Assembly (NCBI GenBank): GCA_027493775.1
Contig: JAOSKE010000003.1
Span: forward strand, 202,350 to 266,349
Direction of reading: 5' to 3'
Origin: Kiritimatiellia bacterium
GTDB lineage: Bacteria > Verrucomicrobiota > Kiritimatiellia > CAIVKH01
DNA: 64,000 nucleotides
A program made the position numbers and the translations under genes. Positions 1 through 64,000 of this stretch are shown here, piece after piece. Positions within the stretch are counted from its first letter, which is position 1; every line of letters starts with the position of its first letter. Under the pieces are notes generated by a model. The model searched no databases. It had not been told where the DNA came from and saw only the letters and a list, made by a program, of their open reading frames with translations.

Positions 1-714
1 ACCCGTCACGACCGTGCCGCGACCTTCAATCGAGAACACGTCTTCAACCGGCATGAGGAACGGCTGGTCAATCTCGCGGACAGGCTCCGGAACGTGCTTG
101 TCGAGAGCTTCCATCAACTCCTGAATGCAGGCCGTCGCAGGATCATCCTTCGAGGTCGCCTGCAGCGCGCCCAACGCGGAGCCGCGGATAATCGGCGTGT
201 CATCGCCGGGGAACTCGTATTTGTTCAACAGATCGCGGATTTCCATCTCGACGAGTTCGAGCAGCTCCGGATCGTCAACCAAGTCCACCTTGTTAAGGAA
301 TACGACAATCGCCGGCACACCGACCTGACGAGCGAGCAGGATGTGCTCCTTCGTCTGCGGCATCGGGCCGTCAACTGCGCTGACCACAAGAATCGCGCCG
401 TCCATCTGCGCCGCGCCGGTAATCATGTTCTTCACATAGTCCGCGTGGCCGGGACAGTCCACGTGCGCATAGTGGCGCGTGTCCGACTCGTACTCCACGT
501 GGGAGATGGCGATCGTCAAAATCTTCGTCGGATCGCGACGACCCTGCGACTCGGAAGCCTTTGCAACCTGGTCATACGAAATCTTCTGCGCCAGACCCTT
601 CAGGGACTGGACGTGGGTAATCGAAGCCGTCAACGTGGTCTTGCCGTGGTCAACGTGACCAATCGTGCCCACGTTCACGTGCGGCTTTGTGCGCTCGAAT
701 TTATCCTTCGCCAT
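1..714 (-). CDS. tuf: Elongation factor Tu, 5' part (C-terminus outside window)
   Basis: The reverse strand from 714 reads [20 protein letters not shown], the classic EF-Tu start, followed by the GTPase P-loop (GHVDHGKTT), the DCPGHADY G3 motif and NKVD G4 motif. EF-Tu delivers aminoacyl-tRNA to the ribosome in the cytoplasm. The window holds 238 codons of the usual ~395, covering the G domain and the start of domain 2 (ending in GRGTVVTG). A GGAGAG Shine-Dalgarno lies just upstream. The tRNA-Thr gene about 120 bp upstream on the same strand matches the conserved tRNA-tufB arrangement of many bacteria. No frame problem is seen in this part. Confidence 0.98.
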
Positions 715-833
715 GTTTCTCTCTCCTACGTGTTTCTTACGTTACAGTTCTTTACTAAATCTTTTTTTTTCGCGCCACCGGTCTGCCTCGCAGAACCCGC
801 CACAGCCACGCCCGAACCCCGGGGAAGCACTGG

Positions 834-905
834 GCCCACGAGCCGGATCGAACGGCCGACCTCGTCCTTACCAAGGACGTGCTCTACCGACTGAGCTACG
901 TGGGC
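834..905 (-). tRNA. tRNA-Thr (anticodon GGT)
   Basis: The reverse complement folds as a cloverleaf: 7-bp acceptor stem (GCCCACG with CGTGGGC), TA at positions 8-9, D arm starting GCTC, anticodon stem CGTCC/GGACG with loop TTGGTAA (anticodon GGT at 870-872), and a T loop TTCGATC. The GGT anticodon reads ACC/ACU threonine codons. After the acceptor stem the sequence is directly CCA (831-833), so either the discriminator base is C and CCA is added later, or the exact 3' end needs checking. It lies upstream of tuf on the same strand and may be cotranscribed with it. Confidence 0.95.
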
Positions 906-1109
906 GCACACGCGACAATAAAAAGCGCTCGGGACAATACACCCCATCCCCCACGCTTCATTTTCTTTGCAACGTGAAGTGGCGTTTGCCTGATGCGATT
1001 TTCATTGCCATCTCCGCGCAATATTCGTTCGCAGAAATGCTTATCCGGCGATATATGCCGGATTCCACAGCCACCTGTCAACAGACAAACGAATAAATTT
1101 TGAAAAAAT

Positions 1110-1138
1110 TTGACCCCTCTCCCATGGCTGGCCTAAAT
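1110..1138 (+). promoter_or_regulatory. Possible promoter of purK
   Basis: TTGACC at 1110-1115, a 17-base spacer and the weak -10 CTAAAT at 1133-1138 end 7 bases before the purK ATG. With no Shine-Dalgarno present, transcription from here would give a leaderless or near-leaderless mRNA. The -10 match is poor, so this is tentative. Confidence 0.35.
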
Positions 1139-1145
1139 CTCGCTC

Positions 1146-2324
1146 ATGTCCACCCCCCTCATATCCCAAAATCGCCCTCTGATTGCAATCCTCGGCAGCG
1201 GCCAACTAGCCAAAATGATGGCCCAAGCCGCCGCGCAACTGGGCTGTCGCATAAAAACGCTCGAAGCCAAGCCGAACCCCGAACCGCTCCTCAACTGGCC
1301 CGTTCAAGTCGGAGATTGGAACGATCCCGACACACTGGTCGCGTTTGCAAACGGCGCGGACGTGGTCACTCTCGAAAACGAGTTTATCGAAGCCGACGCG
1401 CTCGCAGAGCTTGAAGAAGAGGGATACGCGCTTCATCCATCCGCCGCAACAATGGCGCGGGTACAGGACAAACTCCTCCAAAAAGAAACACTCGCCAATG
1501 CAGGGTTGCCCACGGCCCAGTTTCGCGCAGTCGAAACACCCGAGGAAATCTTCGCCGCTGCAGGCGATTTTGGCTGGCCTCTGATATTAAAACGCCGAAA
1601 ACTCGGCTACGACGGCAAAGGCAACGCGACCATTCACTCGTCGGACGACGTACACAGCGCGTGGGAAAAACTCGGCGGAGGCGCCTACGCGCTATTCGTG
1701 GAGCAGTTCTGTCCTTTTAAAGGAGAGATCGCCACCATCATCACCCGCGCTCGGCCTAAAAATGGGGAATCCCCACAAACCGTCGCCTACCCTATTGTTT
1801 CAACCCTTCAGCAGGATCACATCTGCCACACCGTCAGCGCCCCCGCAGATTTAACGCCAGAACAGGCGGCAATCGCGACGCAAATCGCGTTGAAGGCGGT
1901 CGAAGCGATAGATGGCACGGGCAGCATCGGTGTCGAATTTTTTGTAATGCCCGATGGACGCCTTTTAATTAATGAAATCGCCCCGCGCGTACACAACTCG
2001 GGTCACTACTCCATTGAAGCCTGTCACTGCTCACAATTTGAAAATCACATTCGCGCAATCCTCGGCTGGCCCCTCGGCTCATCCGCCATGCGCGCACCCG
2101 CTGCAGCGATGGTCAATTTGTTGGGCAACTCCGACGGACTCGCCATGCCATCCGGACTCAACGCTGCGCTCACCATCGAAGGCGCACATCTTCACATCTA
2201 TGGAAAATCGCGCAGTATGAAAGGCCGCAAGATGGGCCACGTCACCGCGCTCGGCGAAACGCCCGCCGCCGCCCTCGCAAGCGCTCTGCGGGCAGCCGAA
2301 AAATTGCGCTTCGGCCAAATTTGA
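1146..2324 (+). CDS. purK: N5-carboxyaminoimidazole ribonucleotide synthase
   Basis: A 392-residue ATP-grasp enzyme that carboxylates aminoimidazole ribonucleotide with bicarbonate and ATP in de novo purine synthesis. Visible marks are the N-terminal ILGSGQLAKMM nucleotide-binding loop, the ENEF segment, the ATP-grasp lysine region (LILKRRKLGYDGKGN, about residues 145-160) and the metal-binding INEIAPRVHNSGH near residues 275-290. Length fits the family. purE follows 69 bp downstream, and its product converts the PurK product, so the pair forms one pathway step. No Shine-Dalgarno precedes the ATG; a possible promoter ends 7 bases upstream. Confidence 0.97.
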   Translation: MSTPLISQNRPLIAILGSGQLAKMMAQAAAQLGCRIKTLEAKPNPEPLLNWPVQVGDWNDPDTLVAFANGADVVTLENEFIEADALAELEEEGYALHPSAATMARVQDKLLQKETLANAGLPTAQFRAVETPEEIFAAAGDFGWPLILKRRKLGYDGKGNATIHSSDDVHSAWEKLGGGAYALFVEQFCPFKGEIATIITRARPKNGESPQTVAYPIVSTLQQDHICHTVSAPADLTPEQAAIATQIALKAVEAIDGTGSIGVEFFVMPDGRLLINEIAPRVHNSGHYSIEACHCSQFENHIRAILGWPLGSSAMRAPAAAMVNLLGNSDGLAMPSGLNAALTIEGAHLHIYGKSRSMKGRKMGHVTALGETPAAALASALRAAEKLRFGQI

Positions 2325-2393
2325 GAAAACACCGCCTCAAGCTCATCCGATTCAAACGAGACTTTCCAGCCATTCTGTAGTAAATCGTCCCCC

Positions 2394-2879
2394 ATGAAAC
2401 CCGAAGTCGGCATTATTATGGGCAGCGACTCCGACCTACCCACCATGCAAGCAGCAGCGGACACACTCGCGGAGTTCGGCATCCCCTTTGAGATCAAGGT
2501 CATTTCCGCACACCGCACCCCGGACGATATGGCGCGTTACGCAAAATCTGCTGCGCGGCGAGGAATTAAAGTCATTATTGCCGGAGCAGGCGGCGCAGCC
2601 CATCTCCCCGGTATGACGGCCAGTCATACCACCCTCCCCGTCATCGGCGTCCCCATTCAATCTAGGGCATTAAAAGGAATAGACTCCTTGCTCTCCATCG
2701 CCCAAATGCCCGCAGGCATACCCGTCGCCACCGTCGCCATCGGCAACGCCCGCAACGCCGCCCTCCTCGCCGCAGGCATCCTCGCCCTATCGAACCCCAC
2801 GCTCGCCAAACGCCTCGCCACGTTCCGCCAAAAAATGGCCCGCGCCTCCCGCGCGAAAAATAAACGTCTGGCGATCTGA
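2394..2879 (+). CDS. purE: N5-carboxyaminoimidazole ribonucleotide mutase
   Basis: A 161-residue class I PurE. It moves the carboxylate of N5-CAIR to carbon 4, giving CAIR, in de novo purine synthesis. The active-site features are present: [10 protein letters not shown] near the N-terminus, the SAHRTPD histidine loop near residue 40, and the glycine-rich [11 protein letters not shown] loop, followed by the IGVPIQS segment. The length is standard and no shift is visible. It follows purK on the same strand after 69 bp. A TAGTAA/TAAATC stretch 8-16 bases before the ATG could be a -10 box, but no convincing -35 is seen. Confidence 0.97.
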
Positions 2880-2924
2880 TACAAGACGCCCGAATCGCAC
2901 CGCGCAACCTCCATCAGCCCGGTA

Positions 2925-2953
2925 TTGAGCGCACTGTCTCGATGTGCTACGTT
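2925..2953 (+). promoter_or_regulatory. Promoter of the restriction-modification operon
   Basis: TTGAGC (2925-2930), a 17-base spacer, and TACGTT (2948-2953) preceded by TGC, which makes an extended -10. The expected transcription start falls at or next to the ATG at 2960, six bases after the -10, implying a leaderless methyltransferase mRNA. Confidence 0.5.
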
Positions 2954-2959
2954 GCGCCT

Positions 2960-3916
2960 ATGATCAATCGGACTACGAAAATTTCGGACTCATTCGCGCG
3001 CTCAGAAAGCGCAGTCGTCTATCCCGGAAACTGCCTGGACCTGCTACATGAAGTGCCATCCGAAGCACTTCATCTCATCGTTACATCGCCACCCTATAAC
3101 ATCGGCAAAGAGTACGAGAAAAAAATGCACATTGACTCCTACCTTCGCCAACAGGAGCAAGTCATCCGAGAATGTGTACGCGCACTGGCCCCGACTGGGA
3201 GCATTTGCTGGCAGGTCGGAAATTACGTGGATCGCGGCAGTATCATCCCTCTCGACACCATTCTGTACCCGATCTTCGCAGGACTTGGTCTCACCATGCG
3301 CAATCGGATTGTTTGGCACTTTGAACACGGCCTGCACTGCTCGCGCCGCTTCTCGGGCCGATACGAAACCATTATGTGGTTCACAAAGACCGATGACTAC
3401 GTCTTCAATCTCGATCCCGTCCGCGTGCCACAAAAATATCCGGGCAAAAAATACTTTAGAGGCCCAAAGGCTGGACAGTATTCGTGCAACCCGCTCGGAA
3501 AGAATCCCGGCGACCTATGGATCATCCCAAACGTCAAAAGCAATCACGTCGAAAAAACGGCCCATCCCTGCCAATTTCCCGTTGAACTGATCGAGCGGCT
3601 GGTCCTTTCCATGACACGAAAAGGCGACTGGGTATTCGATCCCTTCCTCGGCACGGGCACATCCATCATCGCCGCCATCAGACACAAGCGCCGGGGCGCG
3701 GGCGCGGAAACTCAACCAAAATACGTTTCTCTCGCCCGTGAGCGCATCGAACAGGAGCTGGACGGCACGTTGCGCACCAGACCCATGACACGCCCTGTGT
3801 ACGATCCAGTCGAAGCCGGCAACAGTCTAACCGTTCCGCCCTGGACACAAACAGAATCGAAACAGATGGTTCTCCTCAACAAACCCACCCGCGAGCAGCG
3901 CTACAAGACCAAATGA
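2960..3916 (+). CDS. DNA (probably N4-cytosine) methyltransferase of a type II R-M system
   Basis: A beta-class amino-methyltransferase of about 318 residues: catalytic motif TSPPYN at residues ~42-47 comes before the AdoMet-binding motif DPFLGTGTS at ~227-235, with the target-recognition region between. SPPY-type motifs are typical of m4C enzymes, and the BglII/BstYI methylases are m4C, which fits the partner; m6A cannot be excluded. The ATG at 2960 is preferred over the in-frame one at 2942 because 2942 lies inside the promoter spacer. Its stop overlaps the endonuclease start by four bases (ATGA). It should protect host DNA from that nuclease. Confidence 0.9.
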   Translation: MINRTTKISDSFARSESAVVYPGNCLDLLHEVPSEALHLIVTSPPYNIGKEYEKKMHIDSYLRQQEQVIRECVRALAPTGSICWQVGNYVDRGSIIPLDTILYPIFAGLGLTMRNRIVWHFEHGLHCSRRFSGRYETIMWFTKTDDYVFNLDPVRVPQKYPGKKYFRGPKAGQYSCNPLGKNPGDLWIIPNVKSNHVEKTAHPCQFPVELIERLVLSMTRKGDWVFDPFLGTGTSIIAAIRHKRRGAGAETQPKYVSLARERIEQELDGTLRTRPMTRPVYDPVEAGNSLTVPPWTQTESKQMVLLNKPTREQRYKTK

Positions 3917-4524
3917 AGATTTCCGAAATATACTCGCATCTTAATGGGCTTGAATTCCTGATGGTCCACAAACCGCGCCTCTGGAAAGAAGTCCAGGACG
4001 TGATCTCTGCCGTGAACTCGACCACGTGCAAAACAAAAATCTCGAAAGAAAAGACCATGAAAGGGGCGCTGCTTTACAGCCCCATCGAAATGAACAAAGA
4101 ATTTGCTCGTTTGCTTCACGCAAAATCATGGAGCGAAAGCCGAGTCAGCTATTGGGTGACACGCGACGAGAAATTGATTCGAAAAACTATGGCCATGTCG
4201 CCCAAACAACAAAAGGAAGAGATAGAGTCTGCTGGCGAAACCCCTATTTTTAGTTACAACCAGACAGATTTTGTGAAGGATCGAATCGCCATTGAAGTTC
4301 AGTTCGGCAAATACGCCTTTGTCGCGTACGACCTCTTTGTCAAACACCTCGCATTCTATATCTCCGATCACATTGACGTTGGCATTGAGATACTTCCGAT
4401 GAAGTCGTTGCAAAGCCAAATGAGTTCCGGCGTGGGCTACTACGAAGGCGAGTTCTACAACATCGTCCGTCAGGGCCGTGGAATCCCTGCGGTACCCCTC
4501 GTTCTTCTTGGCATAGAAGCATAA
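3913..4524 (+). CDS. BglII/BstYI-family type II restriction endonuclease
   Basis: A 203-residue protein matching the BglII/BstYI family in overall pattern. The catalytic layout Asp-X8-Glu-X-Gln known for BglII (D84, E93, Q95) is present as D119, E128, Q130 within DRIAIEVQFGKYAF. The conserved C-terminal block (VGYYEGEFYNIVRQGRG, then IPAVPLVLLGIE) is also seen. BglII cuts AGATCT and BstYI RGATCY, so a GATC-centred site is likely, but the exact specificity cannot be read from sequence. The start overlaps the methyltransferase stop (ATGA), giving translational coupling. The base composition is more AT-rich than flanking genes, as expected for a transferred R-M pair. Confidence 0.88.
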   Translation: MKISEIYSHLNGLEFLMVHKPRLWKEVQDVISAVNSTTCKTKISKEKTMKGALLYSPIEMNKEFARLLHAKSWSESRVSYWVTRDEKLIRKTMAMSPKQQKEEIESAGETPIFSYNQTDFVKDRIAIEVQFGKYAFVAYDLFVKHLAFYISDHIDVGIEILPMKSLQSQMSSGVGYYEGEFYNIVRQGRGIPAVPLVLLGIEA

Positions 4525-4708
4525 TCTTTATATCTCCGCATCCCCATCGAACCAAGCCTCGCTTTTAACATTTAATGGCAAACAGCGGCGCGTGCGGCGT
4601 GGCTGTTCAATTATCTCCGAATCTTCGATGCATTCAGAATTAGTAAGATTATTTTCTTAAAAGCTTCAAGGGCACGAATTCAATCTCCAAGCGCAACAAG
4701 TTGAAGGC

Positions 4709-6594
4709 TCATGGCAACGAGCGCAAGGATGTGGGGACGCGATCGAGAATTTCGGGTGGAAGCTGAAAACCAGCGCGTTGAAGGGACTGTAGATCAGTCC
4801 ACGCCTCTGCCGGGCGCTTCAAGTCGAGCCGCACCAACGCGCGATGCAGACGTGCCTTGGCATAGGCCGGGTCGTGGGCAAGAATCAGGTTGAAGTCGGA
4901 AAGCGCATCGTCCAACTGCCCCATTTCGTAGTAGGCTTTCCCTCGGTTGTATCGCGAATCATCGTCATTCGGATCGGCCTCGAGCAAGGCCGTAAAATCT
5001 GCCGCCGATTCATCGAATTTACCCTTCTCCCCGAGGCTAATACCCCGCCCCATCCTCGCAATACTCAGCGTCGGGTCCAACTCAAGCGCGCGCGTGTAAT
5101 CGGTGATCGCGCGATGATACAGTTCATCATCAAAATAGGCCTGCGCACGATTGAGCCAAAACATTTTGTTATTCGGTTCAAGTGTGATCGCCATTGTAAA
5201 ATCGGCCAGAGCCACATCGGGTTTGCCTAGCTGCCGATTGGCCTGCGCACGGTTGAAATACGGATCGGCGATGGACGGCGAGAGGGCAATCGCTGTCGAA
5301 AAGTCGCGGGCAGCTCCCTCGTAGTCCTCCGCGTTCATCCGCGAAAGTCCCAGATTGCTGAACGCGATGAACGAATGTGGCGCCTTGCGAACGGTATCCG
5401 TCCACAACGTGAGATCGTCTTTCCAAATTTTGGTCCGCTGCCAGGACAATGCGGATAATACCACCAGCAGCGCGGCTGCAAGGACAACACCGCCCTGTCG
5501 GCGCGAACGCGACCAGCGACTCCATCCCCCGCCGCCGCGGCGGCGACTAAGTAGGAAATGCCGATGGACGGCAGGTAGAGAAAACGATCAGCCACCATCT
5601 GACTTCCTGCAGGAACGACGTTCAGAACAGGCACAAGCGTGATGATGAAAAACAGACCAGCCACCCAGATCGGGCGATATTTTTTGCCGCCGAAAAAAAT
5701 GGCCAGAACGACAACAAGAATTACAAACGGCGTGTAGGCCGCTTCTGCGATGACATCTTTCGGGAACGGATAGATCGCGCTGAGATTGAGAGGCCACAAA
5801 AGGCCCTTCAAATACAGCGTCAGACTGTTGCACGCGAGCAGCACGCGGTGCAGGGGCGTGTACTGCGCACCTCGCATAATGGAACCGGCGGAGTGTTGTC
5901 CGAAATAAGCGACGGCAACAAAGCCTAGGGCAACGAGTGCGAATGGGATTTTCTCAATCACTACGCGCCACTCCCACTTTCGGCGCTCAGCGAAATCGAG
6001 GATCAGCAGGACAACCGGAAGACTAATCGCCATCTGTTTCGAAAGCCCGGAGCACAAAAACAAAATCAACGAAAGCAGCAGGTGTTTCAGCGATCGGCCG
6101 TCCAAATAGCGCAAGTAGGCAAAAAGCGACAAGAGGTAGAACAGAGCGAAGAGGACATCTTTGCGTTCGGTTGCCCAGACGACCGATTCCACGCGCAACG
6201 GATGCAGAGAGAACAGCAATGCGCCAAACACCGCGCTCAAAGAGCTGCCGCCAAGCCGACGGAGCAGCATAAAAACGAGCGCGGCATTAATCCCGTGCAA
6301 CAGGAGGTTCATCGCGTGATAGCCAGCAGGTTGAAGCTGGTGAACGGAAAAATTGGTCGCAAAAGAGAGAAGCGTCAGAGGAATATAGTTCCCATCTACA
6401 AACGACGTGAACATCGCCTTGATGTTCGCGGCCGTCAGGCCCTGAATAATCGGGTTCAGGGTAATGAAATTGGGATCATCCCAGTTGACGAATCCGTTGG
6501 AGAGCGCCGGAAGAAACGGAATCAAACTCGCAACGAAGACGATTAAGGCGAATTTCCACTCCCGCATCCTGGTTCTGTCCAACTCATCTCGCAT
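4709..6594 (-). CDS. TMTC-like membrane protein with TPR repeats (frame interrupted)
   Basis: The N-terminal ~365 residues are polytopic, with NGFVNWDDPNFI, a PLTLLSF stretch, and HPLRVESVVWATERKDVL, the hallmarks of the bacterial glycosyltransferase-like/TPR family related to TMTC O-mannosyltransferases. The C-terminal ~250 residues hold TPR units (for example FSNLGLSRMN, YFNRAQANRQLGK, RYNRGKAYYEMGQ). The two halves are in different frames: a C5 run at 5526-5530 must be C6 to read through AAAAAGGWSRW into VVLSALSWQRTKIWKDD. The corrected product is ~628 residues. The family is thought to act in glycan transfer at the membrane; the substrate here is unknown. Confidence 0.85.
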
Positions 6595-6948
6595 GGTTTT
6601 ATGCTGTCACGCTAGCGTCATGCAGACCCGATTGCAACGTGTATCGCCTCTCGATAAAGCGTTTTTTGAGCGATTTTCGCCAAAAGCTCGGAGAACGCCT
6701 AGACCCAGGCTTAAGTTCACTTAATTTATCATTTAAACACTTCGGCTTCTGTGCGTTAAAACCCTTCACCTGAATCTTTTTTTAAGTTGCAAGTAAATCG
6801 TATTACAATTAGGTTGGCGAGCGAGATGGGGATGTATGTCTTGCGACCCGGGAATAGTCGCGAATTGGGTGAGGATCGTGAAGAAAATGCGTTCGCACAA
6901 ACTTGAGGTGGTCTGCGTTCAGACGGTTGGATTTTGGGGGGCAGATAA
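6595..6948. other. Divergent intergenic region
   Basis: About 350 bases between two divergent genes. It is AT-rich near 6720-6810 and carries a good -10 hexamer TACAAT at 6804-6809 on the plus strand, with only a poor -35 (TTTAAG) 17 bases upstream. This would give a leader of about 130 bases for the giant protein gene. A GGGGGG stretch at 6937-6942 may act as its ribosome-binding site. No RNA gene was recognised. Confidence 0.4.
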
Positions 6949-9900
6949 ATGAAGTCAACAGTTTCTCGCAAAACTTCTTGGAACTTGCTCAAGCTGGGCA
7001 TTGTGGCTGGCACAATCTGGGGCGCAACCACACTTTCCTCTCAAGCGCAGTGGTGGACCTACCTCGAAAACCAAGGCACACCAATTACGTCCAACGTGTA
7101 TTTGGGCGACAACCTCACCAACATCATCAAGTTTGCCGTCAATAAGGGAACGAGCGGATGGACCGTTCAGTTCGGAATGGGCACGACCGTTAATGGATCA
7201 AGCTGGGAATGGGCGGCGGCCACGTGGGATAGAACAGAAGGTCAAGACAATTTTTGGAAAAGTGTCGCCAATTCACTGCGGTTTAAAGCGACAGGAACCG
7301 TCTATTATTCTGGACGATTTAGCTACGGCGGGCGAACCGAATATGCCTCAGGGGCGTGGGCCCAAGGCCGCACGACCCTTTCTGCCAGCAGCTATTTCAC
7401 AGTAAAAGCGCTGACTGCTCCTTCAGGTCAGGGCGCAACTGCTGTGGATCACACAAAAATCAATCTGACGTGGACGCGCGGCGTTTCCGGCACAGCAAAG
7501 AACACGCTGATTGTGCGATCAACGAGCAGCATGTTCACTGCGCCGACACAAGGCGCTGCCTATGCGGTGAATGCGAGCCTGGGATCAGGGAAGGTAATTT
7601 ACAACGGCTCTGGCACAGCGTTTTCAGATACGGGCCTGAGTGAGAGCACTCGGTACTACTACGCCTTTTATGCCGTGAACAATGACTACTACTCCGCCGC
7701 AGTCTCAAAGGATGCAACCACTCAGGCTGCGCCACTGGTCCAGCCTTCTGTTCAGTCATCGAATATCGGAATGAATAACAGCGAGCGTCAGGATCAACTG
7801 TCTCCTGTCTGGACTGCAGGGAATGGCGCTCGCCGGATCGTTGTCGCGCGATTAAATGCGGCGCCGACGGGTGTGCCGGCAGATGGCGCAGACTATGCAG
7901 CAACGGCCAACGCCAATTTCAGCGCAGCGCCTGCATTGGGCGATGGCAAGGTCGTTTTTGCAGGGACTGGAAACACCTTCACGATGACCGGTCTGTCTGC
8001 GAACTCGACGTATTATTTCCGCGTGTACGAATACAATGGAACCGGCGCAAGCACGCTGTATCTGACGACGACGGCAACCGGCAACCCCGCCAGCGGTCAA
8101 ACACTTGGCCCACCCACCGGCCTTAGCGCAACGCCAAATCCAGTAACGCCAGAATCTCAATTGGACCTGAATTGGACTAAAAACAACGGGAAGAACGTCA
8201 TCATTGTACGTTCCACCTCCAGCACGTTCACCGCGCCGACGCAGGGCTCCTCCTACAACACCGGCGCCGCGCTAGGCGCCGGAACAGTCGTGTATAAAGG
8301 GGCGGCCACAGCAGCAACGGCCACATCGCTTACACCAGCAACGACGTACTACTTCGCGTTCTACAGCGAAAACAACAACTACTATTCGGCAGCCGACACA
8401 GCCAGTGGAATTCCGATGCCGGTCGCGCGCAACACTGGAGGTGGAGCTTCTCCGGGGAGTCCGGCGGGAACGTTGTACTTGGGTGATACCGGCACTTTCA
8501 CTGTTGAGGCCCAAGCGAAGATTGGGATCAACTGGAGCGCATCGCGCATATTGTTAAGCTCAGATAACAATGTTGACGGATCAGATCCGGCCTCCGCTTG
8601 GGTCGGATATACCGATCAGCCCGGGCGCTCTCTTACATCCCCACGTTTTTTCAAAACAGGGATTCTTTATTGGGCCATTCAGCTCGATTACGGCAACCCT
8701 TACAACGACACATTTTGGTACAAGAACAGTTCCGCCGCCTGGGCACCAGAGTCCGTCAATGGAAATGGCTCAACGCTCACCGTCACGGTCAGTCCACTCA
8801 ACACGCCCACCGCGCAAAGCGCCACACCCGCTGGCCCGCAACAAATCAACCTCGCGTGGACAAGGGGCATCTCCGGTTCTGCGAAAAATACAATCGTTGT
8901 TCGCTCCACAAGCAGCACGTTCACCGAGCCGACGCAGGGGTCAGCCTACTCATCGGGAAATACGATCGGCGATGGGACCGTCATTTTTCTCGGAGCCGGC
9001 ACGTCCATGTCAGATAGCGGTCTCGCCCCTGGCGCAACGTATTACTACGCGTTTTACGCCGAAAACTACAGCTACTATTCCCCCGCCGTAACCGCGAGCG
9101 CAACTCTGCCGGGCATAGCGCCGAGCGTTCAAGCCACCTCCGTTACCAGCGCAGGCAACACTCATCGTCTAAATCAACTGACATTCTCATGGACGAGCGG
9201 CAACGGCGCACGGCGTATCGCCGTAGCACGGGAAGCGGCCGCGCCGACCGGCACTCCTGTGGATGGCGTGGACTATTCCGCTGCGGCCAACAACGACTTC
9301 AGCGCCGCCCCGGCGCTGGGCAATGGAAAAATCGTGTACGACGGAACCGGAAACTCGTTCGTGCTAACCGGCCTTAATCCCGACACCGTGTATTATGTTC
9401 AGGTGTTCGAATACAACGGTTCGGGTTCGGAAACCCTCTATCTCACGACTAGCGCATCCGGAAATCCGGGTTCGGCTCAAACATTGGGCGCGCCGACGAA
9501 TCTGAGCGCAACGCTGGATGGCTCCAATCCTGCCACGCGACTCAGCCTGGGTTGGACGAAAAATAACGGCAAAAATGCGATGATCGTGCGTTCCACAAGC
9601 AGCACCTTCACTGCGCCGACACAGGGCAGCAGCTACAACACCGGCGCAACGCTGGGATCGGGAACAATTATTTACAACGGCAGTGGTACAGCAACCGCAC
9701 TCACCGGACTATTCCCAGGAACGACCTATTATTTTGCATTTTACAGCGAAAGTTATTCCTACTACTCGCCTGCAAACATCACAGCAATCACAACAGAGAT
9801 GCCGGTGGTGCGCAATACGGATGGCCTTGCGTCTCCGGGCGCTCCGTCGGGAACTTTGTATCTAGGCGACAACGCTGTCTTCACTGCCGAAGCACAGGGA

Positions 9901-12733
9901 ATGCTCGAAATCAACTGGAGCCGCCAACGTGTCTGGTTGAGCGCCGACGCTAACGTGGGTGTGAAACCAGATGCGGTGCTGGATTGGCTTATCAATTTCC
10001 AGGATGGCGCCGCGAGAACAGTCACGTCTCCCCGTTTCTTCCAGACAGGCACACTCTACTGGGCCATGCAGTTTGATTACGGCTCTCCCTATAATGACCC
10101 ATTTTGGTACAAGAGCAGTTCTGCGGCTTGGACGCAGCAATCCACCGATGGAAACGGCTCAACGCTGACCATCACTGTCAGCCCGCTGAACACGCCCACT
10201 GCGCAAAGCGCGACGATGGCTAGCGCATCGCAAATCAATCTCGCATGGACGAAGGGTGTTTCGGGGAATGCCAAGAACACGATGATCGTCCGCTCAACCA
10301 GCAGTACGTTCACTGCGCCCACGCAAGGCTCAGCCTATTCGACAGGCGCTTCACTCGGCAATGGCATCGTGATCTTCAACGGCTCCGCCGCGACCAAATC
10401 GGACACCGGGTTGAGCGCGGCCACAACGTATTATTACGCATTCTATGCGGAGAATTACAGCTACTACTCCGCCGCCGTCACAGCAAGCGAGACGACGGAT
10501 TCAATAGCCGCGCCAGCACCTCCCGTTGCGACAGATGCGACTTCCCCAGACTGGTGGTCTTCGTTCCAGGCAAACTGGAATGCAGTCGCAGGAGCCGATG
10601 GTTATCGCCTAGATGTCTCCACAACGCCAAACTTCAACGGGGAGTGGGTTCTTCAAGATATAGATGTCGGAAACGTAACAAACCGGGTGGTAACAAATCT
10701 TGTCATCGGACAGTATTTTTACCGCGTCCGCGCATACAACGTGGGTGGCGACAGTCCGAATTCGAATGTGAAAGACGCCGAGCTCGGCACAGCCGCCGGT
10801 CGAAACAAGAGCGGCGGGACTCCCTACTACACACCCGCAACTATTTATGTGGGCGATAAGGCGACGTTCGGGGCGGATACCTGGGGCACGATCCTCGGCA
10901 ACTACGGTGCGGCGCGCGCGGTGATTGACACCGACAAGGATATTTCGATCGGAGGCCTCGGCGGAGATTGGACAGGCTTCGACAACGTCGAATATACCGA
11001 AGCAGAATCCCCGCGCTTCACGTCCGCAGGAACGTGGTACTGGGGCATCCAAATGAATTACGGCAGCCCCTATGGCACAAACTTCTGGATGGTTCGCGAT
11101 AAGACCGATTGGGATTATTTACAGTACAAGGGCACAAACGGAAACCTCACCGTAACAGTGCTGGCGCTCGGCAATCCGTCGTCCGTTTCGGCAGCGCAGG
11201 ACGGGAGCGATCCACAACACCAAATCAATCTGAGTTGGACACGCTGGAGTAGCAAGGCCGTTATGGTCGTTCGCTCGACTACGAGTAATTTCACTACCCC
11301 CTCCCCCGGCTCTGCGTATGTCTCTGGAAACATGATTGGTTCAGGTCGGGTAATCTATCGCGGCTCTACCGCAACAACGGTGAGCGACACGGGGCTGACT
11401 CCAGGGCTCACTTACTACTACCGCTTCTATACGGAAAACTGGAGCTACTATTCCGCAGGTGACGACGCGAATGCGAACACAACGCCCGGTTGCGATAACG
11501 GAACGGCCCCAACTATGGCGCATCCGGGCAATAAGGTGATCTATGCCAATAACGCGTCACAATTGAATTTCAACATTCTCGCCTCCGACACCCCCGGCTG
11601 CAACGCACTCGACCTTCGTCGTCAGTGAACTCCCAGCAGGAGCCTCGTTCAACAGCATGCCATCTGGCAATACAATGACGGGATCATTCAGCTGGACGCC
11701 GCAAACCTCACAAGTCGGCACCTACCCCATTCGCTTCACTGCGACGGACAGTGAAAACTTGTCCACCAGCGTGGTCGTCAAGCTTATCGTAGGCATTGGG
11801 TCACCACAGGAGGGTAACACCGGCGGCATTCCGAACTCGCAGTACAACTGGGCGGTGGCCATCACGAATATTGATGTGGACCTTGTCGGCAACGCCTCAG
11901 TGATCTACCGCTCGACCAACGGAATGGCCTACGACGTTTATCAGTCGGACAGCGTCTTCGGCGGCGGCATGTCGTGGAGCCGTGTGGATGCGAATAGAAT
12001 CGCAAACGGCAATATTGACTCCTCGGATCAGAACTACAGTGGCGCACGCCGCTATTTTCAAGTAGTACCCGCAGGGTCTGCACCTACAACCAACGGCGTC
12101 TGGGGTGTCATTCGTCCGTCCATTGTTAATGGATGGAATCTTCTAAGCCCTCCACTCGCAAGTGATCTGAAGTTCAACGGCGCTTTCGGAGAAAACCTTG
12201 CATTGGGACTGACCGGCGCAGGCACGCAGGCAGGGTCAGATCAACTACACGGCCTAGATGGGTCGGGCAATCCGTTCGTGCTCTGGATCAATAGCAACGA
12301 CAACAACCGCTGGTATGAATCCACCTCACCGGCAACCCGCACACTAAACCCCGGCCAGGGCTTTATGATTTATCGTCAAGGCGGACAAACCACCCTGCCG
12401 CTCATCGGTCCCGTCGGCAATACGGGGAATAGTTCCTTTACGCTAAAGAGCGGACAGTGGACGATGTTTGGTCTCTCACAAGGTAAGAACCTAACAGGAA
12501 ATCCCCTGCCCGGTTCACTGAGTTCTCAACCCATTGCATCGTTCCAATACGACTCCGCCGATGTGATCAGCGTGTTGAACCCGAACGGCTCGTGGAAAAA
12601 CTACCAGCGCTTCGGGAACAACCTGTGGCTTGATTTGCAAACCATGCAGCAAAGCTCTTCCATTCAAATGCAGCCGGGGGATGGCTTCTATTATTATCGC
12701 CAGCCGGGTTCCGACATGGCAATCGGGTTCTAA
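6949..12733 (+). CDS. Giant secreted FN3-repeat protein (frame interrupted near 11605)
   Basis: A corrected product of ~1,927 residues. It has a signal peptide (residues 1-34, ending SSQAQ), then alternating modules: 'YLGD' jelly-roll-like modules (about residues 35-155, 490-610, 950-1070, 1285-1400) and many fibronectin-III-like modules carrying the signature RSTSSTFTAPTQGS. A cadherin-like ('putative Ig') module follows (DNGTAPTMAHPGNK to VVVKLIVG), then a ~330-residue C-terminal region. The two reading frames, 6949-11628 and 11657-12733, join if one base is removed near 11603, giving CNALTFVVSELPAG. It is probably a cell-surface or extracellular matrix protein; no catalytic domain is visible. 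Two secreted-protein genes follow immediately. Confidence 0.85.
7415..11490 (+). repeat. Intragenic tandem modules of the giant protein (period ~690 bp)
   Basis: The segment encoding RSTSSTFTAPTQGS recurs near 7516, 8208, 8901, 9591, 10290 and, diverged, near 11272, about 690-700 bases apart apart from the last. The modules alternate so that the larger unit is A-B-A-C (about 1.38 kb), present roughly two and a half times. Some stretches between copies are close to identical, for example the ends of the C modules at ~8761 and ~10150, which indicates duplication and homogenisation. Confidence 0.85.
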
Positions 12734-12738
12734 CCATC

Positions 12739-13461
12739 ATGCACCTGCGAACAAAAAAACGGCAAACCCTCGCTGCGACGCTAATCGCGTTTTGCGTAAC
12801 CTTTGCTGCGGTCAGCTCCGCTGTGGTCATCTATGTCGAAGATTTCTCGGGAGGCGCGCCCGGAACCTACAACGGGCGCAGCGGCACCTTTTCCTACGCG
12901 GGCTACAGCGGCTCAGACTCCTACGAAGGAAGTTTCGCGGCTCAGGGCATCCCCTCCCCGCAAACGGATGCCATTCGCATCACGGACAGCAACTTCCTGC
13001 TGAACTACGCAACGGCATACAACCTCTATAACGATTTCTGGTGGACGTTCGACTTCACCGCAGCCAACGTTGCGCCGTCGGATATCAACATCATCATCGG
13101 CAGCGCTTCGGACACCTTCTACTACACCGGCTCACTCACTGCTAGGGCTGGCTTAAATCACTTGAGCGTGAGTCTGGACAGCTCCAAATGGATCGGCGGA
13201 CCGGGCGTGTACTCCACCTTCGACCTGTCGGGTATCACCTACATTGACATCCAATACAGCCGCAACGGAACAGGGGCGCAGCAGTATTATCTGGACAATT
13301 TCGCCCTCAACGGAAAGGCCACCCAGCAAGGCGGCGATGATGACGAGGGTGGCGGCGGCGGTGGCGGAGCTGTTCCAGAACCAAACACCTTCTTCGTCAC
13401 CGCACTCGCAGGCGCCGCACTCTTCGCACTTCGCCGACGCCTCGTCGCGCGAAACGTATGA
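12739..13461 (+). CDS. PEP-CTERM sorting-domain secreted protein
   Basis: A 240-residue protein with an N-terminal signal peptide (hydrophobic stretch LIAFCVTFAAVSSAVV) and a beta-rich middle beginning VEDFSGGAPGTYNG. A glycine-rich linker leads into a C-terminal PEP-CTERM signal: VPEPN, a hydrophobic helix (TFFVTALAGAALFAL) and the basic tail RRRLVARNV. Such tails are recognised by exosortase (EpsH/XrtA type), which is not in this window. The gene begins 5 bases after the giant-protein stop and overlaps the next gene by four bases (ATGA), so the three are probably one operon of surface or exopolymer proteins. Its own function is unknown. Confidence 0.88.
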   Translation: MHLRTKKRQTLAATLIAFCVTFAAVSSAVVIYVEDFSGGAPGTYNGRSGTFSYAGYSGSDSYEGSFAAQGIPSPQTDAIRITDSNFLLNYATAYNLYNDFWWTFDFTAANVAPSDINIIIGSASDTFYYTGSLTARAGLNHLSVSLDSSKWIGGPGVYSTFDLSGITYIDIQYSRNGTGAQQYYLDNFALNGKATQQGGDDDEGGGGGGGAVPEPNTFFVTALAGAALFALRRRLVARNV

Positions 13462-14276
13462 ACTGCCGGCACAGCGTCCTCTCCATCTTGGCGCTACTGG
13501 GCGCGGCGCTCACAGCGCAGGGCGCAGGGGTGTACACCGAAGACTTTCAATTTGGACTGAGAAATTGGCTTGGCACCAACGAGTCTGGAAGCAGCGGAAC
13601 CTGGGACTGGGACTCTGGTTCGCCACGCCTCACCTTTGCGCCTGTCTTCACTCCTTTCGACTTCACAGAATCGAGCCTTATTGCGGATAAATATTCGTCT
13701 GAAGGCTATTTTTACGGAAGCTACTTTGTCGCCGGCTATCCCATGCTCGGCTTCGATGTTAACTTCGAAACCGCTGTTCCCACTCTGCTCCGCGTGGATT
13801 TTTATAGCGGCACAAATCACATGTCACGCGGCTGGAGACCCGATGAGGAGGGCATCGTCACGCAACAATGGTACCGGGCACTGATTGCGCTCGACGCAAA
13901 CGACCTCGATCACTGGACCTTTTCGTCCTCTTCCGACGATTTTGAAGACATTGCGAACAACGTGGAGCGGCTCGCAATCACGGTGAAGCGTCCCGGCCCG
14001 ATCAACCAGACACAAACTGTCCGCATAGATAACGTCTTTCTCGCCACGGCGCCCCATGCAACCGCCGTGCGACTCCTTGGCGACACCCCCGCGATACTCT
14101 GGCAATACCTCCGCACAGGATTGACATACCAAATCGAAACCACCGCATCGCTTCCTGGTGAGTGGCTTCCCTACTCCACCTTCATCGCAACAAACGCGGC
14201 GCTAAGCCTTGAGTTCACGCCAACCACCAACAGTGCCTTCTTCCGCTTAACAACAGACGCGCTCCAGCCCCGCTAA
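13458..14276 (+). CDS. Secreted protein of unknown function
   Basis: A 272-residue protein with a clear signal peptide (SVLSILALLGAALTAQGAG, about residues 6-24). Its mature start VYTEDFQFGLRNWLG resembles the start of the preceding PEP-CTERM protein (VYVEDFSGG-like), suggesting a related beta-sandwich adhesion or carbohydrate-binding fold. The C-terminus (TYQIETTASLPGEWLPYSTF) matches the short beta module common at the ends of secreted Verrucomicrobia-type proteins. There is no PEP-CTERM tail and no catalytic motif. The start codon overlaps the stop of the upstream gene, so expression is likely coupled. I do not recognise a specific family. Confidence 0.75.
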   Translation: MNCRHSVLSILALLGAALTAQGAGVYTEDFQFGLRNWLGTNESGSSGTWDWDSGSPRLTFAPVFTPFDFTESSLIADKYSSEGYFYGSYFVAGYPMLGFDVNFETAVPTLLRVDFYSGTNHMSRGWRPDEEGIVTQQWYRALIALDANDLDHWTFSSSSDDFEDIANNVERLAITVKRPGPINQTQTVRIDNVFLATAPHATAVRLLGDTPAILWQYLRTGLTYQIETTASLPGEWLPYSTFIATNAALSLEFTPTTNSAFFRLTTDALQPR

Positions 14277-14464
14277 CCCCCGCGTTTTCAAAACATAGGG
14301 CCTGTGCGCACGACCCCCGGCCTGCCCGACGAAGTCGTCGCTGAAGCTACGGCGTGACAGGAGAAGGCGAATCATTCTTCCTTCAGGTTTTCTCCCTCAC
14401 CTCTTCTTTGCTTTCTGCTCTCTGCGCCATGCACCATGCGCAACCTATGCTTGAGCCGCGCGGG

Positions 14465-14492
14465 TTGACGCGCTAAAGTTACGGTTTATATC
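14465..14492 (+). promoter_or_regulatory. Possible promoter of the zinc-ribbon gene
   Basis: TTGACG (14465-14470) and TATATC (14487-14492) are separated by 16 bases, and the gene starts at 14506. No Shine-Dalgarno is seen. Confidence 0.4.
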
Positions 14493-14505
14493 TATTTCAA
14501 AACCT

Positions 14506-15269
14506 ATGAGTTCAAAACTTCAGCTCAAAAAAGAAGAGTCGCCCGAAGAATCACTCACCTGCCCAAGTTGCGGTGCGCCGATGCTGCCGGGCACGGTACT
14601 CTGCATACAATGTGGGTACGATACGCGGACCCAAACAGAAAGCGGGGGATGACGTCAAATCGAAGCCGTCTCCGCTACTCATCGGTGCGCTCGGCGTCAT
14701 TATTCTCGCAGCAATCGTCATCGTCATTCTCCGCTCCCTGCCCTCTTCCTCGACACCCCCTCCCCCCGCCCCAAGCAACTGCTCCGGCGCCAGCAATGGT
14801 GGCCGATACAAATACCGCAGAAGAAGTCCAAGCCGAGGTGACGGCGTCTGAGGCAGCTGCAACCGCAAGCGAGCCAGCAGTAGTGCAGGAAGAAACGACG
14901 AATACGGAAGAGGTCGTAGAAGAAGAGGAACCAACCAAGCCAGAGGTGGACTGGGCGGTAATCGAGGCGGAGCAGCTTGAACGCGCGACCGCAGCGCTGG
15001 ATGCCCGGGCGCCCATGCACGAGATCGGCGAGACGGTTGAGCTGCGAATGACGAATGGAATCGTTCAGCGCGGCACATTCACCGCCGTCAACGGCAACAC
15101 CCTTTCGCTTGAAGTCGCGCCGGACGACGTACGGACGGTGCCGATGGAGGCGCTTGATCGTGCGAGTCGCATCCGAATGGAACCGGACTATCGCGAAGGG
15201 TATATTCAATACGTTGTTCGCCAGCGCATTATGGAGATGCAACGGGCTGCGGAAACAAACGCGCCATAA
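14506..15269 (+). CDS. Zinc-ribbon membrane protein (frame interrupted twice)
   Basis: The start ATG at 14506 gives MSSKLQLKKEESPEESL, then a zinc ribbon CPSCG-X9-CIQCG, then a run into a G5 tract (14644-14648) where one base must change to continue as DVKSKPSPLL. One transmembrane helix follows (LIGALGVIILAAIVIVIL). A C-rich tract (14756-14772) needs a second change to reach PQATAPAPAMVADTN, an acidic linker and a C-terminal domain (VDWAVIEAEQ to MEMQRAAETNAP) with a small beta fold containing ETVELRMTNGIVQRG. The corrected product is ~254 residues. A possible promoter, TTGACG at 14465 and TATATC at 14487, precedes it. Function unknown; likely a membrane-anchored protein. Confidence 0.7.
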
Positions 15270-15340
15270 ACAACGCGCCGCAATTCGGGTATCCATCCAG
15301 TGTCGCTAAACGCAACGGATCAGGTCGTCTGAAAGAACAA

Positions 15341-16903
15341 ATGAGCACGGCGCAAACCCAAGATTTACAACAGCAACTTCGCGCGTTGCTGCGGACTCTT
15401 CAACTCCCCGACACAGCCCTGCGCACAGAAGCGCCGCCGATCCTGCACCACCTCAACGTTCAAACCGCGCGCGAAACGCTCCAAGCCTGCGAGGCGTGGA
15501 GTGAACGGGGGATGTTCGACGAATCCGAACGACTCATCCACGAAGTCCTGCTGAAATCTCCCGAAACACGCCAGGCCTTTCTCGCTTCCGAGGTCGCACT
15601 TTTCCAACAAATCCGCGATACCGGCGAAGACCAGCTCTACCACGGTGCGTTTGGGCTGATGGAACTGGTTCTCCCTATTAAGCTGCGCGGCTATCACGTC
15701 CACCTGCTGCGCAGTGGAAAGTTTCTTGAGCAACCGTTCACGGCCAATGCGCTCAAAGAAATTGCTTTCACTGCGGGCATCGCACAGACCACAGTCTCCG
15801 CCGCTGCCGAGGCTCTGCCCATTCGCTCGGGCGAAACACTCGCCACCTTCGTCGCGCAACAGCGCAAGTTGCGAGACGCGATCACCGCCGCACTCGATGC
15901 GCAACTGCAACTCGCGCTGCTCGGCAATCGCGACGAGGCCACTGGCGGACTCGCAAGTCTCGGGGCCATGGCAGAAGGCGCAGCACACCAGTTCAGCAAT
16001 CTTCTCTCCATCATCCTCGGCTATTCATCGCTCGTCCTCGCAAAGACAGAGCTCCCCGAGGAAGCGACGACCGCGTTAAATAAAATTTCCGAAGCGGCCC
16101 AAAATGGGCGTCGCCTCACCGAACAAATTCTGGCCATTTCTGGCGCAAATGCAGAAGGCGAAGCCTCCTGCTCCGTCCATGAACGGCTGACGAAAGCCCT
16201 AGCGCTCCTCCAGGCCAATGACCCCACCGCCTCGCGTCTCGCGGTGAATTTGCAGGCGGAACACGATTACGTCCTCGTCTGCGAAAGTACGATGCACAGC
16301 GTACTCACCAATCTCCTTCGCCACGCGGCGGAAGGGGCAAGCGAGGGGACGATGCTCCAAATCGTTACTCGCAACAGCGTGGACGACGGTATCGAACAAA
16401 TTGTTGTGGAGGTGCGGGAGAGCAAGGGACGCAAGGTACTCGACACCGCATCAAGCGTGGCATTTCCCACCACGCCGGAACCCATCGCTCGCGCGGAAAA
16501 GAAAGTGCGACGCCGTTTGGCGCCAAGCGCTATTTGGATTGCAGACGATGATCCCGCCGTACGCGAAATGTGCCGTCGCGTCCTCACGGCCGAAGGGCAC
16601 AGCGTTGAAGAGTCATCCAGTGGCGAAGAAGTTCAGAGCAAACTCAACGCAACAGAGACGCCTCCTGACCTTTTGATCTATGATTTCAGCATGCCCGATC
16701 TCGACGGCGTGGAGCTCTGCAACTGGCTCCGCCAACACTCACGTATGACCCCCGTCATTCTAATCAGCGGCTTCAGCGCAGAACACCCCGACATCAAACG
16801 CATCCTCCAAATGCGCAAAGTCTTCCTCCTCCAAAAACCCTTCTCCTTCCGCGACATGTCTGACCTCGTCACCATCGCCATGGGCGAAACCTTGGTCGGA
16901 TGA
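15341..16903 (+). CDS. Histidine-kinase-like protein with C-terminal receiver domain
   Basis: A 520-residue cytoplasmic protein. Residues ~1-190 form a sensory region (LYHGAFGLMELVLPIKLRGY may be a PocR-like ligand domain, uncertain). A HisKA-type helix holds the phospho-acceptor His216 in GAAHQFSNLLSIILGY, like NtrB-type kinases. The following region (~300-385) should be the ATPase domain but lacks the DxGxG and other G boxes, with only a poor N box (LTNLLRHAAE). A receiver domain follows (~400-515) with the acidic pair in IADDDPAV, phospho-acceptor Asp448 (IYDFSMPD), Ser in LISGFS and Lys in LLQKPFS. It may pass phosphate rather than make it. No partner gene is adjacent. Confidence 0.8.
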   Translation: MSTAQTQDLQQQLRALLRTLQLPDTALRTEAPPILHHLNVQTARETLQACEAWSERGMFDESERLIHEVLLKSPETRQAFLASEVALFQQIRDTGEDQLYHGAFGLMELVLPIKLRGYHVHLLRSGKFLEQPFTANALKEIAFTAGIAQTTVSAAAEALPIRSGETLATFVAQQRKLRDAITAALDAQLQLALLGNRDEATGGLASLGAMAEGAAHQFSNLLSIILGYSSLVLAKTELPEEATTALNKISEAAQNGRRLTEQILAISGANAEGEASCSVHERLTKALALLQANDPTASRLAVNLQAEHDYVLVCESTMHSVLTNLLRHAAEGASEGTMLQIVTRNSVDDGIEQIVVEVRESKGRKVLDTASSVAFPTTPEPIARAEKKVRRRLAPSAIWIADDDPAVREMCRRVLTAEGHSVEESSSGEEVQSKLNATETPPDLLIYDFSMPDLDGVELCNWLRQHSRMTPVILISGFSAEHPDIKRILQMRKVFLLQKPFSFRDMSDLVTIAMGETLVG

Positions 16904-16942
16904 CGAATGAGGAGTAGCTGATTCCCCGAAGGCAAAGTAGGG

Positions 16943-16958
16943 GCCCCGTTTCCGGGGC
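16943..16958. terminator. GC-rich hairpin after the kinase-like gene
   Basis: GCCCCG (16943-16948) and CGGGGC (16953-16958) pair across a 4-base loop, in the gap between two convergent genes. There is no T-tract on either side, so termination is only a possibility. Confidence 0.3.
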
Positions 16959-17030
16959 GCCACTGACTGCGCAACACGGCGCGAAACAATTTGGGTTCAA
17001 GCGGCGACGCCACTTGACGAGAACCCAGAC

Positions 17031-18281
17031 CTAAGCGTGAACACTTTTGCCCGGACTCTTTTCGAAAAGCGTTGTCTGTTGTGGGACAGGTTTAGAGCGT
17101 TGAGGCGTTGCGGGCGTTGGAGCCCCCTCGAAGTCCAGCATGGATGCGCAATCCACCCGCGCCTTTTCGACTCGATTATTAATGATCTCGAAGTAGGCCT
17201 CATTAATTTCAAAGGCGATATAATGGCGTTGATTCCTGATACACGCTTCCACGGTAGTTCCTGAACCTGCAAACGGATCAAGAACAGTGCCCCCTTGTGG
17301 ACAACTGGATTTAATCATCCGCTCGACGATCTCAAGAGGCTTTTGAGTAGGATGATCCTCCCGCTCCGAGTGTATTCGGTGTAGGCGAGAAACGGACCAG
17401 ACATCCTTTGGGTTATACCCAACTTCAAGCCATTTTTTCCCAACAAAGATGGACCGACTCCGCGCCTTCTTGGTCTCGGCATCGTATGGAATGCGAATAG
17501 GGTCGAGGTCAAAATAGTATTTGGGAGTTTTGGCAAAAAAACCGATCGTATCGTGAACAGAAGAGTATTTACGCGTAGTACCTCCCATGCTCGGCACCTT
17601 GCGGTCCCAAATAATCTCATTCAGCATGATCATGTGCTGCTTGAGAAACACGAATATCTCAGGGCTATACCGCCACGTGGCAAAGATGTACAGACTGCCC
17701 GTGCTTTTGAGCTTGGGGAGCGCAAGCAGCAGCCACTTTTCCGTCCAATCCAAAAACTCCTTTGCCGGTCTCTTGTCGGAGTCATTCCCATAATCCTTGC
17801 CCAGGCCATACGGGGGATCCGCGATAATCAAATCAATCGTTTCCTCCGGCAGCGCCGCGATCCCTCCAAGGCGTCAATATTTTTCTACAACGTCTTTCTT
17901 CATAGCATCACTTAACACGATGCTCTTCGAGTTGTCCCGCAGTAGGCGAAGAAATGTGGCACGGGAACGGTATTCCGGCTCGTGGTGATAAAACGCCTGA
18001 ATTTTATCGTTTCTGGGATTAATGTAGATGGGGAGAAATTGCGGGCAAAAGACATGGACGTATTGCTTCACGAAGTTGATGGTTATATTCCTAAATTGGA
18101 CGCCAAAACATGCGTAGATAAGCCGATAATCAGAATTCTCGCGATATTGCATGTACAGCTCTCAACGGCAGAAATATCGTTAACAGACAGACAAAAGGAC
18201 CGTCTTAACACCTGCCATTTCCGCGGTTATGAGAGCAATTTCATCTCGCGTGCGAATCGTCCGGTTTCTTTTTCTCCTCAT
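17031..18281 (-). pseudogene. DNA adenine-type methyltransferase, 5' half frame-disrupted
   Basis: From 17831 down, the minus strand encodes an intact beta-class methyltransferase core: motif IV ADPPYGLGKDYGN, a middle with DLDPIRIPYD, and motif I DPFAGSGTTVEACI. DPPY suggests N6-adenine. The upstream coding looks continuous only with several shifts: near 17866 (LEG to IAALPEETIDLI), 17877 (KDVVEKY to IDALEG), about 18100 (SNLG to NITINFVKQYVHV) and about 18196 (KTVLLSV to NDISAVES). Read that way, the protein starts MRRKRNRTIRTRDE at 18281, six bases after the -10-like AATAAT (18288-18293). Four shifts in ~420 bases exceed the rate elsewhere, so real decay is possible. No endonuclease lies next to it. 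The upstream part is AT-rich, as in transferred genes. Confidence 0.65.
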
Positions 18282-18380
18282 CGTTTGATTATTACACAAT
18301 CACAATACTCATTCGACGCTTCAGTGCCGGATGCTAGCGAACACCCCAAAGCCGATTATGAAAAAAATTGCCCTCATGGA

Positions 18381-19323
18381 TCAGTTACTCCGATATTCCG
18401 CTTGCCGATTGCGGCGACGGGCGAGTTCGCTGGCATAGTGTAAACCGAGCGTGGCCTTCCGCTCCGCCACCCACTCGGTCAATTTCGTGGTGCCCGTGGG
18501 AGGGGTATCAACATACAAAAGGTTATCCATCAACCCTACGATCTCCTCGCGAGTAATTATTACGTCACCCACAAGTTTTCCTAGAACCCACCCGACGGCA
18601 TAACCGAGACGCGGCGAGACGGAGACAATGGGACGTTTCTTGCCGATCGTATCCGCGATGGTCTCAACCAGACCGCGATACGTGAACGTCTCGGGGCCAA
18701 TGGCATTAATGGTTACATTTTCTATTCCCTTCCCCTGCTCGACAGCAAGTTGCGCAAGGTCATCTACGTAGATCGGCTGCAATCGGTATTGCCCATCTCC
18801 GAATACGCCAAACACGGGCAAATGACGCAGCGTCCACGCGATGTTATTCACAAGAATATCCTCCTTCCCAAATAGAACGGCGGGACGAAGAATCGCGTAA
18901 GAGATGCCGCTCTCGATGAGCGCCCGTTCCAGGTGCGCCTTTCCACAGAAATATTCGAGCGAAGAATTTTCGGAAGAGTTTGTAATACTGACGTGAACGA
19001 GCCGCCTCACTCCAGCGGCCTTGGCCGCCTGAAATAGGATTTCTGTATTTCCGAACCGCGTCGGCATGGGTGAACGTGGAGTGATTGAACCGGACCCAAT
19101 ACGTGTTGTAGAGAACAGAGACTCTGCGGAGCGATTCCACAAGTTTCTCGGGCGCATCAAAATTAAAGGGGATCACTCGGAGCCGATCACCAAAGGGATT
19201 CGCACGGTGAATAGAGTTCGTAAGGGTAACGACGTTCCGACCCTCTGCGAGCAATCGCTGAGCGATATATTTCCCGGAGTACCCGAAGGCTCCAGTTACC
19301 GCATGGATATCCTCACCTTCCAT
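18381..19323 (-). CDS. NAD(P)-binding SDR/epimerase-like protein (frame interrupted)
   Basis: An atypical short-chain dehydrogenase/NmrA-like protein of ~313 residues. The nucleotide-binding motif TGAFGYSGKYIAQRLL is near the N-terminus, the VRRLVHVSITN strand follows, and the YFCGKAHLERAL segment carries the usual Y-X3-K. The start at 19323 (MEGEDIHAVTG) is chosen because it directly precedes the Rossmann motif. The frame changes near 19048-19050: removing one A of the AAA run joins THADAVR to NTEILFQAAKAAG. Family members bind NAD(P)H and act on sugars, quinones or other small molecules; the substrate is not evident. The next gene downstream is on the plus side of a convergent gap; upstream lies acetolactate decarboxylase on the same strand. 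Confidence 0.8.
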
Positions 19324-19461
19324 CCCTTCCTCTCCCGCGCGAATACAAACGCGCAAGCGGGCAATGTTCGGATGCGCGACGAACAACGTAGCGCAGGCGC
19401 TATCATCATTTTTTATGAAGTGCCAACCAAGCTAAATCTATGCGCGCTCAACAGGGCCACG

Positions 19462-20211
19462 TCACTTTTCGGCCGGAAGAGTCGGAAGCAGGACGCGAAG
19501 TTCGGGGGCGGTGGAGAGTTCGATTCTGGCAGCGCTGAGCGTGAAGTCGTACACGTGGCCGCCGGTGGTGGCGTCCGTGGAGAGGAAATGCAGGTGAAAG
19601 CCGCGGGGAAGAATCGTGCCCGCTGCGGCGGGCGCGTAAAAGCCGATTAGCGTTCCGGTGACATTGGTCAGCGTGTACTGCGCCTCGTGTTCGAGCACAA
19701 CCTTGTCCAGCGACAGATACGGCTTCGACTGGCGCGGCACGGAACGAAGATGAAGTTCCTTAAAGTGACCGGTGATGCGGATGGCGCGGATACGGCCGTC
19801 ATCAGGATGCTTCCAGTTCATCGTTTTCAAGAACTGGTTCTGATCCATCGCCATCACGTTATAGACTTCGTCGGGCGTGAACCAGGTCACTTGTGCGAAG
19901 GGCGTGGTGGTGTCGGGCGAAACGACCGATGCGACCTGATCGGGGGTAATTCGATAGACAACGCCGTCGCGGACGACCATTTCGCCGTCAAGCCCATCGA
20001 AAGTTCCCAGTCCGTGATCTCCGAAAACAACAAGATTGGAAACGGCAAGTTGCCCATCGTACCGGCCCTCCAAAAGCGAGGGGTACGTGGACACTTGGGT
20101 GACCACTCCCCGCCACGCGGCGTGAGGGTCCACGGTGCGTCCGCAGCCGGCAACCGCGCCGACAAGCGCGAGTACGAACAGGGCTTTTACACTCCATCGA
20201 AGGATGTTCAT
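19462..20211 (-). CDS. budA: Alpha-acetolactate decarboxylase, lipoprotein form
   Basis: A 249-residue acetolactate decarboxylase, the enzyme that turns alpha-acetolactate into acetoin. Recognisable blocks are GLGTFDGLDGEMVVRDGVVY and the zinc-binding GFHLHFLSTDATTGGHV (His-X-His plus a later His). Unlike the cytoplasmic enzymes, it begins with a signal peptide and lipobox (LVGAVAGC), so it should be lipid-anchored outside the cytoplasm. Its ATG overlaps the stop of the upstream lipase maturation factor (ATGA, 20208-20211), so the two are translated together. No acetolactate synthase or butanediol dehydrogenase is adjacent, which leaves the physiological role open. Confidence 0.88.
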   Translation of the reverse strand: MNILRWSVKALFVLALVGAVAGCGRTVDPHAAWRGVVTQVSTYPSLLEGRYDGQLAVSNLVVFGDHGLGTFDGLDGEMVVRDGVVYRITPDQVASVVSPDTTTPFAQVTWFTPDEVYNVMAMDQNQFLKTMNWKHPDDGRIRAIRITGHFKELHLRSVPRQSKPYLSLDKVVLEHEAQYTLTNVTGTLIGFYAPAAAGTILPRGFHLHFLSTDATTGGHVYDFTLSAARIELSTAPELRVLLPTLPAEK

Positions 20212-21732
20212 GGGGAAAGATTTAACCGAAACGGCGGACAGTACAAGTCTTTGAATTCACGCGCCCACCACATCCCCTGTTCCCGTTCGGCGGGAGTCGC
20301 GAAACGATAGGTAAAGCGTACGGCGCGAATTAGCGTCGGCGGTCGCTGTTCAAACGGATTGTATTCGAGCAGGTCAATCACGCTCGGTTCGTTTTGCATC
20401 AAGCGCACCATTAAATTAATGATCCACGGGTTCCCTTCTTTCTCGCCCAGCGCCGCAAACCACATCTGCCAGTCGAGACGCGGCTGATACGGCGCGACGA
20501 GTCGAGGGCGCACGGAAACATCACCTGCCTTCCACCGAAATTCATACGGGTACCACCGCTCGCCATCCCACGTTCCCTCAATAATAATCTCCGGGCGCGA
20601 CTTCGTCATTGTTGCAAACAGGCCATACGGATTCACGCTCCGAAACGGTTGCGCGGCAGTCATCACGCGGACGACCCAACCGGGCCACGGAATGGGCGCG
20701 CGAAATGCGGAGAGCGTCGTGACCGTTGAAATCCCCGCAATCACCAACGCGGGCAGCCAGACCCAACAGCGCGAATATTTGAACAATGGCGCACGGGGCG
20801 GAGTGGTTCGCGTAATGCGACTCGTCAGCCGGCGCAACGGACTGGGGAGCAAATTCAGCAACCACGCCCAATTCTGATCGCGTAACAACCAGATACAAAG
20901 AATCGCGGTGAGTAAATTAAAAAAACGTGTAATTTCCCGTCGCGGCAATCAAGACCATCAAGCCCACGAATCCAGCCGCCGCCAATGTACGCGCCCTGGC
21001 GCCGAACCAAATGAAGAAAGGCAGCGCCAACTCAATACCGAACATCACAAAACAGCAGAAGCGCTGAAACCACAGCGGCAGTTGATCCGCATACCACGCG
21101 GTCCAAATCGGCAGCGGTTGCGTCCAATAGTGATACTTCAGCGCGGTGAGATGCCACCACACCGGATCACGACTCGCCAGCTTCACCCACCCCGCCATAA
21201 ACATCAGTTTGAAGACCAGCAGGTGAAATAAAAACACAACCCAGCGCGACGGGTCATCCGGCGCGCGCCACCGCATTCGCCAACGCCAGGGTGAAGCGAG
21301 AATCGCAAGCAGCCCAGCCTCCAGCAAGAGGTTGTCCCACTGGAAACTCCAAAATACGCGGCCAACAATTGTGACGGACAAATAAAGCAGCCATAGCGCC
21401 GCGCTCGAAAGCAACGGCGCAATCCCAAGCACAAGCAGAACGGAACACGCGACACCGGCCCACAGCGTCAAATGCAACGCGGTATCCGTCGGTGAGAGCC
21501 AAAGCAGCGTCGGCACAAAGCGATATCCGACTGCCGCAACGTCGGGACGAATCGCTTGCAACCATTCATGGAACGGCAAAATTCCATTCGCGCCAATCAA
21601 GCCGTCGGCCTGAACAAGGAACGATACGAATGCGATGAAATAAACGACGCCAATCGCGCGCAGGCCCAGTTGATTCGCGCGCGCGTAGCCTGCGCCGTAG
21701 TTGGAGAACCAGTTTAGGAATCTGCGAAACAT
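20208..21732 (-). CDS. Lipase maturation factor family protein (frame interrupted)
   Basis: A corrected product of ~507 residues like LMF1/LMF2-family proteins. It has several transmembrane helices in the first ~370 residues (start MFRRFLNWFSNYGAGY; WSFQWDNLLLEAGLLAI; FKLMFMAGWVKLASRDP), then a conserved soluble C-terminus (RSVNPYGLFATMTKSRPEI, EGTWDGERWYPYEFRWKAGD, EREQGMWWAREF). An A7 run at 20919-20925 (T7 in the gene) breaks the frame; six T would read NYTFFNLLTAIL. In animals LMF1 helps fold lipases in the ER; the bacterial role is unknown. The gene overlaps budA downstream and follows a zinc-ribbon gene after 20 bp, making a small operon. Confidence 0.88.
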
Positions 21733-21752
21733 AGACTCGGGGAGGCGTCCGC

Positions 21753-22124
21753 TTACAATGCGGCCTTCTTCTCCGGCGGCTTCGGTGTAAATTGCGGACA
21801 GGTATCCGTCGCTTGCACCTCTTTTTTGTGCAGTCCACACCACTGCATAAACGGGTTCACGACGTAGTGCGCACAATAGCGACAAATCCGCTTATTCTCA
21901 CCCTCAGCAAACACCTTCACCTTCTTGGAGCGGTCACTCTCGGCGAAGACTTCAACTTTGGGCCGATGCTTAAATGGCACTTCGTCTTCAGAGGCGAAAA
22001 CGTGTCCGCACGAGGCGCAACTCAAGGTCTCGCCGACCCTGGTGAACCCTTCATAACGCGGCTCACGCAGCAGCAACGCCTCCTTGCCGCAGGCCGGACA
22101 CTGGATTTCGCGCGAAGTACTCAT
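21753..22124 (-). CDS. Small zinc-ribbon protein
   Basis: About 123 residues starting MSTSREIQCPACG. Two CxxC pairs near the N-terminus (CPACG and CASCG) form a zinc ribbon. A second Cys cluster lies near the C-terminus (CRYCAHYVVNPFMQWCGLH, then DTCPQF). A charged linker (ESDRSKKVKVFAEGE) joins them. It could bind nucleic acid or protein; no specific family was recognised. The start at 22124 is chosen because a promoter (TTGGAA, 16 bases, TACACT) ends seven bases upstream, which suggests a leaderless mRNA; an ATG two codons earlier is the alternative. It is the first gene of the group running into the lipase maturation factor and budA. Confidence 0.75.
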   Translation of the reverse strand: MSTSREIQCPACGKEALLLREPRYEGFTRVGETLSCASCGHVFASEDEVPFKHRPKVEVFAESDRSKKVKVFAEGENKRICRYCAHYVVNPFMQWCGLHKKEVQATDTCPQFTPKPPEKKAAL

Positions 22125-22131
22125 CGCCATC

Positions 22132-22159
22132 AGTGTACTGTGTCGCCGAAAAGTTCCAA
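22132..22159 (-). promoter_or_regulatory. Promoter of the zinc-ribbon/LMF/budA group
   Basis: On the minus strand, TTGGAA (22159-22154), a 16-base spacer and TACACT (22137-22132), then seven bases to the ATG at 22124. The -35 lies inside the TTCCAAGSCTTGGAA palindromic element, so the repeat supplies part of the promoter. Confidence 0.45.
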
Positions 22160-22201
22160 GCCTTGGAAGTCCGGCCAAAAACAACTTCCAAGGCTTGGAA
22201 G
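22154..22201. repeat. Paired palindromes TTCCAAGSCTTGGAA, locus 1
   Basis: A perfect palindrome pair: TTCCAAGCCTTGGAA at 22154-22168 and CTTCCAAGGCTTGGAAG at 22185-22201, 16 bases apart. It is followed by a short AT-rich tail ending in AAATTTTTGGCCC. The same arrangement recurs at 51281-51328. It lies between two divergent genes. Confidence 0.85.
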
Positions 22202-22317
22202 TTTTAAAAATGTGACTGCAAATTTTTGGCCCGAGGCAACTGTTCCGCTACAGAAACGGCGCGCTGAAAACTCTTTGCTTCCCATCATTCTGCAAAAAAC
22301 CTAGACTGCGAACCCTC

Positions 22318-23410
22318 ATGGCTGTAGCAGTGCGACTTGATAGCGTTACGAAGCGGTTCGGCGATCTGACCGTCGTTAGCCGCATCTCGGTCACCATCGA
22401 ACCGGGAGAGCTTTTCTTCCTTTTAGGCCCCAGCGGGTGCGGTAAGACGACGCTGCTGCGTTGCATCGCGGGGTTCTACATTCCAGAGGAAGGCAGCATT
22501 CACATCGGCGACCGCGATGTCACCCGACTCTCGCCGGATGCGCGCGATACAGGGATGGTGTTCCAGAGTTACGCGCTCTGGCCGCACATGACCGTTGCAC
22601 AGAACGTCGCGTTCGGCCTCGAGCTGCGCAAAGTGCCGAAGGCGGAGATGGATCAGCGCGTCGCGGAGGCATTGGTAATGGTCAAAATGACCGAGCGCGC
22701 GCAGTACAAGCCCAACCAACTTTCCGGTGGTCAGCAACAGCGCGTCGCGCTGGCTCGTGCGCTGGTGGTGCGTCCTCAATGTCTGCTGCTCGATGAACCG
22801 CTTTCTAACCTCGATGCAAAACTCCGACTCGACATGCGGACCGAGATTCGGCGCATCTGCAAGCAGGCGGGACTGACTGCGATTTATGTGACGCACGACC
22901 AGAAAGAAGCGCTGTCCATTGCGGATCGGATGGCCATTCTCGATAAGGGGATCATTCAGCAGTGCGGTTCGCCGGAAGAGGTGTATCGCCGCCCCAACAG
23001 CAAATTCGTCGCGAATTTTATCGGCGAAGCAAACTTTGTCGAAGGCAAGATTCTTTCAGTTGAAGGCGACCGCGCGGTGATTGAAACGGCCATCGGACGA
23101 ATTACATCCACCGCGCTGCCCACTGAGCTTGTTCGCGCGGGCGAGCAAGTAGCTGTCTCTCTGCGACCCGAGGTCATTCACGTCGCGGAAGAGCCGCCGA
23201 CCGATGCAAATGTCTTCAACGGGCAAATTCATGGCACTCATTTATCTCGGCGAAGTTGCGCAGCATCAGATCAACCTCGCTACAAACGCCGGCGGCATCA
23301 CGGCGCTAAAGGTGTTTGAACTGAATCCAAAAATCGTCACACGTGACGATGAAATGAAGGACGTACAAATCTGGTTCCGTCCGCACAATGCCGTCGTGCT
23401 GACGAAGTGA
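22318..23410 (+). CDS. ABC transporter ATPase, Fe(III)/spermidine-type (frame interrupted)
   Basis: The nucleotide-binding subunit of an importer. It has Walker A GPSGCGKTT, the Q-loop (MVFQSYALWPH), the LSGGQQQR signature, Walker B LLLDEPLSNLD and the switch His in YVTHDQKEA, followed by a C-terminal regulatory TOBE-like region. Near 23226-23234 the frame changes: removing one base joins VFNGQI to MALIYLGEVAQHQINL and continues to a stop at 23410, giving ~363 residues, the usual length. Uncorrected, the protein ends in a nonsense basic tail. The binding protein and permease genes follow on the same strand. A likely promoter is TTCCCA (22279) with TAGACT (22302). Confidence 0.9.
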
Positions 23411-23441
23411 GTCGCGAGATGGATTGCGCGGAACGCAACGC

Positions 23442-25262
23442 ATGAAGCAAAACATCATCATTCTATTAACCGCTGCGGTGGTCATCGCGCTGCCGTTTGT
23501 GCTGCGCCGATCGGCGGAGCAGACGGAATGGCGGCTAGGCGATCCGGAGCTGGTCATCATCACGCCGAACAACGAGGCGGTACGCTTCGAGTTCGGACTC
23601 GGCTTCTCGCGTTGGCATCAGGAAAAATATGGAAAGCCCGTCCGCGTGGATTGGCGCAACCTTGGCGGCTCCTCAGAAATCAGCCGCTATCTTACCGCGT
23701 CCTACACCGCCGCTGTCCGCGCGTGGTGGACGGCGCAGGGCAAGGAATGGCCGCTCGGCGCCGGAGAGGCGCTTGCGGATAAACGCTATGCGGCGGACGA
23801 ACCTCCAACCCCCGCGCGGCTCGATGGAGAGTCAGACGCCGATTTTTCCGCGCGCAGTGAGCGTGAAACAGCGCGATGGAACATTCTGCACGAGCTGTAT
23901 CAACAATTTCGCGCAGTGGACGATCCCGATCAATTCTCCTCGCGCATTGATCTCCTGATGGGCGGCGGTGAGTTCGATCATCAAAAAGCGATTTCTGAAG
24001 GCTTGCTCGTCCAGCCGTGGCCACCGGACCATCCGCCGGAAGGTCTTTTCACGGATGCCGATGGGCGCGTGATGATTCCACCGTCCATGGGCGGCGAGAA
24101 CTGGCGCACTGACATGTTCTTTGGAAACGCGATTAGTACGTTTGGTATCTGCTTCAATTTCGACCGCCTCCGCGATTTGGGGATCGAACAAACACCCGAA
24201 CGGTGGGAAGACCTCGCCGATCCCCGCTACGCACACTTCCTTGGCGCCGCCGATCCGACCAAGAGCGGAAGCATTGCAAAGTCCTTTGAACTGCTCATCC
24301 ACCAACAGTGTTACAACGCGATCCGCGCTGCGGGCTTCAGTGACGAAGAGATTGCGCGTTTCGAAAAGGCCATTTCAGACGCGAAACTGCCGCGAGGTGA
24401 AATTCCGGAGAGTGTCCCCGCTGCCTACCAGCGGGCCCTGGAAGACGGTTGGTTGATCGGGATGAAGCTCGTGCAGCGGATTGGCGCGAACGCGCGCTAC
24501 TTCACGGACTCCGCGAGCAAGGTGCCGATTGATGTGAGTATGGGCGCGGCGGCGGCGGGAATTGCGATTGATTTCTACGCGCGCTTTCAGGCGCAAAGCA
24601 GTCTCGATGAAAACGGAAAAGAGCGGATGAGCTTCATCACACCCGTCGGAGGCTCCGGCGTGAGCTGCGACCCGGTGAGCTTGCTGCGAGGCGCGCCGAA
24701 CCGTGAGATCGCCGTACGCTTCATCGAGTTCACGCTTCGCGACGAGGGCCAAAAATTGTGGACCTATCGTCCGGGCACGCCGGGCGGCCCGATCAAATAC
24801 GCACTGCGCCGTACGCCCATTCGCAGGGCCTTCTTTCCCTCTGATGACCCGAAGATTCAGGCGCAGCACGAAATTCACCAGAAGTACTCCAGCGACAACC
24901 TCGCCGATCCGCACAACAACCCGTACGAAGTCGGCAAGCACTTCACCTACTACCCGCGCTGGACAGCAGCTTTGTTTTCTGTCCACAGCGACATCATCCG
25001 CGCCATGTGCCTGAACTCCTCCGAAGAGCTGACCCGCGCATGGAACGCAATCCTTCGCAACGGCGGGCCGGAACAACAGCCGGAGGCCATGGCCATTTTC
25101 GAACAGCTCCCAAAGAATCCTGAACCGGTGACGTGGCGCTCTGCGCCGGTGATTTCTAAGACCGTGGGGCGTCTCGATTATATGCGCGATTGGACGACCT
25201 TTTACCGCGCCAACTACGCGCGCACACTTGACGCAGTTATTCACGGAGGGGCCGCGCCATGA
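23442..25262 (+). CDS. ABC transporter extracellular solute-binding protein
   Basis: About 606 residues with an N-terminal membrane anchor or signal (NIIILLTAAVVIALPFVL). The mature start LVIITPNNEAVRFEFGLGFSRWHQEKYG is typical of family-1/Fe(III)-type binding proteins, but the protein is nearly twice the usual ~340 residues, so it contains inserted segments. It should capture the substrate outside the membrane and deliver it to the permease. The ATG at 23442 is preferred over an in-frame TTG at 23424 because the signal sequence begins there. Its stop overlaps the permease start by four bases (ATGA). The substrate is inferred (iron or a similar small ligand), not proven. Confidence 0.85.
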   Translation: MKQNIIILLTAAVVIALPFVLRRSAEQTEWRLGDPELVIITPNNEAVRFEFGLGFSRWHQEKYGKPVRVDWRNLGGSSEISRYLTASYTAAVRAWWTAQGKEWPLGAGEALADKRYAADEPPTPARLDGESDADFSARSERETARWNILHELYQQFRAVDDPDQFSSRIDLLMGGGEFDHQKAISEGLLVQPWPPDHPPEGLFTDADGRVMIPPSMGGENWRTDMFFGNAISTFGICFNFDRLRDLGIEQTPERWEDLADPRYAHFLGAADPTKSGSIAKSFELLIHQQCYNAIRAAGFSDEEIARFEKAISDAKLPRGEIPESVPAAYQRALEDGWLIGMKLVQRIGANARYFTDSASKVPIDVSMGAAAAGIAIDFYARFQAQSSLDENGKERMSFITPVGGSGVSCDPVSLLRGAPNREIAVRFIEFTLRDEGQKLWTYRPGTPGGPIKYALRRTPIRRAFFPSDDPKIQAQHEIHQKYSSDNLADPHNNPYEVGKHFTYYPRWTAALFSVHSDIIRAMCLNSSEELTRAWNAILRNGGPEQQPEAMAIFEQLPKNPEPVTWRSAPVISKTVGRLDYMRDWTTFYRANYARTLDAVIHGGAAP

Positions 25263-26965
25263 ATCGCGCGCTCTCAAAGACAATTTTTCTGACGACCTCG
25301 CTCGTCTTCGTTTTTCTTTTCCTCGCGCCACTTGGCATTGTCATCAAAGGTGGCTTCTGGGTGAACGGCGAGTTCACGTTCCGTTATCTGATCGGTGTAT
25401 TTCAGAATCCAATCTATTCCGAGGGCCTGCTTAACAGTCTGATGCTCGCGGTGGGCACGACCACGCTCGTGACTATCATCGCGATTCCACTCGCGTGGTT
25501 GACGAACAAGTACGAATTTCCCGGAAAAAAATGGATCAGCGGATTAATCCTCGTCCCGATGATTCTCCCTCCCTTCGTTGGCGCGATTGGCTTCCAACAA
25601 ATCCTCGGCCCTTACGGCGGACTCAACGCGCTGCTCGGACTCGGGCCGGTTGATTGGCTTGGGAAACTGCAGTACTGGGGCGTGATCACACTGCAAGCGC
25701 TCGCGTTGTATCCGATTATGTATCTCAACGCCTCCGCCGCGCTGGCAAACATTGATCCCGCAATGGAAGAAGCGGCAGCGAACCTCGGTTGCAAAGGCTT
25801 TGCAAAATTCCGACGCATCACACTTCCACTAATGATGCCGGGTCTTTTTGCGGGCGGCACAATCGTCTTCATCTGGAGCTTCACCGAACTCGGCACACCG
25901 CTGATTATGAATTACACGAAGTGCGCGGCAGTGCAGGTGTTCGATGCGCTCAAGGAGATCGGCACCAACCCGTTCCCCTACGCCCTCGTCTTCGTGATGC
26001 TTGCGAGCAGCGCGATCCTCTATTCCATCGGAAAATTCGTTTTTGGAAACAAGTCGTACGCGATGCAAAGCAAGGCGGCGACGGTCTCGACCAGCAGCGC
26101 AGTCGGAGGCTGGCGCGGAATACTGGTGCTGCTTCCATTCGTGCTCGTGATTCTCGTCGCAGTCACCCCGCACCTCGGCGTCATTGCCACCAGTCTCGCA
26201 AAGCCGGGAAGCTGGTATCAGTCCGTGCTGCCCGCGCAACTGACACTCAACAACTACGCAGAGGCGCTCGGCAACGAGATCACCATCAGCAGTATCCGCA
26301 ACAGCCTCGTCTATTCGACCCTCGCTGTCGCGTTCAACGCAATCATGGGCATCTCCATCGCGTTCGTCGTTGTGCGTTCGGACATTCGCGGACGGGGCCT
26401 GCTCGACGGACTTTCCATGTTGCCGCTCGCGGTTCCGGGACTTGTAATGGCGTTCGGCTATCTCGCCATCAGCGCGACGGTCAGCAATATGGATTGGGTC
26501 AAGAATAGCAGCTTCTGGCAAACTCTGTTGGACGTGCGAACAAACCCGACACTCTTCCTCGTCATCGCCTACAGTGTTCGTCGCCTGCCCTATATGGTGC
26601 GATCCGCCGTCGCCGGTCTGCAACAAACCTCGGTGACGTTGGAGGAAGCTGCCGCAAATTTGGGCGCGGGATTCTTGACTACGTTGCGCCGGATCACGGT
26701 TCCCTTAATTACAGCCAACCTCATCGCAGGTGGCCTGCTCGCGTTCGCATTCAGCATGCTTGAGGTATCCGATGGCCTGATGCTCGCGCAGCGCAGCGAT
26801 TTTTATCCGATCACCAAAACCATTTACGAACTCTTCCAGCTCATCGGTCTCGGGCAATACATCGCCTCCGCCCTCGGCGTCTGGGCCATGGCGTTTCTCG
26901 GCGTCACCATCATCAGCGCGAGCCTCATCCTCGGCAAGAAGCTCGGCGCCATCTTCCGCGCCTGA
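25259..26965 (+). CDS. ABC transporter permease, fused double-domain (FbpB-like)
   Basis: A 568-residue inner-membrane protein made of two tandem permease halves of ~6 helices each, as in FbpB/ThiP-type importers. Each half carries an EAA loop that contacts the ATPase: EEAAANLGCKGF near residue 172 and EEAAANLGAGFL near residue 462. It is translationally coupled to the binding protein (ATGA overlap). Its last 229 bases are duplicated at 31886-32114, identical over the first 123 bases and diverged after that, so a DNA element appears to have inserted here while leaving a full-length gene. Confidence 0.92.
   Translation: MNRALSKTIFLTTSLVFVFLFLAPLGIVIKGGFWVNGEFTFRYLIGVFQNPIYSEGLLNSLMLAVGTTTLVTIIAIPLAWLTNKYEFPGKKWISGLILVPMILPPFVGAIGFQQILGPYGGLNALLGLGPVDWLGKLQYWGVITLQALALYPIMYLNASAALANIDPAMEEAAANLGCKGFAKFRRITLPLMMPGLFAGGTIVFIWSFTELGTPLIMNYTKCAAVQVFDALKEIGTNPFPYALVFVMLASSAILYSIGKFVFGNKSYAMQSKAATVSTSSAVGGWRGILVLLPFVLVILVAVTPHLGVIATSLAKPGSWYQSVLPAQLTLNNYAEALGNEITISSIRNSLVYSTLAVAFNAIMGISIAFVVVRSDIRGRGLLDGLSMLPLAVPGLVMAFGYLAISATVSNMDWVKNSSFWQTLLDVRTNPTLFLVIAYSVRRLPYMVRSAVAGLQQTSVTLEEAAANLGAGFLTTLRRITVPLITANLIAGGLLAFAFSMLEVSDGLMLAQRSDFYPITKTIYELFQLIGLGQYIASALGVWAMAFLGVTIISASLILGKKLGAIFRA
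26737..26965. repeat. Direct repeat, left copy (permease 3' end)
   Basis: 229 bases repeated at 31886-32114. The first 123 bases (26737-26859) are identical in both; the remaining 106 differ at about 18 positions, almost all silent. It marks the left edge of the accessory island. Confidence 0.92.
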
Positions 26966-27053
26966 CCCCACCCCACGCGCCTTCTTCAGACGGCACAAAT
27001 TGAAAATAACTTGCATTCCGAAACCCGGTGCTGATAATCCTACAGTTGTGATC

Positions 27054-27116
27054 GTCAGCCGTCAGCCGTCAGCCGTCAGCCGTCAGCCGTCAGCCGTCAG
27101 CCGTCAGCCGTCAGCC
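27054..27116. repeat. Heptanucleotide tandem repeat (GTCAGCC)9
   Basis: Nine perfect, uninterrupted copies of GTCAGCC, ending five bases before the GTG start of the PLD gene. They fill the place where a ribosome-binding site would be expected. Confidence 0.95.
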
Positions 27117-27121
27117 GAAGG

Positions 27122-28950
27122 GTGGCTGATGTTTATCGGGGCCTGACGCTTGCCATCTTTTTCCTTGTCTCTGCGGTTGCCGGGCCGGCTCAGGAGGTCA
27201 CGGTCGCCTTTTCTCCTCGCGGCGATGCGGTGTCCCTGATCCTTCGCGAAATCAAATCCGCCCAGAAGAGCGTGGATGTCGCCATGTTCTATCTGAGCCA
27301 TCAAGAACTGACGGATGCCCTTTGCGCCTTGGCCCAGAATCGCAGGGTGGCCGTGCGCGTGCTGACCGGCACTTGGATGGATCAACCGGCACATCGCCCC
27401 ATCCTTGACCGCCTTGCACAAAACGGCGCGTCAGTCTTCATACTTCCCCTACCCGGCGAGGCGCGCATGCACTTGAAATGCGCGGTGGTCGACGGCGAAA
27501 CTGTCATCGCGGGAACCGCCAACTGGTCGCGCACTGCGTTCGAGCAGAATTTCGAAGACACATTAATTATACGCTCCCCGGCGCTGGGCCACCGCTATCT
27601 GACGCACTTTAATTCGCTGTTTGCCAAAGCGACGCCTTACGACGCACCTACGCCAGACAAACCGCTCGTTCGGATCAAATTCCCTCATACGGAACGCTAT
27701 ACGACATCAAAACGGGGTGCCAGTTTTCAGGCCCCACGCGCCCATAAGATCAGCGGAATAGCACGAGCGGAAGTGTATTTTAATCCCGGCCGCGAGGGCA
27801 TCGGCCAGCTCCTGTCCCAAGTCCGATCCAGCAATCAGCGGATCGATATCGGGATGTATTTGCTGAACGATCCCGGAATTTTACAAGCGCTGGTTGCCAA
27901 GGCTCGTGAGGGTAAATCGAAAATCCGCGTTCTTTTCGATGCGGGTATGATGGCGGGCAAACTACTGGTCCAAGCGCAAGCGCTGTGGGACGCGGGCGCG
28001 GAGATTCACTATTTCCAAAAGGATCGGGATGCCCTTCACCTGAAAACCGCCATCATGGATGGCCGCTTCGTGTGGACCGGCACCGCCAACTGGACAACCG
28101 GCGCCATGGACTTAAACGTCGAGGATATGCTTTTCTTCGACTCGCCCGAGCTGGCCGGCCTCTACACGGCATTTCTCGACGAAATTCAGAAAGAGTGTAA
28201 ATCCTTCGCGTCTTTGGCGCGGTCAACCAGCGTGGCGGCACTCCCCCAGTCGCAAACGGCGCCGCCAACCGACTTCCTGCGGGGCCTGCCGATCACCGGC
28301 CCCCGAACCAACTTCAACAATCTGACCAGAGACCCGATTTTCCCCTCGTTTCCCGCCAGGGCGGCCGTCGCATATCTGGGTGACGAGGAATACCTGCCGG
28401 TTCTGCTGAAACTAATCGACGGCGCTCATCAATCCATCCTGATCTCCATGTTCGTGATGTCGGAGACCACGACGCGCGCCGAAGGGCAGGAGCAAGTTCA
28501 CCGCGCACTGGAACGCGCGGCCGCTCGCGGTGTGTATGTTTATCTGCTGTTGCACATGCCCCCAGCGTTCAGGACCGGCTCGACCAACACCACTCCAACT
28601 GGGCCGAAAAGCTTCGGGCCAAGGGCATTGATGTGCGCCTGAATCTGCCCAACATACACCTGCACACCAAGATAGTCGTGGTGGACCTGGCCAAAATCCT
28701 GATCGGATCGCACAACTGGTCGGAAGGTGCGCTTACCGGGAAAGGCGTTTACGAATCCAGCGCCCTGCTGGTCCTGCCGGAGCAGGATATTCGATTCGCA
28801 GACTACATCTTAAGTCGGCAGACTATCAGCGAGATGCGCAGCAAAGACACATGGCAGTCGGAGATCGCTCTTTTGCGCCACGTCGCGGTCATGAGCTCGA
28901 TCGAGCGCGCGGCCTTTGACCGAGAGCGGGAGGCTCAGGTGCGACAATGA
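27122..28950 (+). CDS. Secreted phospholipase-D-like protein with three HKD motifs (frame interrupted)
   Basis: A corrected product of ~609 residues with a signal peptide (GLTLAIFFLVSAVAGPAQ). It contains three PLD-type HxKxxxxD motifs: HLKCAVVD at residue 117, HLKTAIMD at residue 306 and HTKIVVVD encoded from 28663, each followed by the usual G(T/S)xNW. The superfamily includes phospholipases, cardiolipin synthases and nucleases that usually pair two HKD motifs per active site; three in one chain is unusual. A C5 run at 28559-28563 (needs C6) breaks the frame between LLLHMPP and SVQDRLDQHHSNW. The GTG start directly follows the heptamer repeats. The next gene overlaps it by ATGA. Confidence 0.88.
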
Positions 28951-29708
28951 ATCCCGCGCACACAGCCTTCGTCCTGTTTTTGCTGGCCGTCAACACCGCC
29001 CTTGCCGCTCCCGACCTCATCTACCTGCGCGACGGCCGGATGCTGGAGGGACAGGTCATGAACGAACTGCGCGATCAATACTCGTTTCGCGCCAGCGCCG
29101 GCATCCCCGCGTCACAACAAATTCCCAAGGATGCGGTGAAGTTCGTCGTATACGGCGATCCCGCCAAAGCCCGCCAGGTTCTTGGACTGGACCAAGCGGC
29201 GCGCCTGGGCAAGAACACCGACCTGGCCACCGCAACCATACTCCCCACGGAGGCTTTTGGTCAGTCGCTCGGCCCCGTCGTGCAGGCCGCCACCCAATCC
29301 ATCTGGATCACGGCCTATTACGTGAGCGGCTTCATCGAGGGTCCGATCAAGGTGTTTTACGAAACCATTCGCGCCAAGGCCCGCGCGGGGCTTGACGTCG
29401 TCATGATCTGCGAGTTCAGCGCCGGAACTCGCCCTGCGGTGCGAAACGCCACCCTCAACTTCGTCAAGGAGCTGTCGCGGGACGGCGTCACCGTGCTGTT
29501 CATTCAGGGCGGCAAGACCATGCACAAAAAGATGATCATCGTGGACGGAAAGACGGTTCTACTGGGTTCATCCAACCTGACTGTTGCCGGCACCGTGGGC
29601 AGCAACGAGATGAATGTACAGGTGGACTCGCCCACCTTCGCCAAGCGGGCAGCATCCGATTTCGCTCGATTGCGCGCTCGGGCGATACCCGCCACCGAAC
29701 TCAAATAA
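28947..29708 (+). CDS. Secreted PLD-like protein with one HKD motif
   Basis: A 253-residue protein with a signal peptide (TAFVLFLLAVNTALA). A short N-terminal beta module follows (LIYLRDGRMLEGQVMNELRD), of the kind seen in many secreted Planctomycetes/Verrucomicrobia proteins. Then comes a single PLD domain with HKKMIIVDGKTVLLGSSNLT. One-HKD members such as Nuc-type endonucleases act as homodimers, so nuclease or phospholipase activity is possible but unproven. It may also pair with the odd third HKD domain of the upstream protein. The start overlaps the upstream stop (ATGA), so the two PLD proteins are made together. Confidence 0.88.
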   Translation: MNPAHTAFVLFLLAVNTALAAPDLIYLRDGRMLEGQVMNELRDQYSFRASAGIPASQQIPKDAVKFVVYGDPAKARQVLGLDQAARLGKNTDLATATILPTEAFGQSLGPVVQAATQSIWITAYYVSGFIEGPIKVFYETIRAKARAGLDVVMICEFSAGTRPAVRNATLNFVKELSRDGVTVLFIQGGKTMHKKMIIVDGKTVLLGSSNLTVAGTVGSNEMNVQVDSPTFAKRAASDFARLRARAIPATELK

Positions 29709-29728
29709 GGGAGAATACGGAGGAATAT

Positions 29729-30404
29729 ATGATTGGACTCGATCGTGCAGCGTCTCTGTGCCTGCTATTGCCGCTTTTGGCGCTTGGCTTGCTGATTCTT
29801 CCGGCCCACGGTGAATGTCCCCCGTGCCAACAACCAAACCCCGAGTATGACCCCAACCATCCATATCCCGACGAGCAGAGCGAGCCGGAGTGCATAAATG
29901 GACCAGACGGCCCCATTGAGGGCGAACCCTGCAAAGAGTGCAAGGGCGGGGAGATCGTTGAGAAGCCATTACTTTGTTACGAACTTGAAGAGAAGGGCGA
30001 AGAGAAGGCCTATGGGTGTAATCTGCAGCGAAGGCAAGGGAAACGATGTGATGCCCTCCTGCTCGCCACGGGTAAACACGTATAAGTACTACAGGGCAAA
30101 AGAATCTTGCAGGGGGTTTGCGACTTATTATCGGCAAAGTATAATTGTATATGTTGAAAGACCCTGCAAAACCTCCTATGACTGGGACAACATGAATCAG
30201 GTTCCTGCGGGCATTTGCTTGGCCTCGTGTGTTGCGGCAGCGCTATTAAAAAGCCCATCGAGTGCCGCCGAATGCTTGGTCTGCCTGCATGATAATTTTC
30301 ATGATTTTGATCCTTGCGACTATCTAAATTGCGACCCAGACAACAATTCATTGCCTCTTATTCTTCGTAAATACTCAGATATCGGAGGATTAAAATGCGA
30401 CTGA
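29729..30404 (+). CDS. Cys-rich secreted protein of unknown function (frame interrupted)
   Basis: The start is supported by a GGAGG Shine-Dalgarno eight bases upstream. A signal peptide (CLLLPLLALGLLILPAHG) is followed by a proline/acidic, Cys-rich region (ECPPCQQPNPEYDPNHPYPD, then EGEPCKECKGGE). The frame changes somewhere in 29990-30030, after which a second Cys-rich part follows (ICSEGKGNDVMPSC, AKESCRGFATYYRQS, GICLASCVAAALL, CLVCLHDNF, PCDYLNCDPDN). The corrected product is ~224 residues with about 20 cysteines, suggesting many disulfides or metal sites. It shares the operon with the PLD genes and overlaps the next gene by ten bases. No family was recognised. Confidence 0.65.
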
Positions 30405-31443
30405 TACGCCTTGCATCGATATACCTGATTATCGTGTACGGTCATACTGTCCCGACATCGGCGGAACGAATCCCAACATTTGATTCAGACTGTACGGCAT
30501 GGGCGGATGCGGTTCGCGCGGCAGGAGCAAAGCCTCCTCTTGAACTGTTAATCGACGAAGTCTTTTCCGGAACGTATAAGCCGCCGGACCTTGGTCGCTT
30601 GCGCTCTATTGCTGAGAAACTGTATGAACAAGACGTAGATATTCACAACGATTTTCCAACCGCGGAAGATTACGTCCAATGGAATATAGAGCAGAACACG
30701 AAGCAGTCGATGGACTATGCGGAACATTATCAATATCGCATCACGATAACATCCAACAGGTTCCTCGTGACATCAACCAACACGATGAAAAGACACGATC
30801 ACGTCTATCATGCTGTCGCCGGCACAAAGAATGGTCGCCATTACAACGTGGTTTCGATCAACAACGAATCCGGCACGCTCATCAAGTCGACTTGGTCTGG
30901 TGGCGTGAATGAATATGTGGAAATATTTCAATATGGAGCATTATCGAGCGGTGACGCGACAGCCCTGGAAACGATATGGAAGATTGTAACCGATAAAACG
31001 GACGACGCGCTATGGCAAGAACTCTGTGCTGGCGGGGGATGCTTGAGGTGAAATCGAAGGGGCTGCGCGTCATGATCACGAACGATGTCTTGGACGCTGA
31101 GGGGGTTGTGCGCATCGAATGCGGCACTGATGACGGAAGAGGGGCCAAAGCCTTTGTGATCGATAAAGCCGACGGCAGAGTCACGATGGTAAAGGAAGAG
31201 AGGAACGTCGAGGGCATAAAGCGTGTAAGGTGTAGCGATTTCGCACCCGTGGCGGGTAGCGGCGCTCTTTATCCTCGTACAATTGTCGAAGAGGAGTACG
31301 ACCCAGCGGGCACGCCCGTTATAACCAGAGCACTGACCGTCCGCTCGGTCGTTGCGTTAACCGATGACGATCTACGGCGCGTTGATTGGGACCTGCTTAA
31401 CGCAGTACCGACCGAAGGGGTGCCGCCCGGGGCTACCGAATAG
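30395..31443 (+). CDS. Unknown, probably secreted protein (frame interrupted)
   Basis: Starts with a Shine-Dalgarno (GGAGG) and a hydrophobic leader (LIRLASIYLIIVYGHTVPTSA). The middle has YAEHYQYRITITSNRFLVTST and GTLIKSTWSGG. A G5 run at 31034-31038 splits the frame; a one-base change joins LWQELCAGG to MLEVKSKGLRVMITND, and the protein continues to a stop at 31443, giving ~349 residues. The base composition is lower in G+C than the PLD genes, especially in 30400-31000. No domain was recognised. As last gene of the island's operon it may be a partner or target of the PLD proteins, but that is a guess. Confidence 0.6.
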
Positions 31444-31520
31444 TCGCTTGGGGTTGAGTCGTTTGGGGGCCGGGGCGGACCGGCACGGGGTCGCGGGCTG
31501 GGGTCAGGTCTGTATTTTTA

Positions 31521-31678
31521 GGTTCTGCTGAAAAACCCCTGCTCAAAAATATTTGGAAAATCTTTCCGAAAAACGACCTCGCCAAATGCCCCACACGCCA
31601 CGATCTCTGCCTGCCCCTTGTGTTTTTGACCCCCTTTTCAAGGCAGGTTTTTGCAATAGGGGGTTTTTCAGCAGAACC
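31521..31678. mobile_element. 158-bp MITE with 19-bp inverted repeats and 8-bp target duplication
   Basis: Perfect terminal inverted repeats GGTTCTGCTGAAAAACCCC (31521-31539) and its complement (31660-31678) flank a 120-base non-coding core. The element is bordered on both sides by the direct repeat TATTTTTA (31513-31520 and 31679-31686). An 8-bp duplication is typical of families such as ISL3 and IS1595. Without the element, the flanks join to a continuous GTCAGGTCTGTATTTTTATA-type leader of the transposase remnant next to it. Confidence 0.9.
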
Positions 31679-31726
31679 TATTTTTATACAATTGACCCAT
31701 CGGCATGGTTGCGCTTCATTGAATCC

Positions 31727-31885
31727 ATGGTTCGACCTTTGCGTATTCAGATTCGGGATGGGTGGTATCATGTTACGGCGCACGAGACGCTGCGGCAGAT
31801 GATCTTCACGGAAGAGGCCAGCTATCGGCACTTCTTGGAGCTTCTGAAGGAAATAATACAGACCCTATTCGCCTGCTATTCGCCG
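31727..31885 (+). pseudogene. REP-associated transposase (RAYT, IS200-like) N-terminal remnant
   Basis: The first ~45 residues (PLRIQIRDGWYHVTAHETLR, then MIFTEEASYRHFLELL) match the start of REP-associated Y1 transposases, whose usual motif is PLRIEFxGAWYHVTxRG. The part that would carry the HUH metal site and the catalytic tyrosine is missing: the reading frame ends where the duplicated permease sequence begins at 31886. It is a dead fragment whose 3' portion was lost at the island's right junction. Confidence 0.82.
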
Positions 31886-32114
31886 GCTCGCGTTCGCATT
31901 CAGCATGCTTGAGGTATCCGATGGCCTGATGCTCGCGCAGCGCAGCGATTTTTATCCGATCACCAAAACCATTTACGAACTCTTCCAGCTCATCGGTCTC
32001 GGGCAATATATCGCCTCCGCCCTCGGCGTGTGGGCGATGGCGTTCCTCGGCGTCACCATCGTCAGCGCGAGTTTGATTCTCGGCAAAAAGATGGGCGCGA
32101 TTTTCCGCGTTTAG
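31886..32114 (+). pseudogene. Duplicated 3' end of the ABC permease gene (right copy)
   Basis: Encodes the last ~75 residues of the permease (MLEVSDGLMLAQRSDFYPIT onward), ending in a stop at 32114 as GAIFRV instead of GAIFRA. There is no start or upstream half, so it is not a gene on its own. The first 123 bases equal the left copy; later differences are almost all silent, so this piece evolved as coding sequence before separation. It probably is the displaced original end of the gene, or the incoming one. Confidence 0.9.
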
Positions 32115-32228
32115 CAATTTTCTCCCCGAGATTGCTTGCCGCAATGTTATGATTCTGTTAGCGTCACCTTTGCACAAGGCGGGTTCCGCCCGTATGCGGT
32201 CCGCAATAACGGTAAGGAGATTGAAGGT

Positions 32229-33578
32229 ATGACTACTCCGGCTTTTCCGATTACGCGCATTGTTAAACGCGACGGGAACATCGTCGCATACGACCGAGAC
32301 CGCATCGCCACGGCGATTTTCAAAGCTGCCGCAAGTGTTGGTGGCGTGGACCGCGAACTGTCCATAAAAATTGCGCTGCAAGTCGAGGACCGCCTCCTCG
32401 ATGTGTACGGCCCCACGTCAACTCCAAGCGTAGAGGAAATTCAGGACATCGTCGAAGAGGTGCTCATCAAAACAGGGCACGTAAAGACGGCCAAAGCCTA
32501 CATTGTCTATCGCCACGACCGCTCCATGCAGCGCGCGGGACGCGATGCTAAAATGGAAGCGACAGACAACATTCCGTACAAAAAAATTTACGAAGTGCTC
32601 CGATGGAACATGGATCACGGCTGCGAGACCGTGGACGGACTCAACGGCATCATCTCACGCGGCGATCTACCGGAACTGATTCATGCCTGTGATGAGCGCT
32701 ACTCTGCTGAGGTTGCGGATGGTGCACAAAAAGTGATCGAACGCTTGGACGACGTTCGTATTGTCATCATCGCTGGCCCGTCTTCGTCCGGTAAAACGAC
32801 GACGACAATCAAGATGGGCGAGAGCCTCAAGGCTGCGGGGAAGGAACTGGTCGCCATTAACATTGACCACTATTTCTTCGACCTTGAGATGCATCCGGTG
32901 GATGAGTTCGGCGACTACGACTACGAGACGCCGCAAGCCCTTGATCTTTCTCTCATTAACCAGCACCTCTACGCGCTGCTTGAGGGCAAAACGATCAAGA
33001 CGCCGCATTACGATTTCAAAACCGGCAAGCGAACGCTGGATGTCCACGAACTTTCCCTTGGGCCGAATCAGATTCTGTTGATTGACAGTCTGCACGGCCT
33101 CTACGACGCGATGACGTCCGCGATTCCCTCATCGAAAAAATTCCGACTCTACATTGAGACGCTCGGACAGTTGCGCGACAGTCACGGCAACTTTATGCGC
33201 TGGGCGGACAATCGGTTGATGCGCCGCATGATTCGCGACAGTTGGCACCGCAACCTGCAGCCGCTGCAGACCCTCGCCCACTGGCATTACGTCCGTCGCA
33301 GCGAGCTGAAAAACATCATTCCGTTCATCGGCACCGTGGATCACGTTGTGAACAGCGCAATGCCCTATGAGATTCCGATTCTCAAAGCCAGGCTCTTCCA
33401 CTATTTCCCGGAAGCGATGAAGCTGTACAAGGATGAGCCAAAGCGCCAGGACGCCTACATCCGCGCGCGGCGAATCTTTGAACTGCTCAACGGCTTGGTC
33501 CCTGTGGAAGACGACAGCCCCGTCCCGCTGAATTCGCTAATCCGCGAGTTCATCGGCGGAAGCCAGTACAAATACTAA
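32229..33578 (+). CDS. Uridine/nucleoside kinase with N-terminal ATP-cone
   Basis: About 449 residues. An N-terminal ATP-cone (residues ~1-100; VKRDGNIVAYDRDRIATAIF, VEEIQDIVEEVL) precedes a P-loop kinase of the uridine kinase/phosphoribulokinase family (Walker A AGPSSSGKTTTTIKM from about residue 181, NIDHYFF, DSLHGLYDAM). Usual Udk proteins are ~210 residues, so the ATP-cone adds a possible nucleotide-sensing regulator, as in ribonucleotide reductase. It should phosphorylate uridine or cytidine for pyrimidine salvage. The ATG at 32229 is chosen over an upstream TTG because of the AAGGAG nine bases before it. It lies just right of the accessory island. Confidence 0.88.
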   Translation: MTTPAFPITRIVKRDGNIVAYDRDRIATAIFKAAASVGGVDRELSIKIALQVEDRLLDVYGPTSTPSVEEIQDIVEEVLIKTGHVKTAKAYIVYRHDRSMQRAGRDAKMEATDNIPYKKIYEVLRWNMDHGCETVDGLNGIISRGDLPELIHACDERYSAEVADGAQKVIERLDDVRIVIIAGPSSSGKTTTTIKMGESLKAAGKELVAINIDHYFFDLEMHPVDEFGDYDYETPQALDLSLINQHLYALLEGKTIKTPHYDFKTGKRTLDVHELSLGPNQILLIDSLHGLYDAMTSAIPSSKKFRLYIETLGQLRDSHGNFMRWADNRLMRRMIRDSWHRNLQPLQTLAHWHYVRRSELKNIIPFIGTVDHVVNSAMPYEIPILKARLFHYFPEAMKLYKDEPKRQDAYIRARRIFELLNGLVPVEDDSPVPLNSLIREFIGGSQYKY

Positions 33579-33726
33579 TAGAGTGTCGCAGCCGTATTCG
33601 AGTGCGGTGAATGCTGAATTCGACTGCAGGGTAGTGCGCCCTATTCTTTCTTCGCTTTTGCAGGTTTGGTTTTCTTTTGAAAGGGAGAATCAGGCGGCAT
33701 AGGTATTGCGGAATCCACCCGCTATA

Positions 33727-34845
33727 GTGGTTCTCTAAAGTTCTGACTTGATTGAACAGGTGCGAATGTTGTCAGGCGCTCTGTTGATGGCCCAGCAAAG
33801 AGCCTTGTCAATACGGGCAATGAGCGCATCGGCGTCTTTGGCCACGAAGTCGGTAAACCACTCCGCTTTGATCAAAAGCCACAGCCGCTCAATCGGGTTG
33901 AGGTCCGGTGAATACGGGGGCAGATACAACGGCTCGAAGCGACCCCACTGAAGCCGGGCCGCCTTGTGCCATGAGGCGTTGTCCAGTATGAGAAGTTGGC
34001 GTGGACGCGAAGGAGGCGGCAGCCGGTTAGCCTCATCCAGGAACGCCTGAAAGGTATCGGTGTCCGAATGCGAGAATTCACAGAGGAACGCTTCGCCCGT
34101 TCTCGGACATACCATCCCGGTCACGTTCATTCGCAGATGGTCGCCGTTTTTGGTGACCCGGCCCGTTTTGCCCACCTTGATCCAACGGCGGCGAGGACGA
34201 GGATCGCCCTCAATCCCCGTTTCGTCGCCAAACCAAAGCTCTACATCGGGGTTCTTCATAAGCGCTTGAAGTTCAAGGCAGAATGACTTTCGGGACTCTT
34301 CGTCCTGCCGATCCGGCCACGGTTGCGGCACCTTCAGCCGAAAGCCTTGATCGTGCAAAAAGCGCATAACCGTTGAATAGGCAACGGGCAGCTTGAGTTC
34401 ATCCCGCAAATAGCCATGCAGCTTGACCCCGGTCCAGTGGTGTTGATCTGCCAGTCCGGGTTGCTCAACTAGGTTCACAATCTGCGATACGCGGTCCTGG
34501 GGAATCTTGCGCGGCCGACCCGACCGAGCATGTTCAATCAGCCCGTCAATGCCGGCTTGATTCCATGCGTGTACCCAGCGAGTGAGGGTGCGCTCGCTTA
34601 CCGCAAAAAGCTTGGCGACTTGGGAGAAGTCCATCTCCAGCATCAGCGCATTTATAGCGTACAGGCGGTCCCGGCTACGCATGGTTGGGGCGGTCGTTAT
34701 TGCCAGCCGCAGCTCCTCGGGCTTGCAGTTTTCGGGATTTGGCAATGTCTTCGAGACCGGCATTTCCCAGCTTCATACAGCATCTCCCAAAAATTAAAAG
34801 TTTTTTATCACCCTTTTTTCAGGACAAAACTTTTGAGAAAGGCTC
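33727..34845. mobile_element. IS630-family insertion sequence
   Basis: About 1,119 bases containing one transposase gene. The ends are imperfect inverted repeats: GTGGTTCTCTAAAGTTCTG on the left and, reading inward from 34845, GAGCCTTTCTCAAAAGTTTTG on the right edge up to one gap. TA dinucleotides flank both ends (33725-33726 and 34846-34847), as expected because IS630 elements duplicate TA. Size and gene content fit an autonomous copy. Confidence 0.75.
33735..34763 (-). CDS. IS630-family transposase
   Basis: A 342-residue DDE transposase. The N-terminal helix-turn-helix part (FSQVAKLFAVSERTLTRWVH) is followed by an RPRKIPQD linker and a DDE domain with the acidic residues in WFGDETGIEG, LLILDNASWHK and LPPYSPDLNPIERLW. 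It moves the element by cut-and-paste into TA sites. The frame is intact and ends eight bases inside the left terminal repeat, so it may be active. It sits between udk and the acyl-CoA ligase gene and disrupts neither. Confidence 0.96.
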   Translation of the reverse strand: MPVSKTLPNPENCKPEELRLAITTAPTMRSRDRLYAINALMLEMDFSQVAKLFAVSERTLTRWVHAWNQAGIDGLIEHARSGRPRKIPQDRVSQIVNLVEQPGLADQHHWTGVKLHGYLRDELKLPVAYSTVMRFLHDQGFRLKVPQPWPDRQDEESRKSFCLELQALMKNPDVELWFGDETGIEGDPRPRRRWIKVGKTGRVTKNGDHLRMNVTGMVCPRTGEAFLCEFSHSDTDTFQAFLDEANRLPPPSRPRQLLILDNASWHKAARLQWGRFEPLYLPPYSPDLNPIERLWLLIKAEWFTDFVAKDADALIARIDKALCWAINRAPDNIRTCSIKSEL

Positions 34846-34917
34846 TAACGCGAAATATCAACGGCGGAGTAGTCCAGATAGGCTGTCCTGCGGCTGATCG
34901 CACGGAGGCGCGCTGAA

Positions 34918-34946
34918 TTGCCTTTGGGTCTATTGGACAATATACT
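34918..34946 (+). promoter_or_regulatory. Leaderless promoter of the acyl-CoA ligase gene
   Basis: TTGCCT (34918-34923), exactly 17 bases, TATACT (34941-34946), then six bases to the ATG at 34953. The start of transcription should fall on or next to the A of the ATG, and no Shine-Dalgarno is present. Confidence 0.65.
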
Positions 34947-34952
34947 CCCGCC

Positions 34953-36497
34953 ATGGCTACACTTGTTGAATTACTGCGCGAAAGCGCACGAAACTATGGC
35001 GTTCATCCGGCGATTTTGTTTCAGGGGCGAACAATCACTCACAGCGAATTTGGAGAACTCACCGATCGCGTCGCCGCAGGTTTGGCGGCGAAGGGGATTG
35101 TTGCGGGAGATCGGGTCGCACTCTACTGCGTGAATAGCGACGTTTTCGCCGCCGCCTATTTTGGCATCCTCAAGGCCGGAGCGACGGTGGTTCCGATCAA
35201 CCTCCTGCTAAATCCAAAAGAAATCGCCTACATCCTAAACGACGCGGACGCGAAGACTCTGATCTATCACGAACTCTTCGCGGAACAGGCGCGCTTTCTT
35301 TCTCAACTCGCGCCGGGAACTGCGCGCAGAATCTGTATCGGCCTCAGCAACCCGCTCCACGACATCTCGTGGGACAACTTGTTGAGCGAAGGAAAGGAAG
35401 TCCCTCAACCTGCCATTGCCGAAGATGATCTCGCGGCAATTCTTTACACATCGGGTACAACGGGTCATCCGAAGGGCGCGATGTTGATGCACCGCAACCT
35501 TGCCGCAAACGTCGCGAGCATTCGCGAGGCGTTACACCTGGAGCCGGGAAAAGACGTGCTGCTCTGCGTCCTTCCAATGTTCCACGCATTTGCCGCAACG
35601 GTCTGTATGATTTTTCCGCTGACCAACGGATGCACACTGGTTCCTGTTCCAAAATTCGATCCGCAAGGCGTCGCCGACGCGATTGCGGCGCACGGGGTCA
35701 CCGTCTTTGCGGCAGTTCCCAGTATGTTTAACGTACTGTTGCGCCTGCCCGCTGCGGAAGCGACAAAACTGGCTTCGCTCCATTTTGCCGTTTCCGGCGG
35801 CGCGGCGATGCCGGTCGAAGTGATGCGACAATTCGAGAAAAAATTCGGCAAGTTGATTTATGAAGGCGATGGGCCGACAGAGTGCTCACCGGTGACGTGT
35901 GTGAATCCGATCGGGGGCAAACGGAAGCCCGCTTCGGTCGGTCTGCCCATCCCTCGCGTCGAAATGAAGATCGTGGACGAGGAAGGCAACGAGCTTCCCC
36001 ACGGAACGGTCGGCGAAATTGTGGTACGTGGGCCAAACGTGATGAAGGGCTACTGGAAACAGCCGGAGGAAACTGCGCGTTCGTTCTTTGGGAAATGGTT
36101 CCGCACAGGCGATCTGGGGACGGAAGATGACGAAGGCTACTTCTATATTGTGGATCGGAAGAAGGACATGCTCATCGTCAACGGGATGAATGTATATCCA
36201 CGCGTGATCGAGGAAGTGCTCTTCCAACACCCCGCAATTCGTGAAGTGGCCGTGGTCGGCGAGCCGGACAAACTACACGGCGAAATTCCGGTCGCCTACG
36301 TCTCGCTAAAGGAAGGATGCGAGGTAACTGCAAGCGAGCTGCGTCAGTTCTGTCTGGACAACCTCGGTCGGCACCAGGTGCCAAGAAAGTTCAAATTTAT
36401 ACCGCAATTGCCTCGAAATGCCGCCGGCAAGGTGCTTAAACGCGAATTGCGAATGGAAGGCGAATATGAGCGCGGGGTGGATAGACGAGCGTTGTGA
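34953..36497 (+). CDS. AMP-forming long-chain acyl-CoA ligase
   Basis: A 514-residue adenylate-forming enzyme of the FadD type that joins a fatty acid to CoA using ATP. Visible motifs are the P-loop LYTSGTTGHPKGAM (about residue 165), the GDGPTECSPV loop (A5), the FRTGDLGTEDDEGYFYIVDR hinge (A7-A8) and the C-terminal AAGKVLKREL lysine (A10). The length is normal and no frame problem is seen. The gene starts six bases after a strong -10 box, so its mRNA is probably leaderless. It stands apart from the IS630 element, which ends 107 bases upstream. Confidence 0.92.
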   Translation: MATLVELLRESARNYGVHPAILFQGRTITHSEFGELTDRVAAGLAAKGIVAGDRVALYCVNSDVFAAAYFGILKAGATVVPINLLLNPKEIAYILNDADAKTLIYHELFAEQARFLSQLAPGTARRICIGLSNPLHDISWDNLLSEGKEVPQPAIAEDDLAAILYTSGTTGHPKGAMLMHRNLAANVASIREALHLEPGKDVLLCVLPMFHAFAATVCMIFPLTNGCTLVPVPKFDPQGVADAIAAHGVTVFAAVPSMFNVLLRLPAAEATKLASLHFAVSGGAAMPVEVMRQFEKKFGKLIYEGDGPTECSPVTCVNPIGGKRKPASVGLPIPRVEMKIVDEEGNELPHGTVGEIVVRGPNVMKGYWKQPEETARSFFGKWFRTGDLGTEDDEGYFYIVDRKKDMLIVNGMNVYPRVIEEVLFQHPAIREVAVVGEPDKLHGEIPVAYVSLKEGCEVTASELRQFCLDNLGRHQVPRKFKFIPQLPRNAAGKVLKRELRMEGEYERGVDRRAL

Positions 36498-36557
36498 GCG
36501 TATAGTGCGGGAACTACTAGCTTGAACAATTCCATCTTTTCTTCAGTCTAACAACCG

Positions 36558-38630
36558 ATGAAACGACTTCTCCTATTTCTTCTCATCTTGCCGTTCATCC
36601 CGCTCCACGCCGCGCCTGTACGCGACCGCTATGTCGAGGCGGAGCTGATCGCGCAAAACACCTCCATCCAGCCCGGCGAACCATTCTGGGTCGGTGTAAA
36701 GCTGACGATGGATGACCGCTGGCACACGTATTGGCAGAACCCAGGCGACTCCGGACTGGGGACAACGATTAACTGGACTCTACCCGCTGGTTTCTCCGCT
36801 GGCCCGATTGTCTGGCCCTACCCCCACCGCATTCCGATCCCTCCGCTCGTGAACTATGGCTACGAGGACGAGGTCGTGTTGCTCACGCAAATCACACCAC
36901 CCGCCCACCTCACCGAAGAGAATGTCTCACTGGGCGCACGGGTGGATTGGTTGATGTGCGAAGAACAGTGCATCCCTGGCAAGGCGACGATCACGCTCTC
37001 ACTCCCCATAAATCAGTCCACACCTGAATTGAACCCAGATAACAAAATCGCATTCAAGAGCGCGTTCGAGATGCTACCCGCAGCAAGCGACGGATGGAGC
37101 GCGAGCGCTCAACTGGCGGGAAATCAGATCGAATTGGAAGTGACCCTCCCCGAAGATTGGGCAACCGGTCAAACCGATGTGTATTTCTTTGCGAGCAACA
37201 GCGGCGTGACCGAACCTTCCGCGACACAGAGCGTCACTTGGAAAGGCCGTACGCTCCATCTGACAGTAGCCCGAGCGGAAATTGCATCGGAACCAATCAA
37301 TAGCGTAAGTGGCATACTCTACAGCGAGAGCGGATGGCAGAAGGACGGTAAAATCCCGGCGGTCGAAATTGATGCGCGTCCCGCCGGTGGCACCGCAGCA
37401 AGTTCAACACCCACCGGAGCGCCGGGCATTCGTATGACGGTGCCCGTGGCCTTGGTCTTCGCGTTCCTCGGCGGACTTATTTTGAATCTCATGCCCTGCG
37501 TGTTCCCCGTTCTGTCCTTAAAGGTCGTACACCTCGTCGAGCAATCGCGAGAGACAGAGACCTCCGCAATCAAACACGCGCTGGTCTTCTCGTCCGGTGT
37601 GCTTCTCTCCATGTGGGCACTCGCTATTATCCTCCTCGTATTGCGCAGCAGTGGCTCGCTGCTCGGGTGGGCGTTCCAACTTTCAAACCCGGCTTTCGTC
37701 CTCGCACTGACGTTCCTCTTCCTTTTAATCGCGCTGAACATGTTCGGTGTTTTTGAGGTCGGCATTGGTCTCGCGCGCGCGGGTGGGAATGCACAGGATC
37801 AAAAAGGACTTGCGGGTAGTTTCTTCAGCGGGCTTCTAACGACAATCGCCGGCGCGCCTTGCGCCGGCCCCCTCCTCGGCCCGGTCATCGGCTACGCCCT
37901 CGCGCAACCGGCAAATCTTGCGCTCCTTGCATTCACCGCAATGGGGATCGGAACCGCAGCGCCCTACGCGATTCTTTCCACAAACCCGCGCCTGCTCAAG
38001 GCGCTTCCAAAGTCCGGAAAATGGATGGAAACCATGAAGCAATTTATGGCTTTTCCGATGCTCGCAACCGCAGGCTGGTTCGCCAGCATCTACGCTAAAT
38101 TGCACGGGGGCAACGATGCGGTATTCCGCATCATGATCGCCTTCGTCCTCATCGCCGCCGCCGCATGGGTCTTTGGAAAATGGACGGCGCTAAATCGGAC
38201 AAACGGAGTGCGTTGGATCGCCCGCATCGCCGCCATCGCCCTATTCACACTCGCGATGCAATTCGCACTCAACAAATCCTCCCTCGTCGTCGAAAAATGG
38301 TCGGAAGCCAAAGTCGCCACCCTCCGCGCGGCAGGAAAACCAGTTCTCGTGGATTTCACCGCCGAGTGGTGCGCAATTTGCCAGGTCAATAAACGAGTGA
38401 CGTTGCAGAACCCTGAAGTCGCCGCGCGACTAAAAGAGAAGGGCGTTACGGTTCTCGTTGCGGATTGGACTGACCAGAACGACGAAGTCTCAAAGGGCCT
38501 CGCGGAATTTGGACGAGCTGCAGTTCCCTTCTACGTTTTCTACGGTCGCGGCCAAAACGCGGAGGCACAAATTTTGCCGGAGCTTTTGACCCCCGGAATC
38601 ATCTTCGAAAAACTCGACGCCCTGCCCTGA
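36558..38630 (+). CDS. DsbD-type thiol:disulfide interchange protein
   Basis: A 690-residue membrane protein. It has a signal peptide (LLLFLLILPFIPLHA), then a periplasmic N-terminal domain (ScsB/DsbD-like; VDWLMCEEQCIPGKATI carries a redox Cys pair), a central set of about eight transmembrane helices with the PCVFPVLSLK and GAPCAGPLLGPV cysteines, and a C-terminal thioredoxin domain with Cys605-Ala-Ile-Cys608 in TAEWCAICQ. It carries reducing power from cytoplasmic thioredoxin across the membrane to periplasmic proteins. A redoxin gene follows 25 bases downstream and may be a partner. A possible promoter is TTGAAC (36522) with TCTAAC (36547), although the spacer is long (19). Confidence 0.93.
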   Translation: MKRLLLFLLILPFIPLHAAPVRDRYVEAELIAQNTSIQPGEPFWVGVKLTMDDRWHTYWQNPGDSGLGTTINWTLPAGFSAGPIVWPYPHRIPIPPLVNYGYEDEVVLLTQITPPAHLTEENVSLGARVDWLMCEEQCIPGKATITLSLPINQSTPELNPDNKIAFKSAFEMLPAASDGWSASAQLAGNQIELEVTLPEDWATGQTDVYFFASNSGVTEPSATQSVTWKGRTLHLTVARAEIASEPINSVSGILYSESGWQKDGKIPAVEIDARPAGGTAASSTPTGAPGIRMTVPVALVFAFLGGLILNLMPCVFPVLSLKVVHLVEQSRETETSAIKHALVFSSGVLLSMWALAIILLVLRSSGSLLGWAFQLSNPAFVLALTFLFLLIALNMFGVFEVGIGLARAGGNAQDQKGLAGSFFSGLLTTIAGAPCAGPLLGPVIGYALAQPANLALLAFTAMGIGTAAPYAILSTNPRLLKALPKSGKWMETMKQFMAFPMLATAGWFASIYAKLHGGNDAVFRIMIAFVLIAAAAWVFGKWTALNRTNGVRWIARIAAIALFTLAMQFALNKSSLVVEKWSEAKVATLRAAGKPVLVDFTAEWCAICQVNKRVTLQNPEVAARLKEKGVTVLVADWTDQNDEVSKGLAEFGRAAVPFYVFYGRGQNAEAQILPELLTPGIIFEKLDALP

Positions 38631-38655
38631 GCGCCAACAACCAGGAAGCCGACGT

Positions 38656-39261
38656 ATGAAACGATTACTCACCATCACGCTCATCGCCCTGACCTTTTCA
38701 GCGCTCCCAACGTACGCGGAGGTTGCGCTCGGCGCCCAAGCGCCCGATTTTACGCTCACCGATATTAATGGGGCCCAACACACCTTGAGCGACTATCGCG
38801 GCAAGCTTGTAATTCTTGAATGGGTCAGCCACGGCTGTCCGTTTGTAAAAAATCAGTACGCCACCGACAACATGCAATCGCTCCAGCGCGACGCTACCGG
38901 CAAGGGGATCATCTGGCTCTCCATCTGCTCTTCTGCGGAAGGAAAGCAAGGCTATCTCACAGCGGAAGAATGGCCGCGCGTGAATGCGGAAAAACGGAGC
39001 GCCGCAACGGCAGTGTTGCTCGATGAAGACGGCACAGTCGGCCATCTCTACCACGCCAAGACCACGCCGCACATGTACATCATTAACGAAGACGGCACGC
39101 TGCTCTATCAAGGCGGTATTGACAGCATCCCCTCCACCCGCCCCGAAGACCTTGCGCGTGCAAAGAATTACGTCCGTGCAGCCCTTGACGATATCGAAGC
39201 TGGCCGCCCCGTCCAAATCCCCGAAGCCCGTCCCTACGGCTGCGCCGTGCGTTATCGTTAA
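38656..39261 (+). CDS. Secreted redoxin / AhpC-TSA-like thioredoxin-fold protein
   Basis: A 201-residue protein with a signal peptide (LLTITLIALTFSALPTYA) and a thioredoxin-fold redoxin domain: GAQAPDFTLTDINGAQHTLS, then the active-site segment WVSHGCPFVKNQY, and the cis-proline TTPHMYIINEDGTLLYQGG. Only one Cys is in the usual active-site position; a C-terminal YGCAVRY may supply a second. The family includes peroxiredoxin-like and thiol-reductase proteins of the periplasm. Placed directly after DsbD, it probably receives electrons from it. No shift is seen. Confidence 0.88.
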   Translation: MKRLLTITLIALTFSALPTYAEVALGAQAPDFTLTDINGAQHTLSDYRGKLVILEWVSHGCPFVKNQYATDNMQSLQRDATGKGIIWLSICSSAEGKQGYLTAEEWPRVNAEKRSAATAVLLDEDGTVGHLYHAKTTPHMYIINEDGTLLYQGGIDSIPSTRPEDLARAKNYVRAALDDIEAGRPVQIPEARPYGCAVRYR

Positions 39262-39293
39262 TTTCGGCGAGCTATCCGGCTCACGCAATCCCG

Positions 39294-41010
39294 CTAGATT
39301 CGATCCGGCGCTTCAATGCCCAGCAGCGACAAACCGGTCTTCAGTACGCGGGCGGTGATGTCGCAGAGGCGGACGCGACTTTCGCGCACACCTGTTTCGG
39401 CCTTTAGGAAAGGAACGGTCTGATAAAACGTGCTGTAGATTTGTGCGACCTCGAACAGGTATTCACACAACACGTTCGGCTTGTACGATGCCATTGCGCG
39501 AATGACGATGTCAGGGAAACGCGCGAGATGCACCGCTAACCGACGCTCAATCGGTTCACCGAGGACAATAGGCGCATCTTCCGGGCGGCCATCTGGAAAT
39601 TGGTCACGATATTTATCGCGAACACTCGCAATACGCGCGTGGGCATATTGCAGATACGGCGCAGAGTTTCCATCAAGCGCCATCGCCTTATCCCAAGTGA
39701 AGGTCACAAGGCTCTGCGGATTTTGGCTCAAGTCGGCATACTTCACCGCGCCAATTCCAACCGCGCACGCGACTTCACGTTGTGTCGCTGCATCCATTTG
39801 CGGACTGCCCTCCCGCACGATGTCAAATGCGCGCGACTCGGCTTCGTCCAACAATCGTTCCAACTTGATGACATTGCCCTGGCGTGTCGAAAACGTCGCG
39901 TCGGGCAGGCGCATCAGACCAAACCAAACGTGGACGAGCTTCGTGTTCACGCCCAATTTTTTTCGCTACAGCAAAAAACTGTTTGAAGTGAAGTTGCTGG
40001 CGCTCGTCCGTGACATAGATCACGACATCGGGCGCAAATTCTTCGGCGCGATTCAGTACCGTTGCCAAGTCCGTCGTGGTGTAATTGAATCCGCCGTCGC
40101 TCTTGCGAACAATGCAAAGGGGGAGTTTTTCCTCGTCCAATTTTACGACCAACGCGCCCTCGCTGACTTCCGCGAGGCCGAGGGATTGGAGGCGTTCGAC
40201 AACTCCTGCGAGCCGCTCGTTGTAAAAACTTTCACCGCGATGGAGATCGAAGCGAACATCGAGTCGCTTGTAGATTTTCTCAAATTCGCCAAGACTGAGT
40301 TGAACGAACTGTTCCCACAACGCGCGATTTTCTTTGTCGCCCTGTTGCAGTTTGACCAGTTCTGCGCGAGCCTGATTGAGCCACGCTTCATCGTTCTTGG
40401 ATTGCTCGTAACTCTTTACGTAGAGCCGTTCTAATTCCGCAATGGGATCATTCTTCAATGCGTCGGCATCAAGGAAATTACGATAGCCGAGAATTAGAAT
40501 TCCGAACTGCGTCCCCCAATCGCCGAGGTGATTGTCTGCGATCACGTTGTAACCTAGAAAGCGATGCAGACGATCCAACGCATTTCCGATCACGGTCGAA
40601 CGAATGTGCCCGATGTGCATCGGCTTCGCGATGTTGGGACTTGAGTAATCGAGAATCACCGTCTTGCCTGCGCCAACTTCAGGCACACCGAGACGCTCGC
40701 CGAGCTGCATTTGCTCCAAGCGACAAGCGAGCGCACGGTCGTCCAAGTGAAAATTAATAAAGCCCGGCCCGGCAACTTCGAGGCGCGCAACGCCCTCCGG
40801 CAACTGCTCGATTAACTTTTGGGCAATCGCAACAGGCGATTGTTTCAGGCGTTTCGCGACCGCCATCGCCGCGTTGCATTGATAGTCGCCAAATCGCTGA
40901 TCCGTCGCAGGAGGCACGTCCACAGGCCAATCCGACCATTCCAATTCGGGGAACAGTTCGCGAAAGCGGGTTCGCGCCCATGCGCCAAGCTGTTGCTCTA
41001 ATGTGTTCAT
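39294..41010 (-). CDS. argS: Arginyl-tRNA synthetase (frame interrupted)
   Basis: A class I aminoacyl-tRNA synthetase that charges tRNA-Arg. From ATG 41010 it reads MNTLEQQLGAWARTRFRELF, with the catalytic SPNIAKPMHIGHIRST (HIGH) motif. The second half follows in another frame (GVNTKLVHVWFGLMRLPDAT, FSTRQGNVIKLERLLDEA) and ends with the usual anticodon-binding C-terminus. The two halves join at a run of seven T on the plus strand (39957-39963); six would read AVAKKLGVNTKL. Since argS is essential, an uncorrected break is very unlikely to be real. The corrected length is ~571 residues. Confidence 0.95.
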
Positions 41011-41197
41011 TACAAAGTTGTTATGCGCGTTTGAAGATGACGCAAAAAACCGCCTGATCAAAGGCAAAATAACGTGAGGTTTGTGTTAGGCAAGCAAAGA
41101 AAAAACTAATCATAAAACGGTTGCAATCAGGGGGGCATCCTATATTCGCGCCTTCATTGACAGACAGCCATGTCGCGTTAACAGCAGGAGGTTTATC

Positions 41198-41581
41198 ATG
41201 GCTACCAAAAAAACTACTACTCAAACAAAAAAGGCGGCAGCGCCTAAAGCTTCCAAAGTTCCAACCGCGAAAGCCGTAGCCGCAGCAGCAGCAGCAGCGG
41301 AAACCAAGGGCCAGCCAGCTCCGGTCGCTGTCAAAGCGGCGGTGAAGCCGACCGAGACACCCGCGACCGTGGCAGCCAAACCCGCTGCGCCAGTTGCAGC
41401 GAAGCCGGTTGCGGCGAAGCCTTCGGTAATCAGCCAGGCCGAACGCCAGCGGATGATTGAGCAAGCTGCCTATTTCCGCGCTGAGAAGCATGGATTCGAC
41501 GGCGACTCTTCCGCACACTGGCGGGCTGCCGAGGCCGACATTGACGCGGACCTCAAGCGTCGCGGCATCGTCGTTCGCTAA
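41198..41581 (+). CDS. DUF2934 protein with Ala/Lys-rich tail
   Basis: A 127-residue protein with an excellent AGGAGG Shine-Dalgarno. The first ~80 residues are low-complexity Ala/Lys/Pro (KKTTTQTKKAAAPKASK, PAAPVAAKPVAAKP), like bacterial histone-H1-type tails. The last ~45 residues form a DUF2934 domain (RMIEQAAYFRAEKHGFDGDS, AHWRAAEADID). The basic tail could bind DNA or RNA; this is inferred, since DUF2934 has no known function. It is a single-gene unit ending at a clear hairpin. Confidence 0.85.
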   Translation: MATKKTTTQTKKAAAPKASKVPTAKAVAAAAAAAETKGQPAPVAVKAAVKPTETPATVAAKPAAPVAAKPVAAKPSVISQAERQRMIEQAAYFRAEKHGFDGDSSAHWRAAEADIDADLKRRGIVVR

Positions 41582-41597
41582 TCGCGAAAATAATGTG

Positions 41598-41630
41598 CGC
41601 CCCGTGTCTGCCGTCGGCGAACACGGGGCG
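41598..41630. terminator. Bidirectional terminator between convergent genes
   Basis: A 10-bp stem CGCCCCGTGT/ACACGGGGCG with a 13-base loop, followed by an AT-rich TAATTCTATTT. It sits in the 54-base gap between the DUF2934 gene and the convergent DUF2752 gene. Confidence 0.7.
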
Positions 41631-41635
41631 TAATT

Positions 41636-42019
41636 CTATTTCAATCCCGCGCCCAAGCGATACAACCAGTTAACCGCCAGCGCGAGCGCCAACGATATCC
41701 ACATCCATCGCCGGATATGCGGTAGCGCATCGCTCGCGCCTACGCGCATTCGCATGGCGCGCCACCCGCTACTCAGTGTAAGTGCGCAAGCGATTGGAAA
41801 CAGCAAAGCGCCAACCGGCGACTGCCGAAAGGCTTCGCCCCAGGCCCCCTGCCCCATCGCGAGGAACGCCCGTGTCATTCCGCAAAACGGACAGGGCCAC
41901 CCCGTCGCCCTGAGAAAGACACACTGGACAAGAGGTGCATCATCGCGAGGCCACCAGAGTCCGAAAGCCACCGCGATGAAGCTGATCACAAACACCGAAC
42001 CCCACGCGGTGCGGTTCAA
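41636..42019 (-). CDS. DUF2752 membrane protein
   Basis: A 127-residue membrane protein with three to four hydrophobic helices and the family signature CPFCGMTRAFLAMGQG. DUF2752 proteins are small membrane proteins of unknown function common in Bacteroidota and Verrucomicrobiota. The start overlaps the stop of the upstream aminotransferase (ATGA, 42016-42019), so it is translated with it. No further role can be given. Confidence 0.88.
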   Translation of the reverse strand: MNRTAWGSVFVISFIAVAFGLWWPRDDAPLVQCVFLRATGWPCPFCGMTRAFLAMGQGAWGEAFRQSPVGALLFPIACALTLSSGWRAMRMRVGASDALPHIRRWMWISLALALAVNWLYRLGAGLK

Positions 42020-43152
42020 GTATCGAGCGCCTCCGCCATTCGCTCCAATCCGGTCAGCAAGCGACTACGCGGGCAACCGAAATTCAACCGAAGAAAACCG
42101 GGCGCGCCGAAGTCCTCGCCATTCGACAACCCAACACCCGCTTCTTCAAAGAAGTTGTGCGGACGATCGAGGTTCAGCCCACGAACATCCAGCCACGCCA
42201 AATACGTCGCCTCCATCGGGTGCAGTTTAATCGCGGGCATTCGCTCTTTCACAAACGAGTAAACGAGATCGCAATTCCCACGCAAATACGCGAGGGCTTC
42301 CTGACGCCATGGCTCACCATAGCGGTAGGCTGCGGCACAACCCGCATACCCAAACGCATTAATCTCCGTGATAATTCCGCGAGTCGCGCGACGGAAGGTC
42401 GTCCGCAATCCAGCATCAGGAATCACCGCATAGGCACAGGCGAGGCCGGGCAGATTGTAGGTCTTGCTCGGCGCGTGCAACGTAATCACTCGGCGAGCCG
42501 CACGCTCACCTAAAGCCAGGGTCGGCGTCCACGGGACATCGTCGAGAATCAAGTCGCAGTGAATTTCATCAGAAATCAAAATCAAATCATGCCGCTCACA
42601 AAAATCGAGGAGCTGTTCGAGTTCCTCGCGACGCCAGACGCGACCGACAGGGTTATGCGGGTGGCACAAAATAAAGAGGCGCGTATTCTTCGTCACCGCC
42701 TGCTCCATGGCATCCCAATCGAAACCCCACCGCTCATTCTGCAAAAGCAAAGGAACGGTGATCCGCTTGCGATCCTGAAAAATCGGTGCGCTCAAAAATG
42801 GCGGATAAACCGGCACGCACGTCATCACCGCATCGCCCGGCTCACCAAACGCGCGGCAGATCAAATTCAGCGCGGGAACCAATCCCGGCATCCACACCAG
42901 CCACTCGGGCCGGGCGGCGATTGTGTGCCGCCGTTGCAGGTACTGAAGAACTTCCTGCACCACCTCGTCATAAGGGATCGTGTAGCCAAAAATTTTGTGC
43001 TCCACCCGCGCGCGCAGCGCGTCAACGATTTCCGGTGCCGACGGAAAATCCATATCGGCCACCCAAAGCGGAATAACATCCCGCCCGGCATACCGATCCC
43101 ATTTCAGGCTCCCGGTGTTCTTGCGATCAGGCACGGAATCAAACTCAAACAT
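42016..43152 (-). CDS. MalY/PatB-type PLP-dependent C-S lyase (cystathionine beta-lyase)
   Basis: About 378 residues of the fold-type I aminotransferase superfamily, MalY/PatB branch. Marks are LKWDRYAGRDVIPLWVADMD near the N-terminus, the LCHPHNPVGRVW substrate loop, SDEIHCDLIL, the PLP lysine in HAPSKTYNLPGL and the C-terminal RLNFGCPRSRL. Family members split cystathionine or cysteine conjugates to thiols, pyruvate and ammonia. With metY and metX elsewhere in the window, it could act in methionine synthesis, though the distance argues against a shared operon. An in-frame GTG at 43158 is a possible alternative start. Confidence 0.9.
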   Translation of the reverse strand: MFEFDSVPDRKNTGSLKWDRYAGRDVIPLWVADMDFPSAPEIVDALRARVEHKIFGYTIPYDEVVQEVLQYLQRRHTIAARPEWLVWMPGLVPALNLICRAFGEPGDAVMTCVPVYPPFLSAPIFQDRKRITVPLLLQNERWGFDWDAMEQAVTKNTRLFILCHPHNPVGRVWRREELEQLLDFCERHDLILISDEIHCDLILDDVPWTPTLALGERAARRVITLHAPSKTYNLPGLACAYAVIPDAGLRTTFRRATRGIITEINAFGYAGCAAAYRYGEPWRQEALAYLRGNCDLVYSFVKERMPAIKLHPMEATYLAWLDVRGLNLDRPHNFFEEAGVGLSNGEDFGAPGFLRLNFGCPRSRLLTGLERMAEALDT

Positions 43153-43266
43153 GATCACTCTCTATCTATCCTGCAGCATCCAGTGACAAACGCCGCAGAA
43201 GTGGAAATTGGGCGCGGCGGAAGCTCCAAGGCCTTTCTCACCCCGCTAGTTAACTTTCAAAGCTGA

Positions 43267-43653
43267 TTACCTCAGCACGCCAGCGAGTAGTTGCATCACT
43301 TCTGCGCCGCCTTTGCTTTTGGCAAAGCTCAGGAGGACGGGGACAAACTTTCCGATCATGTCCGGGCTGAGGTTCAATTGGCCGAAGCCACCGGCAAGCG
43401 CGGCAAGCTGTCCAGCCTTTGCGCCGCCGAGCGAACCGGCGAGGCTACCAGCAAGACCCATCAGACCGCCGCCAACGGGGTCTTTCGGGGTGCTGGAAAT
43501 CAGCTTTTTCGCATCAGGGATAATTGAAGTGATTTTTGAAAAATCACCGCCCAATTTATTCTGGGCCAGTTTAAGCAATAAACCCGCGCCGCCTGCGGCC
43601 TGGTTCTGCTGCACGCCCAATTCCGAAACCAACAGATTTACCAATTCGCTCAT
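43267..43653 (-). CDS. DUF2780-like small protein
   Basis: A 128-residue protein (MSELVNLLVSELGVQQNQAA) with glycine-rich helical repeats (GLMGLAGSLAGSLGGAKAGQ) as in DUF2780/VcgC-VcgE-type proteins, whose function is unknown. A GGAGAAG Shine-Dalgarno precedes the ATG. It follows cvpA after about ten bases and is the third gene of the HerA-like/cvpA group. Confidence 0.75.
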   Translation of the reverse strand: MSELVNLLVSELGVQQNQAAGGAGLLLKLAQNKLGGDFSKITSIIPDAKKLISSTPKDPVGGGLMGLAGSLAGSLGGAKAGQLAALAGGFGQLNLSPDMIGKFVPVLLSFAKSKGGAEVMQLLAGVLR

Positions 43654-43664
43654 TTTAACTTCTC

Positions 43665-44118
43665 CTATTTCCCGGGGATCACCCGGACCGCAATTTTTCC
43701 GAAAAATGATTGTGAAGTTGCATCACGCCCCAAGGCATCGCTCGCCAAATGAAACAGCCCAGCAATGCTCAAGACGACTAGAAATAATCGCACGCCACCG
43801 GCAATCATTCCACCTACTTTCGAATATTTTGCAAAAGCGCGCCGCGAGGAGCGTGGCCAAGGTCTTTTTCAAGGTGCGCGTCAGCCACCACGCGCCGCCC
43901 AGCGCGATAATGAACGCAAGCGGTGCCGAAATACCGCCGGTCATGGAAAACAATTTTTTGAGCAGGGCGCTAATAAATCCGTACAGGCCGCATCCGGCGA
44001 CAAACGCAAGCAGCATGCGGATGAGGCGATAGCCTTCATCCGCCAACCCACGCATTCGCCCGCGCCAGATGCCAAAGGCGATATATGCCGCTGCAATGAG
44101 ATCAACAGCGCTCATCAT
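43665..44118 (-). CDS. cvpA: CvpA-family membrane protein (frame interrupted)
   Basis: About 151 residues with four hydrophobic helices (MMSAVDLIAAAYIAFGIWRG at the start), as in CvpA colicin-V-production proteins. The start overlaps the stop of the HerA-like gene (ATGA, 44115-44118). An A4 run at 43833-43836 (T4 in the gene) breaks the frame; three T give RFAKYSKVGGMIAGGVRLFL and a natural end VRVIPGK at 43665. CvpA proteins are conserved membrane proteins of poorly known role in envelope stress and curli/colicin export. Confidence 0.82.
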
Positions 44119-46588
44119 GCCGGCTCCACAAATCCGTCCGCACTCTTCTTCCACGGCGACCAGCAGAGACCCACAGCGCCAATGGTGATGTCCGATTTGC
44201 GCGGCGCGACGCGAGTTGCCTCGATAACCGCCGATGCAGGGTCAAATGAGTCCTGCAATGCGGCGACTTCGTCATTGAACTGTTTTTCCAAGTCCTGATG
44301 CCGCGCTCTCAGCGACTCAAGCGACTCGCCAGCACGAGCAACGTCCTGCTGCTCCTTGCCGATTTTGCTCGCGCTTTTCAGCGTGGAGGTCGCGCGTCCG
44401 ATATTTCCAGCGGATACCGCCCGGCGCCCCATAAATGCGCCGAGCAGGGTTGCGCCAAAGCCGAGCGCTGTGGAAAGTTTTTGCTGACTGGCCTGCGCTT
44501 TCTCGCGCTCCACTTTTTCCTCCGCGCGCAGAATGCGATCCGCCGCCGTTTGCATCCGAGTTGCGTATTTCACCCGGAGCTTCTCAATCTCCGTGTCACG
44601 CCGCTCGCGCAAGGCCTGTACGACACGTGCGCGGAAGTCGCCTTCGGTCTCGTCGGACTTCGACAACATTTTGAGCGGGGTGAAGGTGAAGAGTTCCAGA
44701 TTTTCGTTCTGGTAAAGGTGAGAGCTGAGTGTCTTTTGCCACTCGCCCATCACCTTCTTCTGTGAGGCCGACGAGGGCAGTGCGCTGAAACTCGCGCCGG
44801 TTTGTGGCTGGCGTTCCAACGTGCTCTTGAGGTCGCCCTCAACACGCGCGTTCTCCCAATCCGCAAAGCCATCTTCGCCCACCGGCGCAATCAAGGTCCG
44901 CGTCACCCATGTATCCAATCCGGCTTTCCCGTCAATAAAATGCAGTTTGCTGATTCCGATGACGCCGGGGCGATAAATCAAATCTCCGCCCGGCACGGTC
45001 GGACGCAGAAAGTATTCCGTAATTTCCGGCGGCAATACCGGTCGCATTCCAGCTCCCGCAGGCTGCGATGACGCGGCGGAGGCTGCATCCGCTTCAACTG
45101 CGCTTTGCGACACAGTTGGCGCCGCGAATGTTGGCGCAGCGACCGACGCAACGCGCGGCGCTGCCACAGGGGCGGCGGGCACACTCGCCATCGCCCGTTT
45201 GATTTGCGGCAGAGTCATCGGACCCGCGAGATAGCTCAACGCCCAGCGGCTCTGAAACACAACCGGCGCATCGTCGTGAACGTTGCGCATCAGAAATACG
45301 CGATTGCCAAGGCCAGCGAGTGTCCGTTCCATCGTTGGGCGATCAAATGACGCGCCAGCAGTCGCGGCTGCGCCTTCCAGCCCTTCAATCACGCGCATTT
45401 TATCGCGCTCGGTCTGTAGTCGGCCAATCCACCATGTTCCCGCATTCGACAATCCCTTGTAATCAAGGTCCACAGGATTTTGAGTGGACAGCACCACACC
45501 GACACCAAACGCGCGCGCCTGCTTGAGCAACGTCAGCATCGGTGTTTTGGATGGCGGGTTGCTGTTCGGCGGGAAGTAGCCGAAAATTTCGTCCATATAC
45601 AGCAACGCGCGCAGGCTACTCGTGCCGGACTGTGCGCGAACCCAAGACAAAACTTCGTTCAGCAAAATGGTGACGAAGAACATTCGCTCGGCATCGGATA
45701 GATGTGCGATGGAAAGAATTGCGACGCGCGGTTTACCTTCCGGGGTGTAGAGCAATCGTTGAATGTTCAACGGTTCGCCTTCCATCCACGCGGAAAAACC
45801 CGGCGATGCGATGAGGTTGTTCAACGACATCGCAAGGGTGAAGCGATCCTTTGCGGGATAGAACGACTCAAGGTCAAACACGCCGATTTTGCTGAATGGC
45901 GGCTTTTGAATCTCCGCAATAATTGCAGCGATATCCAAGTCGCGCCCCTCGCGCCACGCGCTATCGAGAATGTTGGAGAGCAAAATATGTTCGCGGCTCT
46001 GAATCGGGTCGGCGTTGATGCCCATCAAACCGAGCAACCCGGAAACGGCCGACAGAATGCGATCACGCAGCGCGGAAGGGTCCTGGATTGTCTCTTCCGA
46101 CGGCGCAGAGAAGGAGCGCAGGATTTGCAACGGACGTCCGGACGCATTGCCCGGTGTATAGATTGCAAGTTCCGCCGCATCCTTGAACCGCTGAATCCGC
46201 TCGCCAGCCTGCCCCCATTCAGCGAGTCCCTTCCGCCAAGTCTCAGCGGTTTTTGTCGCCAACTCATCCGGCGTCACGCCCTTGCGCGCGGCTTCTGCCT
46301 CGTCCACCCACGGACGAAAATCGGCCGGTTGTAATTCTGGAAATGCAAGAAGCAGGTTTCCGAGATCGCCTTTCGGGTCAATCGCAATGGCTGGAATGCC
46401 ATCAATCGCGGCCTCCTCCAGCAAAGAAAGGGCGAGACCCGTTTTGCCGCTGCCGGTCATCCCGACAATCACGCCGTGTGTCGTGAGGTCTTTCGAACTG
46501 TAGAGCAGCAAGTCGTCCGTGCGCTGCCCCGCTGCGAGGTCGTATTCTTTGCCCAAGTAAAAACGCCAAGTTTTTCAAAGTCCTGCAT
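44115..46588 (-). CDS. HerA-like P-loop ATPase (frame interrupted near the start)
   Basis: A large ATPase of the HerA/FtsK-like, DUF87-related group. Walker A is GMTGSGKTGLALSLLEEAAI, Walker B LLYMDEIFGYFPPN, with sensor segment VVLSTQNPVDLDYKGL. The last ~250 residues carry a coiled coil (RAEEKVEREKAQAS). The true start is ATG 46588, with AAGGAAGG Shine-Dalgarno: MQDFEKLGVF, then an A5 run at 46559-46563 (T5 in the gene) where one more T gives FYLGKEYDLAAGQRTDDL. The corrected length is ~824 residues. Such ATPases move DNA or unfold proteins; the role here is unknown. It is upstream of and overlaps cvpA. Confidence 0.85.
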
Positions 46589-46615
46589 AGATCAATTTCC
46601 TTCCTTGCCCCACAT

Positions 46616-46646
46616 AAAAAAACGGGCGGTTCAAATGAACCGCCCG
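46616..46646 (-). terminator. Rho-independent terminator after the DUF481 gene
   Basis: An 11-bp stem CGGGCGGTTCA/TGAACCGCCCG with a 2-base loop, followed on the minus strand by seven T (46622-46616). It ends the carB-mscL-DUF481 transcript just before the HerA-like gene. Confidence 0.92.
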
Positions 46647-46670
46647 CTATTTTAGACATTTGCTGCCGAA

Positions 46671-47399
46671 TTACAACTGATAGGCGAGTGCGGCAATAAC
46701 CGTCGTATCGCTCTTCTTGTGCTCCGGCGCTGGAGTGCTGTCATACGTATTCCGGGCAATCAAGCGGATGGAGGTGCTATTGTTAATTGCAGCCTCAATG
46801 CCGATTTCGCTGTTAAGCAGATAGTCGTCGAAATCATCCACAAGCGGGAGATATTCGAGAGACTGCCAAAGCTTGGCCGTCGCGCTCAACTGGCGCTCAT
46901 AGCGCTCACCGACGCGTAGCGCCCATTCGTCACGGCTTTCACCGCCGACTTTTTCGGCGATGTAGGCGGGACCGACTTCTACACCCAGCCAGGAGTTGTC
47001 GTTCTTTATCAGATAGACACCGGGGCCTACCGATGCGATCACGCGGTAGTCAACATCCGCGATATCGTCATACAGCGCAGACAGATTTCCCAACCAGTAC
47101 ACGCGTTCCGATACGGAACGGCGATATTCCGCGACGCCCTTCAGGTTTTCCGTGTTCTTCTCATCGTCATTCTCGCCATACGCGCCGTCGAGAGCGAGGC
47201 GCAGCGTGTACTCGTCACGCTTGCGATCAAACAGATAGCCAGCAGTGCCCAATAGGGTATCGCTGTTGCCGTCCGTCATGGTAAATCCCAACGCAACCGA
47301 GTGCTCGCTCGGCGCTTTTTCGGCAGGCCCCTCATCGGCGAAAGTCCCAGTGGCGCACAGGCCCACTGCCGCCAAAATCAGCGCTATATGTTTCGTCAT
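46671..47399 (-). CDS. DUF481 outer-membrane beta-barrel protein (YdiY-like)
   Basis: A 242-residue protein with its own AAGGAG Shine-Dalgarno and signal peptide ([18 protein letters not shown]). The mature part alternates beta strands ([47 protein letters not shown]) and ends in LAYQL with a terminal hydrophobic residue typical of outer-membrane barrels. DUF481 proteins are salt-induced outer-membrane proteins of unclear role. It follows mscL after 17 bases; together they could form an osmotic stress group. A terminator lies just beyond its stop. Confidence 0.88.
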
Positions 47400-47416
47400 T
47401 TCTTCTCCTTGTTTTC

Positions 47417-47834
47417 TTACTTCTTCAACAAATCGCGGATTTCCGTCAGCAACGCGACATCGGCGGGGGGCCGCCGGCGCTGCGGGCGCTGCCTCTTCCT
47501 TGCGCTTCATTGCGTTCAACGCCTTGATGAAGAGGAAGAGAGCAAAGGCCACGATAACAAAATCCACGATCGCGTTAATGAACACGCCATAGGTCAAAAT
47601 CGGGGCGCCTGCGTCTTTTGCCGCCTGAATGGACGCATAGCTTTCGCCATTCAACGCAACGAACAGGTTCGCAAAATTAATCTTTCCCAGCGCCAGCCCG
47701 ATAACCGGCATCATCACATCATTCACGAGCGAGGTCGTAATTTTCCCGAACGCGCCGCCGATAATTACGCCGACGGCGAGGTCAATCACGCTTCCGCGCA
47801 TCGCAAACTCTTTGAACTCTTTTAGCATTCCCAC
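47417..47834 (-). CDS. mscL: Large-conductance mechanosensitive channel (frame interrupted at the end)
   Basis: About 138 residues: [20 protein letters not shown], then the two helices with [20 protein letters not shown] and [15 protein letters not shown]. Near the end a G6 run on the plus strand (47465-47470) shifts the frame; five give [20 protein letters not shown] and a stop at 47417. MscL is the emergency release valve opened by membrane tension on osmotic downshock. The GTG at 47834 fits the AAAGGAG seven bases upstream. It lies 35 bases after carB and 17 bases before DUF481. Uncorrected, it would appear fused to the DUF481 protein. Confidence 0.9.
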
Positions 47835-47869
47835 AGTATTTCTCCTTTAGGTGTGTCTTCTACTTTTCC

Positions 47870-50800
47870 CTACACGTAATCCTGCAACGCACGAACGCCC
47901 CAATCGTGTTCCTGCACGTACCGGATGGCGCCCACCGTCGCGCGCGCGCCGTCTTCGGTTGTCACAATCGGGATGCCGCGACTGATCGCCTCGGAGCGAA
48001 TCTTTATTTCGTCCGCTCGCGCGACGAGACTGCTCGGGCTGTTAATCACCAGATGAATATCGCCCCGTTTCATAAGGTCAAGCACGTTCGGATGCTCGCC
48101 CTCGACCACCTTCGGCACAACCATGGACGCGACGCCCGCCTGTTTCAATGCCGCCGAAGTGCCGATGGTCGCATAGAGTTCGAAGCCCATCGAAACGAGG
48201 TCCTGCCCGACGGAAACCAGCCACGGCTTGTCGGAATCGCGGGCGCTGACAAAGACCCGCCCCTTCAACGGAAGCTTCTGCCCCGCCGCAATCTGGCTCT
48301 TCCAGTAAGCCAGCTCGAAATTTTTATCAATGCCCATGACCTCGCCGGTGGATTTCATTTCGGGGCCAAGAATCGGATCAACGCCGGGGAACCGCGTGAA
48401 TGGCAGCACCGCCTCCTTCACCGCGCACCACGGCACTTCCTTGCGATGCGAAGTCAGCCCCAGGTCCTTCAGCGTCTTGCCGAGCGCGACCTGCGCCGCA
48501 AGGCGCGGCAGCGGAACACCCGTCGCTTTGCTGACAAACGGCACCGTGCGCGATGCGCGGGGGTTCACTTCAATAATGTAAATCTCCTCGCCCTTCACCG
48601 CGACCTGCACGTTAAGCAGACCCTTCACATCAAGCGCCAACGCAATGCGCCCGCAGGACTCTTCAATTTCGCGGACGATCTTCGCGGGCAGCGTATGCGG
48701 CGGAGTTGCGCAGGCGCTGTCGCCGGAGTGAATGCCCGCAACCTCGACGTGCTGCATGACACCGCCGATATAGACATCCTTCCCGTCGCACAACACGTCC
48801 ACGTCCACCTCAATCGCGCGCTCGAGATAGCGGTCAATCAAAACGGGATGCGTCGGACTGGCCATGAACGCAGCCTCCACAAAGGGGCCCAATTCGTGAT
48901 CGCTGTACGCAACCACCATCGCGCGACCACCGAGGACGTACGACGGACGAATCATCACCGGATACCCGATTTTGTGCGCGACCGACGCCGCTTCCTGCAC
49001 GGACATCACGGTATCGCTTTCCGGCTGCTTCAAACCGAGGCGCTCCAGCAGCTCGCGGCAGCGTTTGCGGTCTTCCGCAATATCAATGCTGTCCGCCGAA
49101 GTGCCCAACACGTTGCATCCGGCCTTGAGCAGCGGATTCGCAAGATTCAAGGGCGTCTGGCCGCCCATTTGAACGACAATGCCGTGCGGCTTTTCGTTCT
49201 CATAAATGTTCATCACGTCCTCAAACGTGAGCGGCTCAAAATACAGCTTGTCCGAGGTGTCGTAGTCCGTGGACACCGTCTCCGGATTGCTGTTAATCAT
49301 GATCGCTTCGTAGCCCAGCTCGCGCGCGGCGTGAACCGTATGCACGCAGCAGTAGTCGAATTCAATCCCCTGCCCGATCCGGTTCGGGCCGCTGCTCAGG
49401 ATAATGACCTTCTTCTTGTCCGTGACCCGCGACTCATCGCGTTTCTGATAGCTTGAATAATAATAGGGCGTGTACGCCTCGAATTCGCCGGCGCAGGTGT
49501 CCACCTGCCGATAGACCGGCATCACGCCCGCGGCCACGCGCTCGGCGCGGACATCGGCCTCCGAGACATCCGTGCCGCGCAACGCCGCGATTTGGCGGTC
49601 GGAAAACCCGACGCGCTTCGCCTCGCGAAGCAAATCAAGCGGCAACGGCGCATTCCGTGGCGACTTAATAATCTGCCGCTCCACCTCGACAATCTCCGCA
49701 AAATTGTCCACATACCACGGATCGAAGCCGGTGAGATCGCAAATCCGCGCGACGGGAATTCCCATCTTCAGCGCGCGCTTGATCAAAAAGTGGCGGTCCG
49801 CTCGCGGCTTTTTCAACTCGCTCTCCACATCCGCGATCGCCGACACTTTTGCCTCCATCTTCAGGTCGTACCCGTCCACACCCATTTCAAGACCGCGCAG
49901 TGATTTTTGGTACGCCTCCTTGAAATTCTCGCCGATCGCCATCGTCTCGCCGACGGACTTCATACTGACGCCGAGCATCGGCTCCGCGCCGCTGAATTTC
50001 TCAAACGTGAACCGGGGAAACTTCACCACCACGTAATCAATCGTCGGCTCAAACGCCGCCTTCGTCACGCGCGTGATGTCGTTGGACAATTCATCGAGCG
50101 TGTAACCGATCGCCAGCTTCGCCGAAATTTTAGCGATGGGAAATCCCGTCGCCTTCGACGCCAGCGCGGAACTCCGCGACACACGCGGGTTCAGCTCTAT
50201 CACCACCGTGCGTCCGGTCTTTGGATTTTGCGCAAACTGCACGTTCGAGCCGCCCGACTTCACGCCAATCGCGCGCATGATGCGAATCGCCATGTCACGC
50301 ATCATTTGATATTCGCTGTTGGTCAACGTCTGCGCGGGAGCAACGGTCACGCTGTCGCCCGTGTGAATCCCCATCGGGTCCACGTTTTCGATGGAACAAA
50401 TGATGATGCAGGTGTCCTTCGAGTCCCGCATCACCTCGTACTCAAGCTCCTTCCAACCAAGCACAGACTCCTCGATTAGAACCGTGTGATTCCGGCTCGC
50501 CTGCAAACCGCCGTGCGCGATCACCTCCAGCTCCTCGCGAGTATGCGCCGTGCCGCCGCCCGTTCCGCCGAGCGTAAAACTGGGACGGATGATGACCGGG
50601 TATCCGATCCACTCCGCCGCCGCGATCGCCTCATCCACGTTGTGTACCAGACGACTGCGCAGGCTCTCCACCCCCGCCTTCTCCATGCACTCCTTGAATT
50701 CGATTCGGTCTTCCGCGCGGCGAATCACATCCGCCTGCGCGACCAACATTTCCACGCCGTATTTTTCCAGCGCGCCCGTTTCCGCAACAGCCAGCGCGGT

Positions 50801-51091
50801 ATTCAGCGCCGTCTGCCCGCCCAAGGTCGGCAGCAACGCATCCGGACGCTCTTTCTCGATAATTTTGATTACCGCCTCAGGCGTAATCGGCTCAATGTAG
50901 GTGCGATCCGCCGTCTCCGGATCCGTCATAATCGTCGCCGGATTACTATTGATCAGAACAACCTCGTATCCCTCCTCGCGCAGCGCTTTGCACGCCTGTG
51001 TCCCGGAATAGTCGAATTCGCAGGCCTGCCCGATGATAATCGGCCCCGACCCGATGATCAGAATTTTATGAATGTCAGTACGTCTTGGCAT
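47870..51091 (-). CDS. carB: Carbamoyl-phosphate synthase large subunit
   Basis: A 1,073-residue enzyme with the full CarB layout: two homologous ATP-grasp halves (first starts [20 protein letters not shown], second around residue 560 with [20 protein letters not shown]), an oligomerisation region between, and a C-terminal MGS-type allosteric domain ([19 protein letters not shown] onward). It makes carbamoyl phosphate from glutamine or ammonia, bicarbonate and two ATP, for arginine and pyrimidine synthesis. The small subunit carA is not in the window. An AGGTGGAG Shine-Dalgarno precedes it. mscL and DUF481 follow on the same strand. The frame is intact. Confidence 0.98.
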
Positions 51092-51130
51092 TGGCGCTCC
51101 ACCTAAAAGTCAACAAATGAGCGTCAGGTG

Positions 51131-51328
51131 TTCCAAACCTTGGAAGGTATATCAACAACAATCTCTGGCGGTGGAAGTAATACCCCCCTCTCCAAAGCGC
51201 AAAGATACAAAAAATCCCCCATTTGAGACCCGATCGCTCCCCATCCCCGATGCCTGCAAAAGTTGCTCGCGGGCCCAAATTTCCAAGGCTTGGAAGTCTC
51301 GCCCAAAACGACTTCCAAGGCTTGGAAG
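51131..51328. repeat. Palindromic elements TTCCAAGSCTTGGAA, locus 2
   Basis: The ~300-base gap between carB and the toxin gene holds TTCCAAACCTTGGAA (51131-51145), TTCCAAGGCTTGGAA (51281-51295) and CTTCCAAGGCTTGGAAG (51312-51328). A half site lies at 51401. The pair at 51281-51328 has the same spacing (16 bases), a similar linker and a similar AT-rich tail (AAATTTTTGCCCC) to the pair at 22154-22201. No gene was found in the gap. Confidence 0.85.
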
Positions 51329-51394
51329 TTCCGTTAAATGCGTCCGAGTTTGCGACCAAATTTTTGCCCCGTGCGCTCCATTGCATTAGGCGTA

Positions 51395-51811
51395 TTAAGG
51401 TTTCCAAGGATTAATCACGCTCACTCCAGCTGCCTCATACGGCGCGGTATCGCGTGAGGCGACAACGAAGCCTCGCGACACGGCGATTGCCGCTAGGTAC
51501 CCACCCGGTATCGGAAGGCCCCGTCCCTTACTCCGAGCTAATACCGCCAAATCCGCATAATGTCGTGCCGCATCCACATCGAAGGACAACACACGACCAT
51601 TGAACAGGTCCAACAATTGCTCCAGAGCGCGGTTGAGCAGCCTCTTGCGTTTACCCGCTGGCAAAGCACCGATACCAAAAAGCAATTCGGCAAGTGTGAT
51701 GCTCGATAGATATAACGTATCCGCAGATTGCTCGTTCAGCCATGCAACCACACGTGCGTCCGGCACAGGCTTCATTGCCTCGGAAACGACATTCGTATCG
51801 AGAATAATCAT
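51395..51811 (-). CDS. PIN-domain (FitB/VapC-like) toxin
   Basis: A 138-residue PIN-fold protein with the Asp5 start motif MIILDTNVVSE, Glu42 in LAELLFG and Asp121 in ASRDTAPYE. PIN toxins are Mg-dependent RNases, usually cutting tRNA or rRNA. The fourth usual acid, the Asp of the family's PDGYIAA block, is Gly103 here (LPIPGGYLAA), so activity may be lost or reduced. Its ATG overlaps the antitoxin stop by four bases. The pair sits alone between carB and guaA. Confidence 0.88.
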   Translation of the reverse strand: MIILDTNVVSEAMKPVPDARVVAWLNEQSADTLYLSSITLAELLFGIGALPAGKRKRLLNRALEQLLDLFNGRVLSFDVDAARHYADLAVLARSKGRGLPIPGGYLAAIAVSRGFVVASRDTAPYEAAGVSVINPWKP

Positions 51812-52065
51812 GCGTCGAATCTCAGAGGCTTGGCCGCCTTTTTGTCGCGCGTCTGCTCGAACACCGCAAAATCTTCATTCACCAACCCGAGATTCCGTCC
51901 GATATCCGCCAACGCGTCGCCGACACGCAGACGCGTCTCCGGTTTGACTGCTTCCGCCAGAATCATCCGCACCTCTGCCTCGGTACTCCGCCCATTCTGC
52001 GCCGCCCGCACCCGCAGTGCGCGATGCACATCATCTGGCACATTTCTAACTGTTAAAATCGCCAT
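51808..52065 (-). CDS. FitA-like antitoxin
   Basis: An 85-residue protein whose N-terminus (MAILTVRNVPDDVHRALRVR, AAQNGRSTEAEVRMIL) is a ribbon-helix-helix DNA-binding domain of the FitA/Arc type. The C-terminal half (NLGLVNEDFAVFEQTRDK) should wrap the PIN toxin. Such pairs repress their own promoter. A candidate promoter on the minus strand, TTGCAT with 17 bases and TAGGTT, lies 25-65 bases upstream. The perfect palindrome TGCCATTAATGGCA at 52241-52254 is farther away and may not belong to it. Confidence 0.88.
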   Translation of the reverse strand: MAILTVRNVPDDVHRALRVRAAQNGRSTEAEVRMILAEAVKPETRLRVGDALADIGRNLGLVNEDFAVFEQTRDKKAAKPLRFDA

Positions 52066-52240
52066 CGCTCAAACCCCGCAAAATGCTTTCACTGACAGCA
52101 AACCTACATCATTGAAGTCATCTATGCAAGTACGAGGATAGTATGGCGAGACAGCCAAGGCGCGGGCTCTTCCGGTAACGTAAGTCAATCATGGTTCCGC
52201 CACCTACTTCAGTGCAGCGTATCTATAGGCAACACTAACA

Positions 52241-52254
52241 TGCCATTAATGGCA
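52241..52254. promoter_or_regulatory. 14-bp perfect palindrome, possible operator
   Basis: TGCCATTAATGGCA in the ~215-base gap between the antitoxin gene and guaA (both on the minus strand). It has the form of a repressor or operator site, but no distance or promoter evidence ties it to a gene. Confidence 0.3.
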
Positions 52255-52291
52255 CCATCATTGTTTAGCTAAGAAATACTATCAACCAACC

Positions 52292-53886
52292 TTATTCCCA
52301 CTCAATCGTCGCGGGGGTTTGGAGCTGATGTCGTACACGACGCGGTTGATGCCGCGGACTTCGTTGATGATGCGGTTGGAGACGCGGCTGAGAAGGGCGT
52401 GCGGGAGGTCGGCCCATTGCGCGGTCATAAAGTCGGTGGTTTGAACGGCCCGGAGGGCGACGACAAATTCATACGTCCGCCCGTCGCCCATCACGCCAAC
52501 ACTGCGGACGGGAAGGAACACGGCAAAGGCTTGCGCAACGTTGTCGTACCAGCTCACGCCAGCCTCATCCCTAGTGGCGCGAAGCTCTTCGATGAAAATG
52601 GCGTCGGCCCGACGCAACAGATCGGCGCATTCTTTTTTCACTTCGCCCAAAATACGCACGCCCAGGCCGGGGCCGGGGAATGGATGACGGAAGATCATCT
52701 CGCGTGGCAGGCCCAGCGCGAGGCCAAGTTGACGGACCTCGTCCTTGAACAACTCGCGCAATGGTTCAAGCAGCTTGAGGTGCAGCGTCTCGGGCAATCC
52801 GCCGACGTTGTGGTGGGATTTAATGACGGACGACTTCTTCCCCGTCGTGCCCGCCGACTCAATCACGTCGGGATAAATGGTGCCCTGCGCAAGCCACTGC
52901 ACAGCGGCATCGGACTGTTTGAGCTTTTCCGCCTCGGCCTGAAACACTTCGACAAATTCGCGCCCGATAATTTTACGCTTCTGCTCCGGATCTTCGATCC
53001 CCGTCAGCTTGCCGAGAAAACGCTCTGCGGCGTTCACATGAATCACGCGAACGCCGAGATTTTTTGCGAACGCCTCCATCACCTGCTCCGCCTCGTTCAG
53101 GCGCAGCAGGCCGTGATCCACAAATACGCAGGTGAGTTGTTTCCCGATCGCCTTGTGCAACAGCGCCGCAACCACGGAACTGTCCACGCCGCCGGAAAGA
53201 CCCAGCAACACCTGTTCGGAGCCGACTTGCTCGCGCACGCGCGCAATCGCTTCATCCGCATAATCACCCATCTTCCAATCCCCGCGTGCGCCGCAAATTT
53301 CGCGCACAAAGCGACGAAGGATGGCCGCGCCCTGCGGGGTGTGCGTCACTTCGGGATGAAACTGAACGCCATAAAATTTACGGCTCTCGTCTGCGATTCC
53401 CGCAATCGGACACGACTCGGTGGAAGCCATGAGAATAAAATTATCGGGAAGTTTCGTCACCTTGTCACCGTGGCTCATCCAGACCGTAAGCAAGCCGTGT
53501 CCTTCTGCATTCTGTCGGTCTTGAATACCGTCAAACAGACGCGTATGCCCCCGTGCGCGCACCTCCGCGTGTCCAAACTCCCGCGTCGTCCCCGCTTCCA
53601 CCGCCCCGCCCAGCTCCCGCGCCATAATCTGCATTCCATAGCAAATCCCCAGCACGGGCCGATTCAACTGAAACAGCGCCGGATCATACTTCGGCGCATC
53701 CGCCTCGTACGCGCTCGCCGGGCCGCCGGAAAGAATAACGCCCGCAACATTTCGCTCAGCGAGTTGCGAAGCAGGCGTATCGCAAGGAAGTATTTCGCAA
53801 TACACATCCAACTCCCGCACGCGCCGCGCAATGAGCTGCGTGTATTGAGAGCCGAAGTCGAGAATAGCAATAGAATCGTGTGCCAT
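52292..53886 (-). CDS. guaA: GMP synthase, glutamine-hydrolysing (frame error at last codons)
   Basis: A corrected product of ~531 residues. The N-terminal class I glutamine amidotransferase starts [20 protein letters not shown], with the catalytic Cys in GICYGMQ and His/Glu in FHPEVTHTP. The ATP-pyrophosphatase motif [16 protein letters not shown] and the C-terminal dimerisation domain follow. It turns XMP into GMP. The normal end PPATIEWE is lost to a G5 run at 52313-52317 (C5 in the gene); with six, the protein ends SSKPPATIEWE and stops at 52292. The broken reading ends [11 protein letters not shown]. The enzyme is essential without salvage. Confidence 0.96.
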
Positions 53887-54065
53887 AAAAACTCATCCAC
53901 TGCTCCGTGTGTACACACCCACCCCATCGGCCGACAAGTAAGGATTGAATGAGCGGAATCCGCCGCAACGGGGCACGGTCCCCCTCCAAGCGTAGCCTCA
54001 TCAAATATGCGTTGAGCGCAAACGCGGTAACCGGTAACCTACGGCAACAATTCAGGAGCCGACGT

Positions 54066-56897
54066 ATGACCCGATGGATGCTTGTTGCTCTGACCGTACT
54101 CTGCTTCAGCCGCGTGACGCAGGGCGATGGGGTGGAAACCTTTGATCGCTCCAACGCGAGAGCGGACAACTACTTCGCAGGCCAGTTCACGGGGAATCAA
54201 GGCGTCATCTGGCAGTATGCGCAGGGTCGCGATACGGACGTGGACCGCGGGGTCTATGCGATCAATGGACGAGGCCTGATCCTCAGCAGCGCCAGCAGCG
54301 CCCGACTCACTTCCGCGCCGATTGCGGGCGGCATTCACGACTTCTCTGTGAATCTCGGCAAAGCATTTCCGGGAAAAGGCCCACGGCAGGTCGAGTTGTT
54401 CATCAACGGCGTATCGAAGGGACGCTCCGAGCCGTTCGATGATGCGCTGGTCCACGAGTTTCGCGTGAAGGACATTGATGTGACGGGCAACATCATCATT
54501 GAGCTGCGCAACATCGGTGGAAAACAAATCGTGCTGGACGATCTCACGTGGTCGAGCATGACCAGCGCGGATGATCCCAACATCTCGTTCACGACGACGC
54601 TGGATTTCGGCGAAATTGACCCCGGAACCGTCGCAACACAATTCCTCGAAGTGGTGAACACGGGAACCTCGCGACCATTGCGCGTGACGTCACTCACCGC
54701 CCTCGACGGCGACACCGCAGCCTTCCACTCGCTCGCCCGCTTTCCGCTCACCATTGCGCCCAATCGCGGCACGGAAAAGATCGCAATGGTTTACACGCCC
54801 GGCGCAATCACGGGCATCGCGCATGTGGCGATTTTCCAGTTTGAGAGCAATGACGCGAGCGACAAGCAAGCTCACATTACACTGCGCGGCTCGACACGAT
54901 TGGGTGACATGAGCGCTTCGGAAATCCAGTACTCACCCGACAACACGGCATCCCCCTACAACGGGCGCGTTGTTGCCATCAAAGGCGTGGTCACGTATGT
55001 GGATGCAAGAGGCTACATGCTCTCCGATGCAGCGGGCGGCCCGTGGAGTGCGGTGTATGTCGAGGATCGCTACCATGCTCCCGATCAAGGCGACGAGATT
55101 CGGCTGGAGGCTCGTGTGAAAGAGGTGGACGGGTTCACGATGCTATCCGACGTTTCCACCTACACACGCCTCAGCGTGTCCAACGCGCTGCCGCCGCCCA
55201 TTACCTTGAGCGCGAAATCCGCGCAACAGGAGCAATACGAAGGCGTGGCGGTGCGGATCGCCAACGTAAAGGTCAGCCACGAACAGGTCTCGCACACGCG
55301 CTGGCAAGTCACGGATGGCACGAACACGATCGCGGTGCTCCACGATCCGCAGCGCCGCCTCTACCGCTACGTCCCGCGTAACGGTGCAACACTGGAAGCG
55401 ATTCAGGGCGTGATGTGGCAGGCGAACGAAATGCGCCTACTACAAGTGCGCGACGACGACGATTTTATCGGCCGCCCGATTCGCCACTATGCGCTGCACG
55501 GCCTGGTCATCACGCCCGACGGACCGCGCACGAATTGGTATGTGGAGGTGCTGGACGACACGATCGTCCAGGTTGGGCCCGACGCACCCACAACAACAGT
55601 CTATGACACCCAAGCCGTCCTTTTCCCCGGGCTCCTCGACACACACAACCATCCAAGCTGGAACTCCTTTCCCGCCCTGACCTTTGCGGACATCCCCTTC
55701 CGCCATCGCAACGAATGGGCACGAACGCCCGAGTATAAAGCGTGGGCCGCACGGCGGAATGAGGTCATTCGCAATCCTGCGGTGCAGGATTTCAAAACGG
55801 CCATGATCAGCAAATACGGCGAGTTATTGGAACTCATGGCCGGCTGCATCGCGATTCAAGGGATCTCGGGCAACACGGAATACGCGCATCCTGATTTTGG
55901 CCCGATGAATCTGGAGGGGTTTCCGACGCGCATCGCCTCCGAGGTCTTCCCGATGGATATGAAACCCGCGCAGCGCGCGGAAATGAAGAAGCGCATCAAC
56001 GGCGGCGCGGTGAAGGCCTATCTCATCCACCTGAGCGAAGGCACAGACGAATTTGCGCGCTCGCAACTCGATACGTGGACCCACTGGGGCATGTTGACAA
56101 AAGAGACGGCCATCATTCACGGAACGCCCTACGGAACCAACGAACTGCGCAAAATCGCGGCGGTCGGCGCGTCAATCATCTGGGCGCCGAAATCCAACAT
56201 GACGCTCTATCACGGCACGGCGGACATTCCGCTCTATCTGAAGTACGGCATCAATGTCGCCATCGCGCCGGATTGGACGCCGAGCGGCGGCTACAACATG
56301 CTCGAAGAGTTGGGCTATGCGTGGAGGCTGAATCAAAGCAACTTTGTCGGATCCCTCACGCCGAAAGACCTCGTGGACATGGCCACGATCAATGCCGCGC
56401 GCGCTGTCGCGCTGGGCGATCGTTACGGAAAAATCGCGCCGGGCTATAACGCCGGGCTCGTCGTGGTCCCCTATCTCGGCGGCGACCCCTATCTCTCGCT
56501 CATCAACGCCCGGCCCAATTCCGTGTTGCTGACGATCATTGATGGAACACCGCGCTACGGCGATGCCGCGCTCATGGCGCAAATGGGTTGCACCGGGGAA
56601 GTCATTCACGCCTGGGGCACGGCCAAGCTGCTAAACCTGGAATTCGATCATCCCTTCCTGAGATACGGCTCCCAGCGCTTCGCGGCGATCACCTCCGCAC
56701 TCGCCAACGCACACGCAGCACTCGCGCCGACCCGGGAATTGACACACGACGAGCTGCAGTTTCTCTCGCTTGATTTGCTGGAGACCGCTGCGCCACCCCG
56801 TTCGTCCGTGACGATGGATCAATCGCTCTGGCGCATCTGGACGAACGCTCCACAGCGTCTTGAATCAAAGGAACCGGCGCTGCAAACCCGCGAATAA
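54066..56897 (+). CDS. Secreted multidomain amidohydrolase, paralogue 1
   Basis: The start at 54066 (MTRWMLVALTVLCFSRVTQG) follows AGGAG and gives a signal peptide. Domains in order: a beta domain (residues ~25-160), a choice-of-anchor D-like module (LDFGEIDPGTVATQFLEVVN), an OB-fold-like module (NGRVVAIKGVVTYVDARGYM), then a ~430-residue metal-dependent amidohydrolase. The metal site shows HxH at residues 527/529 (LDTHNHPSWN), HLSEGTD, IIHGTPYG and IAPDWTPSGG, as in the ATZ/TRZ group (aminohydrolases of cyclic nitrogen compounds). About 943 residues. Its substrate is unknown, and an extracellular form with three front modules is unusual. A paralogue follows 445 bases downstream. Confidence 0.85.
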   Translation: MTRWMLVALTVLCFSRVTQGDGVETFDRSNARADNYFAGQFTGNQGVIWQYAQGRDTDVDRGVYAINGRGLILSSASSARLTSAPIAGGIHDFSVNLGKAFPGKGPRQVELFINGVSKGRSEPFDDALVHEFRVKDIDVTGNIIIELRNIGGKQIVLDDLTWSSMTSADDPNISFTTTLDFGEIDPGTVATQFLEVVNTGTSRPLRVTSLTALDGDTAAFHSLARFPLTIAPNRGTEKIAMVYTPGAITGIAHVAIFQFESNDASDKQAHITLRGSTRLGDMSASEIQYSPDNTASPYNGRVVAIKGVVTYVDARGYMLSDAAGGPWSAVYVEDRYHAPDQGDEIRLEARVKEVDGFTMLSDVSTYTRLSVSNALPPPITLSAKSAQQEQYEGVAVRIANVKVSHEQVSHTRWQVTDGTNTIAVLHDPQRRLYRYVPRNGATLEAIQGVMWQANEMRLLQVRDDDDFIGRPIRHYALHGLVITPDGPRTNWYVEVLDDTIVQVGPDAPTTTVYDTQAVLFPGLLDTHNHPSWNSFPALTFADIPFRHRNEWARTPEYKAWAARRNEVIRNPAVQDFKTAMISKYGELLELMAGCIAIQGISGNTEYAHPDFGPMNLEGFPTRIASEVFPMDMKPAQRAEMKKRINGGAVKAYLIHLSEGTDEFARSQLDTWTHWGMLTKETAIIHGTPYGTNELRKIAAVGASIIWAPKSNMTLYHGTADIPLYLKYGINVAIAPDWTPSGGYNMLEELGYAWRLNQSNFVGSLTPKDLVDMATINAARAVALGDRYGKIAPGYNAGLVVVPYLGGDPYLSLINARPNSVLLTIIDGTPRYGDAALMAQMGCTGEVIHAWGTAKLLNLEFDHPFLRYGSQRFAAITSALANAHAALAPTRELTHDELQFLSLDLLETAAPPRSSVTMDQSLWRIWTNAPQRLESKEPALQTRE

Positions 56898-57342
56898 GCG
56901 CAACCAATTCCGCGAATGTTCGCGAATTACTTTTCAGCCCGTTTGCAGCAACATCCCGATTAACAAGGCGCTGCAAAGACCAAACGAAGGCTTGCGCCAG
57001 CGATTTCGCCCAACGCTTCTGGCAATCAGCCGGAGTTATGTCTTGAATCGGGCGACGTCAAATCCCGCTCTTCACCCTCGTCAAACCGCCCCTTGCTGCG
57101 AGAAACGCTGGCCGATTCATCCACTCTCTGCAGACATTGCCGCGACAGGGCGCAGACTGACACCAAGCCCCCACGACACCTCCAGCCCACCCCGCTATTC
57201 TCGGCGCGGGTAGGGCGCACTGCTGGTTCCATCCACCGTATCAAAGAAATCGCCCCGCACCCCGACCAACAAAGGCTCACCAATCCCGATTGCGAAAACG
57301 AAGGGCAACGGGTAGTATTATTATCTTGTCAAGGGAGCTACC
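56898..57342. other. Gap between the two amidohydrolase genes
   Basis: 445 bases with no gene I can support. It contains the promoter of the second paralogue near its end (57290-57318). The rest looks like remnants or spacer; no RNA structure or repeat was recognised. Confidence 0.5.
57290..57318 (+). promoter_or_regulatory. Promoter of amidohydrolase paralogue 2
   Basis: TTGCGA (57290-57295), 17 bases, TAGTAT (57313-57318), then an AAGGGAG Shine-Dalgarno at 57330-57336 and ATG at 57343. Confidence 0.55.
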
Positions 57343-60300
57343 ATGAGAAGATGCGCATCCATTTTTCTGACCCTTCTCGCAACCGGATTCGCCGCGTGGA
57401 GCGATGGTCTGGAAACATTCGATAATGAAAATGCGCCCCCAGCGGTGTATGCGACAAGCAGCTTCGTCGGGAACAATGGCGTTACCTGGAGCTATGAACT
57501 TTGTCGCGACGCCAGCGCGGATAGCGGCGCCTATGTGATTAACGGCGCGGGGCTGATGTTCAATCCGTCGTCCGCTTCCAAACTTTATTCGTCCGCAATT
57601 CCCGGAGGCATTCGCGATTTTTCAGTGAAGCTGCGCAAGGGGTTCACGGGAGCAGGCCTGCGGCAGGTTGAGCTGTTCGTCAACGGTGTTTCCATCGGCC
57701 TCTCGGAGTCATTCGACGACACGCAGATTCGTACGTTCAGCGTGCAAAACATCAACGTCGCCGGGAATGTCGTGATCGAATTGCGCAATGCCAGAGTGAA
57801 ACAAGTTGTGCTTGATGACTTGAGCTGGACGAGTCTGACCGGCGGCGATGACCCGAATATCTCTTTCTCTTCGCCTTTCGACTTTGGCGAGATTTCTTCC
57901 GGCTCGGCCGCAACGCAAACACTGACGGTTCTAAACACCGGCACGTCCAAGACACTCAATGTCACCGGGTTTTCACCCGTAAGCGGCGATACGACCAAGT
58001 TCAGCACGCCGACCACCTTCCCGCTCAACATCGCGCCGAACAATGGGTCACAGACCATCCAGCTCGTGTACACGCCGGGCAATGTCACCGGCGCGATGCA
58101 CTCGGCCGTTTTCAACCTCAACAGCAATGATCCCGGCGACGGGGCCGCGCCGATTACGCTGACCGGCAAAACACCGCCGGGGATGCTGACGATCTCCAAC
58201 ATTCAATACAACGCATCAAGCACCAACTCGCCGTACAATGGCCAACTGGTTTCTGCGAAGGGCATTTGCACCTACAATGATCGTTTCGGCTACATCCTCG
58301 CAGACGCGGGTGGAGGAGCATGGAGCGGGATTTATGTTAAGGACGACAGTCACGGACCGGATATCGGCGACGAGGTGCGGGTCAAAGGGTGGGTGGCCGA
58401 GCCGGACAATTTCACAACAATCACGGGCGTTACGGACTATGTTCGCCTGAGCGTCGGGAATACGTTGCCAGCGCCCGTCGTGGTCAACGGGCTCGCTGCT
58501 CGCTCGGAAATGTATGAAGCCGTCCTAGTGCGGGTGAACAATGTCACCGTAGATAATCAAAAGGTCTCGGGCGCGGTATGGCAGGTATCCGATGGGGCGA
58601 ACAGTCTGCAAGTGCTTCACGATTCAACCCGGCGGCTCTATCGCTACGTCCCAAAAAACAACGCCACCCTCGACGCGATTCAGGGGGTGATGATCCAGGC
58701 GGGTGGAACGTGGCGACTGCAAGTGCGAGACGACAAAGACTTTATCGGCCGTCCCGTTGTCCACTACGGCCTCAAGGGTGTTGTGATGACGCCGGGCGGA
58801 CCGCAAACCAACTGGTACGTGGAAATCCATGACGACGACATTGTGTACGTCGGCCCCAACGCGCCGACGGTGACCGTGTATAACACGAGCGGGGCTATTT
58901 TCCCTGGCTTGATAGACACCCACAACCACCAAGGTTGGAACTCCTTCCCCACGCTGCAATTCAACGCCGCTCCATACGGGCACCGGGATGATTGGGGCGA
59001 AAGCGACGCGGAATACACGGCGTGGAAATCAAAGCGAACAAGCGTACTCAACCACGCGGCGGTGCAAGACTCGACAAAGTTCACGGTCGGCAAATACGGC
59101 GAAATTCTTGAACTGATGGCGGGATGTATCGCGATTCAGGGCATGTCGTTCAACATCGAACACTCGCACCCCGATTCCGGCATCATGAATCTCGAAGCGT
59201 TTCCGAACCGCATCTACACCGACATCTTTCCGTGGAATATGACGGCCGCAAATCGCAGCAACCTCATGCGTCGCATCAACGGCGGCGCCGTGCAAGCCGC
59301 CCTGATCCACCTCAGCGAAGGAACGGACAGCGTCGCCCGCGCCCAATTCGATACGTGGTACAACTGGGGAATGCTGACGAAGGAAACCACGATCATCCAC
59401 GGCGTTCCCTATCGCACCAATGAAGTGGACAAGATCGCGTCCGTCGGCGCCTCCATCGTCTGGTCGCCGAAGTCGAATATGCGGCTCTACCACGGCACGG
59501 CAAATATCCCACTCTACAAATCGCGCGGCGTGAACCTCGCCATCGCACCGGATTGGACGCCAAGCGGAAGCTACAACATGCTTGAGGAATTAGGCTACGC
59601 GTGGCGACTCAACCAAACCATTTTCTCCAACGCGCTGACTTCAAAAGACCTCGTGGATATGGCGACGATCAATGCCGCGCGCGCGGCAGCAATTGAGAAC
59701 CGCTATGGAAAAATTGAAGTGGGCTACAACGCGGGTCTCGTCGTCATGCCCTACTCCGGCGGCGACCCGTACCTCGCGCTCATCAACGCGCGACCGCGCA
59801 CCGTCCTCTTAACCATCGTGGATGGAACGCCTCGCTTTGGTGACAAGGCATTGATGACCTCAATGGGGTTCACCGGCGAAACGATCAATGCGTGGGGCAC
59901 GACGAAGACGCTGAACCTCGTGAAAGATCACCCCTTCCTCACCTACGGCAACGAAACTTTCGCGTCCATCACTTCCGGCCTCGCCACCGCGCACGCGACA
60001 TTGACGCGAACCGGCTATGTGGATACGGAAGAGCTGCAGTTCCTCTCACTCGGCCTCTTGCAAGGCGGCCCCGATGACGTGGTGCCGTTCATCGCAGACG
60101 CACCCTCACCGCTCCAGCGGATGGACGAATCTACACCAACAACAAACCCGTCACGCTAACATTCCGAAGCCAAGATTTCTGGGACAACGACACCGACCAC
60201 TGGGAATTGCAGCACAAACAAATCGCGCTCGTGCCCGCATCGAATCCGACACAAGTGTTGCAGGTCATTGCGACAGATCGGCCCAACACGAGGTCGAACG

Positions 60301-60827
60301 AATCCATCACGTTCAATCTGAACTTCCGTGGCCTGTACACGAATTACTACTTCCGCTTCCTGACTTCAGACCTCTACGACAATGTGCGGACTTCCGTCTT
60401 CACCAACGTGAAACTCACGATACGGCCCGCTGCCGACGATCAGGATAACGACGGACTCCCGGATGCGTGGGAAATGATTCTCGTCAACGCAGATCCCAAC
60501 GATGGTATCCAATCCATCTTTGACGTGCATCCCGAGGATGACTTCGACGGAGATGGGTTCACAGAGGCGGAAGAATACTACGCCGGCACCTCTCCGACTG
60601 ACCCAACCTCCTACTTCCGCGCACAGAGCATCGCGTCGCCGATGACCGGTCAACTGGTGATTCAATGGCCCAGCGCAACCAACCGCACCTACACCCTGCT
60701 CCGCTCCACCAATCTTCTTGGCACATGGAGCACGGAGGCCAGCGGCATTCATGGCACCCCGCCAATAAACACCTTCACGACCACCGCTCCCGACAGCATT
60801 AAGGCCATTCGGTTGCTGATTGAATAA
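57343..60827 (+). CDS. Secreted multidomain amidohydrolase, paralogue 2, with Ca-binding tail (frame interrupted)
   Basis: Same domain order as paralogue 1: a signal peptide (CASIFLTLLATGFAAWSDG), beta domain, choice-of-anchor D-like module (FDFGEISSGSAATQTLTVLN), OB-like module and amidohydrolase (IDTHNHQGWNS, HLSEGTD, IIHGVPYR, IAPDWTPSGS). Unlike its neighbour it continues past a frame break near 60122 (DAPSPLQR to GRIYTNNKPVTLTFRSQDF) into a beta region. Then come thrombospondin-3/EF-hand-like repeats (DQDNDGLPDAWE, DDFDGDGFTEAEE) and a C-terminal beta module (TYTLLRSTNLLGTWS). The corrected length is ~1,161 residues. The Ca repeats suggest attachment or folding outside the cell. Confidence 0.85.
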
Positions 60828-60875
60828 AACGGCGTGTTCAGAACTGCCACGCGGATAATTGAACCGCCCCGACGG

Positions 60876-60903
60876 TTGACATCTCAAAACTTCCGCGTAT
60901 GCT
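60876..60903 (+). promoter_or_regulatory. Promoter of metY-metX
   Basis: A perfect -35 TTGACA (60876-60881), 16 bases, then TATGCT (60898-60903). The expected transcription start is about 60910, some 30 bases before the riboswitch P1 stem. Confidence 0.75.
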
Positions 60904-60940
60904 TCCCCACCTACTCGTTGCTGTACGGCAAGATCGTACG

Positions 60941-61052
60941 GCACATCGAGAGTGGCGCGAGGGGTCTGGCCCGATGACCGCCCAGCAACCTGTTCTGGAG
61001 CATACAGAATAAGGTGCCAAAGCCAGCCCCGGAGTTCGGGGAAACGATGAGC
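60941..61052 (+). promoter_or_regulatory. SAM-I (S-box) riboswitch
   Basis: The leader carries the conserved S-box core: AGAGTGGCGCGAGGGG, CTGGCCCGATGACCGCCCAG, CAACC, then AAGGTGCCAAAGCCAGC and GAAACGATGAG. The closing P1 stem pairs GCACATCG (60941-60948) with CGATGAGC (61045-61052), one mismatch. It lies between the promoter and metY, so SAM binding should turn down methionine synthesis. The expression platform is not obvious: GAGGAATTGGC and GCCAATCCCCTC could pair downstream, perhaps acting on the GGAGGAG ribosome-binding site. Confidence 0.88.
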
Positions 61053-61170
61053 CTCATAGAGAAGAGGAATTGGCGCTTGTTTCCCTCGTGCGACTCGGCT
61101 GTCTGCTGGGCCATTTAAGCCAATCCCCTCACGGATTGATTGCAACAACTACATAGTGGAGGAGTGCCAA

Positions 61171-62457
61171 ATGAAACTTGAAACCTTGTGCGTCCATGGT
61201 GGAACGCAGCCCGACCCAACAACCCTGTCGCGAACCGTGCCCCTGCACCGCACGTCGTCCTACGTGTTCAAAAACACGGAGCATGCGGCGAACCTGTTCG
61301 CCCTGAAAGAGCTGGGCAACATCTATACGCGCCTGCAAAATCCGACAACGGATGCGCTGGAACGCCGCATCGCACTACTGGAAGGCGCGCCGGAGCTGGG
61401 CGGACTGGCAGCGGCTTCTGGAATGGCGGCCATTTTCAATGCCGTTTTTACATTGGCCGAAGCGGGCGACAACATTGTATCCGCTCAAAACTTGTACGGT
61501 GGAACGTACACGCAGTTCCACGACAGCCTCCCGCGTATGGGCATCAAGGTGAAGTTTGTGAACTCGCAGGATCCGCAGAACTTCGAAAAAGCAGTGGACG
61601 ACAAGACCCGCGCGTTCTACGTCGAAGCGGTCTCCAATCCGGCGCTCGAAGTGACCGACATTGAGGCCATCGCAAAGATCGCTCACGCGCACGGCGTGCC
61701 ACTGATCGTGGACTCGACGTTTGCGACGCCGTATCTGCTCCAGGCGATTTCGTTTGGGGCGGACATCATTGTCCACTCGCTAACCAAGTGGCTCGGCGGA
61801 CACGGCATCGGAATCGGCGGCATCGTGATTGACTCCGGCAAGTTCAATTGGGCGGCGGGCAAGCATCCCCTCTTTGATCGTCCGGACGAGTCGTATCACG
61901 GCATTCGTTGGGGGCATGACCTCCCGGCGCCACTCGCGCCGCTGGCCTACATCCTGCGTATGCGCACGGTTCCGCTCCGCAACATCGGCGCGGCGATTGC
62001 ACCAGACAACTCGTGGATGATTATCCAAGGCATCGAAACCTTGGCGCCCCGGATGGAGCGTCACTGCCAGAATGCGCTCGCGGTTGCGCAACACCTCAAG
62101 GGGCACAAGCTCGTTGAGTGGGTGCGCTTCCCGGGACTCAAGGATGATCCGGAATATCAGCGCAATCTGAAGTATCTCAAGGGCGAGGGCGGAGCGATGG
62201 TCGTGTTCGGCATCAAGGGCGGCAAGGAAGCGGGGGCGAAGTTTATCAATCACCTCAAGCTCTTCTCGCACTTGGCGAACGTCGGCGATGCGAAGAGCCT
62301 TGCCATTCATCCGTCCACCACAACACACTCACAACTGAATGATGAGCAACAGCGCGAAGCAGGCATTGTGCCTGAGCTGGTCCGTCTCTCCATCGGCATC
62401 GAGCACATTGATGACATCGTGGAAGACATTGATCAGGCGCTTGAGGCTGCGCATTAA
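61171..62457 (+). CDS. metY: O-acetylhomoserine sulfhydrylase
   Basis: A 428-residue PLP enzyme of the Cys/Met metabolism family. It begins MKLETLCVHGGTQPDPTT, has the YTRLQNPTTDALERRIALLE and GMAAIFNAVF blocks, and the PLP lysine in IVHSLTKWLGGHG, ending FINHLKLFSHLANVGDAKSL and STTTHSQLN. It makes homocysteine directly from O-acetylhomoserine and sulfide. The ATG at 61171 has GGAGGAG seven bases upstream, so it is preferred over an in-frame GTG at 61156. It is under the SAM-I riboswitch and is followed after six bases by metX, which makes its substrate. Confidence 0.95.
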   Translation: MKLETLCVHGGTQPDPTTLSRTVPLHRTSSYVFKNTEHAANLFALKELGNIYTRLQNPTTDALERRIALLEGAPELGGLAAASGMAAIFNAVFTLAEAGDNIVSAQNLYGGTYTQFHDSLPRMGIKVKFVNSQDPQNFEKAVDDKTRAFYVEAVSNPALEVTDIEAIAKIAHAHGVPLIVDSTFATPYLLQAISFGADIIVHSLTKWLGGHGIGIGGIVIDSGKFNWAAGKHPLFDRPDESYHGIRWGHDLPAPLAPLAYILRMRTVPLRNIGAAIAPDNSWMIIQGIETLAPRMERHCQNALAVAQHLKGHKLVEWVRFPGLKDDPEYQRNLKYLKGEGGAMVVFGIKGGKEAGAKFINHLKLFSHLANVGDAKSLAIHPSTTTHSQLNDEQQREAGIVPELVRLSIGIEHIDDIVEDIDQALEAAH

Positions 62458-62463
62458 CCACAC

Positions 62464-63684
62464 ATGGACGACACAGCATCACAGATCACGTCCGACCTCG
62501 GCGAGGTGAAGACCCAGTTCTTCACCTTCGCCGACGAACGGCGGCCGTTTAACTTTCGCCGCGAGCAGGATTCATTCTGGCCCGTGACGCTGGCCTATGA
62601 AACGTATGGCCGTTTGAACGCGGGGAAGAGTAATGCCATTTTGCTTTTCCACGCGCTCAGCGGAAGTCAACACGCGGCGGGAATCAACCGCAGCGTGCGG
62701 GAGGACATTGACAAACGCTGGACGGAGGAAATGCACATCGGCTGGTGGGACGAGTTCATCGGCCCCGGCAAGGCGCTGGACACCGATCAGTATTTTGTGA
62801 TCTGCGCCAACTATCTCGGCGGCTGCTACGGCTCCTCCGGCCCGGCCAGCATCAATCCGGCAACAGGGCAGCCCTATGCCAAGGATTTTCCAACGGTCAT
62901 GTTCAGCGACATCGTGGACTCCCAAGTCCACCTGCTGGATCATTTTAAAATCAAGAAACTTCATGCCGTCATCGGCGGTTCGCTCGGCGGCCTGTGCGCC
63001 ATTAACTTTTCGGCGCGCTATCCCGACCGCGTGGAGGCCGTCGTCTCCATTGCTTCGGGCGTGGAAACTTCCATTCAACAACGGATCTCGAACTTTGAAC
63101 AGATCACCGCGATTGAAGACGACAAACACTACAAGGGCGGAAACTATTACGAAGGCCACCCGCCCAATCGCGGCCTGGCGCTGGCGCGGATGATCAGCCA
63201 CAAAAACTACATTTCGCTCGACGCAATGGAGCATCGCGCGAAGAACACGGTCATTCAGCCGGAACTGGACAAGAAAAAGTGGTATTGGATCGAACACAAG
63301 GTCGAGTCGTACCTGCGCAAGCAGGGTCTCGAATTTGTGGAACGATTCGATGCGAACACCTATCTGCGCATTGTTGATGCGTGGCAAAAGTTCGATCTGC
63401 TCGGCGACACGGGCGCATCTTCCTTCGTTGAGATGTTCAAAGCCTGTTCCGCACAGCGGCATCTGGTTTTCACAATCACCGATGACGATTGCTTCTCCTT
63501 GAAACAGCAGGAACAGCTTTGTAGCGGGCTACAGGAAGCGGGCGTTCCGTTCCAACACGTCATCGTACATTCGCTCAAGGGTCACGACTCATTCCTTGTT
63601 GAGCCGGAGCTATACACGGCAAGCATCGCGTACTTCCTCCAAGGCTCTGGAAATCGCGACGCAGCAAAGCGAGCCAAGGCGTAA
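62464..63684 (+). CDS. metX: Homoserine O-acetyltransferase
   Basis: A 406-residue alpha/beta hydrolase of the MetX family. The nucleophile elbow is GGSLGGLCAINF, with the other triad members in FTITDDDCF (Asp) and KGHDSFLVEP (His). It makes O-acetylhomoserine from homoserine and acetyl-CoA, the substrate of MetY just upstream. Some relatives use succinyl-CoA, and sequence alone cannot exclude that. Its stop codon shares one base with the next ATG (TAATG). No shift is seen. Confidence 0.95.
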   Translation: MDDTASQITSDLGEVKTQFFTFADERRPFNFRREQDSFWPVTLAYETYGRLNAGKSNAILLFHALSGSQHAAGINRSVREDIDKRWTEEMHIGWWDEFIGPGKALDTDQYFVICANYLGGCYGSSGPASINPATGQPYAKDFPTVMFSDIVDSQVHLLDHFKIKKLHAVIGGSLGGLCAINFSARYPDRVEAVVSIASGVETSIQQRISNFEQITAIEDDKHYKGGNYYEGHPPNRGLALARMISHKNYISLDAMEHRAKNTVIQPELDKKKWYWIEHKVESYLRKQGLEFVERFDANTYLRIVDAWQKFDLLGDTGASSFVEMFKACSAQRHLVFTITDDDCFSLKQQEQLCSGLQEAGVPFQHVIVHSLKGHDSFLVEPELYTASIAYFLQGSGNRDAAKRAKA

Positions 63685-64000
63685 TGGACGGGCAGGTTGT
63701 CTGGCTATGCCGTCACGGAGAACGGTTGGATCACGTTAATCCGGCATTCGGCGGGGATGACCCACAACTTTCTACAACCGGTATTATCCAAGCAAAAGAA
63801 ACCGGCACGCGACTCAAAGACGAAGGGATCACCCGCATCTTTGCATCGCCATTTTTACGCACGGTTCAAACAGCCTTCTTCATTGCGGAAGCCATCAATG
63901 TTCCAATTCGTATTGAGTGGGGGCTATGCGAATGGCTGAATAAAGATTGGTTTTCAGAGAAACCGAAACTGCGATCCATTGATGCGTTGTGCAACGGATT
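63684..64000 (+). CDS. Histidine phosphatase family protein, 5' part
   Basis: Begins MDGQVVWLCRHGERLDHVNP, with the RHG motif carrying the phospho-histidine of the phosphoglycerate-mutase/phosphatase superfamily. ITRIFASPFLRTVQTAFFIA is the usual second conserved segment. About 105 codons are present; the rest lies beyond the window edge. The ATG overlaps the metX stop, so it is likely in the same transcript. The substrate is unknown. Confidence 0.85.
   Translation, partial: MDGQVVWLCRHGERLDHVNPAFGGDDPQLSTTGIIQAKETGTRLKDEGITRIFASPFLRTVQTAFFIAEAINVPIRIEWGLCEWLNKDWFSEKPKLRSIDALCNG

What the first reader, a model, noticed from the sequence alone, without database searches (positions are those of the whole stretch)
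27122..31443. Secreted PLD operon of unknown function
Four genes with overlapping or close starts encode a three-HKD PLD protein, a one-HKD PLD protein, a Cys-rich secreted protein and an unknown secreted protein. The combination is not one I recognise. Secreted nuclease/phospholipase pairs with a disulfide-rich partner could form an effector, defence or nutrient-scavenging system. This is a guess from context.
Basis: inference. Interest (0 to 1): 0.7.

Follow-up and report, generated by a model that had tools for sequence, protein, structure and literature searches.

The report
Phospholipase-D-linked variable toxin–immunity operon
Four neighbouring genes in an uncultured Kiritimatiellae bacterium appear to be one copy of an undescribed, horizontally moving operon that pairs two conserved secreted phospholipase-D-type enzymes with an interchangeable cysteine-rich toxin and its protective partner, probably switched on and off by a stuttering DNA repeat, so it points to a new kind of weapon system in a poorly known bacterial group.

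Summary
In detail: a three-HKD PLD gene, a one-HKD PLD gene, a Cys-rich secreted gene and a secreted partner lie at 27122-31443; three of the four are broken by frame slips. Relatives were found only in Kiritimatiellae (10 of 346 genomes). The PLD pair is adjacent, coupled by an ATGA/GTGA overlap, and once fused into one four-HKD protein. Downstream comes a Cys-rich protein with a conserved N-terminus and a variable C-terminus (phospholipase A2, HExxH metallopeptidase, unknowns), then a secreted partner that varies with it (ankyrin, HEAT, others). Decisive test: the HExxH domain and its partner, searched separately, were neighbours at all six places, and at one the HExxH domain is the tip of an RHS polymorphic toxin. 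Toxin/partner genes are low in GC, module ends are duplicated, and 2-, 7- or 8-nt repeats sit at the start of the lead gene in 7 of 11 copies (CGTCAGC x9.3 in the window). Best reading: a phase-variable polymorphic toxin-immunity locus with a new conserved module, an exported 3+1-HKD PLD complex. What the PLD complex does is not shown, and the window's own toxin tip is unassigned. New variant of a known kind.

The parts
27053..27117 (+). Heptanucleotide tandem repeat CGTCAGC x9.3 just upstream of the lead gene; candidate phase-variation repeat
   Evidence: TRF. Short-period arrays sit at the same place in 7 of 11 PLD loci; ON/OFF frames
27122..28642 (+). Three-HKD PLD gene, first frame (two PLDc_2 domains; signal-like N-terminus); frame slips near 28,560
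   Evidence: Pfam PF13091 E 2.6e-55; intact 636-aa homologue in the same genus
28633..28950 (+). Three-HKD PLD gene, second frame: third HKD domain and C-terminus; stop overlaps the next start (ATGA)
   Evidence: homologues read through in one frame; overlap
28947..29708 (+). One-HKD PLD protein (253 aa): signal-like segment, N-terminal beta domain, PLDc_2; intact HxKxxxxD / GSxN motif
   Evidence: Pfam PF13091 E 7.1e-21; alignment A3; Foldseek NucT/Nuc/MitoPLD
29729..30085 (+). Cys-rich secreted protein, first frame: signal-like segment plus conserved Cys module (predicted toxin carrier)
   Evidence: profile A2 finds the module here and in PLD-positive relatives (the window sequence was part of A2)
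29898..30404 (+). Cys-rich protein, second frame: variable C-terminal part (predicted toxin tip, fold unassigned)
   Evidence: no family match; no relative among 20 sampled Cys-rich sequences
30395..31051 (+). Secreted partner gene, first frame (predicted immunity protein)
   Evidence: no homologue in 57 relatives; signal-like N-terminus; same position as HEAT/ankyrin/other partners in relatives
31012..31443 (+). Secreted partner, probable continuation in another frame
   Evidence: coding-type base periodicity in this frame; could instead be a separate small gene
26733..26960 (+). Left copy of flanking direct repeat: 3' end of ABC permease gene
   Evidence: first ~130 nt identical to the right copy, last ~95 nt diverged
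31882..32109 (+). Right copy of flanking direct repeat: orphan permease 3' end beside the PRK gene
   Evidence: the relative G002 has permease and PRK gene contiguous (empty site)
31727..31881 (+). N-terminal remnant of an IS200/RAYT-type (Y1_Tnp-like) gene, cut at the repeat junction
   Evidence: read from the translation by likeness to Y1_Tnp proteins in L071 and L128; inference

Best explanation
The operon is one copy of a polymorphic secreted toxin-immunity system of Kiritimatiellae. The two PLD genes are its conserved core. Their products are made by coupled translation and exported, and I infer that they assemble so that three HKD motifs of one protein and one of the other make two complete two-HKD active sites. 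The Cys-rich protein is the variable weapon: a signal peptide and a disulfide-rich N-terminal module carry an interchangeable C-terminal enzyme. The last gene encodes the cognate exported immunity protein, which changes together with the toxin. New toxin/immunity modules arrive by horizontal transfer and recombine at the end of the PLD gene and at the toxin N-terminus. Expression of the whole operon is probably switched by slippage of a short tandem repeat at the start of the three-HKD gene. Shown by sequence: the conserved pair, the variable third and fourth genes, the toxin-partner linkage, the sharing of one toxin/partner module with an RHS toxin, and the repeats. Inferred: toxicity, immunity, PLD complex formation, phase switching, and that PLD activity helps deliver or process the toxin or acts as a common co-effector on target membranes or DNA.
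For: Conserved core: one-HKD family at 18 places (a few are fragments or PLD3 domains) in 10 of 346 class genomes, next to the three-HKD gene in all loci that hold a complete copy; ATGA/GTGA overlap at all 12 readable junctions; natural 854-aa fusion with four HKDs and no internal signal peptide (L076). Variable weapon: N-terminal-only similarity, e.g. L033a/b 57% over 58 aa, L034a/b 76% over 29 aa; window vs L069 PLD1 76-77% identical but Cys-rich protein similar only over about 50 N-terminal aa; C-terminal PLA2 and HExxH. Cognate pairing: profiles of the HExxH domain (A8) and its partner (A5) searched separately in 346 genomes; all 6 A8 places have the A5 gene immediately downstream, 3 of them new; permutation P 0.002 on the first 15 modules. 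RHS link: L127 1626-2684 is an RHS protein (TIGR03696 E 2e-17) tipped with the HExxH domain and followed by the A5 partner. Module duplication: 90% repeat of the PLD1 3' end before a second toxin in L067, repeated toxin 5' ends in L033 and L077. GC of toxin+partner below the PLD pair in all 9 loci measured, only marginally in L034. Repeats: 7 of 8 short-period arrays in 169 kb lie within 160 nt upstream of the three-HKD gene (P about 1e-13). Partner types HEAT and ankyrin are known immunity types, Imm-HEAT and Imm-Ank (PMC3482391).
Against: No toxicity or immunity has been measured. The window's own toxin tip and partner match nothing. Most toxin tips other than PLA2 and HExxH are unassigned. 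The L034 locus has its Cys-rich modules divergently upstream rather than downstream of the PLD genes. A conserved PLD pair is not a known part of any polymorphic toxin system that I found, and its role is inferred from position only. Several loci are contig ends of metagenome assemblies, and the Cys-module profile was built partly from the genomes it then found (2 of 3 independent genomes were PLD-positive, P 5e-4).
Confidence: 0.77

Rival explanations
1. A secreted scavenging set: PLD nuclease/phospholipases, PLA2, peptidases and Cys-stabilised accessory proteins degrade extracellular DNA, lipid or protein for food; the last genes are binding or sorting proteins.
For: Nearly all products have signal-like N-termini; PLD, PLA2 and HExxH are hydrolases; scavenging would pay in a community.
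Against: C-terminal enzymes are swapped behind a constant N-terminus and the HExxH type always travels with a matching partner; the same enzyme/partner module tips an RHS toxin; short repeats at the operon start and low GC of the variable genes fit conflict genes better than digestion.
Confidence: 0.12
2. A phage-defence cassette: secreted PLD nucleases related to DISARM DrmC attack incoming DNA, the other genes being accessory.
For: Among named defence families the PLD domains resemble DrmC best.
Against: Single PLD proteins score below the NCBIfam DrmC cut-off (51-122 against 133 bits; only the four-HKD fusion sums above it); the proteins are exported; no DISARM gene among the neighbours scanned; Cys-rich and partner genes have no defence-model match.
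Confidence: 0.05
3. The polymorphic toxin reading is right for relatives, but the window copy is a dead remnant: frame slips in three genes and a truncated neighbour show decay. (This can hold together with the best explanation.)
For: Three frame slips in 4.3 kb; truncated RAYT and duplicated permease end; in the same-genus relative the locus is cut short after the PLD1 start.
Against: Comparable frame slips in at least three ordinary conserved genes of the same window; the one-HKD gene is intact with all motif residues; coding periodicity is kept in both halves of the partner.
Confidence: 0.35

Closest known systems
Polymorphic toxin systems (RHS/CDI type; Zhang et al. 2012, PMC3482391)
   Same: Conserved N-terminal carrier, interchangeable C-terminal enzyme, cognate downstream partner, module duplication, HEAT/ankyrin partners; one toxin/partner module literally shared with an RHS protein
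   Different: Carrier is a short Cys-rich secreted module instead of RHS/filament repeats; a separate conserved exported PLD pair heads the operon; short repeats at the operon start
Cystatin-like-carrier polymorphic toxins (PMC12419801)
   Same: Small non-repeat N-terminal domain fused to several different toxin tips with a related immunity protein
   Different: Different carrier; no PLD genes described with it in the passages read
Single-HKD and tandem-HKD PLD nucleases/phospholipases: NucT, Nuc, MitoPLD/Zucchini, PLD3/PLD4, PDB 7e0m
   Same: Fold and HxKxxxxD + GSxN active-site motif
   Different: 3-HKD plus 1-HKD division over two coupled exported proteins; extra N-terminal beta domain on the one-HKD protein
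DISARM DrmC
   Same: Best-scoring named defence PLD family in NCBIfam and PADLOC
   Different: Exported, no DISARM partners, single proteins below cut-off
Neisseria opa-type contingency genes (own knowledge)
   Same: Short repeat at the start of an exported gene; (CT)n arrays in L033, L067 and L078 encode Ser-Leu repeats when read in the gene's frame, in L033 and L067 as the signal-peptide core
   Different: Unit differs from locus to locus (2, 7, 8 nt); switching not shown

Membership tests
Polymorphic toxin-immunity system | Conserved N-terminal region followed by non-homologous C-terminal domains in different copies | tested here: met
   N-terminal-only similarities; DNA level
Polymorphic toxin-immunity system | C-terminal domains are known toxin domains | tested here: met
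   Met in relatives: PLA2 in L071 (PF09056 E 7e-6, just below its cut-off); HExxH domain also an RHS tip. The window's own tip matches nothing
Polymorphic toxin-immunity system | Cognate downstream immunity gene that travels with the toxin type | tested here: met
   6 of 6 HExxH places have the same partner family downstream; not testable for the window's unique pair
Polymorphic toxin-immunity system | Toxin kills and the partner protects | not testable with these tools
   needs expression tests
RHS toxins | RHS repeats / Rhs_assc_core in the carrier | tested here: not met
   No RHS match in the window genes or in the PLD-linked carriers scanned; present only in L127
PLD superfamily (HKD) | HxKxxxxD and GSxN motif, PLD fold | tested here: met
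DISARM (DrmC) | DrmC above curated cut-off next to drmA/drmB/methylase | tested here: not met
   51 bits for window PLD1 against 133; no DISARM neighbours among those scanned
Phase-variable (contingency) gene | Tandem repeat, unit not a multiple of 3, at the gene start, with both frames seen among copies | tested here: met
   7 of 11 loci; nearest start in frame in L077 and L098, out of frame in the other five
Phase-variable (contingency) gene | Repeat number varies within a population and alters expression | not testable with these tools
   single assemblies only

The most novel reading that the evidence does not exclude
A new class of polymorphic toxin machinery in which an exported 3+1-HKD phospholipase-D complex is the conserved, phase-variable delivery or maturation device (for example opening the target membrane, or linking the Cys-rich toxin to lipid by transphosphatidylation) for interchangeable toxins drawn from the RHS pool.
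Probability: 0.3. Interest if true: 0.85.

Novelty: new variant of a known kind. Interest (0 to 1): 0.72.

Why it matters
If right, this is a weapon system of Kiritimatiellae, a largely uncultured class for which my searches found no paper naming polymorphic toxins. It adds a new conserved component, a split PLD enzyme, to polymorphic toxin biology and gives a marker (the PLD pair) for finding many new toxin tips and immunity proteins. The odd 3+1 division of HKD motifs, with a natural four-HKD fusion, is a directly testable case of an obligate two-gene PLD enzyme.

Tried and rejected
DISARM/DrmC membership: below cut-off and no partners. PLD pair as a general Verrucomicrobiota family: in the phylum-wide search other genomes gave only weak hits over the PLD domain alone; full-length members stay in Kiritimatiellae. 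Viral contigs: none. Rfam: nothing in the operon. Promoter/terminator scan: no more than shuffles. Homologues of the window's partner protein in 57 relatives: none. Linking the HEDxH region of L077 to the HExxH family by profile comparison: not supported, so L077 is not counted among the pairs. The structure model of the three-HKD protein was of moderate confidence (pLDDT 67) and does not settle which domains pair.
Full report
What is there. The window is G000:C3:202350-266349 of a 3.2-Mb, five-contig genome. Class-mates with named records are Kiritimatiellae. The four genes of the finding are present at the stated coordinates. The first, 27122-28642, has two PLDc_2 domains, and a third HKD domain continues in another frame at 28633-28950. 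The second, 28947-29708, is an intact one-HKD protein. The Cys-rich gene and the last gene are each spread over two frames. In the same genus (G001, locus L098) the first gene is a single 636-aa frame, so intact copies exist. Comparable frame slips are seen in ordinary conserved genes of this window when relatives' proteins are compared with it, so assembly indels are a fair explanation; decay cannot be excluded.

How it got there. The block is bracketed by an imperfect 228-bp direct repeat of the 3' end of the upstream ABC permease gene. The first ~130 nt of the two copies are almost wholly identical and the last ~95 nt differ, mostly in a synonymous way (97% identical as protein). In the congener G002, permease and PRK gene are contiguous, which is the empty site; in G001 the permease is on another contig from the PLD gene. 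A truncated IS200/RAYT-like gene ends at the right repeat. I read this as an insertion by recombination within the permease end. RAYT genes also lie beside relatives of the locus (L071, L128; L098 by reading).

Relatives. A profile of the one-HKD protein finds its family at 18 places in 10 of 346 class genomes, while a search of 388 genomes across the phylum gives outside the class only weak hits to the PLD domain. The three-HKD gene lies directly upstream in every locus with a complete one-HKD gene; the exception, L069/L042, has a 5'-truncated one-HKD gene next to a tRNA. The stop of the first gene overlaps the start of the second (ATGA or GTGA) at all 12 junctions that could be read. In L076 the two genes are one open frame of 854 aa with four HKD motifs, and the signal peptide of the second half is gone. 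PLD active sites are built from two HKD motifs (established for Nuc and for tandem PLDs), so a 3+1 complex with two complete sites is the simplest reading. It is inferred, not shown.

Downstream of the pair is a secreted Cys-rich gene in 12 of the 13 loci with sequence there, then a secreted partner (signal-like segments). The exception, L034, has two Cys-rich/partner modules divergently upstream. Many of the Cys-rich proteins share an N-terminal module (for example CxxCWE...PGQPCKECDGKGG..NKxDG...CC) but not their C-termini: L033a and L033b match over 58 aa only, L034a and L034b over 29 aa, and the window and its nearest relative L069 over about 50 aa although their PLD1 proteins are 76-77% identical. 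The module is found almost only in genomes that have the PLD pair (independent genomes 2 of 3, P 5e-4). C-termini include a phospholipase A2 and an HExxH...E domain. Partners include HEAT and ankyrin proteins, both recognised immunity types in polymorphic toxin systems (PMC3482391).

The decisive test. A profile of the HExxH C-termini alone (A8) and one of their partners (A5) were searched separately in 346 genomes. A8 hit six places; at all six an A5 gene lies directly downstream on the same strand. Three of the six were not used to build the profiles. One of these, in G046, which lacks the PLD family, is the C-terminal tip of an RHS-repeat protein (TIGR03696 E 2e-17). Another, in G077, is a short Cys-rich form with a second, orphan copy of the partner further downstream. 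Sharing of a toxin tip plus partner with RHS toxins is the hallmark of the polymorphic toxin pool and is hard to explain by scavenging or housekeeping.

Supporting features. In L067 a 90%-identical copy of the PLD1 3' end precedes a second toxin/HEAT module, and L033 and L077 repeat the toxin 5' end, as expected of recombining cassettes. Toxin and partner genes are lower in GC than the PLD pair (window 0.515 against 0.592; lower in all nine loci measured, marginally so in L034). Seven of eleven PLD loci have a short tandem repeat of period 2, 7 or 8 within 160 nt upstream of the conserved start of the three-HKD protein, and these are seven of the eight such arrays in 169 kb. In L077 and L098 a start codon 9 nt before the array reads in frame through it into the protein; in the other five the nearest start is out of frame. 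In L033, L067 and L078 the array encodes Ser-Leu repeats, in L033 and L067 as the core of the signal peptide. This is the pattern of contingency genes such as Neisseria opa (own knowledge). In the window, GTG-27048 before the array is out of frame as sequenced, and GTG-27122 after it is in frame, so its state cannot be told.

Mechanism and limits. I commit to a secreted, probably phase-variable polymorphic toxin-immunity operon with a conserved exported PLD complex (0.77). The nearest PLD folds are NucT, Nuc, MitoPLD, PLD3/4 and PDB 7e0m, which do not decide between DNA and lipid as substrate. Whether the PLD complex delivers, matures or accompanies the toxin is open. The window's toxin tip and partner have no recognisable relatives, so membership of this particular copy rests on its Cys module, position and locus architecture. 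No paper found links Kiritimatiellae or PLD pairs with polymorphic toxins (open-licence library only).

Noticed in passing
window 2942-3916 and 3913-4524: A type II restriction-modification pair: DNA methylase plus BglII-family endonuclease (PF09195 E 9e-35; PADLOC REase_II E 2e-94).
   Followed up: partly
window 17031-17831: A second, solitary N6/N4 DNA methylase.
   Followed up: no
window 33735-34763: Transposase of the DDE_3 (IS630-like) type on the minus strand, close to the right end of the inserted block.
   Followed up: no
window near 23220-23240, 39955 and 43830: Conserved genes split over two frames relative to G001/G002, suggesting indel errors in this assembly.
   Followed up: partly
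window 31493-31520: Motif GGGGTCAGGTCTGTATTTTTA beside the RAYT remnant, resembling repeats that accompany such genes (own knowledge).
   Followed up: no
L127 1626-3406 (G046:C96): RHS toxin with HExxH tip and the same partner family as the PLD-linked toxins; a further RHS core fragment upstream (2-910) looks like a displaced-tip array.
   Followed up: partly
L042 5386-6170: tRNA-Val lies directly before a 5'-truncated one-HKD gene, a possible integration point.
   Followed up: no
window 6949-11628: 1559-aa protein with fibronectin type III and purple-acid-phosphatase N-terminal domain matches.
   Followed up: no

Follow-up and report, generated by a model that had tools for sequence, protein, structure and literature searches.

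Aminohydrolases of purines and triazines are known as cytoplasmic enzymes, and the residue set HxH, H, E, H, D marks the mononuclear ATZ/TRZ/guanine-deaminase branch. Secreted amidohydrolases are known from elsewhere in the superfamily. The iota-carrageenan sulfatase iota-CgsA is described, in extracts of its report, as having a predicted signal peptide, an N-terminal part and a C-terminal amidohydrolase barrel (PMC4144425). Extracts of a second report describe the metalloBSH of Bilophila wadsworthia as a secreted amidohydrolase of 945 residues, one of several in that species; its authors align it with YtcJ/Amidohydro_3, note a conserved lysine that is often carboxylated, and present data possibly compatible with two zinc ions in the site (PMC13081902). 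An earlier note on the DNA analysed here remarked that such enzymes are usually cytoplasmic, which is fair for the aminohydrolase branch but overlooks the secreted multi-domain members of the superfamily, as these partial accounts present them (PMC4144425, PMC13081902). Among titles and abstract openings of open-access papers, no exported enzyme of the guanine/adenosine/triazine branch was described. Secreted amidohydrolases of other kinds are already published, and a predicted exported form of the deaminase-like branch would add a variant to them.

Here, we focus on two adjacent genes, ORF1 and ORF2, in a window of 64,000 nucleotides (the whole stretch of DNA analysed). Their products are tentatively read as metal-dependent hydrolases that are exported and belong to the guanine/adenosine/triazine aminohydrolase branch, acting as proposed below. 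From their sequences, both are probably exported and catalytically competent; that they are deaminases acting on a purine-like base is a conjecture, held more loosely. The features of the locus are as follows.

54066..56897, + strand: ORF1, exported-type amidohydrolase without a tail, 943 aa; the same frame is already open from 53949
55644..56273, + strand: ORF1 metal-site residues H527, H529, H655, E658, H685 and D736 (first to last codon)
57343..60159, + strand: ORF2, exported-type amidohydrolase of 938 aa as assembled
57394..57840, + strand: ORF2 module 1, jelly roll with a carbohydrate-binding-module-like fold, residues 18-166
57850..58182, + strand: ORF2 module 2, Ig domain of the ASH/HYDIN, choice-of-anchor D type, residues 170-280
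58192..58752, + strand: ORF2 module 3, all-beta, OB-like by weak profile matches alone, residues ~284-470
58735..60102, + strand: ORF2 catalytic domain as modelled
58921..59553, + strand: ORF2 metal-site residues H527, H529, H656, E659, H686 and D737 (first to last codon)
60101..60117, + strand: -1 frame break separating ORF2 from its tail
60105..60827, + strand: ORF2 tail in the -1 frame, with a beta domain, two TSP3-like repeats and a last beta domain
60435-60473 and 60537-60575, + strand: the two TSP3-like repeats, of calcium-binding type

Relatives of the pair were sought among genomes of the class and in a collection of genome contigs. A scan of the contigs with one protein as query found no relative; a second scan, with the 11-row alignment A1, gave 15 loci. 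The earlier note had raised how common such proteins are in related genomes, and the answer is that they are rare: among the 345 genomes of the class, 10 (counting the organism's own) carry a full-length relative, and none of the seven other members of its family does. No match was found among 50,697 phage records, nor any relative in the viral contigs scanned. Gene neighbourhoods were compared all against all, with ORFs left unannotated and at most three links per ORF, between the window and 13 of the 15 relative loci (L043 and L052 left out). At that depth no neighbour of the pair was shared with the 13 loci, giving no conserved operon partner. Among the relatives, and setting the amidohydrolase aside, neighbours were shared between L045 and L047, between L047 and L051, and among L049, L054 and L056, again at up to three links per ORF; ABC transporters at L055 find a match in an ORF of the window, some 31 kb away from the amidohydrolase pair. 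A divergent gene beside ORF1, at 52282-53886, was named by eye as GMP synthase. A functional link to it was rejected, as relatives L007, L008 and L009 have different neighbours (by eye).

The catalytic domain is recognised by PF01979 (cut-off 25 bits) in ORF1 at 67.6 bits (E 1.5e-18) and in ORF2 at 64.9 bits (E 1e-17), and all 17 catalytic domains match this family at E up to 0.01. Both ORFs hold the full HxH, H, E, H, D set of the mononuclear branch. These residues are constant across all 11 rows of A1; in the 17-row alignment A2, H656, E659, H686 and D737 do not vary, and the columns of H527 and H529 belong to those conserved at 90% or above. A profile of the 17 domains, compared with PDB sequences, placed E. 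coli guanine deaminase first (1.6e-13), followed by MTA/SAH-type deaminases (3.3e-13 to 4.2e-13) and AtzA (9.2e-13); in the alignment, the query H-L-x-E sits over HLCE of GuaD. With the best scores tied among the guanine, adenosine and triazine enzymes, this comparison does not discriminate between substrates. The top NCBIfam matches (the best 25 of 29 for ORF1 and the best 25 of 28 for ORF2) were deaminases and TRZ/ATZ-type families, all far under cut-off; the guanine deaminase family TIGR02967 scored 59.4 and 62.9 bits, short of its cut-off of 375.4 bits. The ATZ/TRZ-like catalytic domain that the earlier note had proposed is supported.

By fold, the catalytic model aligned with the adenosine deaminase 4dyk (Z 16.2, rmsd 2.6, 175 aligned, model residues 155-332 only), 3hpa (Z 16.1), TrzN (13.8) and guanine deaminases (13.1-13.3). 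The name TrzN E241Q appears in PDB titles. Matches to known deaminases lie mainly over the second half of the barrel, with the HxH stretch outside the best alignments. Mean pLDDT is low (60.7 for whole ORF2, 53.1 for the catalytic domain alone), so the models do not demonstrate metal-site geometry. Loss of metal-site residues on structural modelling had been named in the earlier note as what would overturn its reading; by sequence and alignment all are kept, the models being of low confidence. The distant similarity to characterised enzymes might indicate non-catalytic surface or binding proteins built on a retired enzyme fold, as might divergence at positions that are otherwise fixed: in 140 columns identical across all other rows present, ORF1 deviates at 20 (including three gaps, two of which fall at the end of an excised stretch) and ORF2 at 15 (one gap). 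Retention of the Glu and every metal ligand by both copies as well as the relatives argues against such a loss of function, which we consider very unlikely.

Upstream of the catalytic domain, the proteins carry modules of surface type. Both N-termini show a signal-peptide-like hydrophobic run, in agreement with the signal-like starts reported earlier. A hydrophobic run near the start is present in all 14 aligned rows with an uncut 5' end (of 17 rows), the starts of seven of the 14 having been picked by the author inside a longer open frame, and export is accordingly a prediction. The three beta modules that had been placed ahead of the amidohydrolase are present in both ORFs and were mapped in ORF2 by profile and fold. 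Module 2 matches PF22544 (E 8e-06, over the cut-off in ORF2 but not in ORF1) and the fold of 7som (Z 12.8). Module 3 is modelled with pLDDT mostly 79-94; against PDB sequences it gave no convincing match (E 0.88 or worse), and fold comparison barely reached it. Its top NCBIfam match, under cut-off, is the N-terminal part of the secreted DNases ExeM/NucH. Direct action of the family on nucleic acids, or debris from them, outside the cell, in which the OB-like module would deliver nucleic acid to a domain of guanine-deaminase type and deamination of bases would give ammonia and altered DNA or RNA, is highly improbable.

Module 1 raises the question of a sugar substrate. In ORF2 its fold aligns with 8x8h (Z 13.2, rmsd 2.8, 130 aligned; the model is weak at residues 21-80) and with CBM36, CBM22, CBM35 and CBM4 rows (Z 10.6-11.6), and relative L055 has a weak match to CBM_6 (E 0.0065, under cut-off). 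Such carbohydrate-binding jelly rolls would suit exported enzymes that remove acyl, sulfate or amide groups from polysaccharide, their modules binding sugar polymers, and so would an L-rhamnose mutarotase at two related loci (read through with the gene in L054, downstream of it in L056) and the precedent of iota-carrageenan sulfatase, which is described in extracts with a predicted signal peptide and an amidohydrolase barrel (PMC4144425). Meprin and adhesin domains, however, score at similar Z in the same fold list, and module 1 is also found on other large, unrelated proteins of the class (L010, L012, L013 and, in the organism's own genome, L004), so that it tells little about substrate. The catalytic matches, moreover, are to aminohydrolases of nitrogen heterocycles, and we regard action on polysaccharide as unlikely. 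A nuclease link via module 1 was also considered and rejected: the surface DNase family NF052644 was found in L046 alone among six relatives scanned, in the N-terminal part and under cut-off (E 1.2e-22).

ORF1 and ORF2 are 59% identical and, in a tree of 18 rows, are sisters with support of 100/100, so the description of tandem paralogues stands. Branch lengths in this tree are 0.49 for ORF1 and 0.17 for ORF2, and the test for faster change in ORF1 exceeds chi-square 3.84 against 10 of 15 outgroups (range 0.5 to 10.9), the outgroups not being independent. No tail relic was detected downstream of ORF1, and a tail confined to the second paralogue was seen as the earlier note had it; ORF1 is not the sole tail-less member, as relative L053 also stops after the catalytic domain. 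The TSP3-tailed form, as in ORF2, is probably ancestral, and ORF1 would be the product of duplication followed by tail loss, with apparently faster change.

The tail of ORF2 lies across a frame break. The own-frame stop of ORF2 is at 60159, and the -1 frame of the tail is open over 60078-60827. Codon signal puts the frame switch at 60117, and tail-frame homology to L056 runs for 108 residues ungapped from 60105. A DNA alignment of the ORF1 and ORF2 ends was ambiguous as a means of locating the break, and comparison with relatives settled its position. A discontinuity exists where a join near 60122 had been suggested, but homology places it near 60104 and its nature is that of a -1 frame break. 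The open frame of the tail is not due to chance: only 2 of 2000 approximate dinucleotide shuffles stayed open across 249 codons, and 13 of 15 relatives match it (E 2.6e-19 to 3.1e-34), the exceptions being L052, whose 3' end is cut, and L053, which has no tail. PF18884 (TSP3_bac) is found in the tail frame at 31.7 bits (E 1.3e-07; cut-off 25 bits), supporting the repeats of the proposed calcium-binding tail, but such tails are a common module across the organism's own genome and are not specific to the amidohydrolase. The C-terminal sorting signal PF07589 (PEP-CTERM), scanned in four relatives that lack TSP3 (L042, L046, L049 and L056), gave nothing above cut-off, with L042 alone matched (E 0.044); L049 has a PEP-CTERM family match below threshold (E 0.0011). 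Endings of the type V/I-P-E-P were read by eye in relatives without TSP3.

An indel in the assembly is the most likely cause of the break near 60104. A single argS was found in the genome, and it too lies in the window and is broken likewise, at about 39959; with genome completeness at 92.63%, a second, intact argS could be absent from the assembly. In eight of nine other carrier genomes the tail is in a single open frame, the ninth being interrupted by a contig end. A real mutation, leaving a truncated enzyme and an orphan tail, would fit ORF1 and L053, which both stop without a tail at a similar position, and the several TSP3 tails of the same genome that lie in short or overlapping frames. 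It is rather improbable given the argS break and a tail that keeps its homology, its codon signal (GC3 0.70, with 0.71 in ORF2) and a frame free of stops. A programmed -1 frameshift linking ORF2 to the tail would have the correct sign, and the heptamer A AAC CCG occurs in frame shortly ahead of the ORF2 stop (by eye); yet tail-frame homology begins about 40 bases ahead of the heptamer, downstream RNA folding is weaker than in shuffles (z +2.18) and eight relatives need no shift, which leaves this mechanism barely credible. ORF2 and its tail are quite likely a single protein in the living cell.

The closest family in a plasmid collection is an unnamed 'amidohydrolase family protein' of Variovorax, Azospirillum, Rhizobium and Sinorhizobium. 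The Variovorax protein is alike at 31% over 401 residues (E 4e-46), and the family shares HNH, HLxEGxD and DWxPSG-type motifs (by eye). It differs in having no Pfam beta module; two members inspected by eye showed no obvious signal peptide, and the Azospirillum member has a long N-terminal part lacking a Pfam match. PADLOC found no defence match in five amidohydrolases of this family (P0006, P0007 and those of L059, L062 and L063). One of five plasmid neighbours given to PADLOC, in Sinorhizobium fredii, matched PD-T7-1 (E 2.7e-57), which is at most a lead towards a defence role. A Variovorax neighbour resembling UDG (E 0.008, below its cut-off) was set aside, as was a UDG-like reading by eye of the Azospirillum N-terminus, for which BLASTP against the Variovorax neighbour gave nothing.

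The mechanism proposed for ORF1 and ORF2 would begin with features that the sequences support, namely a signal-like start, surface-type beta modules and a complete one-metal ligand set with an acid/base Glu. One zinc would activate water, the Glu would move protons, and a nitrogen heterocycle, of a probably purine-like kind, would lose ammonia (or another group) outside the cytoplasm; the beta modules may anchor the enzyme to the surface or to a polymer. If so, some Kiritimatiellae and Verrucomicrobia, names carried by the organism's relatives, would free nitrogen from heterocycles, or modify polymers, extracellularly. Single-frame homologues exist, and the activity is therefore directly testable.

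Compared with known systems, ORF1 and ORF2 resemble bacterial guanine deaminase (E. coli, PDB 6ohb; TIGR02967) in HxH, H-L-x-E, H and D, this enzyme being the top PDB profile match by a narrow margin; they differ from it in their signal-like start, in the three beta modules ahead of the enzyme domain and in having modules at the C-terminus. The MTA/SAH adenosine deaminases (4dyk, 4f0r) and TrzN/AtzA are alike in modelled core fold (4dyk Z 16.2) and sequence pattern, and the ORFs depart from these in predicted export and modules, with identity of 13-23% over aligned parts. Likeness to iota-CgsA, drawn from its description alone as extracts give it (PMC4144425), lies in the predicted export signal and architecture. 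With metalloBSH, likewise compared by partial description alone (PMC13081902), the ORFs would share secretion, and they would differ from it in the YtcJ/Amidohydro_3 kinship, carboxylated lysine and possible two-zinc site reported for that enzyme.

The paired amidohydrolase genes are real, rare and uncharacterised, and encode a variant, of exported type, within an enzyme superfamily that is already known. An earlier note, made from the sequence alone, had described them as tandem paralogues, and they are indeed two adjoining forward-strand genes with products 59% identical:

54066-56897, forward strand: ORF1, an amidohydrolase of 943 amino acids, with metal-site residues H527, H529, H655, E658, H685 and D736
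57343-60159, forward strand: ORF2, an amidohydrolase of 938 amino acids adjoining ORF1, with metal-site residues H527, H529, H656, E659, H686 and D737
60078-60827, forward strand: the tail of ORF2, in the -1 frame relative to ORF2

Both proteins match Pfam Amidohydro_1 above the cut-off. Both begin with a short charged stretch followed by a hydrophobic one, which agrees with the signal peptide proposed earlier, and an N-terminal hydrophobic run is present in all 14 rows with an uncut 5′ end among 17 aligned (in seven of the 14, the start was picked by us within a longer open frame). We infer from these sequences that ORF1 and ORF2 are exported. Nearby, a small protein resembling VapC/PIN-domain toxins by eye lies at 51395-51811 on the reverse strand, and a SAM riboswitch (RF00162, 60.5 bits) at 60940-61053 on the forward strand precedes two methionine-synthesis-like genes (61156-63684, by eye).

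The earlier note named loss of metal-site residues on structural modelling as the result that would count against it; by sequence, all six are present in both proteins. They are invariant in an 11-row alignment, and in the 17-row alignment, some rows of which are incomplete, H656, E659, H686 and D737 are invariant and H527 and H529 are kept at 90% or more. The ATZ/TRZ-like assignment is supported. Among PDB sequences, a profile of 17 catalytic domains matches guanine deaminase, MTA/SAH deaminases and atrazine chlorohydrolase about equally well (E 1.6e-13 to 9.2e-13), and the core (residues 155-332) of a weak model of the catalytic domain alone (mean pLDDT 53.1) aligns best with enzymes of the guanine deaminase/MTA-SAH/triazine branch (4dyk, Z 16.2, rmsd 2.6, 175 aligned). 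The 25 best NCBIfam families listed for each ORF all score under their cut-offs.

The three beta modules claimed ahead of the catalytic domain are recovered in a model of ORF2 built from the 17-row alignment (mean pLDDT 60.7). Module 1 (residues 18-166; pLDDT blocks 44-73 for residues 21-80 and 71-86 for 81-160) matches carbohydrate-binding jelly rolls as well as meprin and adhesin domains in fold, the predicted model giving Z 13.2 and rmsd 2.8 over 130 aligned residues against 8x8h. Module 2 (170-280) is of the ASH/HYDIN type. The most confidently modelled stretch is module 3 (about 284-470), with blocks of 79-94 except at residues 421-440, and weak profile matches suggest that it is OB-like: the N-terminal part of ExeM/NucH matches at E 1.9e-05 in ORF1, 0.0011 in ORF2 and 8.8e-10 in the relative L046, all under a cut-off set for the whole protein, and DUF5689 matches the relative L049 at E 0.016.

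As the earlier note had it, only the second paralogue is followed by a tail, comprising a beta domain, two TSP3-like repeats and a last beta domain; ORF1 ends after its catalytic domain, as does the relative L053. The join that the note put near 60122 moves upstream. Third-position GC changes frame between about 60100 and 60150 and a codon model switches at 60117. Protein homology is sharper than this codon signal and places the shift at about 60102-60105: similarity to the relative L056 continues in ORF2's own frame until about 60102, and from 60105 it is the tail frame that aligns with L056, ungapped for 108 residues (47 identical). A programmed frameshift joining ORF2 to its tail is disfavoured, because tail-frame homology begins upstream of the one possible slippery site that was noticed, where the RNA also folds poorly. 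A codon scan of the window flagged eight same-strand pairs, some of them ordinary gene overlaps (false-positive rate unmeasured; four of the eight read), and several genes look broken:

39297-41085, reverse strand: argS in two overlapping frames (41085-39826 and 39965-39297), break near 39959, from codon scan and reading
22216-23407, forward strand: ABC transporter ATPase, apparently broken near 23219, by eye and codon signal
27038-28947, forward strand: phospholipase-D-like gene, apparently broken near 28552, by eye and codon signal
4712-6606, reverse strand: TPR/membrane protein, apparently broken near 5494, by eye and codon signal

A profile search of the genome (92.63% complete) finds argS only at the split site, in two overlapping pieces; this split is likely an assembly indel and warns of frame breaks elsewhere in the genome. 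Gene and tail share one frame in eight of nine other carrier genomes, the ninth being cut by a contig end. Real truncation of ORF2 is possible, but an assembly indel is the simplest and probable reading, given these one-frame carriers, the split sole argS and the other broken-looking genes.

The tail is not special to ORF2, with 67 TSP3_bac matches in the genome and TSP3 plus the last beta domain at 37 places, ORF2's own included. Relatives L042, L046, L049, L054 and L056 keep the first tail domain and lack the TSP3 part; by eye, all of these but L054 end in a PEP-CTERM-like signal, with sub-threshold profile support in L042 and L049 only. Two genes of the window's genome are exosortase-like, and PEP-CTERM matches there number ten, one of them at 13369-13440 (forward strand; G000:C3:215718-215789) inside a 275-residue frame. 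Elsewhere in this genome, another protein's TSP3 tail region has an in-frame stop (L076 3391-3393, reverse-complement coordinates), and at loci L068, L071 and L074 the frames that hold further TSP3 tails are short or overlap.

Of 345 class genomes searched, 10 carry a full-length relative, the own one included; the seven other genomes of the family, two of the genus among them, have none. The earlier note asked whether the pair is common in related genomes; among these it is not, the other nine carriers having one copy each at E up to 1e-30. A phylum draw gives matches at E up to 1e-20 in 7 of 387 genomes: the own genome, five same-class carriers and one matching module 1 only. A scan of named contigs gives 15 loci, titled Kiritimatiellae, Verrucomicrobia(ota), Opitutia, Spartobacteria, Chlamydiae or plain 'bacterium', with two members on different contigs of the record set GMC4.concoct.297; because several loci are shared with carrier genomes (L051 = L007, L055 = L008, L050 = L009), these counts are not additive. 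The tree places the duplication after this lineage split from the others sampled (support 100/100). Compared with ORF2, ORF1 has the longer branch (0.49 vs 0.17) and more unique changes against all 15 outgroups, passing a chi-square of 3.84 against 10. In L054 (3-2009), one reading frame runs through both the amidohydrolase gene and an L-rhamnose mutarotase homologue (E 4.1e-33); in L056 (1-1563), the homologue comes after that gene.

The closest non-exported family found is on proteobacterial plasmids, where 30 records match. Among the 20 listed, coverage of the query is 24-41% in the first 13, with 27-31% identity, and only 11% in seven Leisingera records. The Variovorax protein, compared directly, aligns at 31% across 401 residues (E 4e-46). 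On a Sinorhizobium fredii plasmid (L059 4830-7832), a non-exported relative lies 27 bases ahead of a gene that hits the PD-T7-1 phage-defence model (E 2.7e-57); AbiH and a restriction endonuclease are close by. Among seven other plasmid loci, genes for nucleases, Fic or toxin-antitoxin systems lie within 5 kb in four and not in two, and one is unannotated. This sister family may be linked to defence.

The signal-like N-terminus, surface-type modules and complete metal site would place a metal-dependent enzyme outside the cytoplasm. There, a single zinc might activate a water molecule that attacks a ring carbon with an amino or leaving group on it, which is the mechanism of guanine deaminase and TrzN. 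By analogy with the nearest characterised enzymes only, the substrate class may be theirs.

Export as such is not new in the superfamily, because secreted members have been published (PMC4144425, PMC13081902). The earlier view that such enzymes are usually cytoplasmic is fair for the purine/triazine branch; among the papers that the literature searches listed, none was seen to describe an exported member of that branch with such modules. In PMC4144425, an iota-carrageenan sulfatase is reported to combine a predicted signal peptide with an amidohydrolase barrel, and PMC13081902 describes metal-dependent bile salt hydrolases of the superfamily that are secreted and 945 residues long.
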